The notes under the pieces: generated by a model
Told to the model about the DNA's origin: nothing
Databases searched by the model: none
What the model saw: only the letters and a program-made list of their open reading frames with translations
Made by a program: the position numbers and the translations under genes
NCBI RefSeq assembly: GCF_020010925.1
Contig: NZ_JAGJBZ010000002.1
Span: 3,348,001-3,412,000 of the forward strand
Direction: 5' to 3'
DNA: 64,000 nt
Origin: Streptomyces griseiscabiei
GTDB taxonomy: Bacteria > Actinomycetota > Actinomycetes > Streptomycetales > Streptomycetaceae
In this document: piece after piece, positions 1 to 64,000 of the stretch
How the letters are laid out: each line of letters begins with the position of its first letter
Numbering within the stretch: the first letter of the stretch is position 1

Positions 1-1804
<1,804 letters not shown>

Positions 1805-1914
1805 GCAGCACCACGCCGCCTTTCCGCTGACCGTCCGTACGACACCTCACGAAACTGTCGACCGGGCGGTCGCCCCAGGTCAAAGCGGAAGTTCCTATCA
1901 TCTGACAGGCCGCA

Positions 1915-1954
1915 CCGATCACGGCCGATCGCAGCCGATGGGAGCCGATCAGTG
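1915..1954. promoter_or_regulatory. four CCGAT boxes at exact 10-bp spacing (candidate LysR operator)
   Basis: Four CCGAT units begin at 1915, 1925, 1935 and 1945, one per helical turn. They lie between the divergent oxidoreductase (start 1804) and LysR gene (start 2010). Same-face repeats of this kind fit cooperative binding of a LysR tetramer; that role is inferred. Confidence 0.4.
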
Positions 1955-2009
1955 ATGAACGGCCCTGAACGGCGGCCCACCGGGGCAGGACCGTCCGACG
2001 CGGGAGATC

Positions 2010-2942
2010 ATGGGAGGCGTGCTGCTGCGCCAACTCGAATACCTCGTCGCCCTCGCCCGCTCCCGCCACTTCGGCAACGCGGCGCAGGCCTGCTATGTCT
2101 CCCAGCCGACCCTGTCCGAGGGCATCCGGAAGCTGGAGGACGAACTCGGCATCCCCCTCGTGCGGCGGGGGCGCCGGTTCGAGGGCTTCACACCGGAGGG
2201 CGAACGGGTCGTGCTGTGGGCGCAGCGCATCCTCGCCGACCGAGACGCGATGCAGAGCGAGATCGAGGCGCTGCGGGCCGGGCTGAGCGGCCGACTGCGC
2301 ATCGGCACCGTCCCGACCGCCTCCACGGCCGTCGCGCTGCTGACCCAGCCGTTCTGCGCCGCCAACCCGCTGGCGACGGTCCAGATCTTCGCCGACCTGC
2401 AGAGCGAGGACATCGTCAACCGGCTCCGGGCGTTCGAACTGGACGCGGCCGTCACCTACCACAGCACCGTCGTGGAGAACGAGTTCAGATTCGTCCCGCT
2501 CTACCGGGAGCGCTATGTCCTGCTGACCCGGCGATCCGCTCCCGGCGCAGACGGCCCCGCCGAGATCTCCTGGGCGGAGGCCGCCGCCTACCCCCTGTGC
2601 CTGCTGCACCCGCTGATGCTGGGCCGGCAGGTCCTCGACGCGGTGTTCGAGACGGTGGGCGTCTCGGTCACCCCACGCGTGGAGACGGACTCGATCGCCT
2701 CTCTGTTCGCCCAGGTCAGAGCGGGGCAGTGGGCGAGCATCGTGCCCCACGCCTGGCTGCACGTCTTCGGTGTGCCCGCCGGGATGCACGTCGTACCGCT
2801 CGTCCGCCCGGTCCGCACGGAACGGATCGGCCTGGTCCTCCCGGCCCGCGAACCCGTCTCCATGATCGGCCAGGCCCTCCTGGACGTCGCCACCCACGCC
2901 GACATCTCCACCGCGCTGGAACACCTCCCGGACCGGCCCTGA
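2010..2942 (+). CDS. LysR family transcriptional regulator
   Basis: A 310-residue LysR-type regulator. The N-terminal winged helix-turn-helix (about residues 5-64, LRQLEYLVALA to CYVSQPTLSEGIRKLEDELG) is followed by the usual substrate-binding-like effector domain (about 90-300, starting GRLRIGTVPTAS). Length is standard for the family. The ATG at 2010 has GGGAG only 3 nt upstream, so a GTG three codons later (2019) is a possible alternative. It is transcribed away from the molybdopterin oxidoreductase, with phased CCGAT repeats between the two, the classical arrangement for a LysR regulator of its divergent neighbour. The effector is unknown. Confidence 0.9.
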   Translation: MGGVLLRQLEYLVALARSRHFGNAAQACYVSQPTLSEGIRKLEDELGIPLVRRGRRFEGFTPEGERVVLWAQRILADRDAMQSEIEALRAGLSGRLRIGTVPTASTAVALLTQPFCAANPLATVQIFADLQSEDIVNRLRAFELDAAVTYHSTVVENEFRFVPLYRERYVLLTRRSAPGADGPAEISWAEAAAYPLCLLHPLMLGRQVLDAVFETVGVSVTPRVETDSIASLFAQVRAGQWASIVPHAWLHVFGVPAGMHVVPLVRPVRTERIGLVLPAREPVSMIGQALLDVATHADISTALEHLPDRP

Positions 2943-3081
2943 GCGGCCCGGTGACCGGCCGTGGGAGGGGCCCAAGCCCTTGGCGGTGAGGGTGTGCGTG
3001 CGGTCGGGAGCGGTTCATGGCGACCAGGCCGTTCTCCATGTCGCGGAAGACGAGAACCGGCGCGACAGGTTTGATCAGAAC

Positions 3082-3849
3082 CTAAGCGACTCGGAGGAAC
3101 CTCAGGCAGCCGTCGACTCGTGTCGGAATGCCTGCGTGGTCGTCACGCAACTCGGCGGGCAGGACCTCCTGTGGGGCGTCCTGCCAGGTCAGAGGGCGTA
3201 GGAAGCGGCAGATCGCGGTCGCGCCGACGGACGTGTGCAACGCGTTGGTGGTGGCGGGCCACGGACCGCCGTGATGCTGGGCCCAGGTGACCGCGACCCC
3301 GGTGGGGAACCCGTTCCACACGAGGCGGCCCACCCGGTCGGCCAGGGTTTCCGACGCGAGCCGGGCGAAGTCCGTCTCGCCGTCCCGGGTGTGAACCGTG
3401 GCGGTCAGGGCCGGGGGCAGCCTGTGCAGGAGTTCTTGGAGTTGTCGCCGGTCGTGGTAGCGGCAGACCAGCAGGAGCGGTCCGAAGCATTCCTCCAGTG
3501 CGGCGTCCGCCAGGCCCTCCGGGGTGACCTCGAGGAGGGCGGACCGCGCCGCGAATCCGTCCCCGGACACGTCGGCGCCCGACGCCAGCTGTTCGACGCC
3601 CGGTAGTGCCAGTCGCTCCTTGACACCTTGCTGGAACGCGTCGTTGATGCCGCCGGTGAGGAGGAAACCTCCAGGGTGGGCATCGAACACGGCACGCAGC
3701 CGATCCACGAGTTCGTCGCCGTGCTGTGAACGGGGGACGAGGGCCAGGCCGGGCTTCGTGCAGAACTGGCCCTCTGCCAGCAGGGCTGACCGTGCGAGCC
3801 CCTCTCCGATCTCCCGGGCACGGTCTCCATGTGCTGCCGCGCCGAAGAC
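3082..3849 (-). pseudogene. 5'-truncated ketoglutarate-semialdehyde (2,5-dioxovalerate) dehydrogenase remnant
   Basis: Only the C-terminal half of an NADP-dependent aldehyde dehydrogenase of the 2,5-dioxovalerate (alpha-ketoglutarate semialdehyde) type is present. Visible landmarks are the catalytic cysteine segment AEGQFCTKPG, ALEECFGPLLLV, and the family-typical end with WNGFPTGVAVTWAQHHGG and ICRFLRPLTWQD. The cofactor-binding half (about 250 residues) is absent. Family-like sequence fades out upstream of about 3849, and the open frame continues to 4008, running into the end of the response regulator gene. No ribosome-binding site marks a start. I read it as a deletion remnant, not a working enzyme. 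Confidence 0.7.
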
Positions 3850-3952
3850 CTGGGCGGCAGCTTCCGTATCGTCTGTGACCGCCAGGGTCACCGCGTGTAC
3901 GTCCGGCTCCCCCTGCCGGAATGAGACGACCCGTCCTGCCCCGGAGGTGTCG

Positions 3953-4636
3953 TCATTCACGGTCGCGTGCACCGCCCTGCGGGCCCGCGAGTCCTGCGTC
4001 GCGCGCACGGGCCACCACGGCCGCCCTGCTGGCGGCCCCGAGTTTGTTCATGATGGCCGACACATGGTTGCGGACGGTCTTCTCGGCGAGGAAGAGGCGT
4101 CGGGCGATGGCGTGGTTGCTGCCCCCTTCGGCCACGAGTTCTAGGATCTCCCGCTCGCGGTCGGTCAGTTCGGGAAAGACCTGCGCCGCGTACCTAGGCC
4201 GGGGCTGGGTGAAGAAGGCGCTGATGCGCCCTGCGACGGCCTCACCGTAGACCGCGCTCCCGGAGGCGACGGCCAGCACCGCACGCGCGATCTCGGTACG
4301 GTCGGCGCCCTTGAGGAGGTAGCCGCGTGCACCCGCGCGGAGGGCTCCCACGAGTGCCTCGTCGTCCTCGTGCATGGTCAGGACCAGGATCCCCGTATGA
4401 GGGTGGGTGTCCTGCAGTTGGCGGATGGCCGCGGTTCCGTCCAGGTGGGGCATGGCGAGGTCGGTGAGGACGACGTCGGGCCGTGTGTCCTCCACCAGCG
4501 CGAGCAGGGCGTTGCCGTCCTCCGCTTCGCCCACGACTTCGATGCCGTCATGGCTCGTCAACGCGGCGCGCAGGCCGAAACGGAACATGGGGTGGTCGTC
4601 GGCGATGACCACACGCACCGGGCTGTCCGTACTCAT
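3953..4636 (-). CDS. NarL/LuxR-type response regulator
   Basis: A 227-residue two-component response regulator. The receiver domain (about 7-125) has the acidic pocket at D13/D14, the phosphorylated aspartate D59 in VLTDLAMP and the lysine in YLLKGAD. The C-terminal LuxR helix-turn-helix (about 155-215) reads LTDREREILELVAEG to EKTVRNHVSAIMNKLG. The start codon overlaps the stop of the upstream sensor kinase gene by 4 nt (ATGA), so the two are translationally coupled and almost certainly partners. The target genes are not identifiable; the divergent PLAT-domain gene beyond the kinase is one candidate. Confidence 0.93.
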   Translation of the reverse strand: MSTDSPVRVVIADDHPMFRFGLRAALTSHDGIEVVGEAEDGNALLALVEDTRPDVVLTDLAMPHLDGTAAIRQLQDTHPHTGILVLTMHEDDEALVGALRAGARGYLLKGADRTEIARAVLAVASGSAVYGEAVAGRISAFFTQPRPRYAAQVFPELTDREREILELVAEGGSNHAIARRLFLAEKTVRNHVSAIMNKLGAASRAAVVARARDAGLAGPQGGARDRE

Positions 4637-6642
4637 CGGGGCCTCTCCAGGGGCAGGGTGGCGGTGACGACGGTCCCGTACTCCGCGGGCGCCATGACGA
4701 GCCGCCCGCCCACGGCCTGGGCGCGACGGTGCATCGACGCCACTCCCACGCCTGCGGAAGAGCCGGACGGGATACCGGCTCCGTCGTCGCGGACGGTGAT
4801 GTGCAGGGTTCGGCCTTCGGCGCTCACCACCACCTCGGCGCGTTGCGCGCAGGCATGGCGGGCGACGTTGGTGAGGGCTTCGCCGATGATGCGGTAAGCG
4901 GCATTTTCTACGTCGGGGTCCAGCGCCGGCAGCATCGACGTCCGCACCTCGATTGCCACCGACGGCGCGAGAGACAGTGCGTGCCGGCGGATGGCCTCGG
5001 CGAGCCCGTGGCGGTCGAGAGCTGCCGGGCGCAGGCCGTCGATGATGCGGCGGATCTCGGCGACGGCACCGCTCACCTCATCGCGGGTGCGCTCCACCAG
5101 GTCCGCGGCAGAGGCTGTCTCTCCCTTGGACAGGCTGTCGGTCGCGGCCTGCAGGCCGAGGCCGATGCCGGCCAGCGACGGGCCGAGTCCGTCGTGCAGG
5201 TCGCGGCGCAGCCGGTCGCGTTCGACTCGGGTCGCGTCGACGACCCGGTCCCGTTCGGCGGCGACGTCGTCGGTCAACCGGCGCGCTCTGACCACCACCG
5301 CGATCTGGTGCCCGAGGGCCGTGAGCAGTCGCTTGTCGTCCGGGCCGTAGGGTTCGCCGGGCGTGCGGTCCGCGACGGCCATGGTCCCCAACGTTCTCCC
5401 GGCGAGACGCAGTTGGAGCGTGTGTCCCTCGGGCGGGACCCGGCCCACAGTGGCCAGGACGTTCCCGTCCGGGTCGGCCACGGCCACGGCAGGGGAACGG
5501 ACGGCCTCGCGCACGGCGCCGAGCGCGACCGGCAGAAGATCCTTGTCCTCGACGTCTGCCATCCGGTCACCGAGCCCGGACAGCGCCCGCAACGGATCGC
5601 GCCGGGCGCCGTAGATCCACCAGTCCACCGCCCGCTGCAGCCGCTCCCGTGCCGGAGTGAAAGCAATGGCCACGACCGCGGCCGCGAGGACACCGGGCAG
5701 CGGGCCACGGCTCCAGAGCGCCCCGAGAACAGTGGTGGCCAGCAGATAGACGACGATGACGACCATCGTGAGCGTTCCGTAGACCAAGCCGCGGCGCATG
5801 ATGGCCTCGACACCGAGCATCCGATAGCGCAGGATGCCGATCGCCACCGCCACGGGAACCAGACCGATGAGGCAGGCACGTGCGGCGGGCCCGAGGACGA
5901 ACTGAAGCGTCAGCAGGAGGATGAGCACCGCCACCATCCACGCCAGCTGCTGGCGTTCGGGAGGCCGGGACCTGATCAGACGCGCCAGCGTGTGCCCGGT
6001 GACGACCACGGAGCACAGACCGATCACCGCGAGGCAGGTGCCGTTCACCACCCCGCTCACCGAGGGTGAGAAGGCCACCGGCGGTGTGCCGCCGGGCACG
6101 ATGTCGTCGTACGCCGAGGAGTCGAAGGGCGCGCACACGGTCAGCACGACGATGGCCGCCGCTGCCGCGCCGACCGGCCACCACAGCCACCCACGCTCCG
6201 GACGGCCCCGCGGATACAGCCCCATGACGATCGTCGGCAGGGAGAACACCACCAGGTAATGGGCCCCGCTGGCCACGGCGACGGCCATGGGTGCACCAGG
6301 CCAGTCCGCATCGGTGACGAACATGCCGTAGCCGCCGTATGCCGCGAGCCCCACCTGCCAGGCCCCGACCGCGCCCAGCACGAGGAACATCCACCCGAGC
6401 GCATTGCGCGGGCGCAACGACGCCACAACGGCGCCGGTGACGGCCCAGGAGAAGATCGCCACGCCGAGCAGGATCTCGCCGAGATCGCCGCCCTGCGGCT
6501 GAGGAACGCCGTCGGGCAAGGCTGCGACCCAGCCGGCGAACCCGACCGCAGCCGCGCTGGACACCACCACCGACCACACGATCGCGCGCACGGCCACACC
6601 GCCATTCTTCTGGACCCCACCCTCGATGGCCAGCCACCACAA
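4633..6642 (-). CDS. membrane sensor histidine kinase (NarL-type partner, HisKA_3)
   Basis: A 669-residue sensor kinase from a TTG start with an AGGAG 7 nt upstream; a GTG at 6597 (654 residues) is the alternative. The N-terminal half carries about nine hydrophobic segments with a periplasmic-type loop. A GAF-like region follows (LGDRMADVEDKDLLP to DKRLLTALGHQIAVV), then the dimerisation domain with the phospho-accepting histidine in LRRDLHDGLGPS (about H483), and a HATPase_c domain with N box GEALTNVARHA and G box VRDDGAGIP. It overlaps the downstream response regulator by 4 nt. The signal is unknown; the long membrane region suggests an envelope cue. Confidence 0.9.
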   Translation of the reverse strand: MWWLAIEGGVQKNGGVAVRAIVWSVVVSSAAAVGFAGWVAALPDGVPQPQGGDLGEILLGVAIFSWAVTGAVVASLRPRNALGWMFLVLGAVGAWQVGLAAYGGYGMFVTDADWPGAPMAVAVASGAHYLVVFSLPTIVMGLYPRGRPERGWLWWPVGAAAAAIVVLTVCAPFDSSAYDDIVPGGTPPVAFSPSVSGVVNGTCLAVIGLCSVVVTGHTLARLIRSRPPERQQLAWMVAVLILLLTLQFVLGPAARACLIGLVPVAVAIGILRYRMLGVEAIMRRGLVYGTLTMVVIVVYLLATTVLGALWSRGPLPGVLAAAVVAIAFTPARERLQRAVDWWIYGARRDPLRALSGLGDRMADVEDKDLLPVALGAVREAVRSPAVAVADPDGNVLATVGRVPPEGHTLQLRLAGRTLGTMAVADRTPGEPYGPDDKRLLTALGHQIAVVVRARRLTDDVAAERDRVVDATRVERDRLRRDLHDGLGPSLAGIGLGLQAATDSLSKGETASAADLVERTRDEVSGAVAEIRRIIDGLRPAALDRHGLAEAIRRHALSLAPSVAIEVRTSMLPALDPDVENAAYRIIGEALTNVARHACAQRAEVVVSAEGRTLHITVRDDGAGIPSGSSAGVGVASMHRRAQAVGGRLVMAPAEYGTVVTATLPLERPR

Positions 6643-6891
6643 GCGCCTTCTCCTGAAGTGGTGTTGCAGGAAACAGTGCGCGAGGCGCGAGGTCCGCGCA
6701 TGAGGCAGGAGGCCCGGTCCAGCGGGACACCGTGCCCAGAACACCGCCCTTGGCGCCGGGCGACGTGCCCGCCCCGGCCGGGACAGCCGGCTCATGCCGC
6801 CGGGCTCCTGGGCGGATGACAGTGGACCTGCCTCGGCCGGGCGATCGGAGCACGGAGCCGAGGACCACAACACAGCTCGAAACGAGGGGTC

Positions 6892-7260
6892 ATGGCGATC
6901 TACCGAGTCAACGTCCACACCGGAAACCTGAGTCCGCTCGCGGGTGCCGGCACCGACGCCAATGTCTACATCACCTTGTACGGCGACAAGGACGGCAGCG
7001 ACGAGCTCAACCTCGACAACGCCGGCAACAACTTCGAACAGGGAGCGGTCGACACGTTCGCGCTCCACCTGGCCGACCTCGGCGACCTGCGGCGGGTCAG
7101 GGTCCGGCACGACAACAAGTTCCCCTTCCCGGGCTGGTACCTCGACCGGATCTTCATCCGCAACGAGGACACGAACCAGGAGTGGACGTTCCCCTGCAAC
7201 AGGTGGCTGGCCCAGGACGAGGACGACGGTGAGATCGAGCGCGTCCTCGACCGCGCCTAG
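6892..7260 (+). CDS. single-domain PLAT/LH2 protein
   Basis: A 122-residue protein that is essentially one PLAT/LH2 (lipoxygenase homology) beta-sandwich: YRVNVHTG, GTDANVYITLYG, DNAGNNFEQG, RVRHDNKFPFPGWYLDRIFIR and EWTFPCNRWL are the usual conserved strands. PLAT domains generally mediate membrane, lipid or protein contacts. There is no signal peptide or membrane segment, so it is predicted to be cytoplasmic or exported by an unrecognised route. GAGGGG precedes the ATG. It is divergent from the sensor kinase and 98 nt upstream of a lipoprotein gene on the same strand. No catalytic domain is attached; the function is unknown. Confidence 0.8.
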   Translation: MAIYRVNVHTGNLSPLAGAGTDANVYITLYGDKDGSDELNLDNAGNNFEQGAVDTFALHLADLGDLRRVRVRHDNKFPFPGWYLDRIFIRNEDTNQEWTFPCNRWLAQDEDDGEIERVLDRA

Positions 7261-7358
7261 CAGAAGAGGACCCGGGATGCGCGCACGAGGCAAGGGCGCA
7301 TCCCGCGGCCCGTTCACTGGATGACCGAAGAAGACCGAAGAAGAAGGAGAGAAGAGCG

Positions 7359-7877
7359 ATGTCGCCCACTATGGCGAGCCGCAAAGCACGCGCTGCCTCA
7401 CGACTGGGCGCAGCGCTGTTGTGCCCCCTGTTGTTCCTCGTCGGTGCCTGCGCTGACGTGGGGGAGGACGACGAACCGGGGTCCTTCCCGATCCAGGTTC
7501 CGACCGAGGTGGACACCACCCCGCCCCCGAACGCCACCGGCGGAAACGCCACAGGCGAACCCAGCGGAGGAGGAGAGGAGACCACCGAGGAGAGCAGCCG
7601 GGTCGAAGGGGTGGTACAGGACGCGCAGGGCAACCCGGTCGAAGGTGTTCAGGTCACCTTCTATCCCCAGCCGCGGACCTATGGCGCGTTCTACGAGACC
7701 TACACGGATGCCGGCGGGGCCTACGCCATCGACCTGCCCGAAGGCGTCTACCAAACCTTTGCGTTCTACGGGATGCCGGACGAAGGGCAGCTGATACCGG
7801 ACGGCACCGGATACGGAAGCTCGATCACCCTGCCACCGGGCACGCAGGTCAACTTCCTGTGGGAGCCCTACCTCTAG
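7359..7877 (+). CDS. lipoprotein with carboxypeptidase-regulatory-like domain
   Basis: A 172-residue predicted lipoprotein. The basic N-terminus and hydrophobic core end in the lipobox LVGAC with the lipidated cysteine at position 31. A Gly/Thr/Glu-rich linker (about 35-80) follows, then a beta-sandwich like the carboxypeptidase regulatory fold (VEGVVQDAQGNPVEGVQVTFYP to YTDAGGAYAIDLPEGVYQTFAF), commonly used for surface presentation or carbohydrate/protein binding. An AAGGAG in a purine-rich leader precedes the ATG. It follows the PLAT gene and a strong hairpin terminator lies just after the stop. The specific role is unknown. Confidence 0.75.
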   Translation: MSPTMASRKARAASRLGAALLCPLLFLVGACADVGEDDEPGSFPIQVPTEVDTTPPPNATGGNATGEPSGGGEETTEESSRVEGVVQDAQGNPVEGVQVTFYPQPRTYGAFYETYTDAGGAYAIDLPEGVYQTFAFYGMPDEGQLIPDGTGYGSSITLPPGTQVNFLWEPYL

Positions 7878-7888
7878 CCTCGATCCTT

Positions 7889-7925
7889 CGCGACGGCCCG
7901 TCAGTTCATCTGGCGGGCCGTCGCG
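7889..7925 (+). terminator. hairpin terminator after lipoprotein gene
   Basis: A 16-bp stem with a single G-T wobble (7889-7904 against 7910-7925) closes a 5-nt TTCAT loop, 12 nt after the lipoprotein stop codon. As is usual in streptomycetes there is no U-tract. Confidence 0.75.
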
Positions 7926-8093
7926 GGCAACCACAGCCGACCACGGACTTCGGACCGCAGATCGTTACTGGCCAACGGCGCCACGGCTCAGGCCACGGAT
8001 CCCCGACGCCCTCGACGCGGAAGGCCGCACGCACGCTCGGCCCACTTCGCCGGCCCTCACCCCCGTGAACCGTGATCACTCGTCAGAGACGAC

Positions 8094-9515
8094 CTAGGGC
8101 CCGTACACCGCCTTCTTGTAGGCGAGCATCTTCTGCATCTCGGCCCCCCTCTGCGAAGGCTCGATCGAGTTCATATGCTCTGCCCTGGTCATCGGATCCT
8201 GCAACTTGAGAAGGAACTCGGCCATCTCTTCCTTCTTGACCACCTCGCGGAACTCCCCCTCGGTGAGCGGAGTCAGTTTCTCCACCCCCCGCTCCTTCCG
8301 CTCGATCCCGACGATGTCGTAGGGCGCTCCCTGCCGCGCGATCCAGCCGCTCTCGCTACCGGTCGCGCCCTTCGCCAGGTACTTCCTCTTGACCTTGATG
8401 GTGAGCACGATGCCGAAGGAGGCTTCCGAGGCGAACCCGGTGGCGATGTGGGACTTCGTCGAGAACTCGATGAGCTTGGCGACATCGTCGTTGAGCTCCT
8501 GGTTCACATATCCCCGGACATGCTCGGGATCGGGCTTCGTGGACTCCTCGTCGGGCTTCGCCGTCATCTTCGAAAGGCTGACGAAGGAGCCGCGGATGAC
8601 CTCCTTCTCCATGGCCTTCCGCTGCGTGGGCGTGATGCCACGTTGAAGGATCACTTCTTGTTCGCTGTCCTCGGCCAGCGACGCGATGTGGTCCTCCCCG
8701 CTGAGGCCCAGCGGACCGTCCTCGAGGGCGATCCGCCGCCCTTCCTCCGACGACTGTCCTTCCTCCAGCATCCGCTGCACGGGCCCGGCGGAGGCGTTCG
8801 CCCCCGTATGCGACGCGACGAGGGACGGGGCGGTCCGCTGACCGGCGGAGTAGGCGTCACCGTCCCGCTCGGCTGCCCGCTCGGAGTCCTGGCGCGGGTT
8901 GGTGACGGTGACTCCGGCGCCGTTGCTGTGGCCCGTCTCGGGCACACCCTTGAGGTTCTTGTCGACGTGGCTGAGTTCGTGGCCGAGCAGCTTCTCGCTG
9001 GCCGCGGCCCCGGCGGAGAGAAAGATGTGGTTGCCGACGGTCATGGCCGCGGCCCCCATGGCCTCCGTGGCACGCTGGGCCACCACGTCGCGGTGGACGC
9101 GCGTGGAGGCGAGGGCGTCGTTCTGGTAGAACTCCCCGGCCTTCGCCACAACTGACGGGGGCAGCGCCTCACTCGGCGACTTCATGGCGGCGGCCAGCAG
9201 CGCGCTCTGCCCTTCCGGCCCGGTGTCGTGAGCGTGCGCATGCTCGTCCTCGGCCCGCGCCACGGTGACATCGGCCGCGGACCGCTGCACCGCCGCCTGC
9301 GCCCGGTGCCCGCACGCCGGACCGTGCTGATGGGGCGCCTGCGCCTCCGGCAGCCCGCCACGCCGAGCCATCTCGGCCACGGCCCTGTTCCCGGCGGCGC
9401 TCTGGAGGTCGAGCATCCGTTGCACGGTCGTTCCGGCGGAGGAGGGAGCCACTCGCGACCGCTGGGGTGCCTTCCCCTTCACCGTCATGACGCCCTCGTC
9501 TCGGGCCAGGCTCAT
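8094..9515 (-). CDS. eCIS-core (DUF4157) domain protein, putative contractile-injection-system effector
   Basis: A 473-residue protein of the DUF4157/eCIS-core family found with extracellular contractile injection systems. The N-terminus has the typical VQRMLDLQSAAGNRAV segment (31-46). The core domain (about 100-230) ends in GHELSHVDKN with a HELSH (HExxH-type) motif at 179-183. A second VQRML occurs at 246-250. The C-terminal 170 residues are a separate domain with FVSLSK (311-316) and GSESGWIARQGAPYDIV (386-402), which might be an ADP-ribosyltransferase-like toxin fold; this is tentative. The start was chosen for GGAGG 7 nt upstream of the ATG. No injection-system structural genes are in the window. 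Confidence 0.75.
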   Translation of the reverse strand: MSLARDEGVMTVKGKAPQRSRVAPSSAGTTVQRMLDLQSAAGNRAVAEMARRGGLPEAQAPHQHGPACGHRAQAAVQRSAADVTVARAEDEHAHAHDTGPEGQSALLAAAMKSPSEALPPSVVAKAGEFYQNDALASTRVHRDVVAQRATEAMGAAAMTVGNHIFLSAGAAASEKLLGHELSHVDKNLKGVPETGHSNGAGVTVTNPRQDSERAAERDGDAYSAGQRTAPSLVASHTGANASAGPVQRMLEEGQSSEEGRRIALEDGPLGLSGEDHIASLAEDSEQEVILQRGITPTQRKAMEKEVIRGSFVSLSKMTAKPDEESTKPDPEHVRGYVNQELNDDVAKLIEFSTKSHIATGFASEASFGIVLTIKVKRKYLAKGATGSESGWIARQGAPYDIVGIERKERGVEKLTPLTEGEFREVVKKEEMAEFLLKLQDPMTRAEHMNSIEPSQRGAEMQKMLAYKKAVYGP

Positions 9516-9684
9516 ACCTTTTCCTCCAGCGGTCCGAAGCACAGTGAGCTGCTCACCCTCGCACGGCCGACGGGGACACCACCAGAGTCTTTTGGGCAGG
9601 TCTGAGGCCCTGCGGGGGCACACTGTTCACAGCCGTCGAATGCCTCGCTCCGACACGGCGGGGCCACAGGGCCACACGGTCGCG

Positions 9685-9710
9685 GGTGCGGTCCCCGCCG
9701 GGACCGCACC
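9685..9710 (-). terminator. hairpin terminator after the betaine ABC importer operon
   Basis: A perfect 11-bp stem (9685-9695 against 9700-9710) with a 4-nt loop lies 3 nt beyond the stop codon of the solute-binding protein gene, the last gene of the minus-strand importer operon. The rest of 9516-9713 holds no other recognisable feature. Confidence 0.8.
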
Positions 9711-9713
9711 TCG

Positions 9714-10646
9714 CTACTTCGCCAGTCCGTGCTGCTTCGCGTACGCGTTGGCCACGTCCTCCGGGTCCTTCTTGTCGCTGTCCACCTGGCGGTTGAGCTC
9801 GGTGAGATCCGCGGTGGTGAGGACGTTGCCGAGCCGGGCGAGGGCCTTGCGGACCGTGGAGTCGGCCTTGCGGTCGGCGATGAGGGGGACGACGTGCTGC
9901 CCGGGGATGAGGTCCTTCGGGTCGCTCAGCACCACCCAGTCGTTGTCCTTGATGTCCGTGTCGGTGGTGAAGAGGTTGGCCACGTCGACGTCCCCCTTCT
10001 TGAGGGCGCCCTTGACCAGCGGACCGGAGGAGTCGAGCGACTTGAACTCCTTGAACTCGACGCCGTACACCTCCTTGAGGCCGACGACGCCCACCTTGCG
10101 CTTCTTGACCTCGGGGGCGGCACCGAGGATCAGCTTGCCGTTCTGCTTCCTGAGGTCGGCGAGCGAGGTCAGCCCGTACTTCTCGGCCGTCGCACGGGTC
10201 ACGGCGAACGCGTCGGCGTCCTCGGCCAGGCCGTACGGGAGCACCTGGAGACCGGCGGGGAGCGCGATGGTGAGGGCGTTCTGCATCTCGCCCTCCTCGG
10301 TCGCCGTCGAGTCGTGGTCGAGGTAGTCGAGCAGGGCGCCCTGGTACTCGGGCAGCAGGTCGATGTCGCCGCCCTTGAGGGCGGGGATGACGATCTCGCG
10401 GGTGCCCAGGTTCGGCCGGACCTTCACCTTCACACCGGCCTCGGTCAGGACGGCCGCGTAGAGGTAGCCCAGTATCTGGTTCTCGGTGAAGTTGGCGGTG
10501 CCGATGGTGACGCCGCCCTTGCTGGAGCCGCCGCCGGAGGTGCCCGAGCCCTGGCTGTCGAGTGAGGTGATGCCGCTGGAGCAGGCGGAGAGCGCGGGGA
10601 CGGAGGCCGCGGCGAAGAGGCCGCCGAGGAGAGTACGTCGGTTCAT
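9714..10646 (-). CDS. OpuC/ProX-type betaine ABC importer, substrate-binding lipoprotein
   Basis: A 310-residue lipoprotein with an N-terminal signal ending in the lipobox ALSAC (Cys22), then the OpuAC fold: VTIGTANFTENQILGYLYA, NLGTREIVIPALKGGDIDLLPEYQG and DVDVANLFTTDTDI are family landmarks. It is the last gene of a four-gene importer operon (ATPase, permease, permease, binding protein), 11 nt after the preceding permease. The family imports quaternary amines: glycine betaine, choline, carnitine, and in some members histidine or ergothioneine. Its position divergent from a histidine-lyase-like gene argues for a histidine-derived ligand; that is inference. Confidence 0.88.
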   Translation of the reverse strand: MNRRTLLGGLFAAASVPALSACSSGITSLDSQGSGTSGGGSSKGGVTIGTANFTENQILGYLYAAVLTEAGVKVKVRPNLGTREIVIPALKGGDIDLLPEYQGALLDYLDHDSTATEEGEMQNALTIALPAGLQVLPYGLAEDADAFAVTRATAEKYGLTSLADLRKQNGKLILGAAPEVKKRKVGVVGLKEVYGVEFKEFKSLDSSGPLVKGALKKGDVDVANLFTTDTDIKDNDWVVLSDPKDLIPGQHVVPLIADRKADSTVRKALARLGNVLTTADLTELNRQVDSDKKDPEDVANAYAKQHGLAK

Positions 10647-10657
10647 GGTGAGGTTCC

Positions 10658-11320
10658 CTAGGCGGTGCGGTGGCGGAAGAGGAAGCGCTGGAGGCCGCTC
10701 AGCATCAGGTCGAGGGCGACGGCCACGACGGCTACCAGCACCGCGCCGCCGAGCACCTGCACCAGGTCGCGCTGGGCCAGTCCGTCGAAGACATAGCGGC
10801 CGAGGCCGCCGAAGGAGACGTACGCGGCGATGGTCGCGGTGGCGACGACCTGGATGAGCGCCAGCCGCAGGCCCGTCATGATCAAGGGGAGGGCGAGCGG
10901 CAGTTCGACCTGGAACAGGACCTGGTGGCCGCGCATGCCCTGGCCGCGTGCCGCGTCCTTCACGTCCGGGTCGACGGCCGTCATGCCCGCGTAGGTGTTG
11001 GTGACGATCGACGGGACCGCGAGGGCGACGAGAGCGACGTACACCGGCAGCATCGAGAGCCCGCCGGCCAGGAAGACCAGCACGACCAGGCCGACGGTCG
11101 GCAGGGCGCGGCCGAAGGACGCCAGGTTGATGGCGACGAAGGCGCCCTTGCCGGTGTGGCCGATGAGCAGGCCCAGCGGGAGGCCGATGGCCGCCGCGAT
11201 GAGTGTGGCGAGCAGTGAGTACTGGAGGTGCTCGGCCAGGCGGTGGGCGATGCCGTCGGAGCCGGACCACTGGGCGCCGCTGGTGAGCCAGGAGCCGAGG
11301 TTCTTGAAGAGTTCGTACAT
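10658..11320 (-). CDS. OpuC-type ABC importer permease (distal of two)
   Basis: A 220-residue inner-membrane permease with about five or six transmembrane helices. The ATPase-docking EAA-type loop reads VKDAARGQGMRGHQVLFQVELPLALP and GLGRYVFDGL lies near the end, as in OpuCD/ProW-like half-permeases. The start codon comes 1 nt after the stop of the upstream permease, so the two are translationally coupled and probably form a heterodimeric channel for the substrate delivered by the adjacent lipoprotein. Confidence 0.88.
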   Translation of the reverse strand: MYELFKNLGSWLTSGAQWSGSDGIAHRLAEHLQYSLLATLIAAAIGLPLGLLIGHTGKGAFVAINLASFGRALPTVGLVVLVFLAGGLSMLPVYVALVALAVPSIVTNTYAGMTAVDPDVKDAARGQGMRGHQVLFQVELPLALPLIMTGLRLALIQVVATATIAAYVSFGGLGRYVFDGLAQRDLVQVLGGAVLVAVVAVALDLMLSGLQRFLFRHRTA

Positions 11321-11321
11321 G

Positions 11322-11963
11322 TCAGGCTCGCCGCCTCTTCCAGGGAGTGAGGGCGTACTGCAGGGCGACCAGCGCGGCGTCCGCGACCACGGCGAGCAGC
11401 AGCGTGAGGACCACGCCCGCGATCACCGGCGTCGGGAAGTCCCGCTGGAAGCCGTCGGTGAAGAGCTGGCCGAGGCCGCCGTCGCCGATGTACGTGGCGA
11501 CCGAGACCAGGGAGATCGACATGACGGTCGCGATTCTGACCCCCGCCATGATCACGGGGAGCGCGAGCGGGAACTCGACGGTCAGGAGTGTGCGCAGCGG
11601 GCGCGTACCCATGGCCACGGCCGCCTCCTTGGTCTTCGCGGGCACCGCGTCGAGACCTTCGACCGTGTTCCGCAGCAGCACGACCAGGGTGTAGACGGTC
11701 AGGCCGATGACGGTCGTGGTGCGGGTCAGACCGCTGACGGGCAGCAGGAGCACGAAGATCGCGATCGACGGGATCGTGAACAGCACGTTCGACAGTCCGA
11801 GGAGGACGCCGCGCAGCGGGCGGACCCGGTGGGCCAGAACGGCGAGCGGAAGCGAGATCAGCAGGCCGAGGAGGACGGGCAGGAGCGCGGCCTGGAGATG
11901 GGAGATCGTGAGCGAGAGCAGGTCGTCGGTGTGGCCCGATATCCAGGACCAGTCGATGGTCAT
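11322..11963 (-). CDS. OpuC-type ABC importer permease (proximal of two)
   Basis: A 213-residue permease of the betaine/proline-betaine ABC family with about five or six hydrophobic helices. Landmarks are LSNVLFTIPSIAIFVLLLP, the cytoplasmic coupling loop TKEAAVAMGTRPLRTLLTVE followed by FPLALPVIMAG, and ATYIGDGGLGQLF. It lies 43 nt downstream of the ATPase gene and 1 nt upstream of the second permease gene. It pairs with that permease in the membrane and couples to the ATPase. Confidence 0.88.
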   Translation of the reverse strand: MTIDWSWISGHTDDLLSLTISHLQAALLPVLLGLLISLPLAVLAHRVRPLRGVLLGLSNVLFTIPSIAIFVLLLPVSGLTRTTTVIGLTVYTLVVLLRNTVEGLDAVPAKTKEAAVAMGTRPLRTLLTVEFPLALPVIMAGVRIATVMSISLVSVATYIGDGGLGQLFTDGFQRDFPTPVIAGVVLTLLLAVVADAALVALQYALTPWKRRRA

Positions 11964-12006
11964 GCGGCTCTACCTTCTTTGCTCGTCTCATGACGGGGCA
12001 CAGGCA

Positions 12007-13041
12007 TCAGGCGGCCCGCCGTGCGTCGGTGTGCGCCTGTCCGGCGTGCTGGTTGATGTCATCGCGCGAGGTGACACCGGTGAGCACACCTTCGGGGTCG
12101 ACACGGGCGACCAGGCCGGTGGGGGAGGCGACGGCCTCGTCGAGCGCGGCGAGCAGGGAGTCGGAGTCCTTCAGGGGGCGGACGGGCACGTCGCCGTCGC
12201 CCGACTTCCAGTGCTGCGGCCTGCGGGCCTCGTCGAGTACGAGGCTCCAGGTGCCGCCCTCGGGAGCCGGGCCCTGCGGGACGTCCTTGAGGGTCCTGAG
12301 CGAGAGCAGCTTCAGGCCGCGCTCGGCGCCGAGGAACCCGGCCACGAAGTCGTCGGCCGGCCGGGCGAGCAGTTCGGCGGGTGTGGCGCACTGGACGAGA
12401 TGGCCACCGGTGCGGAAGACGGCGATACGGTCGCCGAGACGTACGGCCTCGTCGATGTCATGCGTGACGAAGACGATGGTCTTGTTCAACTCCTTCTGGA
12501 GCCGCAGCAGTTCGTCCTGGAGCTGGGTGCGTACCACGGGGTCGACCGCGCCGAAGGGCTCGTCCATGAGCAGCACGGGCGGGTCGGCGGCGAGCGCGCG
12601 GGCCACACCGACACGCTGCTGCTGGCCGCCGGAGAGCTGGTGGGGGTAGCGCTTGCCGGCGTCGGCGGAGAGGCCGACCGTCTCAAGCAGCTCGGCGGCC
12701 CTGGCGCGGGCCTTGCGACGGCCGTGGCCGAGCAGCAGCGGCACCGTGGCGATGTTGTCGAGCACCGTGCGGTGCGGGAAGAGCCCGGACTGCTGGATGA
12801 CGTACCCGATGGAGCGGCGCAGTTCCGCCGCGTCCTGCTTGGTGACGTCCTTCCCGCCGACTCGGATGGTGCCGGAGGTGGGATCCACCATGCGGTTGAC
12901 CATGCGCAGGGTGGTGGTCTTGCCACAGCCGGAGGAACCGACCAGGACGGTCACGCCGCCTTCCGGCATGTCCAGGGTGAGGTCGTGCACCGCTGTCGTC
13001 CCATTGGGGAACCGCTTGTGGACCGCGTCGAATTGGATCAT
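12007..13041 (-). CDS. OpuC-type ABC importer ATPase with CBS-like tail
   Basis: A 344-residue ATP-binding subunit, first gene of the importer operon. Walker A GSSGCGKTTT, Q-loop IQQSG, signature LSGGQQQRVGVARALA, Walker B VLLMDEPFGAVDP and the H-loop FVTHD are all intact. The C-terminal 100 residues include a CBS-like segment (PTGLVARVDPEGVLTGVTSRDDI), the domain that senses ionic strength in OpuA-type ATPases; only one CBS motif is clear. The ATG at 13041, preceded by GGGA, is preferred over an ATG 33 nt further upstream without a ribosome-binding site. A near-perfect 18-bp palindrome lies 20 nt upstream of the start. Confidence 0.9.
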   Translation of the reverse strand: MIQFDAVHKRFPNGTTAVHDLTLDMPEGGVTVLVGSSGCGKTTTLRMVNRMVDPTSGTIRVGGKDVTKQDAAELRRSIGYVIQQSGLFPHRTVLDNIATVPLLLGHGRRKARARAAELLETVGLSADAGKRYPHQLSGGQQQRVGVARALAADPPVLLMDEPFGAVDPVVRTQLQDELLRLQKELNKTIVFVTHDIDEAVRLGDRIAVFRTGGHLVQCATPAELLARPADDFVAGFLGAERGLKLLSLRTLKDVPQGPAPEGGTWSLVLDEARRPQHWKSGDGDVPVRPLKDSDSLLAALDEAVASPTGLVARVDPEGVLTGVTSRDDINQHAGQAHTDARRAA

Positions 13042-13060
13042 GAGTTGTCCCTTGCCCGGG

Positions 13061-13078
13061 CTGCATAACGTCATGCAG
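13061..13078. promoter_or_regulatory. 18-bp palindromic operator before the importer operon
   Basis: CTGCATAACGTCATGCAG has CTGCAT/ATGCAG arms and only two mismatched central positions. It sits 20 bp upstream of the importer ATPase start, in the intergenic region shared with the divergent lyase-like gene, and is a likely repressor site. The regulator is not in the immediate neighbourhood. Confidence 0.5.
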
Positions 13079-13089
13079 AGTTCATCGCG

Positions 13090-13106
13090 TCTGAATAACT
13101 TGTCAA
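13090..13106 (-). promoter_or_regulatory. TTGACA box followed by TTATTCAGA, motif shared with the hutU promoter
   Basis: Read on the minus strand, TTGACA is followed 2 nt later by TTATTCAGA. The hutU upstream region (14709-14729) has TTGACT followed 5 nt later by the same TTATTCAGA. TTGACA could be the -35 box of the importer promoter, but no good -10 box is seen at the right distance. The repetition suggests common control of importer and hut genes. Confidence 0.4.
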
Positions 13107-13183
13107 CGGTTCGGCGCCAATCCGTCGTGGCGAGCGATCGATGGACGAGAAGAAGTGTCCATATAGGGGAGGTTTTGGAAGCA

Positions 13184-14692
13184 ATGTCGTCTCAGATTGT
13201 GGACACTTCGAAAGTGAGGCGCGGCGGTTCCGTCGTCCTCGACGGTGTCGCCCTCGACGTCCTGGATGTCGTCCGACTCGCCGACGGCTCCGCACGGCCG
13301 CTGGTCGACGACCACGCGATGGGGCGGATGGCCGACGTCTGGGAGGCCGCCCGCCGGATCGCCGCCGGCGGACGCGTCTACGGCCGCTCCACCGGCGTGG
13401 GCGCCAACCGCGACGAGGGCGTGCCCGCCGAGGAGGCCGCCGCGCACGGCCTGCGGTTGCTGCGCAGCCACGCCGGCGCCATCGGCGAGGAACTCCCCGC
13501 CCGGCAGGTGCGCGCGATGCTCGCCGTGCGCGCCAATCAGCTCCTCGCCGGCGGCGCGGGACTGCGCCCCGGCGTCGTCACCGCCCTGTGCGAGGCGCTG
13601 GAGAGCGGGGCGTATCCGGCCGTCAACGAGTTCGGCTCGGTGGGCACCGGAGACCTCGCGGCCCTGGCGCAGGTGGGGCTGGCACTGGCGGGGGAGCATC
13701 CCTGGCTCGGCGACGGCGCCCCCGAGCCCCAGCTCCTCGACAACAACGACGCCCTGGCCCTCATCAGCAGCAACGCTCTCACTCTCGGCCAGTCCGCCCT
13801 GGCCGTACGCGAGCTGCGCGGACTGCTGGAGGCCACCCAGGTCGTCGCGGCGCTCTCCCTGCTGGCCGTGGACGGCTCGCACGAGGCGTACGCGGCCCCC
13901 GTCCACGAGGCCCGCCCGCACCGCGGTTCCGGCGAGGTCGCCCGCCGGATGCGGGAACTGGTCGGAGCCGAGGACCGGCCCGTCGCCCCTCTCGGACGCC
14001 TCCAGGATCCGTACGGCTTCCGTTGCCTGCCCCAGATCCACGGCCCGGCGCACGAGGCCGCCGACGCCCTGGAGGCCGTGCTCGGCGTCGAGATCAACGC
14101 CGCCGCCGAGAACCCCCTCATCTGCCCCGAAGATCAGGCGGCCTATCACCACGGCGGCTTCTACCAGGCCCAACTCGCCCTCGCCCTGGACCACTTCAGG
14201 CTCGCGCTGGTCCAGGTCGCCCGGCTGTCCACCGCTCGGCTCTCCACCCTGAACGAACCCGCCTACACGCGCCTGCGGCCCTTCCTCGCGGAGGATCGGC
14301 CCGGCTCCTCCGGTGTGATGATCCTGGAGTACGCCGCCGGGGCCGCCCTCGGTGACCTGCGCGCCTTCTCCGCCCCCGCCTCGCTCGGCCACGCTGTACT
14401 CTCCCGGGGCGTCGAGGAACAGGCCAGCTTCGCCTCGCTCGCCGCCCGGCAGACGCTGCGGGCGTGCGGCGCGTACCGGCTCGTCGTCGGCTGCGAACTC
14501 GTCGCCGCCGTACGGGCGCTGCGCCAGCGCGACCTGAAGCCGGACCCCGAGCTGCCCGTCGGGCGGGCGCTGGACCTGGCCGCGTCGGTGCTCGACGCCG
14601 AGCACGCCGACCGGTCGCTCACGGACGACGTCAGCGCGGCGGCCCAACTGCTGGACCGGTTCACGGGCATCTGGCGGGGTGACGGGACGTGA
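13184..14692 (+). CDS. histidine/aromatic ammonia-lyase family protein lacking the canonical MIO triad
   Basis: A 502-residue member of the HAL/PAL superfamily. Conserved landmarks include the catalytic tyrosine region VYGRSTGVGAN, FRCLPQIHGPAHEAADAL and GVEINAAAENPLI. The catalytic MIO cofactor normally forms autocatalytically from Ala-Ser-Gly in GSVGASGDL; here the segment reads FGSVGTGDLAAL, giving Gly154-Thr155-Gly156 or a one-residue deletion. A standard MIO enzyme is therefore doubtful. MIO-less relatives such as ergothionase eliminate trimethylamine from histidine betaines. The ATG at 13184 has GGGGAGG upstream; a TTG at 13175 is possible. It is divergent from a betaine importer and upstream of hutU. 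The family call is firm, the reaction is not. Confidence 0.85.
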   Translation: MSSQIVDTSKVRRGGSVVLDGVALDVLDVVRLADGSARPLVDDHAMGRMADVWEAARRIAAGGRVYGRSTGVGANRDEGVPAEEAAAHGLRLLRSHAGAIGEELPARQVRAMLAVRANQLLAGGAGLRPGVVTALCEALESGAYPAVNEFGSVGTGDLAALAQVGLALAGEHPWLGDGAPEPQLLDNNDALALISSNALTLGQSALAVRELRGLLEATQVVAALSLLAVDGSHEAYAAPVHEARPHRGSGEVARRMRELVGAEDRPVAPLGRLQDPYGFRCLPQIHGPAHEAADALEAVLGVEINAAAENPLICPEDQAAYHHGGFYQAQLALALDHFRLALVQVARLSTARLSTLNEPAYTRLRPFLAEDRPGSSGVMILEYAAGAALGDLRAFSAPASLGHAVLSRGVEEQASFASLAARQTLRACGAYRLVVGCELVAAVRALRQRDLKPDPELPVGRALDLAASVLDAEHADRSLTDDVSAAAQLLDRFTGIWRGDGT

Positions 14693-14708
14693 TCCCTTCA
14701 CCGAGGTG

Positions 14709-14737
14709 TTGACTGGAATTATTCAGAAATGCAAGAT
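14709..14737 (+). promoter_or_regulatory. probable promoter of the hutU operon
   Basis: TTGACT (14709-14714) and CAAGAT (14732-14737) are separated by 17 nt, a vegetative-type promoter 57 nt before the hutU start. The spacer contains TTATTCAGA, also present before the importer operon. The region is markedly AT-richer than its surroundings. Confidence 0.5.
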
Positions 14738-14793
14738 GTGAATATCTCTAACCAAGAGCTGTTGGTGACACACTCATCCGCCAGGAGGCTGCC

Positions 14794-16454
<1,661 letters not shown>

Positions 16455-16458
<4 letters not shown>

Positions 16459-17720
16459 CGTTGGGCGGCACCTCTGGGACTGTCCAGGGCCACAACAACA
16501 CGACTTCCTTCCATGAGATGTGGCGGGACCTTGCACCCATCGGGCGGCACCCCGACTCCGGTGGATATCGGCGCTTCGCGTGGACCGGTGCGGATGCCGA
16601 GTGCCGGGCCTGGTTCGAGGAGCAGGCGCGGGACCGGGGCCTGGACTACGAGGTCGACCGCAACGGCAACCAGTGGGCCTGGCTCGGCGATCCCACGGCA
16701 GGGGATGCCGTGGTCACCGGCTCGCACCTGGACTCGGTGCCCGACGGCGGGGCCTTCGACGGGCCTTTGGGGGTGGTGTCGTCGTTCGCCGCGCTCGATG
16801 AACTCCGCGCCCGGGGCGCCCAGTTCGACAAGCCTTTCGCCATCGTCAACTTCGGTGATGAGGAGGGGGCGCGGTTCGGGCTGGCCTGTGCCGGGTCACG
16901 GTTGGCTGCGGGTCAGCTGACCGTCGAGCAGGCACACCGGCTGACCGACGCCGACGGAATCACCCTGCCCCGGGCGATGGAGGCCGCCGGCTACGACCCT
17001 GAGGCCATCGGGGCGGACCCCGAGCGGCTGGCCCGGATCGGGGCGTTCGTCGAACTCCACGTCGAGCAGGGCCGGGCCCTGGACCTGTCCGGGGACGCGG
17101 TCGGCATCGCGAGTGCCATCTGGCCGCACGGGCGGTGGCGGTTCGACTTCCGGGGCGAGGCCAACCACGCCGGCACCACCCGCCTGGCCGACCGCCGCGA
17201 CCCGATGCTGTCCTACGCCCAGACCGTCCTGGCCGCCCGTCACCAGGCCCAGCTCGCCGGGGCGGTGGCCACCTTCGGCAAGATCTCCGTCGAACCCAAC
17301 GGTGTCAACGCCATCCCCTCCCTGGTGCGTGGCTGGCTCGACTCCCGCGCCGCCGACCAGGAAAGCCTCGACACAGTGGTCGGCGGGATCGAGGAGGCCG
17401 CCCGCGACTACGCCCAGGCGCATGGCATCGATCTGGACATCGTCCGGGAGTCCTTCACCCCGGTCGTGGAGTTCGACCACGCCCTGCGCACCGAACTCGC
17501 CCGCATCCTGGGCAAGGACACCGGTCTGACGGTCCCGGTCCTGGGCACCGGTGCCGGACACGACGCCGGGATCCTCTCCGGGACCGTCCCGACCGCCATG
17601 CTGTTCGTGCGCAACCCCACCGGCATCTCCCACTCCCCGGCCGAACACGCCGCCGAGGACGACTGCCTGACCGGAGTGAGCGCCCTCGCCGACATCCTGG
17701 AAGGGCTGGCCCGCAGGTGA
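16455..17720 (+). CDS. M20 family amidohydrolase (allantoate/N-carbamoyl-amino-acid hydrolase type) in the hut operon
   Basis: A 421-residue binuclear-metal amidohydrolase of the allantoate amidohydrolase/hydantoinase-carbamoylase family. Metal-site motifs are [26 protein letters not shown] and [11 protein letters not shown]; the dimerisation (lid) domain with [11 protein letters not shown] follows. The GTG start overlaps the hutU stop by 4 nt and the gene's stop overlaps the hutF start. Inside a hut operon with hutF and no hutG, it may remove the formyl group from N-formylglutamate, or a carbamoyl group from N-carbamoylglutamate if the pathway runs through hydantoin-type intermediates. Allantoate itself is unlikely in this context. 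Confidence 0.88.
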
Positions 17721-19054
17721 CATCGACGACCTACTGGCTCGAACACGCCTGGCTCGACACCCACGTCGAGCCCGGCGTGACCCTGACCGTGACGGACGGC
17801 CGCATCACCGCCGTCCGCCAGAACCTCGACACCCCGCCGCCCGGCGCAGTGGTCCTGCGCGGCCTCACCCTGCCCGGCCTGGCCAACGCCCACAGCCATG
17901 CCTTCCACCGGGCCCTGCGCTCCACCGTCCAGGTCGGCTCCGGCACCTTCTGGACCTGGCGGGAAGTCATGTACCGGGTGGCGGACCGGCTCACCCCCGA
18001 CACCTACCACGCCCTCGCGCGTGCGGTGTACGCGGAGATGGCGCTCGCCGGGATCACGGCCGTCGGCGAGTTCCACTACGTCCACCACGCCCCCGGCGGC
18101 ACCCCCTACACCGACCCCAACGCCATGGGCGAAGCCCTCATCGCCGCCGCCGACGACGCCGGCATCCGCATCACCCTCCTCGACACCGCCTACCTCTCCG
18201 CCGGCTTCGGCAAGGCCCCCGATACCCACCAACTCCGCTTCTCCGACCACACAGCCGACGCCTGGGCCGAACGCGCCTCCCTCCTCAAGGACCGGGACCA
18301 CGCGAGGATCGGCGCCGCGATCCACTCCGTACGCGCCGTCCCCGCCGGCCAGCTGGCGACCGTCGCACACTGGGCCCAGGAACGCCACGCCCCGCTCCAC
18401 GTCCACCTCTCCGAGCAGACGGCCGAGAACGACGCCTGCCACCAGACCCACGGCTGCACCCCCACCCGCCTCCTGGCCGACCACGGCGTCCTGGGCCCCC
18501 GCACCACCGGCGTCCACAACACCCACCTCACCACCACCGACATCACCCTGATCGGCGACACCGGCACCGGCACCTGCATGTGCCCCACCACCGAACGCGA
18601 CCTCGCCGACGGCATCGGACCGGCCGTAGCCCTCCAGCAAGCCGGCTCACCCCTTTCCCTGGGCTCCGACAGCCACGCGGTCATCGACCTCCTCGAAGAA
18701 GCCCGCGCGATGGAGCTGAACGAACGGCTGCGCACCCGCACCCGCGGCCACTGGACAGCCGCCGCCCTCCTGCGCGCGGCCTCCGCCGACGGCCACACCG
18801 CGCTCGGCTGGGACCAGGCCGGCACCCTGGAGACGGGCGCGCTCGCCGACTTCACCACCCTCGCGCTCGACACGGTCAGGACAGCGGGGCCGCTGCCACG
18901 GCTCGGCGCGGAGACCGCGGTATTCGCCGCGTCGGCAGCGGACGTGACCCACACAGTGACCGCGGGACGGCACGTCGTACGCGACGGGACACACACACGC
19001 GTCCCGGACGTGCCACAAGCCCTCGCGCACGCCATCGCAGCACTCCGCGGATGA
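17717..19054 (+). CDS. hutF: formimidoylglutamate deiminase
   Basis: A 445-residue amidohydrolase-superfamily enzyme converting N-formimino-glutamate to N-formylglutamate and ammonia. Zinc-site motifs are LANAHSHAFHRAL, HVHLSEQTAEN and LSLGSDSHAVIDLLEEARAMEL, the last being characteristic of HutF. The GTG start overlaps the preceding stop (GTGA). It is the last gene of the hutU-M20-hutF operon. Imidazolonepropionase (hutI), needed to make its substrate from the HutU product, does not follow; instead a convergent hutD lies 115 nt downstream. Confidence 0.92.
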   Translation: MTSTTYWLEHAWLDTHVEPGVTLTVTDGRITAVRQNLDTPPPGAVVLRGLTLPGLANAHSHAFHRALRSTVQVGSGTFWTWREVMYRVADRLTPDTYHALARAVYAEMALAGITAVGEFHYVHHAPGGTPYTDPNAMGEALIAAADDAGIRITLLDTAYLSAGFGKAPDTHQLRFSDHTADAWAERASLLKDRDHARIGAAIHSVRAVPAGQLATVAHWAQERHAPLHVHLSEQTAENDACHQTHGCTPTRLLADHGVLGPRTTGVHNTHLTTTDITLIGDTGTGTCMCPTTERDLADGIGPAVALQQAGSPLSLGSDSHAVIDLLEEARAMELNERLRTRTRGHWTAAALLRAASADGHTALGWDQAGTLETGALADFTTLALDTVRTAGPLPRLGAETAVFAASAADVTHTVTAGRHVVRDGTHTRVPDVPQALAHAIAALRG

Positions 19055-19169
19055 CCCGCGAGCCCGTTCTCGCCTCAAAGCCCGCCACCTGCCACCTGCA
19101 ACGTGCCACCCGCATCCCCGTGCGACCGGCGCTCACATACCCCCAAAGGCCGGCCGCCGACTCCCACCA

Positions 19170-19784
19170 TCAACCAGCCGCGGTGATCCTGATCTCGGCC
19201 ACCGTGCCGTCGCCCCGTAGCGTCAGAGCGCCCGGGCTTTCGTGACGGACGCAGTCAAGACGGCCAAGTGCCGTTTCCTGCCCGTCCGGTCCGCTGACCA
19301 CGATCCCCTCGGTGACGGCCATGACGAGCAGGATCTCGCCCGCCGCGCAGGCCAGCTCCCACCCCTGCGCGGCGGTGATGGTGTCCATGTGCACCTGCGC
19401 TCTCGCCCGGCCCCTGCGAGTCATGACATTCATGTCGCGCACGGCGCCCCCCTCCAGCCGACAGTCCGTCGTCGCGTCTCCGGAGAAGGCGAACGGGCTC
19501 AACGGGCCGACCGGATGTGAGGTCCCGTCCACGGTCAACACCATGCCTACGCCCTCGACCAGGGTGATCACGCGGTCGATCCCGGGAAAGGCCGAGAAGG
19601 AGCCTCCCGCGTCCACGTCCGCGACACTCACCCGCCAGTCGAAGCCGTCGCCGCGCTCCGCCGGAGCCGGTGGCACGGGCGCGGAGGTGCGTACGTCGCC
19701 CGACGCAACTTCCCTGGTCGTACCACCGCCGTTCTTCCACGGCATGCTGCGGTATTCGCTCCAGCGCAGAACATCTCCGGCCAT
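19170..19784 (-). CDS. hutD: HutD/Ves family protein
   Basis: A 204-residue bicupin of the HutD (Ves) family. The signature opening is present (YRSMPWKNGGGTTREVA), as are FDWRVSVADVDAGGSFSAFPGIDR and GGAVRDMNVMTRRG. HutD occurs in hut loci of many bacteria and has been proposed to limit histidine-pathway flux by binding a pathway intermediate such as formylglutamate; it has no proven enzymatic role. AAGGAGG 9 nt upstream fixes the ATG at 19784. It is convergent with hutF. The leader is an exceptionally purine-rich tract. Confidence 0.9.
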   Translation of the reverse strand: MAGDVLRWSEYRSMPWKNGGGTTREVASGDVRTSAPVPPAPAERGDGFDWRVSVADVDAGGSFSAFPGIDRVITLVEGVGMVLTVDGTSHPVGPLSPFAFSGDATTDCRLEGGAVRDMNVMTRRGRARAQVHMDTITAAQGWELACAAGEILLVMAVTEGIVVSGPDGQETALGRLDCVRHESPGALTLRGDGTVAEIRITAAG

Positions 19785-19793
19785 CCGCCGCCA

Positions 19794-19846
19794 CCTCCTT
19801 CTTCTTCTTCTGTTTTCTTCTGTCTTCTTTTTCTTCGTCTTCGTCC
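19794..19846 (-). repeat. polypurine tract in the hutD leader
   Basis: On the minus strand about 53 nt are almost only A and G, rich in AAG/AGA triplets, and lead directly into the hutD ribosome-binding site. This is striking in a genome of this GC content. It may keep the leader unstructured; alternatively it is a simple-sequence expansion. Confidence 0.55.
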
Positions 19847-20037
19847 ACTTCGGGCACGTGATCACTGAGCCCGGGCCCAGCCTACGTGTCGGCCAGGGAG
19901 CGGCTGTTCAGCTCAGCTGACCGTCCGATGTACGGTCGGACCGAGAGGAAGGGCCTGATTTCCGGGACTCCGGGACACCGTCGCCCGCGCGCGAGCCTGG
20001 AACAGCTGTCCGTGCCGACGCTGATGCCTCCTGGGTG

Positions 20038-20054
20038 CATCCACCGGGTGGATG
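20038..20054. promoter_or_regulatory. CATCCAC-CGG-GTGGATG inverted repeat upstream of the MFS gene
   Basis: Perfect 7-bp arms around a 3-nt spacer, about 200 bp before the transporter start. The 9-mer GTGGATGAC at its right end recurs in the palindrome before the ring-cleavage operon, hinting that the nearby LysR regulator binds both. Confidence 0.4.
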
Positions 20055-20249
20055 ACCCGGATACGGGATTCGGATCGCTCCGAGGATGGTGGCGGGGCGC
20101 CGGGCAGCCCATAGTCGTCCCTACCCGCACCCCCCGCTGACCGGACCAGCGGCTGGCGTGCGGCCCGTCCTCCCTGCATGCCGGGCGCCCGTCGGCGCCT
20201 GTGAAAGGCATGCCCGCTCCCGCACCACCACCGTCCCCATGGAGTCGCC

Positions 20250-21566
20250 ATGCCCATGCCTGGTTCCGTCCCGCTGTCTCCCGCCACGGTCGACGAGGTC
20301 GCTCCGTCGCCCGTCGTCGCCGTCTCCGGACCGGCTCATCTACTGCGCGTGACCCTGCTGATGGCGGGCAGCTGTCTCCCGATCCTGGGAGCCGTGCTGA
20401 TCGCCCCGGTGCTGCCGAAGATGCAGGACCACTTCGCGTCCGTCCCGGGGGCCAAGGCACTGGTCCCCCTCGCCCTGACCGTCCCGGCGCTGGCGCTGGC
20501 GCTGCTCGCACCGTTCGCCGGTGTGATCGTGGACCGGCTGGGCCGCAAGCGTCTGCTGATCGTGGCGACCGTGCTGTACGCCCTGTTCGGAACGGCCCCG
20601 CTCTACCTCGACTCGCTGGGCGCCATCATCGCCGGTCGCGCCCTGGTGGGTGTCGCCGAGGCCGCGATCATGACGTGCTGCACCACGCTGATCGGCGACT
20701 ACTACTCCGGTCGGCAGCGGGTGAAGTACCTCGCGCTGCAGACCATGTGCGCCTCCGCCTCGGCCACCGTCTTCTTCGCGGTCGGCGGTGCCGTCGGCTC
20801 GGCGGGCTGGAAGGCGCCCTTCTGGATCTACGCCGTGAGCCTCGTCCTCGCCCCGCTGATGGCCTCCGCGCTGCCCAACCCGACCACCCGCGCGGCCACC
20901 GACACCACCGACACTGACGACGCCACCAGCACCACCGACATCCCGGCCGACACCTCGGCTGTACGGGCCCGACGCGCCTTCCCCTGGCGGCAGATGGCGG
21001 GCATCTGTGCGCTGACCTTCTTCGGGGCGATGGTCTTCTACACCGTCCCGGTGGAGATGGCCTACCTCCTCGACGACCTCGGTGTGGAGAGCACGGGCGT
21101 CATCGGTCTGGCCACCGCGGTCGCGAGCGCCGCGACCGTCGGCGGAGCGATCACCTTCGCCCGGCTGAAGCGCTCCCCGGATCCGATGCTGCCCGCGGTC
21201 CTCGCGGTCTGCGCGGTCGGCTTCGGGGTGATGTTCCTGGCGAACAGCGTGCCGCTGCTGGTCGTCGGAGCGGTGGTCAACTGTGTCGGTACGGGCATGC
21301 TGCTCCCGGCCCTTCTCACGAGTGCCATGTCGCGCCTGGCGTTCGAGGACCGCGGTCGTGGTACCGGGCTGTGGATGGCGGCCTTCTTCGGTGGCGAGTT
21401 CGTCTGCCCGCTGGTCCTGCTGGCGGTGGAGGCCGGGGTCGGCAGTCTCGCCGGTGCGGTGGGTGTGCTGGGGCTGGCCACCGCCCTCGTCGCGGGGGGA
21501 GTGGCCGTGGCCCGTCGGCGAGTCGGGGTCGCTGATCCCAGGCCGTTGCCGGAGCAGTTGGCCTGA
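20250..21566 (+). CDS. MFS transporter
   Basis: A 438-residue major facilitator with about twelve transmembrane helices and a Thr/Asp-rich central cytoplasmic loop (about 208-235). Family features include the loop 2-3 motif GVIVDRLGRKRLL (about 90-102) and GRALVGVAEAAIM. The ATG follows a weak ribosome-binding site. It ends at a shared hairpin with the convergent LysR gene. Because that regulator and the adjacent operon deal with an aromatic acid, import of that acid or export of an intermediate is the likely job; the substrate cannot be read from sequence. Confidence 0.88.
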   Translation: MPMPGSVPLSPATVDEVAPSPVVAVSGPAHLLRVTLLMAGSCLPILGAVLIAPVLPKMQDHFASVPGAKALVPLALTVPALALALLAPFAGVIVDRLGRKRLLIVATVLYALFGTAPLYLDSLGAIIAGRALVGVAEAAIMTCCTTLIGDYYSGRQRVKYLALQTMCASASATVFFAVGGAVGSAGWKAPFWIYAVSLVLAPLMASALPNPTTRAATDTTDTDDATSTTDIPADTSAVRARRAFPWRQMAGICALTFFGAMVFYTVPVEMAYLLDDLGVESTGVIGLATAVASAATVGGAITFARLKRSPDPMLPAVLAVCAVGFGVMFLANSVPLLVVGAVVNCVGTGMLLPALLTSAMSRLAFEDRGRGTGLWMAAFFGGEFVCPLVLLAVEAGVGSLAGAVGVLGLATALVAGGVAVARRRVGVADPRPLPEQLA

Positions 21567-21581
21567 GTCGCGCAGTTCCCC

Positions 21582-21601
21582 GCGCCCCTGTAGGGGCGCG
21601 A
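21582..21601. terminator. bidirectional hairpin between the MFS and LysR genes
   Basis: CGCGCCCC/GGGGCGCG with a 4-nt TGTA loop, 15 nt after the transporter stop and 4 nt before the LysR stop on the other strand; it can serve both convergent genes. Confidence 0.75.
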
Positions 21602-21605
21602 CCAG

Positions 21606-22532
21606 CTACGTTGCCCGCTCCGACCTGTCGCCCGTCAGTGTCGCGCCCACCTCCACGGCCTTCTGCCGCAGCCAGATGTGGGCCGCGTCCTGGGTGTGTA
21701 CGGGGTGCCACCACAGCGCCTCCTGTACCGGTACGGCCTCGAAGGGGCAGGGCAGGACGCGTACCGCCGCGAAGCGGACCGCCTTGCGGGCCAGGCGTTC
21801 CTGGATCATCGCGACCCGGCGGGTGCCCTCGACCATGTGGGGCAGCAGCTGGAAGGTCTGCACGGAGACCTCCACCCGGGGGCTGATGCCGAGCATGCTG
21901 AGCTGGCGGGCGGCCGGGGCGTCGTAGGGGCGTTGGTAGACGGCCCAGGGCAGGCCGGCGAGCTGGTCGAGGGTGAGGGTGTCGCCGATCTCGGGGTGGT
22001 CGTCGGCCACGAGGCACACCCAGCGGTCCTGGTGGAGGTCGACGACGGGGAAGCCGTCGATGACACCGTGCGGCATCAGCAGTCCGTCGACGGTACTGAG
22101 CACGGTCGCGGTGTTCTCCACGACGCTCGGCGTCGGATGCCGGAACGTGAGCCGGAGGCCCGGTGCCTCCCGGTGCAGGGCGCGGGCGAGGGCGGAGCCG
22201 AAGACGGCGGCGCCGTAGTCGGAGGCGAGCAGGGTGAACTCCCGGGTCTCGGCGGCCGGGTCGAAGTCGGCCTGGCTGGAGAAGACGCGCTCCAACAGGT
22301 CGCACGCGGTGCCGCTGCGGTCCCGCAGGGCCACACCGAGCGGTGTCAGTTCGTAGGCGTTGCCGGTGCGGGAGAGCAGCTCGTCGTCGAAATGGCGGCG
22401 GAGCCGGGACAGCGCCGCGCTCATGGCGGGCTGGCTCAGTCCGACGCGCTCGCCGGCCCGGGTGACGTTGCGTTCCTCCAGCAGGGCGCGCAGGGCGACG
22501 ACCAGGTTGAGGTCGAGTCGGGACAGGTTCAT
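21606..22532 (-). CDS. LysR family regulator of the aromatic-acid operon
   Basis: A 308-residue LysR regulator of the NodD/PnpR-like branch, with the opening MNLSRLDLNLVVALRALLEERNV and helix-turn-helix VGLSQPAMSAALSRLRRHF; the effector domain begins about residue 90. The chosen ATG lacks a strong ribosome-binding site, and a GTG 9 nt upstream is equally possible. It is divergent from the ring-cleavage operon, with a 17-bp palindrome between them, and next to the MFS gene. It is the likely activator of the operon in response to the substrate or an intermediate. Confidence 0.9.
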   Translation of the reverse strand: MNLSRLDLNLVVALRALLEERNVTRAGERVGLSQPAMSAALSRLRRHFDDELLSRTGNAYELTPLGVALRDRSGTACDLLERVFSSQADFDPAAETREFTLLASDYGAAVFGSALARALHREAPGLRLTFRHPTPSVVENTATVLSTVDGLLMPHGVIDGFPVVDLHQDRWVCLVADDHPEIGDTLTLDQLAGLPWAVYQRPYDAPAARQLSMLGISPRVEVSVQTFQLLPHMVEGTRRVAMIQERLARKAVRFAAVRVLPCPFEAVPVQEALWWHPVHTQDAAHIWLRQKAVEVGATLTGDRSERAT

Positions 22533-22569
22533 CGGCACCACCGGGCATCACTGAGACATATCCACGGCA

Positions 22570-22586
22570 TGGATGACAGTCATCCA
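22570..22586. promoter_or_regulatory. 17-bp palindrome between LysR gene and ring-cleavage operon
   Basis: TGGATGAC-A-GTCATCCA is perfect over 8-bp arms. It lies 37 bp upstream of the LysR start and 68 bp upstream of the operon start, a usual place for a LysR recognition site. Confidence 0.55.
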
Positions 22587-22653
22587 CAGGATTCATTTCC
22601 GCGATCACATGATCCAGGTCAGAGTAGTCCGCAACTCAGCAGGAGGACATCTC

Positions 22654-23640
22654 ATGGCAACGCTCACGCAATCCGCCGGCCCCTTCGCGCTCGGCACGCT
22701 CTCGCGGCCGGACGGGAGCCCGTTCCCCGGCCTGGTGGTCGGGGAACGTGTGCTGGACCTGGGCCGGGCCCTGGCCTGGAGGCCGGTCGATGTGCGTGCG
22801 GTGCTGGAGCGCTGGGAGGAGGCCCTCCCGGTCCTGCACGTCCTCGCGGACGAAGAGGCCCTGGAGTGGCAGCCCCTCGACGGCCTGCGGGTGCACGCAC
22901 CGGTCGAGCCCCGGCAGATCTTCCAGTCCGGCGCCAACTACCGCCAGCACGTCATCGACCTGGAAGTGGCCCACCGCTCCCCGGACGACCCCCGCACCGT
23001 CGAGGAGGCACGCGCCGAGATCGCCGCGGTGATGGACCGCCGGGCCGCGGAGGACCTGCCGTACGTCTTCATCGGTCTGCCGAGCGCGATCACCGGCCCG
23101 TACGACGATGTCGTCCTCCCGGCGTGGGCCGAACAGCCGGACTGGGAGCTGGAGTTGGCGGCCGTCGTCTCCCGGCCCGCCCATCGGGTGTCCGTCGAGG
23201 AGGCCCTGGACCACGTCGCCGGGTACACGATCGCCAACGACCTCACCGACCGCGCCACCGTCTTCCGCCGGGACATGAAGGCCATCGGCACCGACTGGCT
23301 GCGCTGCAAGAACGCCCCCGGCTTCACCCCGCTCGGGCCCTGGATCGTCCCCACCGGTTCGATCGCCGACCCGGGCGACCTGCGGGTCACGCTGAAGCTG
23401 AACGGCGAGACCATGCAGGACGAGTCGACCAAGGACATGCTCTTCGGCATCGCGCGCCTGGTCTCGTACATCTCGCAGACCTCCCGACTCCTGCCCGGCG
23501 ACCTGGTGTTGACCGGCAGCCCGGCCGGCAACGGCATCCACTGGGGCAGGCTGCTGCGCGACGGCGACGTCATGGAGGGCTCGATCACCGGACTGGGCGC
23601 CCAGCGCACCCGCTGTCTCGCCGAGGGGGCCGGCGCATGA
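22654..23640 (+). CDS. fumarylacetoacetate hydrolase (FAH) family protein, first gene of aromatic operon
   Basis: A 328-residue FAH-fold enzyme. The N-terminal cap domain (about 1-85) is followed by the catalytic domain, with PRQIFQSGANYRQHV, the metal ligands in DWELELAAVVSR and GYTIANDLTDRAT, and DLVLTGSPAGNG. Such enzymes hydrolyse C-C bonds of acylpyruvates or isomerise/hydrate ring-cleavage products. AGGAGG precedes the ATG at 22654; an upstream in-frame ATG lacks one. It begins an operon of nine tightly spaced genes and overlaps the next by 4 nt. A second FAH-family gene lies downstream, so the two probably act on different ring-fission intermediates. Confidence 0.9.
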   Translation: MATLTQSAGPFALGTLSRPDGSPFPGLVVGERVLDLGRALAWRPVDVRAVLERWEEALPVLHVLADEEALEWQPLDGLRVHAPVEPRQIFQSGANYRQHVIDLEVAHRSPDDPRTVEEARAEIAAVMDRRAAEDLPYVFIGLPSAITGPYDDVVLPAWAEQPDWELELAAVVSRPAHRVSVEEALDHVAGYTIANDLTDRATVFRRDMKAIGTDWLRCKNAPGFTPLGPWIVPTGSIADPGDLRVTLKLNGETMQDESTKDMLFGIARLVSYISQTSRLLPGDLVLTGSPAGNGIHWGRLLRDGDVMEGSITGLGAQRTRCLAEGAGA

Positions 23641-24596
23641 TCGACCGTACGGATCCCGAGGGCGCGATAGCCGAGGCCGCGAAGGCGTACTCGAACTGGG
23701 GGCGCTGGGGCGAGGACGACGTGCTCGGCACCCTCAACTTCCTCACCGAGGACAAGCGATGCGAGGGCGCCGCGCTCGTCCGGCGCGGAGCCAGCTACTC
23801 GCTCTCCCAGCGGTTCGACATGAACGGCCCGCAGAAGGGCTGGCGGCGCCGGACCAACCCGGTCCACACCATGCTCGACACCGGCACCGACGCCGCCCTC
23901 GGCAACCAGGGCTTCCCGCACGGGATCGGTGGCGCCGACGACGTGATCGCGATGCCGTTGCAGTGCTCGACCCAGTGGGACGGCCTCGGGCACATCTTCG
24001 ACCACGGCCACGCCTGGAACGGGCGCCGGGCGGAGAAGGTCGTCACCTCCGACGGAGACCTGGTCACCGGCATCGAGCACATGGCGCCGCACATCGCCGG
24101 GCGCGGGGTCCTCCTCGACGTGGGCCGGGTGATCGGCGCCCAGGGGGAGTTGCCCGACGGGTTCGCCGTCACCGAGGAGCACCTGACCGCGACCGCCGGG
24201 GCGCACGGCGTGCGGGTGGGCCGCGGGGACATCGTCGTCGTACGGACCGGGCAGCTGGCCCGTGTCCGCCGGGACGGCTGGGGCGAGTACGCGGGCGGAC
24301 CCGCGCCGGGACTGTCGTTCACCACCGCCGGCTGGCTGCACCGCACCGAGATCGCCGCGATCGCCACCGACACCTGGGGCTTCGAGGTACGGCCCAACGA
24401 GTTCGAGCACGCCTTCCAGCCGCTGCACCAGGTCGTCATCCCCAACATGGGCCTGGTGATCGGTGAGATGTGGGACCTCGACGCGCTCGCCGAGGACTGC
24501 GCGGCGGACAGCGTGTACGAGTTCTGGCTCACCGCCGCCCCGCTGCCCATCACCGGAGCCGTCGGCTCCCCGGTCAACCCGATCGCCGTCAAGTAG
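23637..24596 (+). CDS. cyclase family (kynurenine-formamidase-like) metal-dependent hydrolase
   Basis: A 319-residue protein of the cyclase family (Pfam 'Putative cyclase'). The metal-site segment reads TQWDGLGHIFDHGHAWNG (about 114-131), with LLDVGRVIG and GDIVVVRTGQL further on. Relatives include kynurenine formamidases and hydrolases or lactonases in aromatic degradation; the usual HxGTHxDxPxH motif is altered (GLGHIFDHGHAW), as in the branch found in such clusters. The ATG overlaps the previous stop (ATGA). It probably hydrolyses an amide, lactone or ring-opened intermediate in this pathway. Confidence 0.82.
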   Translation: MIDRTDPEGAIAEAAKAYSNWGRWGEDDVLGTLNFLTEDKRCEGAALVRRGASYSLSQRFDMNGPQKGWRRRTNPVHTMLDTGTDAALGNQGFPHGIGGADDVIAMPLQCSTQWDGLGHIFDHGHAWNGRRAEKVVTSDGDLVTGIEHMAPHIAGRGVLLDVGRVIGAQGELPDGFAVTEEHLTATAGAHGVRVGRGDIVVVRTGQLARVRRDGWGEYAGGPAPGLSFTTAGWLHRTEIAAIATDTWGFEVRPNEFEHAFQPLHQVVIPNMGLVIGEMWDLDALAEDCAADSVYEFWLTAAPLPITGAVGSPVNPIAVK

Positions 24597-24642
24597 CCAC
24601 CCGGTTCGCCGCCAAGTGGACTTCGGAACGAAGGAGTTCCCC

Positions 24643-25773
24643 GTGAACACAGCCCGCAGAGTGCTCGTCGTCGGCGGAGGTGCCTCCGGCAACGCCGTGA
24701 CCGTCCTGTTGCGCCGCGCCGGTCTCGCCGTCGACCTGGTCGAGGCCAGGCCCGACTGGAACGCCACCACCGGCTCCGGCATCACCCTCCAGGGCAACGC
24801 CCTGCGCGTCCTGCGGGAGCTGGGCGTCTGGGAGCAGGTGAGCGCCTCCGGCTACGCCTTCGGCACGCTGGGCATCACCGCCCCCGACGGCACGGTGCTG
24901 CACGTCGCCGAGGACATCAGGACCGGCGGCGACGACCTGCCCGCCACGCTCGGCATGCAGCGCCCCCGGCTGCAGCAGATCCTCATCGACGCGGTCCGCG
25001 CCTCGGGCGCCACCGTCCGCCTGGGCACCACCGCCGAGGCCCTGGAACAGGACGCCGACGGCGTCACGGTGCGCTTCGGCGACGGCACCGAAGGCCGCTA
25101 CGACCTGGTGATCGGCGCCGACGGCCTCAACTCCGCCACCCGCGCCGCGATCGGCATCACCGACAAGCCGGAGCCGACCGGGATGGCCATCTGGCGCGTC
25201 GCGGCCCCCCGCCCCGAGGGCGTGGAACGCTCCGACCTGGCCTACGGCGGCCGGGCCTACATCGCGGGCTACACCCCCACCAGCGAGAACACCCTCTACG
25301 CGTTCGTCGTCGAGGCCTGCCGCGACCGCGCCTCGATCGACCCGGCCTCCTACGCCGACGAGATGCGCCGCGCCGCGCAGGGATACGGCGGGTGCTGGCC
25401 GGCGATCGTCGAACACATCACCGACCCGCGGAAGGTGAACTACACCTGGTTCGACCGCCTGCTGGTCGACGGCTCCTGGCACCGGGGCCGCGTCGTGCTG
25501 ATCGGCGACGCCGCCCACTGCTGCCCGCCCACCCTGGCCCAGGGCGCCGCCATGTCCCTGGAGGACGCCCTCGTCCTCGCCGAACTGCTCACCGGCGGCC
25601 GGGACTGGGACGACGAGCTGTTCCGGACCTACCACGAGCGCCGCGTCGCACGTGTGCGGCCGGTCGTCGAGGCGTCCGTGCAGATCGGGCAGTGGCAGCT
25701 GGACGGGGTGCGCGACGCCGACGTGCCGGGCCTGATCGGCCGCACCATGAGCATGCTCAAGGAACTGCCGTGA
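24643..25773 (+). CDS. FAD-dependent class A monooxygenase
   Basis: A 376-residue flavoprotein hydroxylase of the salicylate/3-hydroxybenzoate hydroxylase type. The FAD-binding Rossmann motif is VLVVGGGASGNAV (8-20), followed by LVIGADGLNSATR (about 158-170, the DG motif) and VLIGDAAHCCPP (about 285-296, the GD motif). Such enzymes use NAD(P)H and O2 to hydroxylate a phenolic ring. AAGGAG lies 6 nt before the GTG start. In the operon it would introduce the second hydroxyl needed for extradiol cleavage. The exact aromatic acid is not deducible. Confidence 0.9.
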   Translation: MNTARRVLVVGGGASGNAVTVLLRRAGLAVDLVEARPDWNATTGSGITLQGNALRVLRELGVWEQVSASGYAFGTLGITAPDGTVLHVAEDIRTGGDDLPATLGMQRPRLQQILIDAVRASGATVRLGTTAEALEQDADGVTVRFGDGTEGRYDLVIGADGLNSATRAAIGITDKPEPTGMAIWRVAAPRPEGVERSDLAYGGRAYIAGYTPTSENTLYAFVVEACRDRASIDPASYADEMRRAAQGYGGCWPAIVEHITDPRKVNYTWFDRLLVDGSWHRGRVVLIGDAAHCCPPTLAQGAAMSLEDALVLAELLTGGRDWDDELFRTYHERRVARVRPVVEASVQIGQWQLDGVRDADVPGLIGRTMSMLKELP

Positions 25774-26831
25774 CCGCGCCCACGGCGGACGCCCACGCGG
25801 CCACGGCGGATGTCCACGCGCCCACGGTGGACATGCACGCGCCCACGGTGGACGTGCACGCGCACGTCCTGCTGCCCGAGGTCGACGCCCTGGTGGCGGA
25901 CCTGCCGGGACTCGCCGAGGCCCGGGCCCTCGACGCCCGCCGCAACGGCCCCGCGGCACTCGCCGTCAGCGGCCCGATGGTCCGCGAACGCGCCCCGAGG
26001 ATGATCGACGTCACCGCACGGCTGGCCGCCATGGACGCCCAGGGCGTGGACGTCCAACTCGTCAGCCCGTCCCCGTCGCACTACCACTACTGGGCGGACG
26101 AGGAGACGGCCGAGAAGGTCCACCGGCTCGCGGGCGAGGCGACCGCCGCCCACTGCGCCCACGCCCCCGAGCGCCTGCACGGACTCGGGCTGGCCCCCAT
26201 GCAACACCCCGAGTTGGCCGTACGCGCCCTCGAACACGCTCTGGAACTCGGCCTGTCGGGCATCGAGATCTCCAGTAATGCCCCGGGACGTGAACTCTCC
26301 GACCCGGCCTACGAACCGCTCTGGACCCGGGCCGAGGAGACCGGAGCCATCCTCTTCCTGCACCCCTTCGGCTGCACGCTCGACGAGCGTCTCGACCGGT
26401 GGTACCTGTCCAACGTCGTCGGCCAGCCGGTGGAGAACGCGGTCGCGCTGTCGCACCTGATCTTCTCCGGCGTACTGGACCGCCATCCCGGTCTGAAGCT
26501 GATCGCGGCCCACGGCGGCGGCTATCTGCCCACCCACATCGGCCGCTCCGACCACGCCTGGTCTACCCGCCCCGACGCGGGCGCCGGCTGCGCCCGTCTG
26601 CCCAGCAGCTACCTCCGACGCCTCTACTTCGACTCCCTCGTCCACGACCCGCACGTCCTGCGGGAACTCGTCCGGGTGGCGGGCGCGGACCGGGTCCTGC
26701 TCGGCTCCGACTACGCCTTCGACATGGGCACCGAGAACCCGGTCGCCGCCCTGCGCGCCGCCCGGCTGCCCGACCCCGACTTCCACGCCGTCCGCGGCGG
26801 CAACGCGGCAGCCCTGCTCGACCTCAACTGA
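25770..26831 (+). CDS. amidohydrolase-2 family protein (ACMSD/resorcylate-decarboxylase-like)
   Basis: A 353-residue metal-dependent TIM-barrel of the amidohydrolase_2 family, whose members are mostly non-oxidative decarboxylases of aromatic or muconate-type acids. Metal-site features are TVDVHAHVLLPE near the N-terminus, FLHPFGCTLD, LIAAHGGGYLPTHIGR and LLGSDYAFDMG. The GTG start overlaps the previous stop by 4 nt. Residues 3-30 consist of four tandem copies of a 7-residue unit (A-P/A-T-A/V-D-x-H), the last being the real DxHxH metal motif. Probable role: decarboxylation of a hydroxylated aromatic acid or ring-opened product. Confidence 0.88.
   Translation: MTAPTADAHAATADVHAPTVDMHAPTVDVHAHVLLPEVDALVADLPGLAEARALDARRNGPAALAVSGPMVRERAPRMIDVTARLAAMDAQGVDVQLVSPSPSHYHYWADEETAEKVHRLAGEATAAHCAHAPERLHGLGLAPMQHPELAVRALEHALELGLSGIEISSNAPGRELSDPAYEPLWTRAEETGAILFLHPFGCTLDERLDRWYLSNVVGQPVENAVALSHLIFSGVLDRHPGLKLIAAHGGGYLPTHIGRSDHAWSTRPDAGAGCARLPSSYLRRLYFDSLVHDPHVLRELVRVAGADRVLLGSDYAFDMGTENPVAALRAARLPDPDFHAVRGGNAAALLDLN
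25776..25859 (+). repeat. four tandem in-frame 21-bp repeats at the amidohydrolase N-terminus
   Basis: Four consecutive 21-bp units beginning GCG(C/G)CCACGG and ending in a histidine codon repeat the 7-residue motif A-P/A-T-A/V-D-x-H. The third and fourth copies differ at two bases only. The last copy is the conserved metal-binding DxH of the enzyme, so the others are duplicated copies of the true N-terminus. Confidence 0.85.
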
Positions 26832-26856
26832 AGCCTGAAGCCAGAAGAAGGCCCCC

Positions 26857-27795
26857 ATGACCAACCGTCTGCTCACCCACCTGCGGCACGTCGACCTCGC
26901 CGTGCCCGACTACGACAAGCAGCTCGACTTCTACGCCGGCGTCTGGGGCCTCACCAAGGTCGCCGAGGACTCCGGCATCTCCTTCCTGGCCGCCGAGGGC
27001 AGCCCCGAGCAGTACGTCGTCCGGCTGCGCAAGGCCGACGAGAAGCGGCTCGACCTGGTCTCCTACGGAGCCGCGAGCACGGCCGACGTGGACGCCCTCG
27101 CCGAGCGACTGCTCGCGGGCGGTGTGCGGTTGGTCTCCCGGCCGGGCAAGGTCGACACCCCCGGCGGCGGTTACGGCTTCCGCTTCTTCGACGTCGACGG
27201 CCGCACCATCGAGGTCTCCGCCGACGTCGAGGTGCGGCGGCACCGCAAGATCGAGGAGAAGGAGTCGATCCCGGTCAAGCTGTCCCATGTCGTCCTCAAC
27301 TCGCCGGACCTCGACAGGACCCGCGACTGGTACGAGACACACCTCGGCTTCCGCCTCTCCGACACGCTCAGCTCACCGCACATGGGCGAGGTCATGCACT
27401 TCATGCGGATCAGCAACCAGCACCACTCCATGGCCCTCGCCAAGGGCCCGCACACCTCCCTGCACCACGTCTCCTTCGAGATGCGCGGCATCGACGAGTA
27501 CATGCGCGGCTCCGGCCGGGTCATCAGGGCCGGGTTCAAGAAGGTGTGGGGGCCGGGCCGGCACATGGCGGGCGACAACACCTTCACGTACTTCCTGGAC
27601 CCGCACGGCAACACGGTCGAGTACACCACCGAGTTGGAGCTGCTGGACGAGGACACCTGGCACCCCCACGTCTACGACTTCTCCCAGCCCGAGGTCACCG
27701 ACCAGTGGGGCACCGCCAACCCGATGAACGAACTGGTCGCGAAGGAGTCGTTCAACGACGTCGACCGCGGCGTGTTCGTCGCCCCGCCGGTCTGA
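26857..27795 (+). CDS. VOC-superfamily extradiol ring-cleavage dioxygenase
   Basis: A 312-residue two-domain vicinal-oxygen-chelate protein like type I extradiol dioxygenases. The N-terminal module is about 8-122 and the catalytic module about 143-260. The 2-His-1-Glu iron ligands are visible in LSHVVLNSPD, SLHHVSFEM and HGNTVEYTTEL. It should open a catecholic ring next to the two hydroxyls with O2 and Fe(II). AGAAGAAGG precedes the ATG. It is the key ring-fission enzyme of the operon; the two FAH-fold enzymes nearby fit as processors of its product. Confidence 0.88.
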   Translation: MTNRLLTHLRHVDLAVPDYDKQLDFYAGVWGLTKVAEDSGISFLAAEGSPEQYVVRLRKADEKRLDLVSYGAASTADVDALAERLLAGGVRLVSRPGKVDTPGGGYGFRFFDVDGRTIEVSADVEVRRHRKIEEKESIPVKLSHVVLNSPDLDRTRDWYETHLGFRLSDTLSSPHMGEVMHFMRISNQHHSMALAKGPHTSLHHVSFEMRGIDEYMRGSGRVIRAGFKKVWGPGRHMAGDNTFTYFLDPHGNTVEYTTELELLDEDTWHPHVYDFSQPEVTDQWGTANPMNELVAKESFNDVDRGVFVAPPV

Positions 27796-27831
27796 CCAGC
27801 GCCCGTTCGCCTCCCGCCGACAGGACCCACC

Positions 27832-28803
27832 ATGCGTCTCGCCACCTACGAGTACCGCGACCGGCACCATGTGGCCGTCGTCGAAGAGGACGGCACCCTC
27901 CGCCCCCTGCCCGGAGGCCACTCCCTCACCGGCCTGCTCACCGAGGGAGGCGGCCTGCCCGACCTGCTGGACTCGGGCTCCGACCTGCCCGGCGTCCCGG
28001 CCGGCCCCCATGTCTCCGAGGTACGGCTGCTGACCCCGCTCCAGCCGCCCACCGTGCGGGACTTCGTCACCTTCGAGGAACACGTGGAGGGCGTACGACG
28101 GTCCGTGGACGGGGCCGCCGGTGTGCCGGAGCGGTGGTACGCGGCCCCCACGTTCTACTTCACCAATCCCTACGCGGTGTACGGCCCGTACGACGACATC
28201 CCGATGCCGCCGGGCTCGGCCGTCCTCGACTTCGAACTCGAAGTCGCCGCGGTGATCGGCAAGGAGGGCCGCGACCTCACCCCCGAGCAGGCCCGCGACC
28301 ACATCGTCGGCTACACCGTCCTCAACGACTGGTCCGCCCGCGATCTGCAGTCCGCCGAGATGAAGGTCGGCCTCGGCCCCTGCAAGGGCAAGGACACCGC
28401 CACCACGCTCGGCCCGTACCTGGTCACCGCCGACGAGCTGGAGCCGTACCGCGACGCCGACGGCTTCCTGCGGCTGGCGCTCAGCGCCGAGGTCAACGGC
28501 GAGGTGGTGGGCACGGACCTGCTGTCCAACATGAGCTGGACCTTCGAGGAGATGGTCGCCTACGCCTCGCGCGGGACCTGGGTGCGCCCCGGCGACGTCC
28601 TCGGCTCCGGCACCTGCGGCAACGGCGGCTGCCTCGCCGAACTGTGGGGCGTACGCGGCCGGCGGGACCCGGCGCCGCTGCAGCCCGGGGACACGGTCAC
28701 CCTCACCGTCGAGGGCGTCGGCAGCACCTCCAACACCGTGGTGACCGGCGCCGACGTCAAACCGGTTCCCCTCGGCCGGCGCCGCCCCCGGGAGCGGCCG
28801 TGA
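27832..28803 (+). CDS. fumarylacetoacetate hydrolase family protein (second in operon)
   Basis: A 323-residue FAH-family enzyme. The catalytic domain contains TVRDFVTFEEHVEG, PTFYFTNPYAVYGPYD, the metal ligands in LDFELEVAAVIGKEG and HIVGYTVLNDWSARDLQ, and GDVLGSGTCGNGG. The last segments resemble fumarylacetoacetase-type C-C hydrolases more closely than the first FAH protein of the operon does. Probable role: hydrolytic release of a small acid such as fumarate or pyruvate from a ring-opened diketo acid. Its stop overlaps the SDR start by 4 nt. Confidence 0.9.
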   Translation: MRLATYEYRDRHHVAVVEEDGTLRPLPGGHSLTGLLTEGGGLPDLLDSGSDLPGVPAGPHVSEVRLLTPLQPPTVRDFVTFEEHVEGVRRSVDGAAGVPERWYAAPTFYFTNPYAVYGPYDDIPMPPGSAVLDFELEVAAVIGKEGRDLTPEQARDHIVGYTVLNDWSARDLQSAEMKVGLGPCKGKDTATTLGPYLVTADELEPYRDADGFLRLALSAEVNGEVVGTDLLSNMSWTFEEMVAYASRGTWVRPGDVLGSGTCGNGGCLAELWGVRGRRDPAPLQPGDTVTLTVEGVGSTSNTVVTGADVKPVPLGRRRPRERP

Positions 28804-29549
28804 ACGCGGCGCGTCCCCGGCGGCTCCCCGGCAAGGTCGTCGTGGTCACCGGCGCGGCACGCGGACAGGGCGCGGCGGAGGCCGAGGCACTGGCCCGCGA
28901 GGGCGCCCGGGTGATCGCCACCGATGTGACGGAGACGGCCGGCTGCCGCCGCCTCGACGTCACCAGCGAGCAGGACTGGGCGGCGCTCGCCGCCGATCTG
29001 CGCGAGGCGTACGGGCAGGTGCACGGGCTGGTCAACAACGCGGGCGTCACCTGGCGCGCCCGGATCGACGACGTACGCCCCGAGGACATGGCCCGGGTCC
29101 ACGCCGTGAACGTCACCGGCCCACTGCTGGGGATCCAGCACCTGACGCCCCTGATGAGGCCGGGGGCGTCCATCGTCAACGTCGGTTCGTCGGCGGCCCT
29201 GACCGCCCACTACCCGGTGGCGTACACCGCCAGCAAGTGGGCGTTGCGCGGGCTGTCGAGGACCGCCGCCATGGAACTGGGGCCGCGCGGCATCCGGGTG
29301 AACACCGTCCACCCCGGCTTCATCGAGACCGAGATGACCGCCTCGGCGGCGCCCGCGTTCCGGGCGGCCAACCTGCGCGAGACACCGCTCGGCCGCACCG
29401 GAACCGTGGACGACATCACCCCGCTCGTCGCCTTCCTCCTCTCCGACGACTCCGCCTTCATCACCGGGGCCGACATCCCGGTCGACGGCGGATTCACCGC
29501 GCACGGAGGGGCCAAGCCGATCTCGGACGCGCTGCACGGGGACGCCTGA
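28800..29549 (+). CDS. SDR family oxidoreductase
   Basis: A 249-residue short-chain dehydrogenase with the glycine-rich cofactor motif [15 protein letters not shown] (about 16-30), NNAGVTW, the catalytic serine in NVGSSAALT and the YTASK catalytic Tyr/Lys pair. The segment ATDVT after beta-2 carries an aspartate that favours NAD over NADP. The GTG start overlaps the preceding stop. In this operon it probably oxidises or reduces a hydroxy/keto group of an acyclic intermediate before CoA activation. Confidence 0.9.
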
Positions 29550-29611
29550 GCGGCACGACCCCAGCAGCAACCCAGCAGGAACAGAGAAGGAACAGAAAGG
29601 CCCCCTTCCCC

Positions 29612-30367
29612 ATGGACAAGGTCTGCGCGAGCGCCGCCGAGGCGGTCGCCGACATCCCCGACGGGGCATCACTGGCCGTCGGTGGCTTCGGCCTCAGCGG
29701 CATCCCCGCCGTGCTCATCCGGGCGCTCCTCGCCCAGGGCGCCCGCGGTCTGAAGGTCGTGTCGAACAACTGCGGTGTGGACGGACAGGGCCTGGGCGTC
29801 CTGCTGGCCGCCGGCCGGATCGTCCGCGTCACCGGCTCCTACGTCGGCGAGAACAAGGAGTTCGCCCGTCAGTACCTGTCGGGCGAGCTGGAGGTGGAGC
29901 TGGTGCCGCAGGGCACGCTGGCCGAGCGCCTGCGCGCGGGCGGCGCGGGCATCCCCGCCTTCTACACCCCCGCCGGGGTCGGCACCCAGGTGGCCGAGGG
30001 CGGCCTGCCCTGGCGGTACGCCCCCGACGGCACGGTCGCGCTGGCCTCCCCGCCCAAGGAGACCCGCGAGTTCACCGACCGCGTCCATGTGCTGGAGCAC
30101 GGCATCACCACCGACTTCGCGCTCGTCCGGGCCTGGCGCGGCGACCGGCACGGCAACCTCGTCTTCCGTCGCGCCACCGCCAACTTCAATCCCCTGGCCG
30201 CGATGGCCGGCCGGATCACCGTGGCGGAGGTGGAGGAACTGGTCGAGCCGGGCGCCCTGAGCCCGGAGGACGTCCATGCGCCGGGCGTCTTCGTCCAGCG
30301 GGTCGTGCCCCTCACCTCCGCCGAGGCCGCGGACAAGCACATGGAGAAGAGGACCGTACGGGCATGA
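29612..30367 (+). CDS. 3-oxoacid CoA-transferase subunit A
   Basis: A 251-residue alpha subunit of a heterodimeric CoA-transferase (succinyl-CoA:3-oxoacid or 3-oxoadipate type). Family motifs include [46 protein letters not shown] and [19 protein letters not shown]. It overlaps the beta-subunit gene by 4 nt. With the beta subunit it transfers CoA from succinyl-CoA to the 3-oxo acid produced by the upstream steps, giving an acyl-CoA that thiolysis can split. No thiolase gene is in the operon. Confidence 0.92.
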
Positions 30368-31038
30368 GCACCACCGCCGACACCCCACCGGGCTGGACCC
30401 GCGAGCAGATGGCCGCCCGCGCCGCCGCCGAACTCACCGACGGCTCCTACGTCAACCTGGGCATAGGCCTGCCCACCCTCATCCCCGGCCACCTCCCGCC
30501 CGGCGTCCATGTCGTCCTGCACTCCGAGAACGGCATCCTCGGCACCGGGCCCTACCCGACGGAGGCCGAGGCCGACCCCGACCTGATCAACGCGGGCAAG
30601 GAGACCGTCACGGTCCTGCCCGGCGCGAGCTTCTTCGACTCGGCGCTGTCCTTCGGAATGATCCGCGGCGGGCACATCGACACCGCCGTCCTCGGCGCCA
30701 TGGAGGTCTCCGCCGCCGGTGACCTGGCCAACTGGATGATCCCCGGCAAGATGGTCAAGGGCATGGGCGGTGCCATGGACCTCGTCCACGGTGCCCGCCG
30801 CGTCGTCGTCCTGATGGAGCACACCGCCAAGGACGGCACCCCGAAGCTCCGCACCGAGTGCACCCTGCCGTTGACCGGCGAGCGGTGCGTCCACCGGGTC
30901 ATCACCGACCTGGGCGTTCTCGACATCACCGAACACGGCCTCGCCCTCGTCCAGACCGCACCGGGCGTCACCGTCGAGCACATCACGGCCCGCACCGAAG
31001 CACCGCTCCACCTGGACCGGTTCACATCCGTTCGCTGA
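30364..31038 (+). CDS. 3-oxoacid CoA-transferase subunit B
   Basis: A 224-residue beta subunit. The catalytic glutamate lies in [13 protein letters not shown] (about residues 59-71), which forms the glutamyl-CoA thioester in this family; [30 protein letters not shown] and the terminal ITARTEAPL are also typical. The ATG overlaps the alpha-subunit stop. It is the last gene of the ring-cleavage operon; no obvious hairpin follows. Confidence 0.92.
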
Positions 31039-31156
31039 TCTGCTCAGCCCCTCCGATGTTTCGATGCTCCACTCCAGAAATCACGACGCAACCGGCAGTT
31101 ATGGTCTGCGATTTCCTCTGAACCTCTAGACAGGGCATGGGGCGGTGCCCCTTAAT

Positions 31157-31167
31157 ACATCCGATGT
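31157..31167. promoter_or_regulatory. ACATC-C-GATGT palindrome before the fucosidase gene
   Basis: An 11-bp palindrome overlapping an AT-rich TTAATACAT stretch, 69 bp before the fucosidase start; TCCGATGT also occurs about 100 bp further upstream (31057-31064). It is a candidate operator for a sugar-responsive regulator. Confidence 0.35.
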
Positions 31168-31235
31168 CAGTGCGGCGAACGCACACGGCGTGCGGCATCT
31201 GTCGCCCCACCTGCACTCGGCCCTCAGGAGTGAGT

Positions 31236-32918
31236 ATGTCCACACGCAGAATCACTCGCCGCACGTTCCTCGGCGCGGCCGGGGCGGCGACCGCCGCGAC
31301 CGCCCTGCCGATCGTCCCCGGCTTCTCCGGCCTGTTGCCGCAGGCCGCCGCCGCGGACACGCAGACCAACCTGAGCAGGATGGTCGACATGCGGTTCGGC
31401 ATGTTCAACCACTTCAGCCTGGGCACGTTCACGGACCAGGAGTGGGCCGAACCCCACCAGAGCCCCGCCCTGTTCGCTCCGCCGAGTGTCAACTGCGGTC
31501 AGTGGGCCGACGCGGCGGCCGCCGCGAAGATGAGCTACGGCATCCTGACCACCAAGCACCACGACGGTTTCGCCCTGTGGCCGAGCGCCCATGGCACCCA
31601 GAACGTCATGAACAGCTCGTACAAGCACGATGTGGTGCAGGCGTACTGCGACGCGTTCCGGGCGAAGGGGCTGAAGGTCGGGTTCTACTACTCGATCTGG
31701 GACCGCACCTTCGGCGTGGAGGCGTGGGAGAGCCGGCACAAGGTGACCGGGCTCGAACTCACCGACGCCATCCAGCCCGGCGACATGACCTTCATGCTGG
31801 GGCAGATCACCGAACTGCTCAGCGACTACGGCACCATCGATATGTTCATGACGGACGGTTACGCCTGGCAGATGGGTCAGCAGGCCGTCTCCTACCAGCG
31901 GATCCGTTCGCTGGTGAAGCAGTTGCAGCCGGACTGCGTCATGATCGACATCGGCGGGATGTCGGAGCCCTTCCTGAGCGACGCGATCTTCTTCGAGGAG
32001 CCGCTCGGTGTCACGGCGCCGACGGGCAACACCTACGCCGGCATGCAGGGCCAGACCATCAGCAACGGCTGGTTCTGGCACCCCTCCACACCGACCGAGA
32101 GCCTCATGAGCAAGGACGCGATCCTGTCCCATCTGGCCGACCTGGAACCGAAGTACACCTCGTTCATCCTGAACTGCCCGCCCAACCGCAACGGGTTGCT
32201 GGACACCAACGTCGTCAACCGGCTGGCCGAGGTCGGCGCGGTGTGGAGCCCCGACGCCTCCAGGCCGGCGCTGCCGACCCAACTGCTGCGCGCCGAGCAC
32301 CCCGTCACCCCGGTCAGCGCCTACGCGACCGCCTCCCGCACCGGCGAGGGACCGCTCAACGCCATCGACGGACTGAGCGACGTCCGCTACGAGACCTGCT
32401 GGTCGACCTGGGGACTGTCCCCGGCTCTGCCCCACTCGCTCACCATCGACCTGGGCGGTGTGTGGAGCAACGTCTCCACCCTGGAGTACCTGCCCAAGCA
32501 GTGGAACCGCAACGACTCCACCGACGGCGACATCACCTCGTACACCATCTCCACCAGCACCGACGGCACCACCTTCACCCAGGTCGCCACCGGCACCTGG
32601 GCCGGCAACCGCAAGACCAAGGTGGTCGAGTGGGCCGCCCGGAACGTGGGCTTCGTACGGATCCAGGCGAACGCGGCCACCGGCGGCTACGCCAACATCG
32701 GCGGTGTCCGGATCGGCGGCCGGACGGCCAGGCCCGCCCTGGTGTCGAGGGTCCTGCCGGGCGACGGCACCGTGTACCGGCTGGTCAACCGCAACAGCGG
32801 CAAGGTCGCCGACGTGTACGACTTCGGCACCGCCAACGGCACCAGGGTCCAGCAGTGGCCCTGGCTGAACAACGCGACCCAGAAGTGGACCTTCGCCTCC
32901 ACCGGCGACGGCTACTAG
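31236..32918 (+). CDS. Tat-secreted alpha-L-fucosidase (GH29) ending at a premature amber codon
   Basis: The reading frame gives 560 residues. A twin-arginine signal peptide (RRITRRTFLGAAG, cleavage near AQAAAAD-like residue 40) is followed by a GH29 alpha-L-fucosidase domain (FGMFNHFSLGTF, LTTKHHDGFALW, FYYSIWDR, the nucleophile region IDMFMTDG and FILNCPPNRNG), a discoidin-like carbohydrate module (about 365-500) and the start of a ricin-type lectin domain. An in-frame TAG at 32916-32918 cuts that lectin domain. The catalytic domain is complete, so an active enzyme with a shortened lectin is possible. CAGGAG precedes the ATG at 31236. Confidence 0.85.
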   Translation: MSTRRITRRTFLGAAGAATAATALPIVPGFSGLLPQAAAADTQTNLSRMVDMRFGMFNHFSLGTFTDQEWAEPHQSPALFAPPSVNCGQWADAAAAAKMSYGILTTKHHDGFALWPSAHGTQNVMNSSYKHDVVQAYCDAFRAKGLKVGFYYSIWDRTFGVEAWESRHKVTGLELTDAIQPGDMTFMLGQITELLSDYGTIDMFMTDGYAWQMGQQAVSYQRIRSLVKQLQPDCVMIDIGGMSEPFLSDAIFFEEPLGVTAPTGNTYAGMQGQTISNGWFWHPSTPTESLMSKDAILSHLADLEPKYTSFILNCPPNRNGLLDTNVVNRLAEVGAVWSPDASRPALPTQLLRAEHPVTPVSAYATASRTGEGPLNAIDGLSDVRYETCWSTWGLSPALPHSLTIDLGGVWSNVSTLEYLPKQWNRNDSTDGDITSYTISTSTDGTTFTQVATGTWAGNRKTKVVEWAARNVGFVRIQANAATGGYANIGGVRIGGRTARPALVSRVLPGDGTVYRLVNRNSGKVADVYDFGTANGTRVQQWPWLNNATQKWTFASTGDGY

Positions 32919-33188
32919 GAGATCAAGGGCGTCAACAGCGGCAAGCTCATGGAAGTGGCCGGGCTCTCCCGCGACGACGGCGGCAGCGTGGCGATCTACG
33001 CGGACTTCGACGTCCCCCAGCAGCACTGGGCCGTCACCCCCACCGGTGACGGGTACCACTTCCTCGTCAACCGCTACAGCGGACTCTGCCTCGCCGTCGA
33101 CGAGGGCAGCACCGCCGACGGCGCCGCCGTCGAGCAGCAGCCGTACGCGTCCCTGACACGGCAGCAATGGCAGATCGTCACCTCCTGA
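32919..33188 (+). pseudogene. untranslated remainder of the fucosidase ricin-type lectin domain
   Basis: The same reading frame continues after the TAG for 89 codons (EIKGVNSGKLMEVAGLS, YHFLVNRYSGLCLAVDEG, QQWQIVTS) and ends at a normal stop. These are the remaining ricin B-type repeats with their QxW motifs. Read through, the full protein would have about 650 residues. Either a point mutation (TGG or TAC to TAG), stop-codon readthrough or a sequencing error separates the halves. Confidence 0.8.
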
Positions 33189-33200
33189 CCCCCGAGTCCA

Positions 33201-33237
33201 CCGCCCCTCCCACGGCTGACCGCCGGGGGAGGGGCGG
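33201..33237. terminator. hairpin between fucosidase and kinase genes
   Basis: CCGCCCCTCCC (33201-33211) pairs perfectly with 33227-33237 around a 15-nt loop, between the two convergent genes; it can terminate either. Confidence 0.65.
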
Positions 33238-33255
33238 CGACGATGTCCTCGACCG

Positions 33256-35373
33256 TCATGGGCGGCTTTCGGAGGGCAGGCAGTTGCCGGAGGCGAAGAG
33301 CTGGGGCCAGGCGCTGTTTCCCTGGTAGGCGGCGATCGTCCAACGGGTGTATGTCCAGCGCTTGTCGGCGTTGTACTCCGTGAGGAGCCTGGGGCAGGCG
33401 GTCTTGGCGACGACCTCCCGGAAGTGGGACTGCTGGGCACGGCCGGAGAGAACGCCGGAGCCGTCCAGGGCCCATACGTACATCATCTCCTCGACGGGGT
33501 CGAACCCGAGGGTGATGGCGTCCTCGTGGTCGAAGGGCTCCAGTCCGTGCCCCTCCGCGACGCGGGTGTCCCAGGCGCTGGTGATCGCTTTGACCGTGGC
33601 GTCGGCGACACGGATCTCGCTCTTGTCGCCGCTGGGCAGTTGGGCGGTGACGATGCCCTCGTCGGTGCCCTGGCGCTGTCCGGCCTCCTCGGCGTAGCAG
33701 CCCGTGGTGGCCCTGCCGAAGCCGAGGACGGTGGCCTCGTCCTGGCCGTCGTGGTCCTTCCAGTAGACGGAGAAACGGCCGTACGGCCAACTGGTCGGGG
33801 AGTCCTTGAGACGGTGGGCCAGGGTGACGCAGGCGGCCGTCTCGCTCGCCCGGCGGAAGACCTCCTTGTAGTCGTCGGTCAGGGTGGAGATGGGTCCCCC
33901 GGTCACCATCACGGTCTGCGCCTGCCGGTTGAACGTCACCGTCGGCTCCATGAAGGCCATGTCCTTCGTGGCGAGCATGGCGGTCACCCGATCCGCGATG
34001 TCGGCCGCGGCCTCCTGCTCCTCCGTGCCGTCGGCGCCCCTGCTGGCGCGCCACTCGCCGGGCACGGGCTGGGCTTCGTCGTCCGCGCGGGTGAAGGCGG
34101 GATCGGCCACCCCGGCGAGCGGGTCGACCGGGACGGGGACGGCACGCGGATCGGTCGCCGTCCGGCCGGTGGCCCGTGTGCCGGAGCCGGCGGAGGGCGT
34201 CGGCCCGGAGTCCGCACCGGAGCCGGAAGCGCCCTGGGACGCCGCCGTCGAGGCGGTTGTCCCGGAACCGCCGACCGTATCCGTGTCGCGGCCGTCGCGC
34301 CCGTCGTGGCGCAGGGCCAGTACGCCGCCGACCGTCGCGCCCACGACGGCCGCCGCGACGACGACGGCGACAACGGCGCGGCGCCGGGCTGAACTTGGCG
34401 GACGGACGGGTGCCGGTGAGGGCCAGGGCAGGTCGTCGGCGACGGGTATGGACCACAGCGCGGTGACCAACTCACCGACGAGCGTCCGGTCGTCGCCCGC
34501 TTCCGCCGCCCGGTGGCCGTCGAGCAGCTGGGTGGACTCCGCCGCCAGCAGCCGCGCGCAGGCGTCGGCGGCACCGGCGGCGTCCGGCCGCTCGGCGGGT
34601 TCCTTGGCGAGGGCCCGATCCAGGATCTCCTTGAGGGCCTCGGGGACGCCGTCGAGGTCCGGGCTGCCCGACATGACACGGTAGGCCACGGCTTCCGCGG
34701 CACCGGTGCCGAAGGGGAGCCGGCCGGTCGCCGCGTACGCCACCAGCCCGCCCCAGGCGAACAGATCGCCCTCCGCCGAGGTGACGCCACCGCGGTAGTG
34801 CTCGGGACTGATCCAGCCCGGGGTGCCGGTCAGCACTCCGGTCCGTGTGACGCTGGTGCCGTCGGCGGCGTGCGCGATGCCGAAGTCCAGGACGCGGGGC
34901 CCGGCCGGGGTCAGCAGCACGTTCTGAGGTTTGACGTCCCGGTGTACGACCCCGGAGGCATGGATGGCCGCGAGGGCTTGCGCGGTGCCGGTGGCGAAGG
35001 CGTACAGGGTGCCGCCGGTCAACGGTCCATGGGCGGCGAGGTGTTGGGCCAGGGTGGGGCCCGGCGCGTACGCGGTCGCCAGCCAAGGGGCGTCGGCCTC
35101 GGGGTCGGCCGCCAGGAGCGGCAGCAGGAACGGGCCCTGGACCTGGGCGGAAAGCCGCACCTCACGGCGGAACCGGGCCCGGAACTCCGGATCCTCCGCC
35201 TGCACGGAATGGATCACCTTCACCGCGACCCGGTCCCCGCCGTCCGTGAGCGCGGCGTACACGGTTCCCATGCCGCCCGCGCCGAGTCGGCCGACCACAC
35301 GGTAGGGACCCACACGAGACGGATCACCGGGGCGAGCGGGCTGGATCCGCCCGACGGGACCAGCAGTACTCAC
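33256..35373 (-). CDS. receptor-type Ser/Thr protein kinase
   Basis: A 705-residue PknB-like kinase. The kinase domain (about 22-280) has the glycine loop GAGGMGTVY, VAVK lysine K52, HRDVKPQN with catalytic D146, DFG at 163-165 and the activation segment GTPGWISPE. A basic patch and one transmembrane helix (about 331-354) lead into a Ser/Thr/Gly-rich stalk and an extracytoplasmic domain of about 270 residues that has no PASTA repeats and that I do not recognise. It is convergent with the fucosidase. The outer domain probably senses an envelope or extracellular signal. Confidence 0.92.
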   Translation of the reverse strand: MSTAGPVGRIQPARPGDPSRVGPYRVVGRLGAGGMGTVYAALTDGGDRVAVKVIHSVQAEDPEFRARFRREVRLSAQVQGPFLLPLLAADPEADAPWLATAYAPGPTLAQHLAAHGPLTGGTLYAFATGTAQALAAIHASGVVHRDVKPQNVLLTPAGPRVLDFGIAHAADGTSVTRTGVLTGTPGWISPEHYRGGVTSAEGDLFAWGGLVAYAATGRLPFGTGAAEAVAYRVMSGSPDLDGVPEALKEILDRALAKEPAERPDAAGAADACARLLAAESTQLLDGHRAAEAGDDRTLVGELVTALWSIPVADDLPWPSPAPVRPPSSARRRAVVAVVVAAAVVGATVGGVLALRHDGRDGRDTDTVGGSGTTASTAASQGASGSGADSGPTPSAGSGTRATGRTATDPRAVPVPVDPLAGVADPAFTRADDEAQPVPGEWRASRGADGTEEQEAAADIADRVTAMLATKDMAFMEPTVTFNRQAQTVMVTGGPISTLTDDYKEVFRRASETAACVTLAHRLKDSPTSWPYGRFSVYWKDHDGQDEATVLGFGRATTGCYAEEAGQRQGTDEGIVTAQLPSGDKSEIRVADATVKAITSAWDTRVAEGHGLEPFDHEDAITLGFDPVEEMMYVWALDGSGVLSGRAQQSHFREVVAKTACPRLLTEYNADKRWTYTRWTIAAYQGNSAWPQLFASGNCLPSESRP

Positions 35374-35500
35374 AGATTGTCCGATCCATCAGCGTGGCGA
35401 GGCAGATGAGGCTGGATGGTATCCGCCTCCGCGCACCGGATCGTAGTCGGCTCGGGCCTTCTCGCCGAGGCCGACGGGGGTGGGTGGCCGCCTGCCGCGG

Positions 35501-35992
35501 TCAGGCCAGGGACTCGAAGTAGGCCTTCTGCGCGGGGTAGTAGTCCTGGAAGTCGGGTCGTGGTCCGCCGTCGCGTGCGGCGGTGAGCATGTCGAGGTAG
35601 TACTCCCAGCCCGGGCCGGTCTCGGCGAGCCGGTCGGTGGAGGTGAGGTGGTGGACGAGCCGGAGTTCGGTGGTGCCGTCGGACTCGGTCAGCAGCAGTT
35701 CCAGTTTCCAGGAACCGGCGTCGTCCTCCGTCGAGACGGCGAGCCTGCGCGGTGGTTCGCACACGTCGATCCGCAGGGGGCACCAGGGCGCCGAGTCCTC
35801 GAACAGCATCTGCACCTCGATGGTGCCGCCGGGCGCCGCCTGGCCTCGCCACGGGCCGAACCAGCGGGCGGTGCGCTCCGGTTCGGTGACGCTCGCCCAG
35901 ACGTCGTCGGCCGAGGCGCGGTAGGTGCGGGTGAGGATCAGGTCGTGCCCCGTCGGGGTGGGAACGAGCTTTCCGGTGGGCTCGGGCGTCAT
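35501..35992 (-). CDS. SRPBCC/AHSA1 family protein
   Basis: A 163-residue START/Bet v 1-fold protein of the activator-of-Hsp90 (AHSA1) type, with DLILTRTYRASADDVWASVTEPERTARWFGPW, IEVQMLFED and GPGWEYYLDML. These small hydrophobic-cavity proteins are commonly paired with ArsR regulators in actinomycetes; their ligands are mostly unknown. The ATG overlaps the stop of the ArsR gene by 4 nt, so the two form an operon. Confidence 0.88.
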   Translation of the reverse strand: MTPEPTGKLVPTPTGHDLILTRTYRASADDVWASVTEPERTARWFGPWRGQAAPGGTIEVQMLFEDSAPWCPLRIDVCEPPRRLAVSTEDDAGSWKLELLLTESDGTTELRLVHHLTSTDRLAETGPGWEYYLDMLTAARDGGPRPDFQDYYPAQKAYFESLA

Positions 35993-36381
35993 GCGGTGTC
36001 CTCCGTGGGGTGATGTGCGGGCGGTCGGCCGTGGGCGGGGCCGGTCCGCTCGCGGTCCCGCCGCGTGCGGTGGACCTCGGTGTCCAGCGCGGCGAGGCGC
36101 TGTGTCCAGTCGGTGTGCCGGGTGTCGAACTGCGTGAGCCAGGCGGCCAGGTCACCCAGCCGTGGGCGGACGAGCGAGTAGTGCCGGTGCCGTCCGGTCT
36201 GCTGGTCCTGGACCAGGCCGCTCTCCCGCAGGACGCGCAGATGGCGGCTGACCGCGGGCCGGCTGATGGTGAACTGGGCGGCGATGTCGCCGGCCGTCAG
36301 CGGTGTGGTGCGCAGCATCATCAGGATCTCCCGGCGCACGGGGTCGGCGATGGCGTAGGCCACCTCGCTCAGTTCGTCCAC
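35989..36381 (-). CDS. ArsR family transcriptional regulator
   Basis: A 130-residue winged-helix regulator: DPVRREILMMLR, LTAGDIAAQFTISRPAVSRHLRVLRESGLV and the wing RHYSLV are typical. No cysteine metal-binding motif is visible, so it is not an obvious metal sensor. The GTG start has no ribosome-binding site; TACGCT 5 nt upstream could be a -10 box, implying a leaderless transcript. A perfect inverted repeat (36390-36409) overlaps that -10 box, suggesting autorepression. It is co-transcribed with the SRPBCC gene. Confidence 0.9.
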   Translation of the reverse strand: MDELSEVAYAIADPVRREILMMLRTTPLTAGDIAAQFTISRPAVSRHLRVLRESGLVQDQQTGRHRHYSLVRPRLGDLAAWLTQFDTRHTDWTQRLAALDTEVHRTRRDRERTGPAHGRPPAHHPTEDTA

Positions 36382-36389
36382 ACGCTGAA

Positions 36390-36409
36390 GCGTAACCCAT
36401 CGGTTACGC
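36390..36409. promoter_or_regulatory. ArsR autoregulatory operator GCGTAACC-CATC-GGTTACGC
   Basis: A perfect 8-bp inverted repeat with a 4-nt spacer beginning 9 bp upstream of the ArsR start codon and covering its likely -10 box (TACGCT on the minus strand). Confidence 0.7.
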
Positions 36410-36480
36410 GTTGGGACAGGGCTGGGCAGGGCAGGGTTGGGTGGAGTTCACGTACATGTCTGTTGATCATGTCCATAGCG

Positions 36481-36509
36481 TTGACGTGTTCGCGCCATGC
36501 GCTTACGGT
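36481..36509 (+). promoter_or_regulatory. promoter of the pectate lyase gene
   Basis: TTGACG (36481-36486), a 17-nt spacer and TACGGT (36504-36509) make a good vegetative-type promoter about 170 bp before the pectate lyase start codon. Confidence 0.6.
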
Positions 36510-36513
36510 CCCG

Positions 36514-36525
36514 GAAAGCGCTTTC
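36514..36525. promoter_or_regulatory. GAAAGCGCTTTC palindrome just downstream of the pectate lyase -10 box
   Basis: A perfect 12-bp palindrome of the type bound by LacI-family repressors begins 4 nt after the -10 box and so covers the transcription start, where it would block initiation. The repressor gene is not in view. Confidence 0.6.
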
Positions 36526-36677
36526 TCCGGCTTCGATGCCCTGTAATGCTGTCCGGCTCGTTCATATTCTCGAACAGTTCGCATCGTCGCCACCACAGTC
36601 CGCCATGAAGTGAGCGGACAGATCGGTACTCAGCTCAGTGCTCGGCATTCGACGGCGCATGGCGAAGGGGAGAAACG

Positions 36678-37781
36678 ATGAGGCGATCAACCACCCGGCG
36701 ACTCCGTACGGCACTGGCCATGACCGGCCTCGCCGCCGCGATGGGAACGGTTCTGCCGTTGTCCGAGGCGTCGGCGGCGACCGGTGGCGTCACGGGCTAC
36801 GCGACCCAGAACGGCGGCACCACCGGCGGCGCGGGTGGACAGACGGTGCGCGCCACCACCGGGACGGCGATCCACGCGGCCCTGTGCGGACGTGCCGCCA
36901 CCAGTACGCCGATCACCATCGAGGTCCAGGGGACCATCAACCACGGCAACACCAAGAAGGTGTCCGGGGGCAGTTGCGACACCGCCGACGGCGTGATCGA
37001 GCTCAAGAAGGTCAGCAACGTCACGATCATCGGAGTCGGCGCCGGTGCCGTCTTCGACCAAGTCGGCATCCACCTCCGGGAAGCGAAGAACGTCATCATC
37101 CAGAACGTGACGGTCCGCAACGTCAAGAAGTCCGGCTCGCCCACGTCCAACGGCGGGGACGCCATCGGAATGGAACGCGACGTCCGCAACGTCTGGATCG
37201 ATCACACCACCCTGGAGGCATCGGGCGGGGAGTCGAAGGGGTACGACGGCCTCTTCGACCTCAAGGACAACACCCAGTACGTGACGCTGTCGTACAGCGT
37301 GCTGCGCAACTCCGGCCGTGGGGGGCTCGTCGGGAACAGTGAGAGCGACCGTTCGAACAGCTTCATCACCTACCACCACAACCGGTACGAGAACATCGAC
37401 TCCCGCGCCCCACTGCTGCGTGGCGGGACGGCGCACATGTACAACAACCACTACCTGCGCCTGAACGAGTCCGGCATCAACTCCCGGGCCGGTGCGCGCG
37501 CCAAGGTGGACAACAACTACTTCGAGGACTCCAAGGACGTCCTGGGCACCTTCTACACCGATGTCGCCGGATACTGGCAGGTCGGCGGCAACACCTTCGA
37601 CAACGTGACCTGGTCCAGCCCCGGCAGTGAGAACCATCCGGCCGGCCCCGACCCCAAGTCCAACACCACGATCGGCATCCCGTACGCCCACAGCCTCGAC
37701 GCGGCGAACTGTGTGCCGAGCATCGTGAGCCGGACAGCGGGCGCCAACAAGGGACTGCAGGTGTCGGACGGCAAGTGCTGA
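36678..37781 (+). CDS. secreted pectate lyase (PL1 family)
   Basis: A 367-residue secreted polysaccharide lyase. A Sec/Tat-type signal peptide with an arginine-rich start (MRRSTTRRLRTALAM) ends near SEASAA (about residue 34). The mature part is a right-handed beta-helix of the pectate lyase C type: VWIDHTTLEAS, YDGLFDLKDNTQYVTLSYS, ITYHHNRYENIDSRAPLLRGG (with the catalytic-site arginine) and AHMYNNHYL. It cleaves polygalacturonate by Ca2+-dependent beta-elimination outside the cell. GGGGAG precedes the ATG. An upstream promoter and LacI-type palindrome suggest induction by a pectin-derived sugar. Confidence 0.93.
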   Translation: MRRSTTRRLRTALAMTGLAAAMGTVLPLSEASAATGGVTGYATQNGGTTGGAGGQTVRATTGTAIHAALCGRAATSTPITIEVQGTINHGNTKKVSGGSCDTADGVIELKKVSNVTIIGVGAGAVFDQVGIHLREAKNVIIQNVTVRNVKKSGSPTSNGGDAIGMERDVRNVWIDHTTLEASGGESKGYDGLFDLKDNTQYVTLSYSVLRNSGRGGLVGNSESDRSNSFITYHHNRYENIDSRAPLLRGGTAHMYNNHYLRLNESGINSRAGARAKVDNNYFEDSKDVLGTFYTDVAGYWQVGGNTFDNVTWSSPGSENHPAGPDPKSNTTIGIPYAHSLDAANCVPSIVSRTAGANKGLQVSDGKC

Positions 37782-37985
37782 ACGCTGTTTCCGGACCTCG
37801 GTACCCGGATGCGGGAAATACCGTCGGACAAGCCTGAAACACCGTACATCGCCGTTCGGTCCGCGCTTCCACGCCGTCCGTTCATAATCGGAGTGCCAAC
37901 ACCCGCGACATTCGTCGCGACCTGGCCGGAGCCGGCTCGCGCGTCGGCCGTCAGGGACGTAGCGGCCGACCGAGGGGGTGGCAGG

Positions 37986-38651
37986 GTGATTCGGGTGCTC
38001 CTGGTCGATGACGAGACATTGATTCGCGCCGGGATCCGGTTCGTGTTCGACGTCGCGGACGACATCGAGATCGTGGCCGAGGCGGACAGCGGTGCCGACG
38101 CCGTCGAACTCGCCCGCAAACACCTCGTCGACGTCGCGCTGCTGGACATTCGCATGCCCGGCGTCGACGGGCTGGCCGCGGCCGCCGAGATGAGAAAGGT
38201 GGCACCGCGGACCCACGTGGTCATGCTGACCACCTTCGGCGAGGAGGACTACGTCACCCGGGCGCTGCGCTGCGGCGCCGCGGGGTTTCTGCTCAAGGAC
38301 ACCCCGCCCGACGACCTGATCCGGGCCGTCCAGGCGGCGGCCGCCGGTGAACCCGTCCTCTCGCCCCGGGTCACCAAGCAGCTGATCGAACGCCACGTCA
38401 ACCGCGACCTGAGCCAGGTCGACGAGGCGCGGCGCCGCGTCGAGGCCCTGACCGACCGCGAGCGCGACGTGCTGGCCCTGCTCCATGAGGGCTCGTCCAA
38501 CGCTGAGATCGCCAAGGCGCTCCTGATCAGCGAAGGCACCGCCAAGGCTCACGTCAGTCGCATCCTCGCCGCCCTCGGCTGCACCAACCGGGTCCAGGCG
38601 GCCATCCTGGCGCACGACGCAGGAGTCGTTCCGCCGGTCGGCCGTTCCTGA
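37986..38651 (+). CDS. NarL/LuxR-type response regulator
   Basis: A 221-residue response regulator: receiver with D8/D9, phospho-acceptor D54 in ALLDIRMPG, T82 and K104 regions (MLTTFGEED, FLLKDTPPDD), and a C-terminal LuxR helix-turn-helix (LTDRERDVLALLHEGSSNAEIA to TAKAHVSRILAALG). The GTG at 37986 with GGGGG upstream gives a standard-length protein. Its likely partner kinase is encoded tail-to-tail on the opposite strand with a 5-nt gap. Confidence 0.93.
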   Translation: MIRVLLVDDETLIRAGIRFVFDVADDIEIVAEADSGADAVELARKHLVDVALLDIRMPGVDGLAAAAEMRKVAPRTHVVMLTTFGEEDYVTRALRCGAAGFLLKDTPPDDLIRAVQAAAAGEPVLSPRVTKQLIERHVNRDLSQVDEARRRVEALTDRERDVLALLHEGSSNAEIAKALLISEGTAKAHVSRILAALGCTNRVQAAILAHDAGVVPPVGRS

Positions 38652-38656
38652 TCCGA

Positions 38657-40084
38657 CTAGAAGGAGAAGTCGTAGTAGGCGCTGAGGCCGATGCCGCCGC
38701 CGATCAAGGTGGCGGCTCCGGCGAGGGCGACGAAGGCCGTCCTGGTCTTCTTCCGTGACGCGTCGTGGGAGGGCCCTTCCTCGGAGCCGGCGGGGGAGGG
38801 GAACATCTGCCGGTCGGCCCGAGCGGATCGATCGATGGCCGGGCTCAGTTCGCCCGGGCTTCCCTGGCGCAGGGGAAGCTCGGCGGTGACAGCGTATTCG
38901 CCGGTGACCGGGTCCGTGCCGGCGGTGAAGCCGCCGCCCGCCAGGTGGGCGCGTTCGCGCAGGCCGGCCAGTCCCAGACCGCTCCTGGGCGGCGGGACAG
39001 CGGGCGGGCGCGGGGCGTTGCGTACATGGACGGTGAGTTTCTCGGCCTCGACGGTGACGGTCAGCCGGGTGGGCGCGCCCGGGGCGTGCTTGTGGACGTT
39101 GGTGAGGGATTCGCGGACGATGCGGTTCACCGCCCGGCGGATGCCGGCGTCGGCGTCGGTGAGGTCGTCGCCGTGCCAGGACAGGGTGAGGGGCAGGCCC
39201 GCGTGCTGGGCCTCGGTGACCAGGTTGCCGACGTCCTCGCGCGTGCCGGTCACCGATTCGGCGCCGTCGGTTCGTTCGGCGCCGTCGAGGCGCAGGATGC
39301 CCAGCACGGTGCGCAGCTCGTCGAGTGCGGTCCGGGAGGTGGTCCGCAGCAGGTCGGCCTGCTCGTTGATCTCCGGGGCCGTGGTGCGGGTGCGCATCTC
39401 CAGGGCCCCGGCGTACAGGACGATCAGGCTGAGCCGGTGCCCGAGCAGATCGTGCATCTCGCCGGCGATGCGCGCCCTTTCCTGCATACGGGCCTGCGAC
39501 TCCCCGAGCAGGTTGGCGCGTTCCAGCAGGACGTTGCGTTCGTGCAGGGCGTCGATGGCCCGGGCGCGCTCCCCCTGCAGCATGCCGATGGCGCCCGGCA
39601 GCACCACCAGCAGCACGGCGGAGACGACGATGAGGCCGACATCGCCCAGGTCGGCCTTCAGCTCGACGCCCCGGTTGACAAGGTTGCTCACGGCTTGCAC
39701 GCCAGTGGCGAGCGACAGGGCGGCCACGGCGCGGCGGGTGGCCGGCACCTGGCGGCCCACCGCGTAGGCGAGCATCACGCTCACCGGCCAGAGAAAAGCC
39801 GACAGGGCCAGGCTCGGCCAGATCAACGCCATGATCGCGACGCCGGTCCCGACCAGCAGCGAGGCGATCGGCCGGGTGAACCGGAAGAGCAGGGCGACCG
39901 CGGCGACCAGCAGGCCGATCGCCGTGGCGGGCTGCCCGGGCACGTTGACGACGCCGGTGACGATCGCCGCGACGGGCAGGCACAACCACCACGCGAACAG
40001 CAACCGGCCCTGTCGTGGCGGGTACTGCCGGGTCGTCACCGCGCCGGCGGTCACGACCTCGGCCAGCTTCGCCCAGCGGGCCAC
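38657..40084 (-). CDS. sensor histidine kinase with C-terminal membrane anchor
   Basis: A 475-residue NarL-type sensor kinase. About five N-terminal transmembrane helices (25-170), a short coiled region, HisKA_3 with the phospho-accepting H211 in GEMHDLLGHRLSL, and HATPase_c with N box VRESLTNVHKHA and G box RSGLGLAGLRERA. The usual kinase end (TAELPLRQG) is followed by a Ser/Arg/Lys-rich linker and an extra hydrophobic helix (FVALAGAATLIGGGIGLSAYY), which is unusual. GGAGG precedes the GTG start. It is convergent with the response regulator gene rather than co-operonic. Confidence 0.9.
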   Translation of the reverse strand: MARWAKLAEVVTAGAVTTRQYPPRQGRLLFAWWLCLPVAAIVTGVVNVPGQPATAIGLLVAAVALLFRFTRPIASLLVGTGVAIMALIWPSLALSAFLWPVSVMLAYAVGRQVPATRRAVAALSLATGVQAVSNLVNRGVELKADLGDVGLIVVSAVLLVVLPGAIGMLQGERARAIDALHERNVLLERANLLGESQARMQERARIAGEMHDLLGHRLSLIVLYAGALEMRTRTTAPEINEQADLLRTTSRTALDELRTVLGILRLDGAERTDGAESVTGTREDVGNLVTEAQHAGLPLTLSWHGDDLTDADAGIRRAVNRIVRESLTNVHKHAPGAPTRLTVTVEAEKLTVHVRNAPRPPAVPPPRSGLGLAGLRERAHLAGGGFTAGTDPVTGEYAVTAELPLRQGSPGELSPAIDRSARADRQMFPSPAGSEEGPSHDASRKKTRTAFVALAGAATLIGGGIGLSAYYDFSF

Positions 40085-40297
40085 GGCACCTCCACGACGA
40101 CGGCGGTGACCGGCGAGCCGGGTGGCCGCCCGGCCGAGGAGCGCGGCCACGTCCGGGCCACACCGACCGGGGTACCAGCCCCAGCGGTACGGCGCGGACG
40201 ACAGGCGGCTCGTGGTCGGCGCCGAGCGTACCCGAGGACACGAGCCGTGGTCACCGTGTCCGGGCCCGGCCGGGAGCCGACCTTGTTCGAGCGAAGG

Positions 40298-40329
40298 GCG
40301 AGCGCGCCGTTCGGGCGAAGGGCGCTCGC
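40298..40329 (-). terminator. possible hairpin downstream of the DUF418-type gene
   Basis: GCGAGCGC and GCGCTCGC (8-bp arms, 16-nt loop) lie 18 nt beyond the stop codon of the minus-strand membrane protein gene. Confidence 0.35.
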
Positions 40330-40346
40330 ACCCTGACCCCTCTGTC

Positions 40347-41633
40347 TCACCGGACGAACTTCGCCAGTTTGGTGGCGCTGTTGAGCAGGTACTCCAGCGG
40401 TCCGCGACGGAAGAAGCGTGACCAGATCGCGGCGAACAGGATCGCCCCACCGATGAAACCGAGCAGCGGCACGAAGGTGTCGGTGGAACCGTCGGGCAGC
40501 TTGGTGTAGGCGACGACATGGGCGACGTAGAGGGTCAGGGACATGGTGCCCACGGCGATCAGCGGGCTCGCCAGCCGACGCAGCCACGCCACCCGGGACA
40601 TGGCCACGGTCGCGAGGAGGAGCACGGTGATCGCCACGCCGAGGCTGCCGACGATCTCGAAGGTCGTCCCGCTGTGTCCGTCGGCTCCCAGCAGCGACAG
40701 GTACTCGGTCGAGTCGTCCGTGAGCTTCTTCTGTACGGCGTCGAAGGCCGGGTCTCCCGGTTCCAGAGCCTTGATCTGCTCCGGGCTCATGTCCCCGATG
40801 AGGTCCTTCAGGTCGGTGCTCATGCCCTGGATCGGCGGGTACAGCTTCCCTATCAGCCAGGCGGAGCCGTATCCGAGCGCCATCATCGCGGGGCCGACCG
40901 CGGCCAGTCGGCGTTGCACCGCGCCGGCGGTCAGGTCGAGCCGGGCCAGCGCCATGCCCGTGACCACGAACGGCATCCAGGTGATCGCCGGGTAGGTGCC
41001 GTTGAGCAGCAGATTCAGCGGTCCGTCGCCGCCGATCCGGGTGATCGGGTCGTACCTCTCGATGGTCTCGATGAGCGACGGGGTCAGCAGTCGGTTCAGG
41101 CCGAACGCAGCCTGTGGCGTGACGACCGCGAGCACGGCCGCGATGATCGCGAGCGTCCTGGCCCGCAGCCGTACCAGGGGCAGAGCCAGCAGGAAGTACA
41201 CCCCGTAGAAGGCGAGGATCACCAGGATCCCGGTCCTGAGCATCGTCAGCGCGGTGCCCAGCGCCAGCAGGACCACGGCACGGATCACGATCCGGGCCAT
41301 CGCCTGCCGGCCGGCCAGGCCGGTCTTCGGCTCCCGGCGGCCTGCGATCAGCATCAGCGAGAACCCGGCGAGGGTGGCGAACAGGATCGACGACCGGCCG
41401 TCGGCCAGTTCCAGCATCCAGCCGGCAAAGCCACTCCTGTCCTCGGCGGGCGGGGCGACGTGTACGGCGAACATGCCGAACACCGCCAGCGCGCGGGCCA
41501 GGTCCACCCCGACCAACCGCCCCACCGACGACGGCTGTTGCGGCTGCGGTTGCTGTTCGACCACGACGGCGGGCTCAACCGGTGCCGTGCGCCGCGGAGG
41601 TGACGTCTCGTGCGAGACCTCTGTCTGAGTCAT
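40347..41633 (-). CDS. multipass membrane protein, DUF418/heparan-acetyltransferase-like
   Basis: A 428-residue integral membrane protein with about ten transmembrane helices. The first helix region GRLVGVDLARALAVFGMFAVH is the hallmark of the DUF418/HGSNAT-like acyltransferase group, and SRFFRRGPLEYLLN near the end resembles the DUF418 C-terminus. A Gln/Pro-rich cytoplasmic tail precedes helix 1. Members are thought to transfer acyl groups across the membrane, but few are characterised. The ribosome-binding site before the ATG is weak. It probably modifies an envelope component; substrate unknown. Confidence 0.82.
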   Translation of the reverse strand: MTQTEVSHETSPPRRTAPVEPAVVVEQQPQPQQPSSVGRLVGVDLARALAVFGMFAVHVAPPAEDRSGFAGWMLELADGRSSILFATLAGFSLMLIAGRREPKTGLAGRQAMARIVIRAVVLLALGTALTMLRTGILVILAFYGVYFLLALPLVRLRARTLAIIAAVLAVVTPQAAFGLNRLLTPSLIETIERYDPITRIGGDGPLNLLLNGTYPAITWMPFVVTGMALARLDLTAGAVQRRLAAVGPAMMALGYGSAWLIGKLYPPIQGMSTDLKDLIGDMSPEQIKALEPGDPAFDAVQKKLTDDSTEYLSLLGADGHSGTTFEIVGSLGVAITVLLLATVAMSRVAWLRRLASPLIAVGTMSLTLYVAHVVAYTKLPDGSTDTFVPLLGFIGGAILFAAIWSRFFRRGPLEYLLNSATKLAKFVR

Positions 41634-41938
41634 GTGCCCAACGTCGCGGCTCCGGACGTCCCGACACCTCTGCCGAGCTTCCGGACCGCCCCTGCCGAAC
41701 GGCGAAGGAAGACTGGCCGATCGGCCATCCCGTCGAGCGACTCGGGAGCCGCGGTGGGAGTCGGGACGCGCCTGAGCGGTGTCCTTGCGGCCCTGTCCGT
41801 GTCGCTCGCCCGCATGGGAGGGGCCGAACCTGGGATCGGTAGGCGTCCTGGGCCGCCTAGCGTCCGCACCATGAACGGCACCGGCACCGGCCCGAGCAGC
41901 GGCACAGGTGGTCACCACCAGGAGAAGAGGAGAAGCGG
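41634..41938. other. intergenic region upstream of the DUF418-type gene
   Basis: No gene, repeat or convincing promoter is recognisable in these 305 nt between the divergent membrane protein gene and the small coupled gene. Confidence 0.5.
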
Positions 41939-42028
41939 ATGGGAATCCCCAGCGTGGGGGAATTCGCCCTGGTCCAGAGTGGTCATGCCGGTCGGCGGCA
42001 CCGCCCGACCGAGACCGCGGAGCACTGA
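41939..42028 (+). CDS. 29-residue small protein translationally coupled to the next gene
   Basis: A 29-codon gene (MGIPSVGEFALVQSGH and a basic/acidic tail) preceded by a strong purine-rich AGGAGAAGAGGAGAAG ribosome-binding region. Its TGA is immediately followed by the ATG of the next gene, which has no ribosome-binding site of its own. Third codon positions are mostly G/C as in real genes here. It may be a leader peptide that couples translation, or a small functional protein. Confidence 0.5.
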   Translation: MGIPSVGEFALVQSGHAGRRHRPTETAEH

Positions 42029-42481
42029 ATGACCGACGACGGGGACGGGATCCAGTGGACGCGGATATCGAGAGGCGGCTTCGGGCAGTACGAGACGGCT
42101 GCCGTGATGTGCTTGTCCGGGCCGGTCATGTTGGGTTTCGCCGTCTTCACCGACGCGGACGTCCTGGTCGTCGGCATCGTCTTCACGGTGGTCTTCCTCC
42201 CCCTGGGCCTGGCGTTCTGGCTCCAGACCACCGAGGAGCGGAGGCAGAACCGGCGGCTCGACGCCGTCGGGGTCCCGGCGACCGCGGAGATCACCGAACT
42301 GACCGACTTCGACTGGGACGGAGAGACTGCCGGCGTCGAGGTCGGTCTGCGGGTGAGCGGGCCGGGATTCCGGACGTTCGAGACGACGTGGAGGCGCACA
42401 CGCGATGTCTCCTTCCGCCTGGGCCAACGGCTTCCGGCCGCCGTCGACCCCTCCAGCGGCGTCTTCCGAGTGGATGTCTGA
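42029..42481 (+). CDS. hypothetical membrane protein (DUF3592-like), first of pair
   Basis: A 150-residue protein with two N-terminal hydrophobic helices (about 23-65), then a soluble beta-rich domain (ATAEITELTDFDWDGETAGVEVGLRVSGPGFRTFET) that resembles one repeat of the DUF3592-type membrane proteins. It lies directly after a 29-codon small gene and directly before a larger protein of similar design, so the three are one transcription unit. Function unknown. Confidence 0.65.
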   Translation: MTDDGDGIQWTRISRGGFGQYETAAVMCLSGPVMLGFAVFTDADVLVVGIVFTVVFLPLGLAFWLQTTEERRQNRRLDAVGVPATAEITELTDFDWDGETAGVEVGLRVSGPGFRTFETTWRRTRDVSFRLGQRLPAAVDPSSGVFRVDV

Positions 42482-43345
42482 ATGAGCGGGCACGCGGTAC
42501 TGGAGTTCTGGTGGCTGGTGCCCACGGGGCTCGCCCTCCTGGGATACGGGCGCGTCCTGGCCGGGGTCACCCGGGCCCAGCGGGCGGTGTGGGTGACGGC
42601 GCGGATCGTGGAGGTGGGACAGCCGGCCCACGGTGACTCGCAGAAGCCCGGGATACCGGTGACCCTCGCCTTCCAGGACCCGGCCACCGGGCGGGAGTTC
42701 ACCCTGTCCAACACCGGCGAGCACGGCGACGCCGTCCAGCAGGCGTGGGTGGGCCGGGAGATCGAGGTGCGCTACCCGCCCGGCCGACCGCTCCGGTTCG
42801 CCGTCGTGCTCGACACCGACGGTGAGAAGAGCGGGCGTACGGGCCCCGATTGCGCGGTCATGCTTCTCCTCGTCGGCCTGGTGATCCACGCGACCGTCCA
42901 CTGGGGATACCCATGGGCGCTGCTCGGCTTCGGCGCCCTGCTGACCGCCGCCGCGCTGCGCAGCCCCGACATCCGCGCGGTGCGGGCCCGCGACGCCCTG
43001 CTGGCCTCGGCCGTCGCCGTACCGGCGCGGGTCGTGGCCGTCACCAGGGACGTCCACACCGACGACGAGAGCGGTGGTGAGATCGTCTCCCACGCTCCCG
43101 TCATCACGTTCACCACCGGCGCGGGCACCCATGTCACCGCTCTCGCCCGCGACGACGTTCCCGATCCCGGCCGCTCCCTCGACCGCGACCTGACCATCCA
43201 CTACGCCCCCGACGACCCGTCCGTGTACACACCCGACCGCGAGGCCGACCGTCGCTCCGGAGCGATGACCGTCGCCTTCGTCGTCGCCCTCCGACTCGCT
43301 GGGACGGCGGCGATCGTCGTCGGCGCGATCAAGGCGACGCGGTGA
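42482..43345 (+). CDS. DUF3592-type membrane protein
   Basis: A 287-residue protein with an N-terminal helix, a beta-domain (WVTARIVEVGQPAHGD to IEVRYPPGRPLRFAV), two central helices (about 120-160), a second beta-domain (VPARVVAVTRDVHTDD to LTIHYAPDDPSVYTPDR) and a terminal helix. The two IEVRYPPG/LTIHYAPDDP repeats are typical of DUF3592 proteins, widespread and uncharacterised in actinomycetes. Its ATG directly follows the preceding stop. Function unknown. Confidence 0.75.
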   Translation: MSGHAVLEFWWLVPTGLALLGYGRVLAGVTRAQRAVWVTARIVEVGQPAHGDSQKPGIPVTLAFQDPATGREFTLSNTGEHGDAVQQAWVGREIEVRYPPGRPLRFAVVLDTDGEKSGRTGPDCAVMLLLVGLVIHATVHWGYPWALLGFGALLTAAALRSPDIRAVRARDALLASAVAVPARVVAVTRDVHTDDESGGEIVSHAPVITFTTGAGTHVTALARDDVPDPGRSLDRDLTIHYAPDDPSVYTPDREADRRSGAMTVAFVVALRLAGTAAIVVGAIKATR

Positions 43346-43515
43346 TTTTCTTCGGCGCGGCTGTCGACCTGCGCCAGCCCTGGTTCGAGATCTACCGTGG
43401 CCCGGGCGTGTACTCGGCCAGGTGTTCGGAAGGCATGGCTAGAGTGGCTGGTCGCGGGCGTACGGCATTCCGTTGTGCGAGAGCGTTGTGGGTGCTGCCT
43501 CAGCGGGGAGCGTTG

Positions 43516-44187
43516 GTGAAGTTGACGATGCTGGCCGTCGAGGCGGCCGACGATGTGTCGATGTCGAACGGAGTTCCGTTTCGGTGGCTGGTCCATCACG
43601 TCCGTGAAGGCGTGGTCGCGCTGTTGCCGAAGGGGCTCGACGTCGACGGCTGCTCGAAGATCCAGATCACGTGTGTTCCCGGCAGAACGCAGTCCGAGCA
43701 GTACTGGCAAGCCCTCGGGGCGTCGGAGTACGTCGTCGAGGACGTCGACTTCGGCCGTCTCCATGCCCTTCCGCCACGGGCGCGTGACACCTGTCTGCTC
43801 GCCGTGGTCGAGGAAGCGCTGGTCGATCTTGCAGGACGCAATGACCGGGGCGATGCCGTCGAGACAGCGATCCGCGAGGCGTGTGAGGCGCTGCGCCACC
43901 AGGACTTCAGCCTCGTACTGCCCATCGCTCGGCTGTCGAAGACCTCGCCGGACAGGGCGGCAAGGGCACGTGTCGTGCGCTGTCTGAACCGCGAGGTCGG
44001 GGAAGCGTGGCGCGTCGAGATCACGAGGAAATCCGGGGCGGCACCTGACGTTCGGTGGATGACCGAGCGACCCCACTACCTGGACATGCGAGACGTCTTC
44101 GCGCGTTCCGAGTGGTCGGAGGGACGGTTCGTCGTCCGGAACCGGCTCGGAAAGGTCACGTACGAGTTCGAGGAACGGGTCGGCTGA
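43516..44187 (+). CDS. hypothetical protein, 223 residues
   Basis: A soluble 223-residue protein I do not recognise. The GTG at 43516 has GGGGAG 5 nt upstream; the frame is open back to a GTG at 43342 that overlaps the previous stop, but that extension has atypical composition and the internal start is preferred. Distinct segments are FRWLVHHVREGVVALLPKG, DVDFGRLHALPPRARDTCLL and the C-terminal RNRLGKVTYEFEERVG. There are no membrane segments or signal peptide. Confidence 0.6.
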   Translation: MKLTMLAVEAADDVSMSNGVPFRWLVHHVREGVVALLPKGLDVDGCSKIQITCVPGRTQSEQYWQALGASEYVVEDVDFGRLHALPPRARDTCLLAVVEEALVDLAGRNDRGDAVETAIREACEALRHQDFSLVLPIARLSKTSPDRAARARVVRCLNREVGEAWRVEITRKSGAAPDVRWMTERPHYLDMRDVFARSEWSEGRFVVRNRLGKVTYEFEERVG

Positions 44188-44212
44188 CTCGGTGTGCCGG
44201 TGTGCCGGTGTG

Positions 44213-44258
44213 CCGGTGGGGCGGCGTCGCGTGTCGGTGTGCGACGCCGCCCCACCGG
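44213..44258. terminator. 18-bp perfect hairpin between convergent genes
   Basis: The 18-bp arms 44213-44230 and 44241-44258 pair perfectly around a 10-nt loop; it can terminate both the plus-strand gene and the MoaF-like gene. Three copies of GGTGTGCC precede it (44191-44214). Confidence 0.85.
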
Positions 44259-44266
44259 CGGGTGGA

Positions 44267-44590
44267 TCACATCTCTTCGAGGCTGCCGAGGTGCAGTTCG
44301 CCGATTCGGCCCCCGTCGACGTCGTAGGTCCAGAAGGCGTGCACCGTAAGGGTGTTGAGGTTCATCGCGTGGGTCACGGTCATGCCGGACTTCTCCACCC
44401 AGCCGAGCAGGAAGACGCCGGGGGAGACTTCGGCCGTGTGCAGCGTGACGTCCTCGCTCGCGCCGGCGGTGGGGCCGGCCACGGTCTCGTAGTGCAGCGT
44501 GGTGCCGTCGGGGCTGTAGGTGTTGTGGAAGACGACGCCGTTGTCGACGCTGAACCGGTACGTCTTGCCCGCGTAGGTGAGGTCGCTCAT
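44267..44590 (-). CDS. MoaF-like small protein
   Basis: A 107-residue lipocalin/calycin-like protein of the MoaF-related family: TYAGKTYRFSVDNGVVFHNTY, GTTLHYETVAGP, VFLLGWVEKSGMTVTHAMNLNTLTVHAFW. The name comes from the monoamine-regulon gene moaF; members are thought to bind small ligands but have no established activity. GGAG lies 9 nt before the ATG. It is the second gene of an operon with the NTF2-like gene 52 nt upstream, under the AraC-type promoter described below. Confidence 0.75.
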   Translation of the reverse strand: MSDLTYAGKTYRFSVDNGVVFHNTYSPDGTTLHYETVAGPTAGASEDVTLHTAEVSPGVFLLGWVEKSGMTVTHAMNLNTLTVHAFWTYDVDGGRIGELHLGSLEEM

Positions 44591-44642
44591 GCCTGTGCGC
44601 TCCGTCGAGGTGGTCGGTGATCCTGGGGCGTGCGCGGGTCGG

Positions 44643-45404
44643 TCAGAACAGACCGTTGCCGTGCGGCAGTTCGGCCGGGGCGGGCGCGATGACGTCCCAG
44701 TGCTCGACGATGCGGCCGTCCGCGACGCGGAAGAGGTCGTAGTAGGCGACCGGCACACCGAACTCGCCCTCGGACTGCGTCAGGACGAATTCGCCCTCGG
44801 CGATGACCTTGTGGACCTTCTTGTAGATCAGGTTCTTGCCCTGCTCCGCCCACTTGGCCGCGGCCGCGCCGAAGCCGTCGAGGCCGTCGGCGGCGTCGGT
44901 GTTGTGCTGGTGGTAGGTCTCGGTGGAGATGTAGTCGGTGAGGACCGAGTAGTCGGCGCCGACGAGGACCTTCTCCGCGAACTCGGCCACCAGGGCACGG
45001 TTGGCGTCGATCCTGCCGGGCTCGGTGACCGCGGCGGGACCGTCGGTCTGGGAGCGGCCGGAGAGGGTGTCCTTGACCAGCGGCGTCAGGGCGTCCCAGT
45101 GCTCGGCCAGCTTGCCGTCGGCGTCGACGCGGAAGATGTCGAACCCGACGAGCGGGTCCGGACCGAAGCCGTGGTAGGTGCCGTGCAGGGCGACCAGGTC
45201 ACCGTCGGCGATGACCCTGGCGCCCTCGTAGCGGAAGTCCTCACCCAGACTGGCGACGAGCCCGCGCAGGGCCTCGGGCCCGTCGGCGGCGAGCGCGCTG
45301 TGCTGCCTGTAGCCCGCGGCCACCCAGCGGTCCACGGCGGAGGGGTCCTTGTCGCCGAACAGTTCGGTGGCGGCCTGAAGGACGGAGTTCTTCGCGTTGC
45401 TCAT
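44643..45404 (-). CDS. tandem NTF2-like (SnoaL-type) protein
   Basis: A 253-residue protein made of two consecutive NTF2/SnoaL-like cone domains (about 1-125 and 130-250), each with an RxHS/YHQHN-type segment (GYRQHSALAADGPEAL; TYHQHNTDAADGLDGF) and a closing FDIFRVDADGKLAEHWD or YDLFRVADGRIVEHWD. Such proteins are small-molecule hydrolases, cyclases or binding proteins; no specific activity is deducible. It is the first gene of a two-gene operon whose promoter carries a 28-bp site also found at the AraC gene. Confidence 0.85.
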   Translation of the reverse strand: MSNAKNSVLQAATELFGDKDPSAVDRWVAAGYRQHSALAADGPEALRGLVASLGEDFRYEGARVIADGDLVALHGTYHGFGPDPLVGFDIFRVDADGKLAEHWDALTPLVKDTLSGRSQTDGPAAVTEPGRIDANRALVAEFAEKVLVGADYSVLTDYISTETYHQHNTDAADGLDGFGAAAAKWAEQGKNLIYKKVHKVIAEGEFVLTQSEGEFGVPVAYYDLFRVADGRIVEHWDVIAPAPAELPHGNGLF

Positions 45405-45467
45405 GACTGTCTTCCTTGCTCGGGGGCCCGGCCGGGACGGATCGATGGTTCCGGCGGAGATGTGTTC

Positions 45468-45534
45468 AAACTATGCCGAGGGAGACGGTTTCTTCCGGAG
45501 GATTGGCGACTGATGATGGTCAAAATGCGACACG
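45468..45534 (-). promoter_or_regulatory. AraC-site promoter of the NTF2/MoaF operon
   Basis: The 28-bp site 45507-45534 matches the site at 45994-46021 at 26 positions. On the minus strand it is followed after 33 nt by TAGTTT (45468-45473), a likely -10 box, the same distance as in the second copy. It is the probable activator site of the AraC regulator. Confidence 0.6.
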
Positions 45535-45586
45535 CTGCCGTCCCTGTCTGGCAGGTCGGTGCGATTCCTCCGCGTGTGTCGGCGCA

Positions 45587-45905
45587 TCAGCGCGCCGTGG
45601 CGCGGACGACGTCGGCCTTCTCGACCGTCTCGGTCCGGTAGGTGACGGCGCCTCCGAGCTGCTCGGACCGGATGAGTGCCGCGTCGTCCGGCGAGAGCGA
45701 CTCGGGCCCGGTCGGGCCGTACGTCATGCCCGCGTGGTCGTCCGGCCGGGACGGCACCGCGTCGGCCGCGTCGGCCATGTCGTCCTCGCCGACGAGGTTA
45801 CGGCGCCCCGGACGGTGTGGTCGCCGTGCACGGCGACGCCCGTGGCGGGCCGGTGAAACCGGTGACGACGGTCGTGGGGGAGGAGCCGGCGGTTGCTTCG
45901 GACAT
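45587..45905 (-). pseudogene. small gene disrupted by frameshifts
   Basis: An AAGGAG and ATG at 45905 open a frame (MSEATAGSSPTTVVTG) that ends after 35 codons. Coding-like sequence then continues in the other frames: GVAVHGDHTVRGAV in one and NLVGEDDMADAADAVPSRP to VEKADVVRATAR* in the next, ending at 45587. Joined with two frame changes it would be a protein of about 105 residues. It is divergent from the AraC gene, with the second AraC site in its promoter. I do not recognise a family. Confidence 0.4.
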
Positions 45906-45954
45906 GTGGGGGGGGCTCCTTCTTCGGACGTTCCGTTTCCGCAGCGGCACGACC

Positions 45955-46021
45955 AACGTACGAAGAGCGCCGGGAGGAAGCCGGATAAACTTCCGACTGA
46001 TGATGGCCAAAAAGCGACACG
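45955..46021 (-). promoter_or_regulatory. second AraC-site promoter, overlapping the AraC start codon
   Basis: The 28-bp site 45994-46021 overlaps the AraC start codons. On the minus strand TACGTT (45955-45960) follows after 33 nt, the same geometry as at 45468-45534. On the plus strand TAAACT (45986-45991) ends 8 nt before the AraC ATG, suggesting a leaderless AraC transcript whose start is covered by the site. Confidence 0.6.
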
Positions 46022-46953
46022 ACTCCCCGCGCGAGATCCCGGAGATCCTGTTCGCCGCGCCCGCCGGCACCCCCGCCGGCATCGAGGTCATGTCGCTGGC
46101 CGAGCTACGGCGGCGCGTCCCCGAGCGCACCCTCGCCCGGCCCCAGCGGCCCGACTTCCATCATCTGCTCACGCTCACCGCGGGCGGCCTCCGGCACGTC
46201 GTCGACTTCGACGACCACGCACTGCTGCCGGCCTCCTGGCTGTGGGTGCGCCCGGGGCAGGTGCACCAGTGGGGCGACCTCGCCCGCGCCGAGGGCACTC
46301 TGATCCTCTTCCGGGAGGACGTGCTGGACCCGGCCACGGCGACAGCCGCCAGGGTCGACGATCCGCACGCACCGGTCGTCACCACTCCCGTCGCCGCCGA
46401 CGCCGACGCGGTGACCCTGGCCGCGGACCATCTGCGCCATGAGTTCCAGTCGCTCGGTCATCTGCCGCTCGACCTGCACATCATGGCCCTGCGTCACCTG
46501 CTGGCCGTCCTCCTGCTGCGGCTGGCCCATCTCACCGTCCCGGTCGGCGGCCCCGCTCCGGAGCCCGACGAGACCTATCTGCGTTTCCGGGACGCGGTCG
46601 AACGGCACTTCACCGCCACCCGGCGGGTGGAGGACTACGCCCAGATGCTCGGCTACTCGGGGCGCACCCTCGCCCGGGCGGCCCTGGCGGGTGCCGGGCT
46701 CAGCGCGAAGGAGTTCATCGACCGCCGTGTGGTGCTGGAGGCCAAGCGTCTGCTGGCGCACAGCGACGAGAGCGCGGCACAGATCGCGGACCACCTCGGC
46801 TTTGTCACGCCCTCCCAGTTCAGCAAGTTCTTCATCCAGCGCGCGGGCCGTACCCCGATCGACTTCCGCCACGGGGTACGGGGGCGGGCCGAGGACCCCG
46901 GGCTGTCGGCGGGCGTCGTCCTGAGCCCGGGGCGGACGGCTCAGAAGGGGTAG
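46000..46953 (+). CDS. AraC family transcriptional regulator
   Basis: A 317-residue AraC regulator. The N-terminal cupin-like sensing domain (RPDFHHLLTLTAGGLRHVVDF, SWLWVRPGQVHQWG) is followed by a C-terminal double helix-turn-helix (about 215-305; RRVEDYAQMLGYSGRTLARAAL, IADHLGFVTPSQFSKFFIQRAGRTPIDFR). Start at 46000 or the ATG next to it; no ribosome-binding site is present, and a -10 box 8 nt upstream suggests a leaderless mRNA. It overlaps the convergent aldehyde dehydrogenase gene by 13 nt. It probably controls the NTF2/MoaF operon, the broken divergent gene and itself. Confidence 0.92.
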   Translation: MMAKKRHDSPREIPEILFAAPAGTPAGIEVMSLAELRRRVPERTLARPQRPDFHHLLTLTAGGLRHVVDFDDHALLPASWLWVRPGQVHQWGDLARAEGTLILFREDVLDPATATAARVDDPHAPVVTTPVAADADAVTLAADHLRHEFQSLGHLPLDLHIMALRHLLAVLLLRLAHLTVPVGGPAPEPDETYLRFRDAVERHFTATRRVEDYAQMLGYSGRTLARAALAGAGLSAKEFIDRRVVLEAKRLLAHSDESAAQIADHLGFVTPSQFSKFFIQRAGRTPIDFRHGVRGRAEDPGLSAGVVLSPGRTAQKG

Positions 46954-48401
46954 TGGGCCTGCTGGGTCGCGATCGTCACCCAGCGGGTGTTGGAGAAGGC
47001 CTCCACACCCCACCGTCCCCCGAACCGGCCGTACCCGGAGGCCTTGACGCCCCCGAAGGGCGCGTGCGGCTCGTCGGCCACGGACTGGTCGTTGATGTGC
47101 ACGATGCCGGTACGGACGCGGCGGGCGACGGCCAGTCCGTGGGTGGCGTTCTCGGTGATGATGCCGCAGGTCAGACCGTTGTCGGTGTCGTTGGCGACGG
47201 CTGCGGCGGTGTCGTCGTCGGTGAACGTCTCGACGACGCAGACCGGGCCGAAGGCCTCCGCGTAGTACAGGTCCGCCTCCTTGGGGACGCCGGTGAGCAC
47301 GGTCGCCGGGTGCACCGCGCCCTCAGGGCGTCCTCCGCCGGTCAGCACGGTGGCGCCCTTGGCGACCGCGTCCTCCACCAGAGCGGCGACGCGGTGTGCC
47401 GCGGAGGCGGTGACCAGCGGGCCCACCACGGTGCTGGGGCGGGCGGGGTCCCCGGTCTGGAGGGAGGCGACCTTGGCGGTGAACTTCCGGGTGAACTCCT
47501 CGGCCAGTGACTCGTGCACGAGAACGCGGTCGCCGGACATGCAGATCTGCCCGGAGTTCATGAACACGCTGAAGGTGACGGCGTCGACGGCGTAGTCCAC
47601 GTCCGCGTCGTCGAGGACGATCACCGCGTTCTTGCCGCCCAGTTCGAGCACGGCCGGCTTGAGGTGCTTCGCCGCGTGGGTGCCGATGATCCGGCCGACT
47701 CCGGTGGAGCCGGTGAAGTTCACGGCACGCACCCGGGGATCGGCGATCAGCGCCTCGGCGATCCCGGCGGCGTCCTCGCGCGCGTTGGTGACCACGTTGA
47801 GCACCCCGTCGGGCAGCCCTGCCTCGCGCAGTACGTCCGCGACGAGCAGTCCGCAGGCGATCGGCGCGTCCTCGCTGGGCTTGACGACGACCGTGTTGCC
47901 GGCGGCCAGCGGTGCGGCGACGGCCCGGACGCCGAGGATGACCGGCGCGTTCCACGGCGCGAATGCCGCGACCACGCCCAGTGGTTCCCGCACGGCCAGA
48001 CCCAGCGCGCCTTCCTTCTGCGCGCTGAGGACCTCACCGCGCGGGGCGGTGATCGCGGCCGCCGCCTCACGCAGGATGTTCGCTGCCAGCGCCACGTTGA
48101 AGAACGCCCAGGGCCGGGTACCGCCGGCTTCGTGGGCCATGATCTCGGCCACCTGCTCGGCACGTCCGTCCAGCAGGTCGGCGGCCTTGAGGAAGATCGC
48201 GCGGCGGGCGAACGGCGCGAGCGCGGCCCATTCGGTGAACGCCGCGTCGGCGGCGTCCACGGCCCGGGCGACGTCCTCGGGGCCGGCCGCGGCGACGGTC
48301 GCGTAGACCTCGCCGGTGTAGGGGTTGATGTCCTCGGCGGTGCGGCCGGAGAGGGCGGGGACGTCCTTGCCACCGATGTGGAGGTCGCGGGTGACAGACA
48401 T
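46941..48401 (-). CDS. NAD(P)-dependent aldehyde dehydrogenase (aryl-aldehyde type)
   Basis: A 486-residue aldehyde dehydrogenase with all catalytic elements: AFAPWNAPVILG (oxyanion Asn), VVKPSEDAP, NFTGSTGVGR, the general-base glutamate in VLELGGKNA, and the catalytic cysteine in SGQICMSGDR; the end FGGVKASGYGRFGG is typical of benzaldehyde/vanillin/salicylaldehyde dehydrogenases. It lies 56 nt downstream of an aryl-alcohol dehydrogenase gene on the same strand, so the pair would oxidise an alcohol through the aldehyde to the acid. Confidence 0.92.
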   Translation of the reverse strand: MSVTRDLHIGGKDVPALSGRTAEDINPYTGEVYATVAAAGPEDVARAVDAADAAFTEWAALAPFARRAIFLKAADLLDGRAEQVAEIMAHEAGGTRPWAFFNVALAANILREAAAAITAPRGEVLSAQKEGALGLAVREPLGVVAAFAPWNAPVILGVRAVAAPLAAGNTVVVKPSEDAPIACGLLVADVLREAGLPDGVLNVVTNAREDAAGIAEALIADPRVRAVNFTGSTGVGRIIGTHAAKHLKPAVLELGGKNAVIVLDDADVDYAVDAVTFSVFMNSGQICMSGDRVLVHESLAEEFTRKFTAKVASLQTGDPARPSTVVGPLVTASAAHRVAALVEDAVAKGATVLTGGGRPEGAVHPATVLTGVPKEADLYYAEAFGPVCVVETFTDDDTAAAVANDTDNGLTCGIITENATHGLAVARRVRTGIVHINDQSVADEPHAPFGGVKASGYGRFGGRWGVEAFSNTRWVTIATQQAHYPF

Positions 48402-48457
48402 GAAGGGCTTCTTTCGGTGAGGCGCGGTCGTGGGCGGGATGTCGGGACGCGCGGGGC

Positions 48458-49564
48458 TCAGGCGGGCATGCGGACGATGGGCTTGATGACATCGCCGGCG
48501 TACGACGCCTCCAGGGCCTGCTCGATCTGGTCGAAGGTGAACCAGGTGACGAGGCGTTCCATGGGGAAGCGGCCCTGGCGGTACAACTCGATGAGCGCGC
48601 CGATGAGTTGGGTGCTGCGACCGCCGCCGCCGAGGACGCCGACGATGCGCTTGCCCCACAGGGTGGTGAGGTGGTCGAGGGTGAATTCGGCTCCGGCCGG
48701 GGCGCCGCCGATGAGCGCGCAAGTGCCGAGCATGCCGACGGAGTCCGCGGCCTGGCGTACGACGGAGACGATGCCGGTGCACTCCAGGGCGTTGTCGGCG
48801 GGCCCGCCACAGATGTCGTGCACAGCGGCGACGGGGTCCGTGTCGGCGGCGTTCACGGTGTGTGTGGCGCCGAGTTCCGCCGCCAGCTCCAGCCGGGAGG
48901 TGTGCCGGTCCACCGCGATGATCGTGGTCGCGCCGCTGTTGCGGGCCGCCATGACCGCGGCGAGTCCTACCGATCCGGTGCCGTAGATCACCAGACTGGA
49001 GCCGGTCCGCGGGCGCAGGGTGTTCAGCACGGCGCCGGCTCCGGTGGACAGCCCGCAGGCGAGGGGGCCGAGCAGGTCGAGCGGGACGTCGCGGGGGACC
49101 TTCACCAGGCTGGTGGCCCGGGTCAGGGCGTGTGTGGCGAACGAGGACTGGCCGAAGAAGTGTCCATGGAGGGCGCCGCCGCCGGGGCGCCGCAGGGCGG
49201 AGACCCCGGTCCCCGGCCGGACTCCGCCGACGAGGAGTTCGCCGAGCCGGGCGCAGTAACGGGGTTCGCCGTCCAGGCAGTTGCGGCACTCGCCGCACCA
49301 GGGCCAGCCGATCACGACGTGGTCGCCCTCCGCCACCGACGTGACACCGGGACCCACCGCGGTCACGACGCCCGCGCCCTCGTGGCCGAGCACCCCCGGG
49401 GTGGGGAAGGGGAGATCACCGTGACGCGCCAGGCCGTCGGTGTGGCAGATGCCGGTGGCCGCGATCCGTACGAGAACCTCGCCGGCCTCCGGCTCGTCCA
49501 ACTCGACGTCCTGAAGCAGGAACGGGCCGTCCTGCTCCTCGAACACGGCGGCTTGTATGAGCAT
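48458..49564 (-). CDS. zinc-dependent aryl-alcohol dehydrogenase
   Basis: A 368-residue medium-chain dehydrogenase. Catalytic zinc ligands lie in GICHTDGLARHG, GVLGHEGAGVV and LACGLSTGAGAVL; structural-zinc cysteines in WCGECRNCLDGEPRYC; the NAD site is VIYGTGSVGLAAVMAA followed by DRHTSR, whose Asp favours NAD. It resembles benzyl-alcohol (XylB-type) dehydrogenases. GGGAGG precedes the ATG. With the downstream aldehyde dehydrogenase it forms an alcohol-to-acid module; an IclR regulator and a second aldehyde dehydrogenase lie upstream. Confidence 0.92.
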   Translation of the reverse strand: MLIQAAVFEEQDGPFLLQDVELDEPEAGEVLVRIAATGICHTDGLARHGDLPFPTPGVLGHEGAGVVTAVGPGVTSVAEGDHVVIGWPWCGECRNCLDGEPRYCARLGELLVGGVRPGTGVSALRRPGGGALHGHFFGQSSFATHALTRATSLVKVPRDVPLDLLGPLACGLSTGAGAVLNTLRPRTGSSLVIYGTGSVGLAAVMAARNSGATTIIAVDRHTSRLELAAELGATHTVNAADTDPVAAVHDICGGPADNALECTGIVSVVRQAADSVGMLGTCALIGGAPAGAEFTLDHLTTLWGKRIVGVLGGGGRSTQLIGALIELYRQGRFPMERLVTWFTFDQIEQALEASYAGDVIKPIVRMPA

Positions 49565-49635
49565 GGCGGCCTCCCGGGCCCAGGGAACAGCGCTGTTCTC
49601 CTGGTGAAAATGAATCCACGGACTGTGGCGGCGCG

Positions 49636-49664
49636 AGTCTGCGCCCGTCCGGAGCCGGTGTCAA
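49636..49664 (-). promoter_or_regulatory. promoter of the aryl-alcohol dehydrogenase operon
   Basis: On the minus strand TTGACA (49664-49659), a 17-nt spacer and CAGACT (49641-49636), about 75 nt upstream of the start codon. A 10-bp direct duplication GATCCCTCGC lies at 49732-49751 near the end of the IclR gene. Confidence 0.5.
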
Positions 49665-49753
49665 TGAAACGAGACCGTACTGTTCCGTATGTAGGGACTA
49701 GTGATCCGGATAATCAAACAACATCATCTGAGATCCCTCGCGATCCCTCGCGA

Positions 49754-50593
49754 TCATGGCTGGGGCCGATGACCGAGCCGGGTGGAGATCTCCGTCGTGG
49801 CGCGCCGCAAGGGGGCTTCCAGGCGTGGCATGACGGATTCCACCGAGGCGTTCCACACCGTGAGGTGCATCGCGATGTTGACCGCGGCCACCACCACGCC
49901 GGAGCGGTCCCTCACCGGTGCGGCCAGCGACCGCAGCCCGGGCGCGAGTTCCTCGTCGTTCAGCGCGAACCCAGTACGCCGGACGCGTGCCAGCGCGACC
50001 ATGAGCTGTTCCCGCGCGGTGATCGTCTTCGGCCCCCGCCGGGCGAGATCGGTGCGATCGACCAGGTCACGCAGTACGGCCGGCTCCTGGTGTGCCAGCA
50101 GGACCTTGCCCATCGAGGTGCAGTAGGCCGGCAGTCGGGAGCCGACATGCAGATGGAGCCCCATGGCGAAGGCGCCCGCGCGAGCGCTGCGCCGCCGGTC
50201 GACGTACACGATGTCCGGGCCGTCGAGCACGGCCATGCTCACGGTGTACCCCGTCCCGTCCGACAGGGCCTGGAGGAACGGCCCGGCGACACGGGTGATC
50301 TCCATGGAGTTGATCGCCGCGAAGCCGAGGTCGACGACCCTGGGCCCCAGGGAGTACTTCCGGGAGTCCGGATCTTGTCGCAGATAGCCGAGTTTGGCGA
50401 GTGTGGCCACGTACCGGTAGGTGGTACTGCGATTGAGGCCGACCGTGCGCCCCAGGTCGGAAATGCCCAGCACGGGGCGATTCTCGCTGAACGAGGAGAG
50501 GATCAGCAGCCCGCGTTCCAGCGACTGGGAGAACCCCGCGGCGGCCCCCTTCGGAGGCTCGTCGGATGCCGACGGCGGTGTCCGTGAGGTCAT
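49754..50593 (-). CDS. IclR family transcriptional regulator
   Basis: A 279-residue IclR regulator: winged helix (SLERGLLILSSFSENRPVLGISDLGRTVGLNRSTTYRYVATLAKLGYL) and C-terminal effector-binding domain (MALDGPDIVYVDRRRS-like region, PAYCTSMGKVLLA, GFALNDEELAPGLRSLAAPV). The N-terminal organisation resembles PcaR/PobR-type regulators of aromatic degradation. The ATG at 50593 was taken; another ATG lies nine codons upstream. It is between two aldehyde/alcohol dehydrogenase units transcribed away from it, and probably regulates one or both. Confidence 0.9.
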   Translation of the reverse strand: MTSRTPPSASDEPPKGAAAGFSQSLERGLLILSSFSENRPVLGISDLGRTVGLNRSTTYRYVATLAKLGYLRQDPDSRKYSLGPRVVDLGFAAINSMEITRVAGPFLQALSDGTGYTVSMAVLDGPDIVYVDRRRSARAGAFAMGLHLHVGSRLPAYCTSMGKVLLAHQEPAVLRDLVDRTDLARRGPKTITAREQLMVALARVRRTGFALNDEELAPGLRSLAAPVRDRSGVVVAAVNIAMHLTVWNASVESVMPRLEAPLRRATTEISTRLGHRPQP

Positions 50594-50746
50594 GCCGCAT
50601 GGTAGCGCCGGCTGTTTCACCTATTCGAACGCCATGTTGACTACCGTGACAACCACTCCTGCCTTCCCCCTCCCCTTGCTACCCGTCGGTTACCATCTGC
50701 GGCGGCAGGGGGGTACTCCCCGGTCGTCGAAGAGGGAGATGACCAG

Positions 50747-52249
50747 GTGAGCGTTCCCGACCCCACGGCGACGGACACGGGCCGACCGGCTCGTCCGGTC
50801 ACGGTGCGCCACCACATCGGTGGCGCGTGGACCGAACCGCTGGGTGGCGGAACCTACCCCGATCACGATCCGTGGACCGGAGCCGTCATGGCGACGGTCG
50901 CCGCGGGGGACGCGGAGGACGCCCGCCGGGCGGCGGACGCCGCCCAGGCGGCCTTCGCCGGATGGGCCGAGGCGCTGCCCGCCGAGCGACAGGGGATCCT
51001 CCTGCGCGCGGGCGACATCCTCGACCGCCGCCGCGAGGAGGTCGTCGACCTGCTGACGAGGGAGACGGGCTGCGGCCGCCACTACGCCACGGTGCAGGTG
51101 GACTTCGGCGTCGCGTTGCTCCGACAGGCCGCCGGACTTCCCTACGCCGCCGTCGGACAGGTGTTGCCCTCGGACATCCCCGGGACCCGGGCGCTCGCCG
51201 TCCGCCGGCCCGTCGGAGTCGTCGCCGCCATCGCCCCGTGGAACGCCTCCCTGGTGCTGTCCGGACGTAGCGTCGTCGGCCCGATCGCCCTCGGCAACAC
51301 GGTGGTCCTCAAGCCGTCGGAGGAGTCCCCCCTCACCGGAGGCACCCTCTGGGCGGAGATCTTCGCCGAGGCCGGGCTCCCGCCGGGCGTCCTCAACGTG
51401 ATCACCCATGCTCCCGGCGATGCCGGCGCCATCGCGGACGCGCTCCTCTCCCACCCCTCGGTGCGTCGCGTCAACTTCACCGGCTCCACGCCCACCGGCC
51501 GTCGGCTGGCCGAGACCGCCGGCCGCCACCTCAAGCGCGTCGTCCTCCAGCTCAGCGGCCAGAACCCGCTGCTCGTCCTCGCCGACGCCGACCTGTCCTA
51601 CGCGGTCGACGCCGCGATCTACGGCGCGTTCGTGCACCAGGGACAGGTGTGCATGTGCGCCCGCCGGATCTACGTCGAGCGACCGATCGCGGAGGAGTTC
51701 ACACACCGCTTCACCAAGAAGGCGGCCGCGCTGCCCGTCGGAGACCCGCACGATCCGCGCACCGTGGTCGGGCCGGTGATCAACAAGTGGGCGCTGTCCC
51801 TCCTGGAGCGCCGTGTCGAGGAGGCCGTCTCGATGGGCGCCCGCCTCCTGACCGGGGGAGTGGCCGCACCGCCCTGCTACCCGCCCACCGTCCTGACGGA
51901 CGTCCCCGAGGACGCAGAACTCGCCTTCGACGAGACCTTCGGCCCGGTCGTGATCCTGGAGACGGTCGACGACGCCGACCACGCGGTGGAACGCGCGAAC
52001 GCCTCCCGCTACGGGTTGACCGCGGGTGTGCTGACCGGCGGCGCCCATCGTGGGCTGGACATCGCCCGCCGCCTCCAGGCGGGGACAGTGCACGTCAACG
52101 ATCAACCCGTCAACGACGAACCGAACATGCCCTTCGGTGGCGTGAAGGACAGTGGCTGGGGCCGCTTCGGCACGGGCTTCGCGGCGGAGGAGTTCACCGA
52201 ACTCCGCTGGATCACACTGCGCGGAGAGCCCCGCGACTTCCCGTTCTGA
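50747..52249 (+). CDS. aldehyde dehydrogenase family protein with altered general base
   Basis: A 500-residue protein closely resembling benzaldehyde-type aldehyde dehydrogenases: IAPWNASLVLS, VLKPSEESPLTGG, NFTGSTPTGRRLAET, the catalytic cysteine in QGQVCMCARR and FGGVKDSGWGRFG. The general base of the family is the Glu of ELGGK; here the codon is CAG and the segment reads VVLQLSGQNPLLVL, giving Gln. This may slow deacylation, favour a different reaction (for example CoA-dependent acylation), or be compensated. AGGGAG precedes the GTG start. It is divergent from IclR. Confidence 0.88.
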   Translation: MSVPDPTATDTGRPARPVTVRHHIGGAWTEPLGGGTYPDHDPWTGAVMATVAAGDAEDARRAADAAQAAFAGWAEALPAERQGILLRAGDILDRRREEVVDLLTRETGCGRHYATVQVDFGVALLRQAAGLPYAAVGQVLPSDIPGTRALAVRRPVGVVAAIAPWNASLVLSGRSVVGPIALGNTVVLKPSEESPLTGGTLWAEIFAEAGLPPGVLNVITHAPGDAGAIADALLSHPSVRRVNFTGSTPTGRRLAETAGRHLKRVVLQLSGQNPLLVLADADLSYAVDAAIYGAFVHQGQVCMCARRIYVERPIAEEFTHRFTKKAAALPVGDPHDPRTVVGPVINKWALSLLERRVEEAVSMGARLLTGGVAAPPCYPPTVLTDVPEDAELAFDETFGPVVILETVDDADHAVERANASRYGLTAGVLTGGAHRGLDIARRLQAGTVHVNDQPVNDEPNMPFGGVKDSGWGRFGTGFAAEEFTELRWITLRGEPRDFPF

Positions 52250-52254
52250 ACGGA

Positions 52255-52370
52255 TCAGGACCACGCGTCGATGGTCCGGCGCCACGACGGCTTGCTCGAC
52301 TTGGGCAGCTTCGTGAACGGCACGACGTCCTGGTCGTCGCCGGAGTGTTCGCCGCCGTACGGGACAGATG
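52255..52370 (-). pseudogene. C-terminal gene remnant
   Basis: On the minus strand a coding-like stretch (VPYGGEHSGDDQDVV, FTKLPKSSKPSWRRTIDAWS) of about 38 codons ends at a TGA right after the convergent aldehyde dehydrogenase. No start or upstream domain is present. It looks like the tail of a lost gene, family not recognised. Confidence 0.35.
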
Positions 52371-52510
52371 ACGACCGGGGCACAGGACGTACGGGGGCGG
52401 TTGAACCTACGTATTCGGCTTCGATTACGTAGTTCTACTGGCGCCTTCGGAAGCCGTCGTTGGGAGACTCGCCCCATCGACAGCCCGGCTGAACAGGGGA
52501 GAGTCCTCCG

Positions 52511-52699
52511 TTGGTTTCCACGATTCGTGTCCTTCTGGGCATGCTCCTGCTCGTGGCGCTGGTCATCGGCGCCATCGCCCTGCTGCTGGCCATGGAGGCC
52601 GGTGCCACCTGGTTCACGATCGTTCCTCTCGGCATCCTCACGGGCGGCGCGACCGTCCTCCACTCGCTCGGTTGGTTCAACAAGAAGGTCCGTGACTGA
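52511..52699 (+). CDS. 62-residue small membrane protein
   Basis: A 62-residue protein with two hydrophobic helices (STIRVLLGMLLLVALVIGAIALLL, then ATWFTIVPLGILTGGATVLHSLGWF) and a short basic C-terminus. It begins at a TTG with GGGGAG 9 nt upstream. The upstream region has an AT-rich patch (52420-52440) that could hold a promoter. Function unknown. Confidence 0.55.
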   Translation: MVSTIRVLLGMLLLVALVIGAIALLLAMEAGATWFTIVPLGILTGGATVLHSLGWFNKKVRD

Positions 52700-52722
52700 C
52701 CGCCGGCCACAGATCCCGAGGG

Positions 52723-52800
52723 TCAGGCCGTGAGGCTCTCGCGTACCTGGCGGGCCACGCGGAAGGCGCTCTCGACGGCGCCGGCGCAGGGTTCCCCGGC
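52723..52800 (-). pseudogene. possible C-terminal remnant of a flavin oxidase-like gene
   Basis: About 24 codons on the minus strand (GAVESAFRVARQVRESLTA then TGA) resemble the C-terminal helix of FAD-dependent amine-oxidase-type proteins. No upstream FAD-binding sequence exists; a CCCGACAGG/CCTGTCGGG hairpin lies at 52829-52864. Weakly supported. Confidence 0.25.
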
Positions 52801-52910
52801 CCGGCCCGGCCCGGCCCTCGCCGTACGGCCCGACAGGTCCCGGCACCCCCACCGGCCTGTCGGGGAGCCGCCGCCACAACCGGCGCCGCGGGCAAGCCGC
52901 CCGGCGAAGG

Positions 52911-53327
52911 CTACGACCCGGCGATCTCCTGCCGGAGTTGATGGGTGAAGCGGCGCAGGAGGTCCAACGTCTCTCGGAACTCCGCCCGGCGGTCGTCCCT
53001 GCCTTCGGTGGGCCGGGTGCCCCAGACCCGGCGCGCGAGAGCGTCGGCGAGGTCGACGGTGTCGCTTGAGCAGAGCAGGTAGAGGGCCGAGCGTGCTTCC
53101 TGCAGTCGGTCCGCCAGCTCGTTGGCACCGGGACCGTCGTCACTCAGCTGGGTTTCCTTCAGATGGTCCAGCAGCTGAACCACGGCCGTGCTGAAGCCGA
53201 TCCCGGCTTTGAGCTTCTGTTCGCGAAGCCACATGTGGTCCTGCCGGCGCGCGGTGAACCACGAACCGAACACCACCCCCATCAGGCCGATGGCGGCCCC
53301 GATGGCCACGGACACGATGTTCTCCAC
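52911..53327 (-). CDS. hypothetical membrane-anchored protein, 138 residues
   Basis: A 138-residue protein with one N-terminal transmembrane helix (IVSVAIGAAIGLMGVVFGSWF), then a charged helical cytoplasmic domain (RRQDHMWLREQKLKAGIGF, ELADRLQEARSALYLLCSS). GGGGAG precedes the GTG start. Short N-terminally anchored proteins of this kind are common in streptomycetes and uncharacterised. Confidence 0.6.
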   Translation of the reverse strand: MENIVSVAIGAAIGLMGVVFGSWFTARRQDHMWLREQKLKAGIGFSTAVVQLLDHLKETQLSDDGPGANELADRLQEARSALYLLCSSDTVDLADALARRVWGTRPTEGRDDRRAEFRETLDLLRRFTHQLRQEIAGS

Positions 53328-53457
53328 GGTCGACTCCCCCCGACGAACGGCGACGCCAGGCTACAGAGATCGTCGGAGGTACCGGACCGGCTCGACAGGC
53401 ACGCTCGCTCGCTCACCTGTCGGGGTTTCGGATCGAGTCGTCTGCTCCGCTGCTCCG

Positions 53458-54054
53458 CTACCCCGCTGCTCCGCTCTGCTCCGCCGCCACGATGCGTTCC
53501 ACCGCGGCTGTCACCAGTTGTTCACGCTCGGCCTCCGTGAACACGTCCGGCAGGGTGAGCTGTTCGACGATCAGCCAGTTCAGCGTCAGCATGAGCAGCT
53601 TGACGGCGGTGGCGTCGCCGGGGAGGCCGGACGCCTCGTGATAGGCGACGTTGGCGTCGACGTCCGCCCTGACCCGCTCGGTGAGGACCTTGCGCAGTTC
53701 GGGGCGCCGGGTGGCTTCCAGTCGGAGTTCCAGCAGCGCGAGGTAACCGGTGCGGAAGGAGGCGACGCGGCTCACGAGTTCGCGCATCAGCACGACGTAG
53801 GTCTCCCGGTCGCGGCCGGCCGTCCGCTGGCGGGCGATCGTGGCCTCGTCGGGCTGGAGTCGCTCGTAGACCCGGGCGCCGGCCTGGGTGAGCAGGTCGT
53901 CGCGGCTGGCGAAGTAGTTGGACGAGGTGCCGACGGGCACGGCGGCCTCGGCGTCGACGGCGCGGAACGTCATGCCGCGTGCGCCTTCCCGGGCCAGTAC
54001 CTCGATCGCCGCGTCCACGAGGGCAGCGCGCCGCTGGTCGTTCCGTCTCACCAT
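53458..54054 (-). CDS. TetR family transcriptional regulator
   Basis: A 198-residue TetR regulator: the N-terminal helix-turn-helix (RRAALVDAAIEVLAREGARGMTFRAVDAEAAVPVGTSSNYFASRDDLL) is followed by a helical ligand-binding domain. GGAG lies 8 nt upstream of the chosen ATG. It is divergent from a DHFR-family reductase gene, with repeated TAGTACTACGT-like boxes between them that are probably its operator. Confidence 0.9.
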   Translation of the reverse strand: MVRRNDQRRAALVDAAIEVLAREGARGMTFRAVDAEAAVPVGTSSNYFASRDDLLTQAGARVYERLQPDEATIARQRTAGRDRETYVVLMRELVSRVASFRTGYLALLELRLEATRRPELRKVLTERVRADVDANVAYHEASGLPGDATAVKLLMLTLNWLIVEQLTLPDVFTEAEREQLVTAAVERIVAAEQSGAAG

Positions 54055-54070
54055 TGACACCACTCCAGGT

Positions 54071-54110
54071 GTAGTACTACGTTCAAACCACTTCAAGTAG
54101 AGTACTACGT
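54071..54110. promoter_or_regulatory. paired GTAGTACTACGT-type boxes, candidate TetR operator
   Basis: GTAGTACTAC (54071-54080) is a perfect palindrome; GTAGAGTACTACGT follows at 54097-54110. The boxes lie between the divergent TetR and reductase starts. Confidence 0.6.
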
Positions 54111-54124
54111 GTTGGGGGACCAGT

Positions 54125-54718
54125 ATGCGAAAGCTCGTCTATTACGTCGGCGTCTCGCTCGACGGCCGCATCGCCGGCCCCGGCGGCGAGTTCGACTTCT
54201 TCCCGCAGGGCGACCAGCAGCAGGCCACCGCCTACGCGGCCTGGACGAACGCGCTGTACCCGGAGACCGTCCCGACCGCCTACCGCGCTGCCGCCGGTGT
54301 CGCCGACGCGCCCAACCGGCGTTTCGACACCGTCGTGATGGGCCTCGGAAGCTACCGCCCCGCCCTCGACAACGGGATCACCAGCCCGTACGCGCATCTG
54401 CGCCAGTACGTGGTGTCCAGCACCCTCGCGCCGGACACCGACCCGGCCGTCACCGTCGTGCCGGGCGATCCGCTCGCCCTCGTCCGCGAACTCAAGGGCG
54501 AGACGGGCACCGGCCTGGACATCTGGCTCTGCGGGGGCGGCCGGCTCGCGGGCACCCTGTTGCCCGAGATCGACGAACTGCTGATCAAGACCTACCCGGT
54601 CGTGGCCGGTGCCGGAATCCCGGTGGTCGACGGCGCCTTCGACCCCACCGCCTTCGACGTCGCAGAGCGCACCGCCTTCCCCAACGGTGTCACCCTCACC
54701 CGCCTCACCCGCCCCTAG
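54125..54718 (+). CDS. dihydrofolate reductase / RibD C-terminal family protein
   Basis: A 197-residue RibD_C/DHFR-fold protein. The start MRKLVYYVGVSLDGRIAGPGGEFDFF and FDTVVMGLGSYRPAL, DIWLCGGGRLAGTLL and DELLIKTYPVVAGAGIPV are typical of the stand-alone family found all over actinomycetes. These are thought to be NADPH-dependent reductases whose substrates are unknown; they are not housekeeping DHFR. GGGGGA precedes the ATG. The divergent TetR gene probably represses it. Confidence 0.88.
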   Translation: MRKLVYYVGVSLDGRIAGPGGEFDFFPQGDQQQATAYAAWTNALYPETVPTAYRAAAGVADAPNRRFDTVVMGLGSYRPALDNGITSPYAHLRQYVVSSTLAPDTDPAVTVVPGDPLALVRELKGETGTGLDIWLCGGGRLAGTLLPEIDELLIKTYPVVAGAGIPVVDGAFDPTAFDVAERTAFPNGVTLTRLTRP

Positions 54719-54813
54719 GGAGAAGGCGTCCGGATCACCGGGCGGACCGGACGAAGACGCCCGCGTTGTGGACCCGGGCCCGTGGGCGCTTCTCCGGCGG
54801 GAGAGGTCTCCGA

Positions 54814-55251
54814 TCACGTCGTGGGGGAGAGGCGTTCGCGCACCCATGCGGGATCGGGGTTGGTGTGGGGCCGGCCCGCCACGACGACGGTCGGCACGGT
54901 CTCGTTGCCGTCGTTGGCCGCCCGCACCGCCGCGGCTCCTTCCGGGTCACGCCAGATGTTGACCCAGTGCGCCCGGCGGGCCCCGCGGCCCAGCCGGAGG
55001 CGCAGTCGCATGCAGAACGGGCAGCCGGGACGCCAGTAGACGATCGGTCGGCCGTCGGCCGCGCTGCGGCGCTCCGCCTCCCGTGCACCGATCGACCTCG
55101 GGAAGATCAGGGGTGAGGTGATGCCGGCGAGTGTGAGGAACACCAGCAGGAGCACCCCGCCCGAGCCGGGGCTTCCCCTCAGGAACTGCCCGGTCGCGAG
55201 GGCTGCGCCGCTGAGTGCGAGCAGCGTCGGCGGGATCCAAATGCGCATCAT
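54814..55251 (-). CDS. membrane-anchored glutaredoxin/mycoredoxin-like protein
   Basis: A 145-residue protein with two N-terminal hydrophobic helices (about 5-22 and 32-50) and a C-terminal thioredoxin-fold domain with the redox motif CPFC at 77-80 (VYWRPGCPFCMRLRLRLG) and the cis-proline loop ETVPTVVV. It resembles mycoredoxin-type glutaredoxins, which reduce mycothiol-mixed disulfides in actinobacteria, here tethered to the membrane. The next upstream region contains no operon partner. Confidence 0.85.
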   Translation of the reverse strand: MMRIWIPPTLLALSGAALATGQFLRGSPGSGGVLLLVFLTLAGITSPLIFPRSIGAREAERRSAADGRPIVYWRPGCPFCMRLRLRLGRGARRAHWVNIWRDPEGAAAVRAANDGNETVPTVVVAGRPHTNPDPAWVRERLSPTT

Positions 55252-55356
55252 GAGGACGCAGGCTATCGCCGAGCCGAGCCGGACAGAGCCGAACCGCTCC
55301 TCGAACCAGGCCGACCCGCCTGACTGTCCGCAGGACGTCGAGGCAGCCGTCGTGGG

Positions 55357-57273
55357 TCAGTCCGCTTCGAGTGCGCCCAGGAGAAGGGTGATGACGCGGG
55401 TGGCGGCGGACCATCGCTCCGGGGTGAGTTCGGGAAAGTGCTCGGCGACGGAGGGCGGGACGGGGGAGTCCTCGATCCGCGCCGCCACGTCGGAGACCAG
55501 GATGTCGGTGCCGGCGATCCTCAGCCCTGCCCTCTCCCGCTCAGGGGCGTACGGGGGCCCCGGCACCGTGCCGTACTCCAGGTGCTCGACGCAGGCGAGA
55601 TTGTCGGGGGTCTCCGAACCGGCCGTCAGGAGTGCCTTCCGGAAGCCGGTGGTGACGTCGGCGGGGGCCGAGGTGCCCCTGGCTCCCAGCAGCATCCGGA
55701 CCAGATCCTGGGCGGCTCCGGTCGCGCGTACGGAGTCGTCCGTGTGGAAGACGCAGTGCCGCAGCATCCAGTGGGAGAGCCGCGCACCGGAGAAGTCGGC
55801 CGGGCCGTGGAAGGAGGCGCGCCCCTCCCGCGTGTGGGGCAGGCTGAACGACACCTCGCCGAACGAGGCGCCCGCGAACGACGTCCTGCCGTGGAACTGC
55901 GTACCAGTGAAGTCCCCGTGAGCCAGCCGGCATCCGCTCGCGTCGAAGTCGACCAGTGTGGCTCCGGAGAGCCGTAGACGTATGTCCTCCCAGAAGGGCC
56001 GGTCGGCGGCGGGGCGCGTACGGTCGGCGAGCAGCCGCTGAGCGTCCCGCCGGGTTCGTGCTTCGCCGAACTGGGAGGGGGTGAGCGCGAAGACGTCGGA
56101 GGTGACGTCGAAAGCGGGCGGCGTCCGCAGATACGCGCAGACGTGGTCCACCACACGCTGCCTGAACCGGGGGTCGGTGTCCCCGAGTTCGCCGAGGATG
56201 CGCAGTCCCGTGAGACGGACCTCGGGGTCGGCGTCGGCGAGATGGCGGTGGTACGGAGCGACGGACTCGTCGGGGATCAGGTGCCTGTGGCTCGCCTTCT
56301 CGGCCTCCGGCGCTGCCGAGGTCCAGCCGAGGGGCCAGACCTGTTCCTCGGCATGGGTGGTTCCGGAGAGCCTGGCGCCGGTGAGGTCGACCGTAGGCTG
56401 CACAAGATGGACCCGTCCACCGAAGACGGCCCGCTGGAACAGCGCCGCACCGCCGAAGCGCGCCTTCCAGAACCAGGCGGCCCTCTCGAACCGGACGTCA
56501 GCGAACGACACCCGGCCGCTGAACCGTGCCCCGTCGCCGCCCTCCTCCCAGCTCTGGTAGTCCTCCTCCAGCACGGCCAGGGGCCAGAGCGGGTCGTCCT
56601 CGCCGCGCTCGTCCCAGGCGACGGGACGCCATGTCTCGACCTCCTCCCACGCCGCCTCGTCCTCGGGCAGCGCCTCCTCGCCCCGGCCGAACCAGGCCGT
56701 CCCCTGGAAGCGGGCGCCCGTGAAGTCGGCGCCCGCCCGGAACCTCGTACGCCCGAACACAGCCGTGTCACCGAACCGGACACCCGTGAAGCACGCGTCG
56801 CCCTCGAAGACCGCCCTCTCGAACAGGGCTTCCCCGGCGAAGCGAGCGCCGTCGAACACACCCGCGCCACGGAAGTGGGCGTCCGCGCAGCGGACCCGCC
56901 CGAAACGACAGCCGCTGAAGTCGACGTCCGGCAGTACCGCGCCGGTGAGGTCGATGTCGAGGTCGATTGTTGGGGCCTCGTCCGTGACCGGACGTCGGCG
57001 TGCCAGGTTGGCGAGCAACGCAGCGGCCGCATCGGCCGCGGCCGTGGGCGATGCAGCCGCTGCCTCCGCCCCCAGGCCGACGGAACTGCCGCCACATCTC
57101 CCGACCGCGCCCCGCAGGTAGCGGCACACGACGTCGGCCACGGGGCGCCGCTGCGCGGGATGCTCCTGGGCCAGTACCTCCAACTCCCGCAACGCGGCGC
57201 GGTGTGCGTCGATGTCCGGCCCGGCCAAGCGCTCGGCGGCAGACTGACACACCTCGGAGACGTCCGCCCGCAT
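55357..57273 (-). CDS. large pentapeptide-repeat protein
   Basis: A 638-residue protein. After a helical N-terminal region (about 1-100) come two blocks of pentapeptide repeats (A(D/N/R)(L/F)xx): about 112-320 (DFSGCRFGRVRCADAHFRGAGVFDGARF and on) and about 470-560 (DFDASGCRLAHGDFTGTQFHGRTSFAGASF), separated by a helical, armadillo-like segment (RHLADADPEVRLTGLRILGELGD). GGGAG precedes the ATG at 57273. Pentapeptide repeats fold as a right-handed quadrilateral helix; some mimic DNA, but no such role can be assigned here. Confidence 0.85.
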   Translation of the reverse strand: MRADVSEVCQSAAERLAGPDIDAHRAALRELEVLAQEHPAQRRPVADVVCRYLRGAVGRCGGSSVGLGAEAAAASPTAAADAAAALLANLARRRPVTDEAPTIDLDIDLTGAVLPDVDFSGCRFGRVRCADAHFRGAGVFDGARFAGEALFERAVFEGDACFTGVRFGDTAVFGRTRFRAGADFTGARFQGTAWFGRGEEALPEDEAAWEEVETWRPVAWDERGEDDPLWPLAVLEEDYQSWEEGGDGARFSGRVSFADVRFERAAWFWKARFGGAALFQRAVFGGRVHLVQPTVDLTGARLSGTTHAEEQVWPLGWTSAAPEAEKASHRHLIPDESVAPYHRHLADADPEVRLTGLRILGELGDTDPRFRQRVVDHVCAYLRTPPAFDVTSDVFALTPSQFGEARTRRDAQRLLADRTRPAADRPFWEDIRLRLSGATLVDFDASGCRLAHGDFTGTQFHGRTSFAGASFGEVSFSLPHTREGRASFHGPADFSGARLSHWMLRHCVFHTDDSVRATGAAQDLVRMLLGARGTSAPADVTTGFRKALLTAGSETPDNLACVEHLEYGTVPGPPYAPERERAGLRIAGTDILVSDVAARIEDSPVPPSVAEHFPELTPERWSAATRVITLLLGALEAD

Positions 57274-57391
57274 GCTCGTTGTCTCCCGGTCTCGCTGTTT
57301 CCCTGTCACGGAACAAACAGAACACGAAAGCCGGTCGTCGGCGGACATATTGAGGTGCGTGATCCAGGTGCGTATCCCTACCCTCGGCTCC

Positions 57392-57979
57392 ATGCACCAG
57401 GAATCCGCCCTGCTCAACGTCATCGATGTCGAAGCCACCTGCTGGGACGGGCAGCCGCCGCCCGGCTCGGTGAACGAGATCATCGAGATCGGTCTGACGG
57501 TCGTGGACGTGACGGCACGGCGCCGAGCCTCCCGCCACCGTGTCCTGGTACGCCCCGCGCGGTCGGCGGTGAGCGACTTCTGCACCGAACTGACCGGACT
57601 GACACAGGCGGAGGTGGAGCGGGGCGTCACGTTCGCGGAGGCGTGCCGGATCCTGGTCGAGGAGTACGGGGCGGGCGAGCGCCCCTGGGCGAGCTGGGGC
57701 GAGTACGACCGCCGGCAGTTCGCCCGGCAGAGCCAGGCCGACGGAGTGGCCTACCCCTTCGGCTATCCGACGGAGCGCACCCACACCAACGCCAAGGGTG
57801 TGTTCGCCGAGTCCTACGGGCTGCGCAGGAAACCCGGCATGGACCACGCCTTGCAGATCGCCGGACTGCCGCTCGAAGGACGCCATCACCGAGGCGAGGA
57901 CGACGCGTGGAACATCGCCGCCCTCGTCCTGGACCTGGTGGACCGCGGGGACTGGCCCGCCACGCCCGCGACCGCCTAG
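57392..57979 (+). CDS. DEDDh 3'-5' exonuclease (ERI1/KapD-like)
   Basis: A 195-residue exonuclease of the DEDDh family. The first catalytic motif is NVIDVEATCWDG (D11, E13), then EIIEIGLTVVDV, WASWGEYDRRQF (ExoII Asp) and HHRGEDDAWNIAAL, with the final His and Asp. It resembles the ERI1/KapD group that trims RNA or DNA 3' ends. The ATG lacks a clear ribosome-binding site, so a leaderless transcript or an upstream start is possible. It is divergent from the pentapeptide-repeat gene. Confidence 0.88.
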   Translation: MHQESALLNVIDVEATCWDGQPPPGSVNEIIEIGLTVVDVTARRRASRHRVLVRPARSAVSDFCTELTGLTQAEVERGVTFAEACRILVEEYGAGERPWASWGEYDRRQFARQSQADGVAYPFGYPTERTHTNAKGVFAESYGLRRKPGMDHALQIAGLPLEGRHHRGEDDAWNIAALVLDLVDRGDWPATPATA

Positions 57980-58060
57980 AGGTTGTGGCGCGCCCGAGGA
58001 GTCGGCGACCATGGAACAGGTCGGCCTGACACGGCCGTCGGCATCCGGCCGGAGGAGATC

Positions 58061-58255
58061 ATGATGCGCGCTGTTGCTCGGCTGTCCGCCGGTCTGCTGG
58101 CCGCCGTCGCACTCACCCTGGGTTTCGCGCCCGCCGCCTCCGCGGCCGGGCCCGGCCGCACCGCCCCCACCGAGCCGCAGCCATGGGAGGCATCCCGTCT
58201 CCCGGCCGGTGCGGGGGAGTTCACCGCCCAGTGCGCCGGCGGCTGCCCCCAATAG
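58061..58255 (+). CDS. 64-residue small secreted peptide
   Basis: A 64-residue precursor with a Sec signal peptide (MMRAVARLSAGLLAAVALTLGFAP, cleavage near AASAA, about residue 28) and a mature peptide of about 36 residues ending in EFTAQCAGGCPQ. GGAGGAG precedes two adjacent ATGs. The two closely spaced cysteines at the very end could form a small disulfide loop. Function unknown. Confidence 0.55.
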   Translation: MMRAVARLSAGLLAAVALTLGFAPAASAAGPGRTAPTEPQPWEASRLPAGAGEFTAQCAGGCPQ

Positions 58256-58300
58256 CGCCGCCCCAAGCTGCTGCACGGCTCCATGAGTGCAGGTCGGCAC

Positions 58301-58333
58301 GTGGGCCGGGGCGCCTGTGGCATCCCGGCCCAC
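58301..58333. terminator. hairpin between the small-peptide gene and metE
   Basis: GTGGGCCGGG (58301-58310) pairs perfectly with CCCGGCCCAC (58324-58333) around a 13-nt loop, between the two convergent genes. Confidence 0.7.
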
Positions 58334-58362
58334 TGGGGACTACGGCTCCGACCGCCCCCGGG

Positions 58363-60681
58363 TCAGGTGGCCGGCAGTTCGTCCCGGAGCGTGCGCGCGG
58401 CGGTGACCAGGTTCTCCAGGGAGGCGCGGGTCTCGGGCCAGTCGCGGGTCTTGAGGCCGCAGTCGGGGTTGACCCACAGACGTTCGGCGGGGATGGCCTT
58501 CAGCCCGGTGCGCAGCAGGTCGGCGGCCTCCTCGGCGCTCGGGACGCGCGGGGAGTGGATGTCGTACACACCGGGTCCGGCCTCCCGGGGATAGCCGTGG
58601 GCGGCGAGTTCACGGGCGACCTGCATGTGCGAGCGGGCGGCCTCCAGACTGATGACGTCGGCGTCGAGGTCGTCGATGGCCTGGACGATGTCGCCGAACT
58701 CGGCGTAGCACATGTGCGTGTGGATCTGGGTGTCAGGCCGCACTCCTGCGGTGGTGAGCCGGAACGCCTCCGTGGCCCACGCGAGATAGGCCGGGCGGTC
58801 GGCGGCGCGCAGCGGGAGCGTCTCCCGCAGCGCGGGCTCGTCGACCTGGATCACCGAACTCCCGGCCGCCTCAAGGTCGTTCACCTCGTCGCGCAGGGCG
58901 AGAGCGACCTGGCGGGCGGTGTCGCCGAGGGGCTGGTCGTCGCGGACGAAGGACCAGGCGAGCATGGTGACCGGCCCGGTGAGCATGCCCTTGACCGGGC
59001 GTGCGGTGAGGGACTGGGCGTAGGTCGTCCAGCGGACCGTCATCGGTTCGGGGCGGGAGATGTCGCCGGCCAGGATCGGCGGGCGGACGTAGCGGGTGCC
59101 GTAGGACTGGACCCAGCCGTGCCGCGTGGCCAGGTACCCCGTCAACCGCTCGGCGAAGTACTGGACCATGTCGTTGCGTTCGGCCTCGCCGTGCACCAGG
59201 ACGTCCAGCCCGGCCTTCTCCTGGAAGGAGATCACCTCCTGGATCTCCGCCCTTACACGCTCCTCGTATCCGGCGGTGTCGATCCGTCCGGCGCGCAGAT
59301 CCGCCCGCGCGACCCGCAGTTCGCCGGTCTGCGGGAACGATCCGATGGTCGTGGTCGGCAGCAACGGCAGCCCGAGATGGGCGCGCTGTGCGACGGCGCG
59401 TTCGGCGTACGGCTGGGAGCGGCGGATGTCCGCGCCGGTGACCGCCCGGGCACGGTCGCGTACGGCCGGGTCGCGGGTGATCGGTGACCTCGCGCGGGAG
59501 GCCAGGTCGGCGCGGTTGGCGGCGAGTTCGGCGGCGATGGAGTCGGTGCCCCGGCCGAGGCCCTGGGCGAGGGTGACGATCTCCGCTGTCTTCTGCCGGG
59601 CGAAGGCCAGCCAGCGCAGCACCTGCGGCTCGATGTCCCGCTCCACCGCCGCGTCGAGCGGCACATGGAGCAGGGAGCAGGAGGCGGAGACATCGACCCG
59701 GTCGGCCAGGCCCAGCAGGGTGCCGAGGGTGGACAGCGACTTCGACAGGTCGTTGATCCAGATGTTGCGGCCGTCGACGACACCGGCCACCAGCCGCTTG
59801 CCCGGCAGTCCGCCGACGGCGGCCAGGGCGTCGAGGTGGGCGGCGGCACCGTCGGTGAAGTCCAGGGCGAGCCCCTCGACAGGAGCCTTGGCCAGGACCG
59901 GAAGGGCGTCGCCGAGCCGGTCGAAGTAGGAGGCGATCAGCAGCTTCGGCCGGTCGGTGAGCGCGCCGAGCTCGCGGTAGGCGCGGGCGGCGGCGTTCAG
60001 TTCGGCCGGGGTGCGGTCCTGCACGAGGGCGGGCTCGTCCAGCTGTACCCACTCGGCGCCGGCCGCGCGCAGATCGGAGAGGATCTCGGCGTACACCGGC
60101 AGCAGCCGGTCCAGAAGGGTGAGCGGCTCGAAGTCGGCGGCCACCCCGGGCGCGGGCTTGGCGAGGAGCAGATAGGTGACGGGGCCGACCAGGACCGGCC
60201 GCGCGGTCAGGCCGAGAGCGAGGGCCTCCTTCAGTTCCGCGACCGGCTTGCCGGAGTTCGCGGTGAAGACGGTGCCGGGACCCAGCTCGGGCACCAGATA
60301 GTGGTAGTTGGTGTCGAACCACTTCGTCATCTCCAGCGGCGCCACGTCCCGGGTGCCGCGGGCCATCGCGAAGTAGCCGGCCAGTGCGTCCGCCTCGACG
60401 GCGGAGCGGTGCCGCTCGGGGATCGCGCCCACCATGACGGTGGTGTCGAGCACATGGTCGTAGTACGAGAAGTCGCCGGTGGGCACCTCGTGGATGCCGG
60501 CGTCGGCGAGCTGCCGCCAGGCGGCGGCACGGAGACCGGTGGCGGTGGAGCGGAGGGCGTCGGCGGTGACGCGGCCCTTCCAGTAGCCCTCGATCGCCTT
60601 CTTCAGTTCCCGGTCCGGGCCCTGGCGGGGGTAGCCGTACACGGTGGCCCGTGCTGCCGCGGCTGCGGTCCTGCTGGTCAC
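58363..60681 (-). CDS. metE: cobalamin-independent methionine synthase
   Basis: A 772-residue 5-methyltetrahydropteroyltriglutamate-homocysteine methyltransferase, which makes methionine without B12. Both barrels are present. Zinc ligands are in HTHMCYAEFGD (His and Cys) and NPDCGLKTR (Cys); homocysteine/folate regions include PTTTIGSFPQTGELR, GLDVLVHGEAERNDMVQYF and GPVTMLAWSFVRDDQP. AAGGAG precedes the GTG start. A cobalamin riboswitch lies in its leader (60861-61075), which is the known way of shutting metE off when B12 allows MetH to work. Confidence 0.97.
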   Translation of the reverse strand: MTSRTAAAAARATVYGYPRQGPDRELKKAIEGYWKGRVTADALRSTATGLRAAAWRQLADAGIHEVPTGDFSYYDHVLDTTVMVGAIPERHRSAVEADALAGYFAMARGTRDVAPLEMTKWFDTNYHYLVPELGPGTVFTANSGKPVAELKEALALGLTARPVLVGPVTYLLLAKPAPGVAADFEPLTLLDRLLPVYAEILSDLRAAGAEWVQLDEPALVQDRTPAELNAAARAYRELGALTDRPKLLIASYFDRLGDALPVLAKAPVEGLALDFTDGAAAHLDALAAVGGLPGKRLVAGVVDGRNIWINDLSKSLSTLGTLLGLADRVDVSASCSLLHVPLDAAVERDIEPQVLRWLAFARQKTAEIVTLAQGLGRGTDSIAAELAANRADLASRARSPITRDPAVRDRARAVTGADIRRSQPYAERAVAQRAHLGLPLLPTTTIGSFPQTGELRVARADLRAGRIDTAGYEERVRAEIQEVISFQEKAGLDVLVHGEAERNDMVQYFAERLTGYLATRHGWVQSYGTRYVRPPILAGDISRPEPMTVRWTTYAQSLTARPVKGMLTGPVTMLAWSFVRDDQPLGDTARQVALALRDEVNDLEAAGSSVIQVDEPALRETLPLRAADRPAYLAWATEAFRLTTAGVRPDTQIHTHMCYAEFGDIVQAIDDLDADVISLEAARSHMQVARELAAHGYPREAGPGVYDIHSPRVPSAEEAADLLRTGLKAIPAERLWVNPDCGLKTRDWPETRASLENLVTAARTLRDELPAT

Positions 60682-60860
60682 GGAGATCTCCTTCGCGAGA
60701 CGATTCCCTGAGATCCCGGAGACGGGACGAGAGCGCGAAGGGATGACGAACCGGACGGCGACGCCCCCGCGCGACAACGGCACGGTCGTTCCGTCTGGTA
60801 TGTACGCCGACCCGCCCACGAGGTCACCGGGGTATCCGCGCACGGAGTGGTCCGCGCACG

Positions 60861-61075
60861 GGCAGTTGGCAGGTCTTCGGACTCGCGGGCACGCCCTCCG
60901 GTCTCCCGGTGGACACCTACTGGCCGTCGCTTCCCAGGTCCGGTACGTCGGACCCAGTGCGTATGACGGCGGTCGCTCCCACTCACCGCTGCGGGGCAGT
61001 CCCGGATTCCCACCGGGTTCCCTCTTGCGACACCCCGCCTGGCGGACGGGGCGAACCAGCTGCTGCGGCCACCAT
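60861..61075 (-). ncRNA. cobalamin riboswitch of metE
   Basis: On the minus strand the leader contains the conserved cobalamin aptamer core (GGGAACCCGGTG, AATCCGGGACTG, CCCGCAGCGGTGA) and the B12 box GAAGACCTGCC (60878-60868), in the correct order, about 180 nt before the metE start. It should turn metE off when adenosyl- or methylcobalamin is abundant. Outer boundaries are approximate. Confidence 0.9.
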
Positions 61076-61177
61076 ACGGGGTGTCGGCACCGAAATGCCC
61101 GACGGTCAGCTCCATTTGCGGACCCTCCGCGCGGTCCGCCGGCACCGGGACGGCCGGGGCGAGCCGGGCAGGGCCCC

Positions 61178-61360
61178 GGTGCGTACGGCGATATTGATAG
61201 CCTCATCGGGCCAGCCGAGCCACATCCGAGGCCAGGGAATCCGGTGCGAATCCGGAACTGACGCGCAGCGGTGAGGGGGACGGGCGGGGCACGCACGCCA
61301 CTGGGAGACCGGGAAGGCGCCCCGACCGGACGAACCCGAGTCCGAAGACCTGCTGGCACC
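61178..61360 (+). ncRNA. cobalamin riboswitch of the ferredoxin-like gene
   Basis: On the plus strand: GGGAATCCGGTG, GAATCCGGAACTG, CGCGCAGCGGTGA and the B12 box GAAGACCTGCTGGCACC follow each other as in the aptamer. GGTGC (61178-61182) and GCACC (61356-61360) can pair as P1. It precedes the gene at 61577; the 216-nt segment after it holds GTCACC/GGTGAC and GGGAATTCCC inverted repeats that may form the expression platform. Confidence 0.88.
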
Positions 61361-61576
61361 TCCGTGCCCCCGCGCGGAGGGACGTCCGCAGGCCAGGCTC
61401 CGCGAACGAGCCCCGACCCCCGAGGCACGCCCGTGTTCCGTACCTTCGCCCCCTCTCCGCCGCCGGTCACCCGGCCACCCTCGGCCACCCCGGTGACAAG
61501 ACCACGATCAGGTCCGGTCCTGATCCTGCCTCACCCGGTCCGCGAGGGAATTCCCGCGAGAGGAGCCTGACGAGCG

Positions 61577-61993
61577 ATGCCGCCACGCCCACCTCGACCT
61601 GAGGAACGACGTACCGAGCACGCCCCCGCCGCACCGGCGCCCAGCCGCGTCGTCGTCTGCCGGGACTGCTGCTGCGGAACCCCGAAGGTGCCCGGAGTCG
61701 ATCACGACCAGCAGGTCGCGCACCTGACCGAGAACATCCCCGTGCGCGTCTCGGACTGCCTCGACGTCTGCGAACACGCCAACGTGGTCGTCGTCCAGCC
61801 CTCCGCCACCGCACGGGCGGCCGGTGCCCGCCCGGTCTGGCTGGGCCTCGTCAACGACACCGACGCCACCGAGGACATCGTCGCCTGGGTACGGGCCGGC
61901 GGCCCCGGTGTCGCCCCCTGCCCCGACATCCTCGACCTCTATGTGTTCACCCCGCCCAGAGCGGCAGGCGGTCGGCCTTCGCGGGAGTCGTAG
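61577..61993 (+). CDS. thioredoxin-like (2Fe-2S) ferredoxin-domain protein under B12 control
   Basis: A 138-residue protein with a thioredoxin-like 2Fe-2S fold: the cysteine-rich VVVCRDCCCGTPK, then RVSDCLDVCEHANVVVVQPS with the C-x3-C pair and WLGLVNDTD. Such small ferredoxins occur next to cobalamin-biosynthesis genes in actinobacteria, where they could supply electrons for corrin ring reduction, but no cob gene is in the window. A cobalamin riboswitch upstream supports that link. Its product is a ferredoxin-like protein; the partner is unknown. Confidence 0.82.
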   Translation: MPPRPPRPEERRTEHAPAAPAPSRVVVCRDCCCGTPKVPGVDHDQQVAHLTENIPVRVSDCLDVCEHANVVVVQPSATARAAGARPVWLGLVNDTDATEDIVAWVRAGGPGVAPCPDILDLYVFTPPRAAGGRPSRES

Positions 61994-62000
61994 GCCCGGT

Positions 62001-62026
62001 GGCCGCACCCGACCTCGGGTGCGGCC
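62001..62026 (+). terminator. hairpin after the ferredoxin-like gene
   Basis: GGCCGCACCCG (62001-62011) pairs perfectly with CGGGTGCGGCC (62016-62026) around a 4-nt loop, 7 nt after the stop codon. From here to the next gene nothing else is seen apart from the GntR promoter (TTGACA at 62196-62201). Confidence 0.85.
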
Positions 62027-62222
62027 CATCGGGGTGAGTTCGTGCCGGAGCCATGAGCGACTCGCGTCCATGACGGGGCGGGTCGACGCCCTCCCGACGC
62101 CGGTTCGCTGAACCGCGCCCTCCGCGCCGACCCCGGCGCCACCTCCGGTCCCTGTGGGCAACTCCGACTCCGCCACGCCCGCTTCCCGGATCTCGTTGAC
62201 AACCGTCCGCGCATCCCTCCAT

Positions 62223-62254
62223 CATCATTCCACTAATCAAGTAGTGGAATGATG
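62223..62254. promoter_or_regulatory. 13-bp perfect inverted repeat overlapping the GntR start codon
   Basis: CATCATTCCACTA and TAGTGGAATGATG are perfect inverted repeats separated by 6 nt (ATCAAG). The right arm includes the first two ATG codons of the GntR gene, and TTGACA lies 21 nt before the left arm. It is a textbook autorepressor operator. Confidence 0.8.
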
Positions 62255-62695
62255 AAGGGGGTGGTCGTGGAGTACCGCATCGACAGGCGGAGCGGCGTCC
62301 CCGCCTTCCAGCAGATCGTGCAGCAGACCAAACAGGCGCTGCGGCTGGGCGTGTTGGTGCCGGGCGACCGGCTGCCGACCGCCAAGGACGTCGCCGAGAC
62401 CAGCGCGGTCAACCCGAACACCGTCCTCAAGGCGTACCGCGAGCTGGAGCGTGAGGACCTGGTCGAACCCCGGCCGGGGCTGGGCACGTTCGTACGCCGC
62501 ACGCTGGCCCGCCCGCAGACCGGCACCGACTCGCCGCTCTACGGGGACCTGCTGACGTGGATGTCGAAGGCGGCCGAGGCGGGGCTGGAGCAGGAGGACG
62601 TGGCCGCGCTGGTCGCGTCGGCGATGGAGAAGCAGTACGGCGCCGCGAACGCGCCGACCACGGGGACCAAGACAACGAGGAGCACAGGTGAGTGA
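62249..62695 (+). CDS. YtrA-subfamily GntR regulator
   Basis: A 148-residue short GntR regulator: winged helix VPAFQQIVQQTKQALRLGVLVPGDRLPTAKDVAETSAVNPNTVLKAYRELEREDLV with a short C-terminal dimerisation tail, the architecture of YtrA-type regulators of ABC exporter operons. ATGs at 62249 and 62252 lie inside an inverted repeat; a GTG at about 62264 just after AAGGGGG is a plausible alternative start. It overlaps the ABC ATPase gene by 8 nt and probably represses the operon until a cell-wall-active compound or other signal relieves it. Confidence 0.9.
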   Translation: MMKGVVVEYRIDRRSGVPAFQQIVQQTKQALRLGVLVPGDRLPTAKDVAETSAVNPNTVLKAYRELEREDLVEPRPGLGTFVRRTLARPQTGTDSPLYGDLLTWMSKAAEAGLEQEDVAALVASAMEKQYGAANAPTTGTKTTRSTGE

Positions 62696-63632
62696 CGGTA
62701 TGTACGCGGGGGAGCCGGCGCTTGAGGCGTACGGCCTGGGGATGCGCTACCGGCGGGGCTGGGCGCTGCGGGACTGTTCCTTCCGGCTTCCGGCCGGCCG
62801 GATCTGCGGGCTGATCGGACCCAACGGGGCGGGCAAGACCACCCTGTTGAGCATCGCGGCCCATGTCCTGCAGCCCACGCACGGTTCGATCAGCCTGTTC
62901 GGGGAGGCGCCCGGCTCCGCGGAGTCCGGCCGGCGTACGGCGTTCCTCGCCCAGGAGAAGCCGCTGTTCCGCCGGTTCACCGTGGCGGAGACCCTGCGGA
63001 TCGGGCGGGAGCTGAACCCGGGCTGGGACCAGCGCGCCGCCGAGGACATCGTCCGCGCGGGCGATGTGCCCTTCGACGCGAAGATCCACACCCTCTCCGG
63101 CGGCCAGCGCACCCGCGTCGCCATCGCCCTCGCCTTCGGCAAGCGGCCCGACCTGCTGCTCCTCGACGAGCCGATGTCGGACCTCGACCCGGTCGTGCGC
63201 CATGAACTCATGGGCACCCTCCTCGCCGAGGCAGCCGGGCGCGGCACCACCGTCCTGATGTCCACCCACGTCCTCGCCGAACTGGAGAACGTGTGCGACT
63301 ACCTCGTCGTGGTCTCCGGCGGCGGAGTGCGCCTCGCCGGTGACGTGGACGAGCTGCTGGCCGTGCACACCCTGGTCACGGGGGTGAAGGAGGGCGACGG
63401 CATGCCCGCCGCCCTCGACCACCACACCCTCGTCGAGTCGCGGACCAGCGGACGCCAGTTCACCGCGCTGATCCGCCCCGAGGGCCCGGTCGCCGGCCCC
63501 TGGGACACGGACACCCCGAGCATGGAGGAACTGCTGCTCGCCTATCTCCGCTCACCCGGGGCGGTGCCCCTGATCACCCCCACCGCCCAGGTCCAGGGTC
63601 AGGCGCACGGCATCGGGACGGTGGCGGCATGA
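62688..63632 (+). CDS. ABC transporter ATP-binding protein
   Basis: A 314-residue ATPase with Walker A GPNGAGKTTL, signature LSGGQRTRVAIALAFG, Walker B LLLLDEPMSDLDP and the switch His STHVLAEL. It has the bacitracin-type/ABC-2 exporter layout. The GTG start overlaps the GntR gene, and its own stop overlaps the permease start by 4 nt, so regulator, ATPase and permease form one operon. Its target is probably a toxic peptide or lipid. Confidence 0.92.
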   Translation: MSDGMYAGEPALEAYGLGMRYRRGWALRDCSFRLPAGRICGLIGPNGAGKTTLLSIAAHVLQPTHGSISLFGEAPGSAESGRRTAFLAQEKPLFRRFTVAETLRIGRELNPGWDQRAAEDIVRAGDVPFDAKIHTLSGGQRTRVAIALAFGKRPDLLLLDEPMSDLDPVVRHELMGTLLAEAAGRGTTVLMSTHVLAELENVCDYLVVVSGGGVRLAGDVDELLAVHTLVTGVKEGDGMPAALDHHTLVESRTSGRQFTALIRPEGPVAGPWDTDTPSMEELLLAYLRSPGAVPLITPTAQVQGQAHGIGTVAA

Positions 63633-64000
63633 GCACCTTCACCAGCGCCTCGGCCACGAACGGCAGCACCGGCGGCGGTACCGAAGGCCCCAGGAACGGC
63701 AGCACCGGCGACGGCGAGAACGGGACCATGAACGCGACCCTTGACGCCACGACCGTGAAGGCCGGCCCGCGGCCCCGCCTCAGCGGAATGACCTGGCTGG
63801 TCTGGCGCCAGCACCGCGCCGCCTTCTGGACCGTCCTGGCCGCCGCGGTGCTCTCCGTGGCCTGGATCGTCTACCAGCGCGGTCGGATGGTCGACTTCCT
63901 CGACGGCTACGGCTACCCCGCCACCAGCCTCGACGAGCTGAGCAACGAGTTCACGGAGTACGCCAACGCCTTCACGTCCGTCTCGATGGGCCTCCAGGTG
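63629..64000 (+). CDS. ABC transporter permease (cut by window end)
   Basis: The first 124 codons of a membrane protein. After a Thr/Gly/Ser-rich tail of about 50 residues comes MTWLVWRQHRAAFWTVLAAAVLSVAWIVY, the first transmembrane helix of ABC-2-like exporter permeases of streptomycetes. The ATG overlaps the ATPase stop (ATGA). The remainder is beyond the window. Confidence 0.82.
   Translation, partial: MSTFTSASATNGSTGGGTEGPRNGSTGDGENGTMNATLDATTVKAGPRPRLSGMTWLVWRQHRAAFWTVLAAAVLSVAWIVYQRGRMVDFLDGYGYPATSLDELSNEFTEYANAFTSVSMGLQV

Follow-up and report, generated by a model that had tools for sequence, protein, structure and literature searches.

Elimination of ammonia from histidine, the reaction of histidine ammonia-lyase (HAL, HutH), is understood to require MIO. 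Nalivaiko, Vasseur and Seebeck reportedly described, in Angew Chem in 2024, an oxidative degradation of ergothioneine by an ergothioneine dioxygenase and a sulfinate desulfinase, ending at hercynine. PMC11818489 says that ergothioneine dioxygenase yields trimethylamine, a statement on which we do not rely. On the transport side, PMC9732360 gives F293, Y341, Y419, Y443, K242 and G244 as the aromatic cage and thione-site residues of EgtU. No hercynine lyase turned up in the titles and abstract openings searched, among which few subscription journals were covered.

Here we describe a lyase locus within a 64,000-nucleotide stretch of Streptomyces griseiscabiei DNA (the window). In our preferred reading, which we consider reasonably probable, the lyase splits hercynine into trimethylamine and urocanate, HutU, HutI, HutF and an M20 enzyme continue from there, and the importer supplies hercynine or a precursor.

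A divergent importer and lyase lead into a duplicated hut block

The preliminary description had named an OpuC/ProU-type importer divergent from a MIO-less HAL-family gene and followed by hut genes. Profile matches confirmed every part (importer, lyase, hutU, M20 amidohydrolase, hutF and hutD):

9714..10646, minus strand: OpuAC-family, lipoprotein-like substrate-binding protein with an altered pocket (PF04069, 176 bits)
10658..11320, minus strand: ABC permease 1 (PF00528, BPD_transp_1; ProW-like in NCBIfam, under the cut-off)
11322..11963, minus strand: ABC permease 2 (PF00528, BPD_transp_1)
12007..13041, minus strand: ProV-type ATPase (TIGR01186, 307 bits; cut-off 327)
13061..13096, no strand: candidate operator in the importer/lyase gap, CTGCAT-N6-ATGCAGAGT-N10-TGAAT (genome-wide motif scan)
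13184..14692, plus strand: 502-aa MIO-less member of the aromatic-lyase family, predicted to act as a hercynine trimethylamine-lyase (PF00221, Lyase_aromatic, 375 bits)
14720..14744, no strand: inverted repeat TATTCA-N13-TGAATA, conserved in front of hutU (hutU upstream comparison)
14780..19058, plus strand: duplicate hutU-M20-hutF block, second copy of C6:77494-81792 (97.4% identity over 4.3 kb)
14794..16458, plus strand: hutU, canonical urocanate hydratase (TIGR01228, 895 bits; cut-off 375)
16455..17720, plus strand: M20 amidohydrolase of the hut operon (NF006770, 663 bits; cut-off 372)
17717..19054, plus strand: hutF, formimidoylglutamate deiminase (TIGR02022, 550 bits; cut-off 413)
19170..19865, minus strand: hutD-family gene (PF05962, 166 bits)

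The open frame of the ATPase extends to 13074, and its probable start was placed at 13041, since the longer frame would run into the motif. Compared with C6, the 97.4% duplicate ends close to gene borders; the copies differ at 32 synonymous and 4 non-synonymous codons in hutU and at 1 and 0, respectively, in hutF. The genome has one hutI above its family cut-off, on contig C6, and tblastn found no hutD homologue at the other lyase loci searched.

The lyase belongs to a conserved MIO-less clade

The MIO-forming (Ala/Cys)-Ser-Gly triad is absent from the window lyase, whose loop reads GTGD. When aligned with P. putida HAL (GSVGASGDLAPL), the loop GSVGTGDLAAL has one residue fewer and the MIO serine is gone, and the protein falls below the HutH model (TIGR01225, 281.5 bits; cut-off 539). 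Alignment bore out the suggested likeness to ergothionase in part. The loop of ergothionase 6s7j has the length of the window loop, and loop length, GVG and SxN are common to the window lyase, 6s7j and four relatives and not to the ten tabulated HALs (the triad is printed as X in two PDB HALs of that table). However, the ergothionase signature of Leu280 plus NKD after GVG (5/5 ergothionase-type rows) is absent from the window lyase, which has Tyr280 and ANRD. HAL position 280 is mostly Tyr or Phe in the lyase clade, with Ala in one row, and Leu in ergothionases.

A six-frame scan found the GT[GA]D loop at 40/40 loci of a 40-locus set and 80/80 of an 80-locus set, and the active-site table has it in 22/22 aligned rows of the lyase clade. 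Since GTGD also occurs in L248, a Streptomyces lyase that falls outside the clade (34% to HutH, 26% to the window lyase), the loop by itself is insufficient to define the clade. Tyr53, His83, Gln277, Arg283 and Glu414 (HAL numbering) are retained in 22/22 clade rows tabulated. Loss of the triad would suit a decayed, non-catalytic hutH remnant, but retention of these five residues and conservation of the operator make this scarcely credible. Judged from sequence, the lyase is not a decayed hutH but a member of an actinobacterial clade with a GTGD or GTAD loop.

A close lyase homologue occurs in 26/60 other Streptomyces, and a high-scoring HutH in 60/60, including all 26 with the lyase. The MIO loop of HutH was checked in 30 of these 60 Streptomyces, and GSLGCSGDLAP was present at 30/30 HutH loci checked, out of 60 found. 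At four loci (L091, L092, L097 and L103) a canonical HutH adjoins hutU together with a window-type lyase and importer. The degraded hutH offered earlier as an alternative was dropped, the clade being conserved and canonical HutH coexisting in the same genomes; the MIO-free trimethylamine-lyase also put forward then fits better, given the loop scan (120/120), the coexistence with HutH and the all-column tree (below).

In this genome HutH was not found: its lyase-family genes number two, both MIO-less, and a hutH DNA search gave no match (40 of 1231 candidates scored). A MIO-independent histidine ammonia-lyase, served by a histidine importer, could stand in for HutH; the genome shows no HutH yet has kept and duplicated its hut genes, the Asp of the importer pocket (below) could fit an alpha-ammonium, and a HAL grouping survives in the masked tree. 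We find this improbable, however, as HutH is kept in every one of the 26 other sampled Streptomyces that have the lyase, and some loci hold both lyases.

Phylogenetic placement depends on active-site columns

A first lyase tree had no outgroup and a root that could not be placed; a later tree included a MIO-bearing outgroup and 15 of the 34 additional lyase loci (L220-L253). The trees leave out the second L107 lyase. With all columns and the outgroup, the lyase clade, the ergothionases and a third shortened-loop group formed one clade (support 100/99), within which window-type lyases formed their own clade (100/100), separate from characterised ergothionase. With active-site columns masked, just 42% of bootstrap trees kept the MIO-less rows together as a single clade, and a placement of the lyase with HALs was not rejected (p-AU 0.21). 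Common descent with ergothionase is not robustly supported, its support being lost on masking.

Linked hydratases point to urocanate as the product

The window HutU passes TIGR01228 (895.5 bits) and fails both thiourocanate hydratase models (645 and 690 bits; cut-offs 930 and 880). On the thiourocanate hydratase model, whose cut-off is 930, the HutUs tested beside clade lyases (window, L091, L097, L107, L121 and L135) reached 626-663 bits and are canonical; a positive control, the hydratase from an ergothionase-like locus of Burkholderia arboris, reached 1044 bits. As every linked hydratase tested is a canonical HutU, urocanate would be the expected product, and hercynine is preferred to ergothioneine as substrate. 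Where the preliminary description had allowed either member of each pair, urocanate and hercynine are now favoured, thiourocanate is disfavoured and ergothioneine is the less favoured substrate.

If the lyase were nonetheless an ergothionase acting on ergothioneine, thiourocanate would then be desulfurised or excreted. The loop length and motifs held in common with 6s7j, and the proximity of egtABCD in two genomes, would agree with this. We regard it as quite unlikely: the hydratases tested beside the lyase are canonical HutU, no third HutU homologue was found in the genome (hutU count, two), Leu280 and the NKD motif are missing, and the binding protein lacks the EgtU specificity residues. The M20 amidohydrolase scores 282 bits on the ErtE model (cut-off 520) and is presumably the deformylase in the hut pathway.

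The binding protein has an altered pocket

The solved structures nearest to the binding protein are Lmo1422, AfProX and EgtUC (95-97 bits). EgtU F293, Y341, Y419, Y443, K242 and G244 become Y, D, F, Q, A and F in the window protein, whose pocket thus has Asp at EgtU Tyr341 and Gln at Tyr443, together with Arg at Thr275. The four-residue aromatic cage of glycine betaine/choline OpuC-type importers is incomplete, two of the four being aromatic in the window protein. With the specificity residues and two cage aromatics missing, the EgtU-like ergothioneine importer envisaged at first was not borne out.

In the 40-locus set, one cage Tyr is Asp and another is Gln, Glu or Ala in the 27 aligned of 31 linked loci; the linked binding proteins of L093, L097, L099 and L103 gave no usable row in the pocket alignment. 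A full binding protein was obtained from 56 loci of the 80-locus set, and 56/56 aligned linked proteins show the same cage changes. Asp and Gln, Glu or Ala at cage positions argue against a standard trimethylammonium ligand. This genome encodes six further OpuAC proteins: two have a full cage, one has the altered pocket and three (L015, L020 and L021) could not be aligned. Contig C1 holds a related importer whose pocket is the same and which has no lyase beside it.

The Asp-containing pocket, with Asp and Arg invariant in 56/56 aligned binding proteins of the 80-locus set, would suit another Nalpha-substituted histidine as substrate (mono- or dimethylhistidine, or oxidised ergothioneine), and the urocanate product constraint would be unaltered. 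However, desulfinated ergothioneine is hercynine, and di- and monomethylhistidine are not, to our knowledge, abundant free nutrients, so that we think this substrate unlikely.

Gene order and promoter motifs are conserved

The divergent importer-lyase arrangement occurs at 26/40 and 58/80 loci of the two sets and persists to about 41% lyase identity among the candidates scored. No importer was found nearby at 9/40 loci of the 40-locus set, and no divergent importer at 22/80 of the 80-locus set. An Arthrobacter plasmid carries IclR-ATPase-permease-permease-SBP-hutU-lyase on one strand.

A 21-bp motif has three sites in the 10.6-Mb genome at ≤1 mismatch (reversed-pattern control, 0), at the promoters of both lyases and of one importer/amidohydrolase unit. 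The pattern was hand-widened (K, R) to take in the third site, whose exact match therefore follows from the design; the lack of further sites does not. The operator motif was present at 76/80 lyase loci of the 80-locus set and at 18/40 of the 40-locus set, these all from the window's genus. The inverted repeat TATTCA-N13-TGAATA lies in 84/90 hutU upstream regions and was found nowhere else across 124 searched loci totalling 2.5 Mb.

Links to ergothioneine metabolism

The egtABCD genes lie within the same 20 kb as the lyase, hut genes and importer at L091 (above cut-offs) and L092 (by similarity), two genomes of a single genus. Dioxygenase, amidohydrolase and LacI genes occur at 11/124 lyase loci. 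The lyase-linked dioxygenase matches the thiol dioxygenase of PDB 8qfr at 1e-82 and the amidohydrolase is ACMSD-like; the pair would be the enzymes that convert ergothioneine to hercynine. Among the candidates scored, no lyase was found in 12 of at least 23 dioxygenase genomes. No close dioxygenase was found in the window genome, where the amidohydrolase is present. The EgtD gene of this genome scores above its cut-off; synthesis of both hercynine and ergothioneine is thus probable, and their recycling would be expected.

Proposed pathway

We infer the substrate, product, elimination chemistry and imported ligand of the lyase module as follows. The MIO-free lyase would remove trimethylamine from hercynine (Nalpha-trimethylhistidine): a beta-proton would be abstracted, the quaternary amine lost and urocanate formed. 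HutU, HutF and the M20 enzyme, together with the HutI encoded away from the locus, would carry urocanate on to glutamate. The divergent ABC importer may bring in hercynine or a precursor such as oxidised ergothioneine, and the promoter motif may be under RpiR control, a candidate being the RpiR-family protein encoded on C6.

A broader proposal is quite possible, though we hold it tentatively. Here, a dedicated actinobacterial hercynine trimethylamine-lyase, a further MIO-free clade, would join ergothioneine oxidation (dioxygenase, desulfinase) to histidine degradation by way of urocanate; in this Streptomyces, two lyases, two non-cage importers and a desulfinase-like enzyme would form one small regulon; and its hut pathway, in the absence of HutH, would depend on betaine and not on histidine. 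A hercynine lyase, if true, would bridge desulfurised ergothioneine and central metabolism, perhaps a link so far missing from ergothioneine consumption by soil bacteria. It would also point to a soil source of trimethylamine and amend the name of a family that is labelled aromatic amino acid or histidine ammonia-lyase in most named matches listed. The fate of hercynine becomes directly testable with a single purified enzyme.

Comparison with known systems

The window lyase has the PF00221 fold in common with ergothionase (T. denticola 6s7j), to which residues 15-484 align at 143 bits; ergothionase has a thiourocanate hydratase as partner, whereas the window lyase lies beside a canonical HutU. 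With HutH it shares the fold, Tyr53, His83, Arg283, Glu414 and linkage to hutU, and its overall score to HutH is at least as high as that to ergothionase; in contrast to HutH, window-type lyases lack the MIO triad, and they occur alongside real HutH. The binding protein is of the OpuAC-family type, like EgtU, and retains E375 and R379, but K242, G244, T275, T296, Y341, Y419 and Y443 are altered (K242 and G244 mapped via Lmo1422); compared with EgtU, Lmo1422 and AfProX, it is encoded as a separate gene. Finally, putative counterparts of both enzymes of oxidative ergothioneine degradation co-occur with the lyase, which would act one step after hercynine.

Organization and conservation of the lyase module

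The importer, lyase and hut genes named in the preliminary description are all present as claimed:

9714 to about 13041, minus strand: complete OpuC-type ABC importer
13184-14692, plus strand: PF00221 lyase
following the lyase, plus strand: hutU, M20 amidohydrolase and hutF
following hutF, minus strand: hutD

Within this 10.6 Mb genome, whose relatives are Streptomyces, window DNA matches S. acidiscabies at 9712-14677 (88% identity) and S. niveiscabiei at 9694-14678 (87%), and the rest of window bases 1-40000 has no other match to those loci. The matches are confined to importer and lyase DNA: importer and lyase move as one unit. The hutU-M20-hutF stretch (14780-19058) duplicates genes on another contig, C6, at 97.4% identity; that region also carries a lyase paralogue (83% protein identity), and the genome's sole hutI above the family cut-off lies on C6 too. 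Adjoining the importer, a minus-strand gene at 8097-9515 has an eCIS_core domain (PF13699, 64 bits). Downstream, at 22573-29998, a run of FAA hydrolase, putative cyclase, FAD_binding_3, Amidohydro_2 and CoA transferase domains looks like an aromatic-compound breakdown cluster.

In a 40-locus sample of lyase loci from other genomes, the importer was divergent from the lyase in 26, a related binding protein lay near in another layout in five, and no related importer binding protein was found near the lyase in nine; hutU was matched in 19/40. An 80-locus sample gave a divergent importer in 58, hutU within range in 67 and an RpiR gene at most 1.5 kb away in 76. Among the 26 divergent loci of the 40-locus sample, L093, L096, L097 and L103 have an IclR gene separating importer and lyase. 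Arthrobacter sp. StoSoilB13 has the one-strand order IclR-ATPase-permease-permease-binding protein-hutU-lyase.

The motif CTGYAT-N6-ATKCAGRGT (at most one mismatch) occurs three times in the whole window genome (reversed control, 0), with TGAAT ten bases beyond it at 3/3 sites:

site 1: upstream of the window lyase
site 2: upstream of the C6 lyase
site 3: contig C1, between a second importer and an amidohydrolase

Behind the C6 lyase lies a gene of the RpiR family (PF01418); a relative with 73.5% identity adjoins the C1 importer. At L257:8194-13832 on C1, this second importer, whose binding pocket is altered in the same way as that of the window importer (see below), lies with the RpiR-family gene, a desulfinase-like amidohydrolase and the lyase promoter motif. 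The inverted repeat TATTCA-N13-TGAATA stands before window hutU (14720-14744), in 84/90 hutU upstream regions and nowhere in the rest of the 2.5 Mb searched; since hutU has its own conserved repeat, its transcription in the window is probably more than a mere extension of the lyase transcript.

The lyase is distinct from HutH

A degraded hutH had been offered as the alternative. Among 61 Streptomyces genomes, the window genome is the sole one without a HutH match (PF00221, >580 bits), which the 60 others all have (MIO loop GSLGCSGDLAP in 30/30 examined). When a relative's hutH region was searched as DNA against the window genome, only the flanks matched (40 of 1231 candidates scored). An MIO-less homologue occurs in addition to HutH in 26/60 of the other Streptomyces, and L091, L092, L097 and L103 hold canonical HutH, hutU, M20, MIO-less lyase and importer together. 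Given this coexistence and the conserved clade, the degraded-hutH reading was rejected. EgtA-D are all above their cut-offs in L091 and present by similarity in L092. No canonical hutH was found in the window genome, yet the remaining hut pathway is kept and partly duplicated.

Urocanate as the predicted product

NCBIfam has separate models for HutU and thiourocanate hydratase. The HutUs of the window, L091, L097, L107, L121 and L135 scored above the HutU cut-off and failed the thiourocanate hydratase model (626-663; cut-off 930), which the hydratase near a Burkholderia arboris ergothionase-like gene passes at 1044. In the window genome no HutU homologue was found beyond the two copies. With linked hydratases of the HutU type and only these two homologues, the lyase should give urocanate, and urocanate from a trimethylated histidine would mean hercynine. 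Of the earlier proposal that a trimethylhistidine compound yields urocanate or thiourocanate, the urocanate/hercynine branch is favoured and the thiourocanate/ergothioneine branch is disfavoured. The predicted lyase would convert hercynine to urocanate and trimethylamine, with urocanate entering the hut pathway; we regard a hercynine trimethylamine-lyase feeding that pathway as the best single reading, and a reasonably probable one.

On a Paracoccus saliphilus plasmid, an ergothionase-type gene (L131:6911-8599) directly follows hutI-hutH-hutG-hutU, with a canonical HutU and a TRAP transporter near; the same chemistry possibly operates there in Proteobacteria. Ornithine cyclodeaminase-family genes, 53% identical, lie near divergent or ergothionase-type lyases in an actinobacterium (L107:13476-15978) and Polaromonas (L130:9693-10697).

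A pathway of ergothioneine dioxygenase and a metal-dependent desulfinase is reported to lead to hercynine. In 11/124 loci the lyase is accompanied by a thiol dioxygenase gene together with a LacI gene and one for an ACMSD-like amidohydrolase. Against the PDB, this dioxygenase gave 1e-82 with 8qfr/8qfl and 7e-6 or weaker with other cysteine dioxygenases; 8qfr/8qfl are named only cysteine dioxygenase there, and we take them to be ergothioneine dioxygenase. Each gene was searched in 394 genomes (the same sample, judging by genome handles): the dioxygenase occurred in at least 23, the lyase in at least 31 and both in 11, against 1.8 expected (hypergeometric 8e-8, kinship ignored); in 8 of these 11 genomes the two genes lie near each other. 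The amidohydrolase adjoins the dioxygenase in 15/15 loci away from the lyase, so the pair also works without an adjacent lyase of this kind. In the window genome the amidohydrolase is present (73%), on C1, and a close dioxygenase homologue is absent.

Comparison with EgtU, HAL and ergothionase

In the EgtU structure, ergothioneine is held by F293, Y341, Y419 and Y443 plus N339, K242, T296 and R379; G244F weakens its binding about 100-fold, and the affinity of the wild type for hercynine is lower by a factor of about 10,000 (PMC9732360). The window binding protein has Y, D, F, Q at the first four positions and D, A, A, R, F at N339, K242, T296, R379 and G244. Without exception, 27 further lyase-linked binding proteins of the 40-locus sample and 56/56 aligned from the 80 have Asp in place of Y341 and Arg in place of T275. 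By these residues the protein is not an EgtU and has no normal betaine cage, which weakens the reading as an EgtU-like ergothioneine importer. Either hercynine would be seated differently or the imported compound would bear an N-H, and the importer ligand is the weakest part of the hercynine case.

Ergothionase lacks MIO (PMC13405746). Alignment with HAL bore out the reported loss of the MIO triad: the window lyase has GSVGTGDL for GSVGASGDL, one residue fewer and equal in length to the T. denticola ergothionase loop, SSIGEGDI. A six-frame scan recovered a GT[GA]D loop from 40/40 loci of the first sample and 80/80 of the second. Other shortened loops occur in a third Streptomyces lyase group (L220, L221, L250) that clusters with ergothionases (GSIGASDLCQM in L220 and L221), and a HutH-like lyase outside the clade (L248, G046:C250) has GSLGTGDLQPM.

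When MIO-bearing rows served as the outgroup, the clade of actinobacterial relatives had 100/100 support, and with all columns it united with ergothionases and the third shortened-loop group at 100/99. Once active-site columns were masked, 42% of bootstrap trees kept this union, and a placement of the clade with HALs was not rejected (p-AU 0.21). The clade is thus real and separate; its exact kinship to ergothionases versus HALs depends on active-site columns. The affinity to ergothionase that had been anticipated holds for loop length and, with all columns, for joint grouping; the grouping loses its support on masking.

Of the HAL active-site residues, Tyr53, His83, Gln277, Arg283 and Glu414 are conserved in 22/22 tabulated clade rows. 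HAL Asn195-Gly-Thr becomes Ser-Ser-Asn in the clade (Gly or Ser in six of the 22 rows), like the Ser-x-Asn of ergothionases; position 280 is Tyr or Phe in the clade (Ala in one row) and Leu in five ergothionase-type rows.
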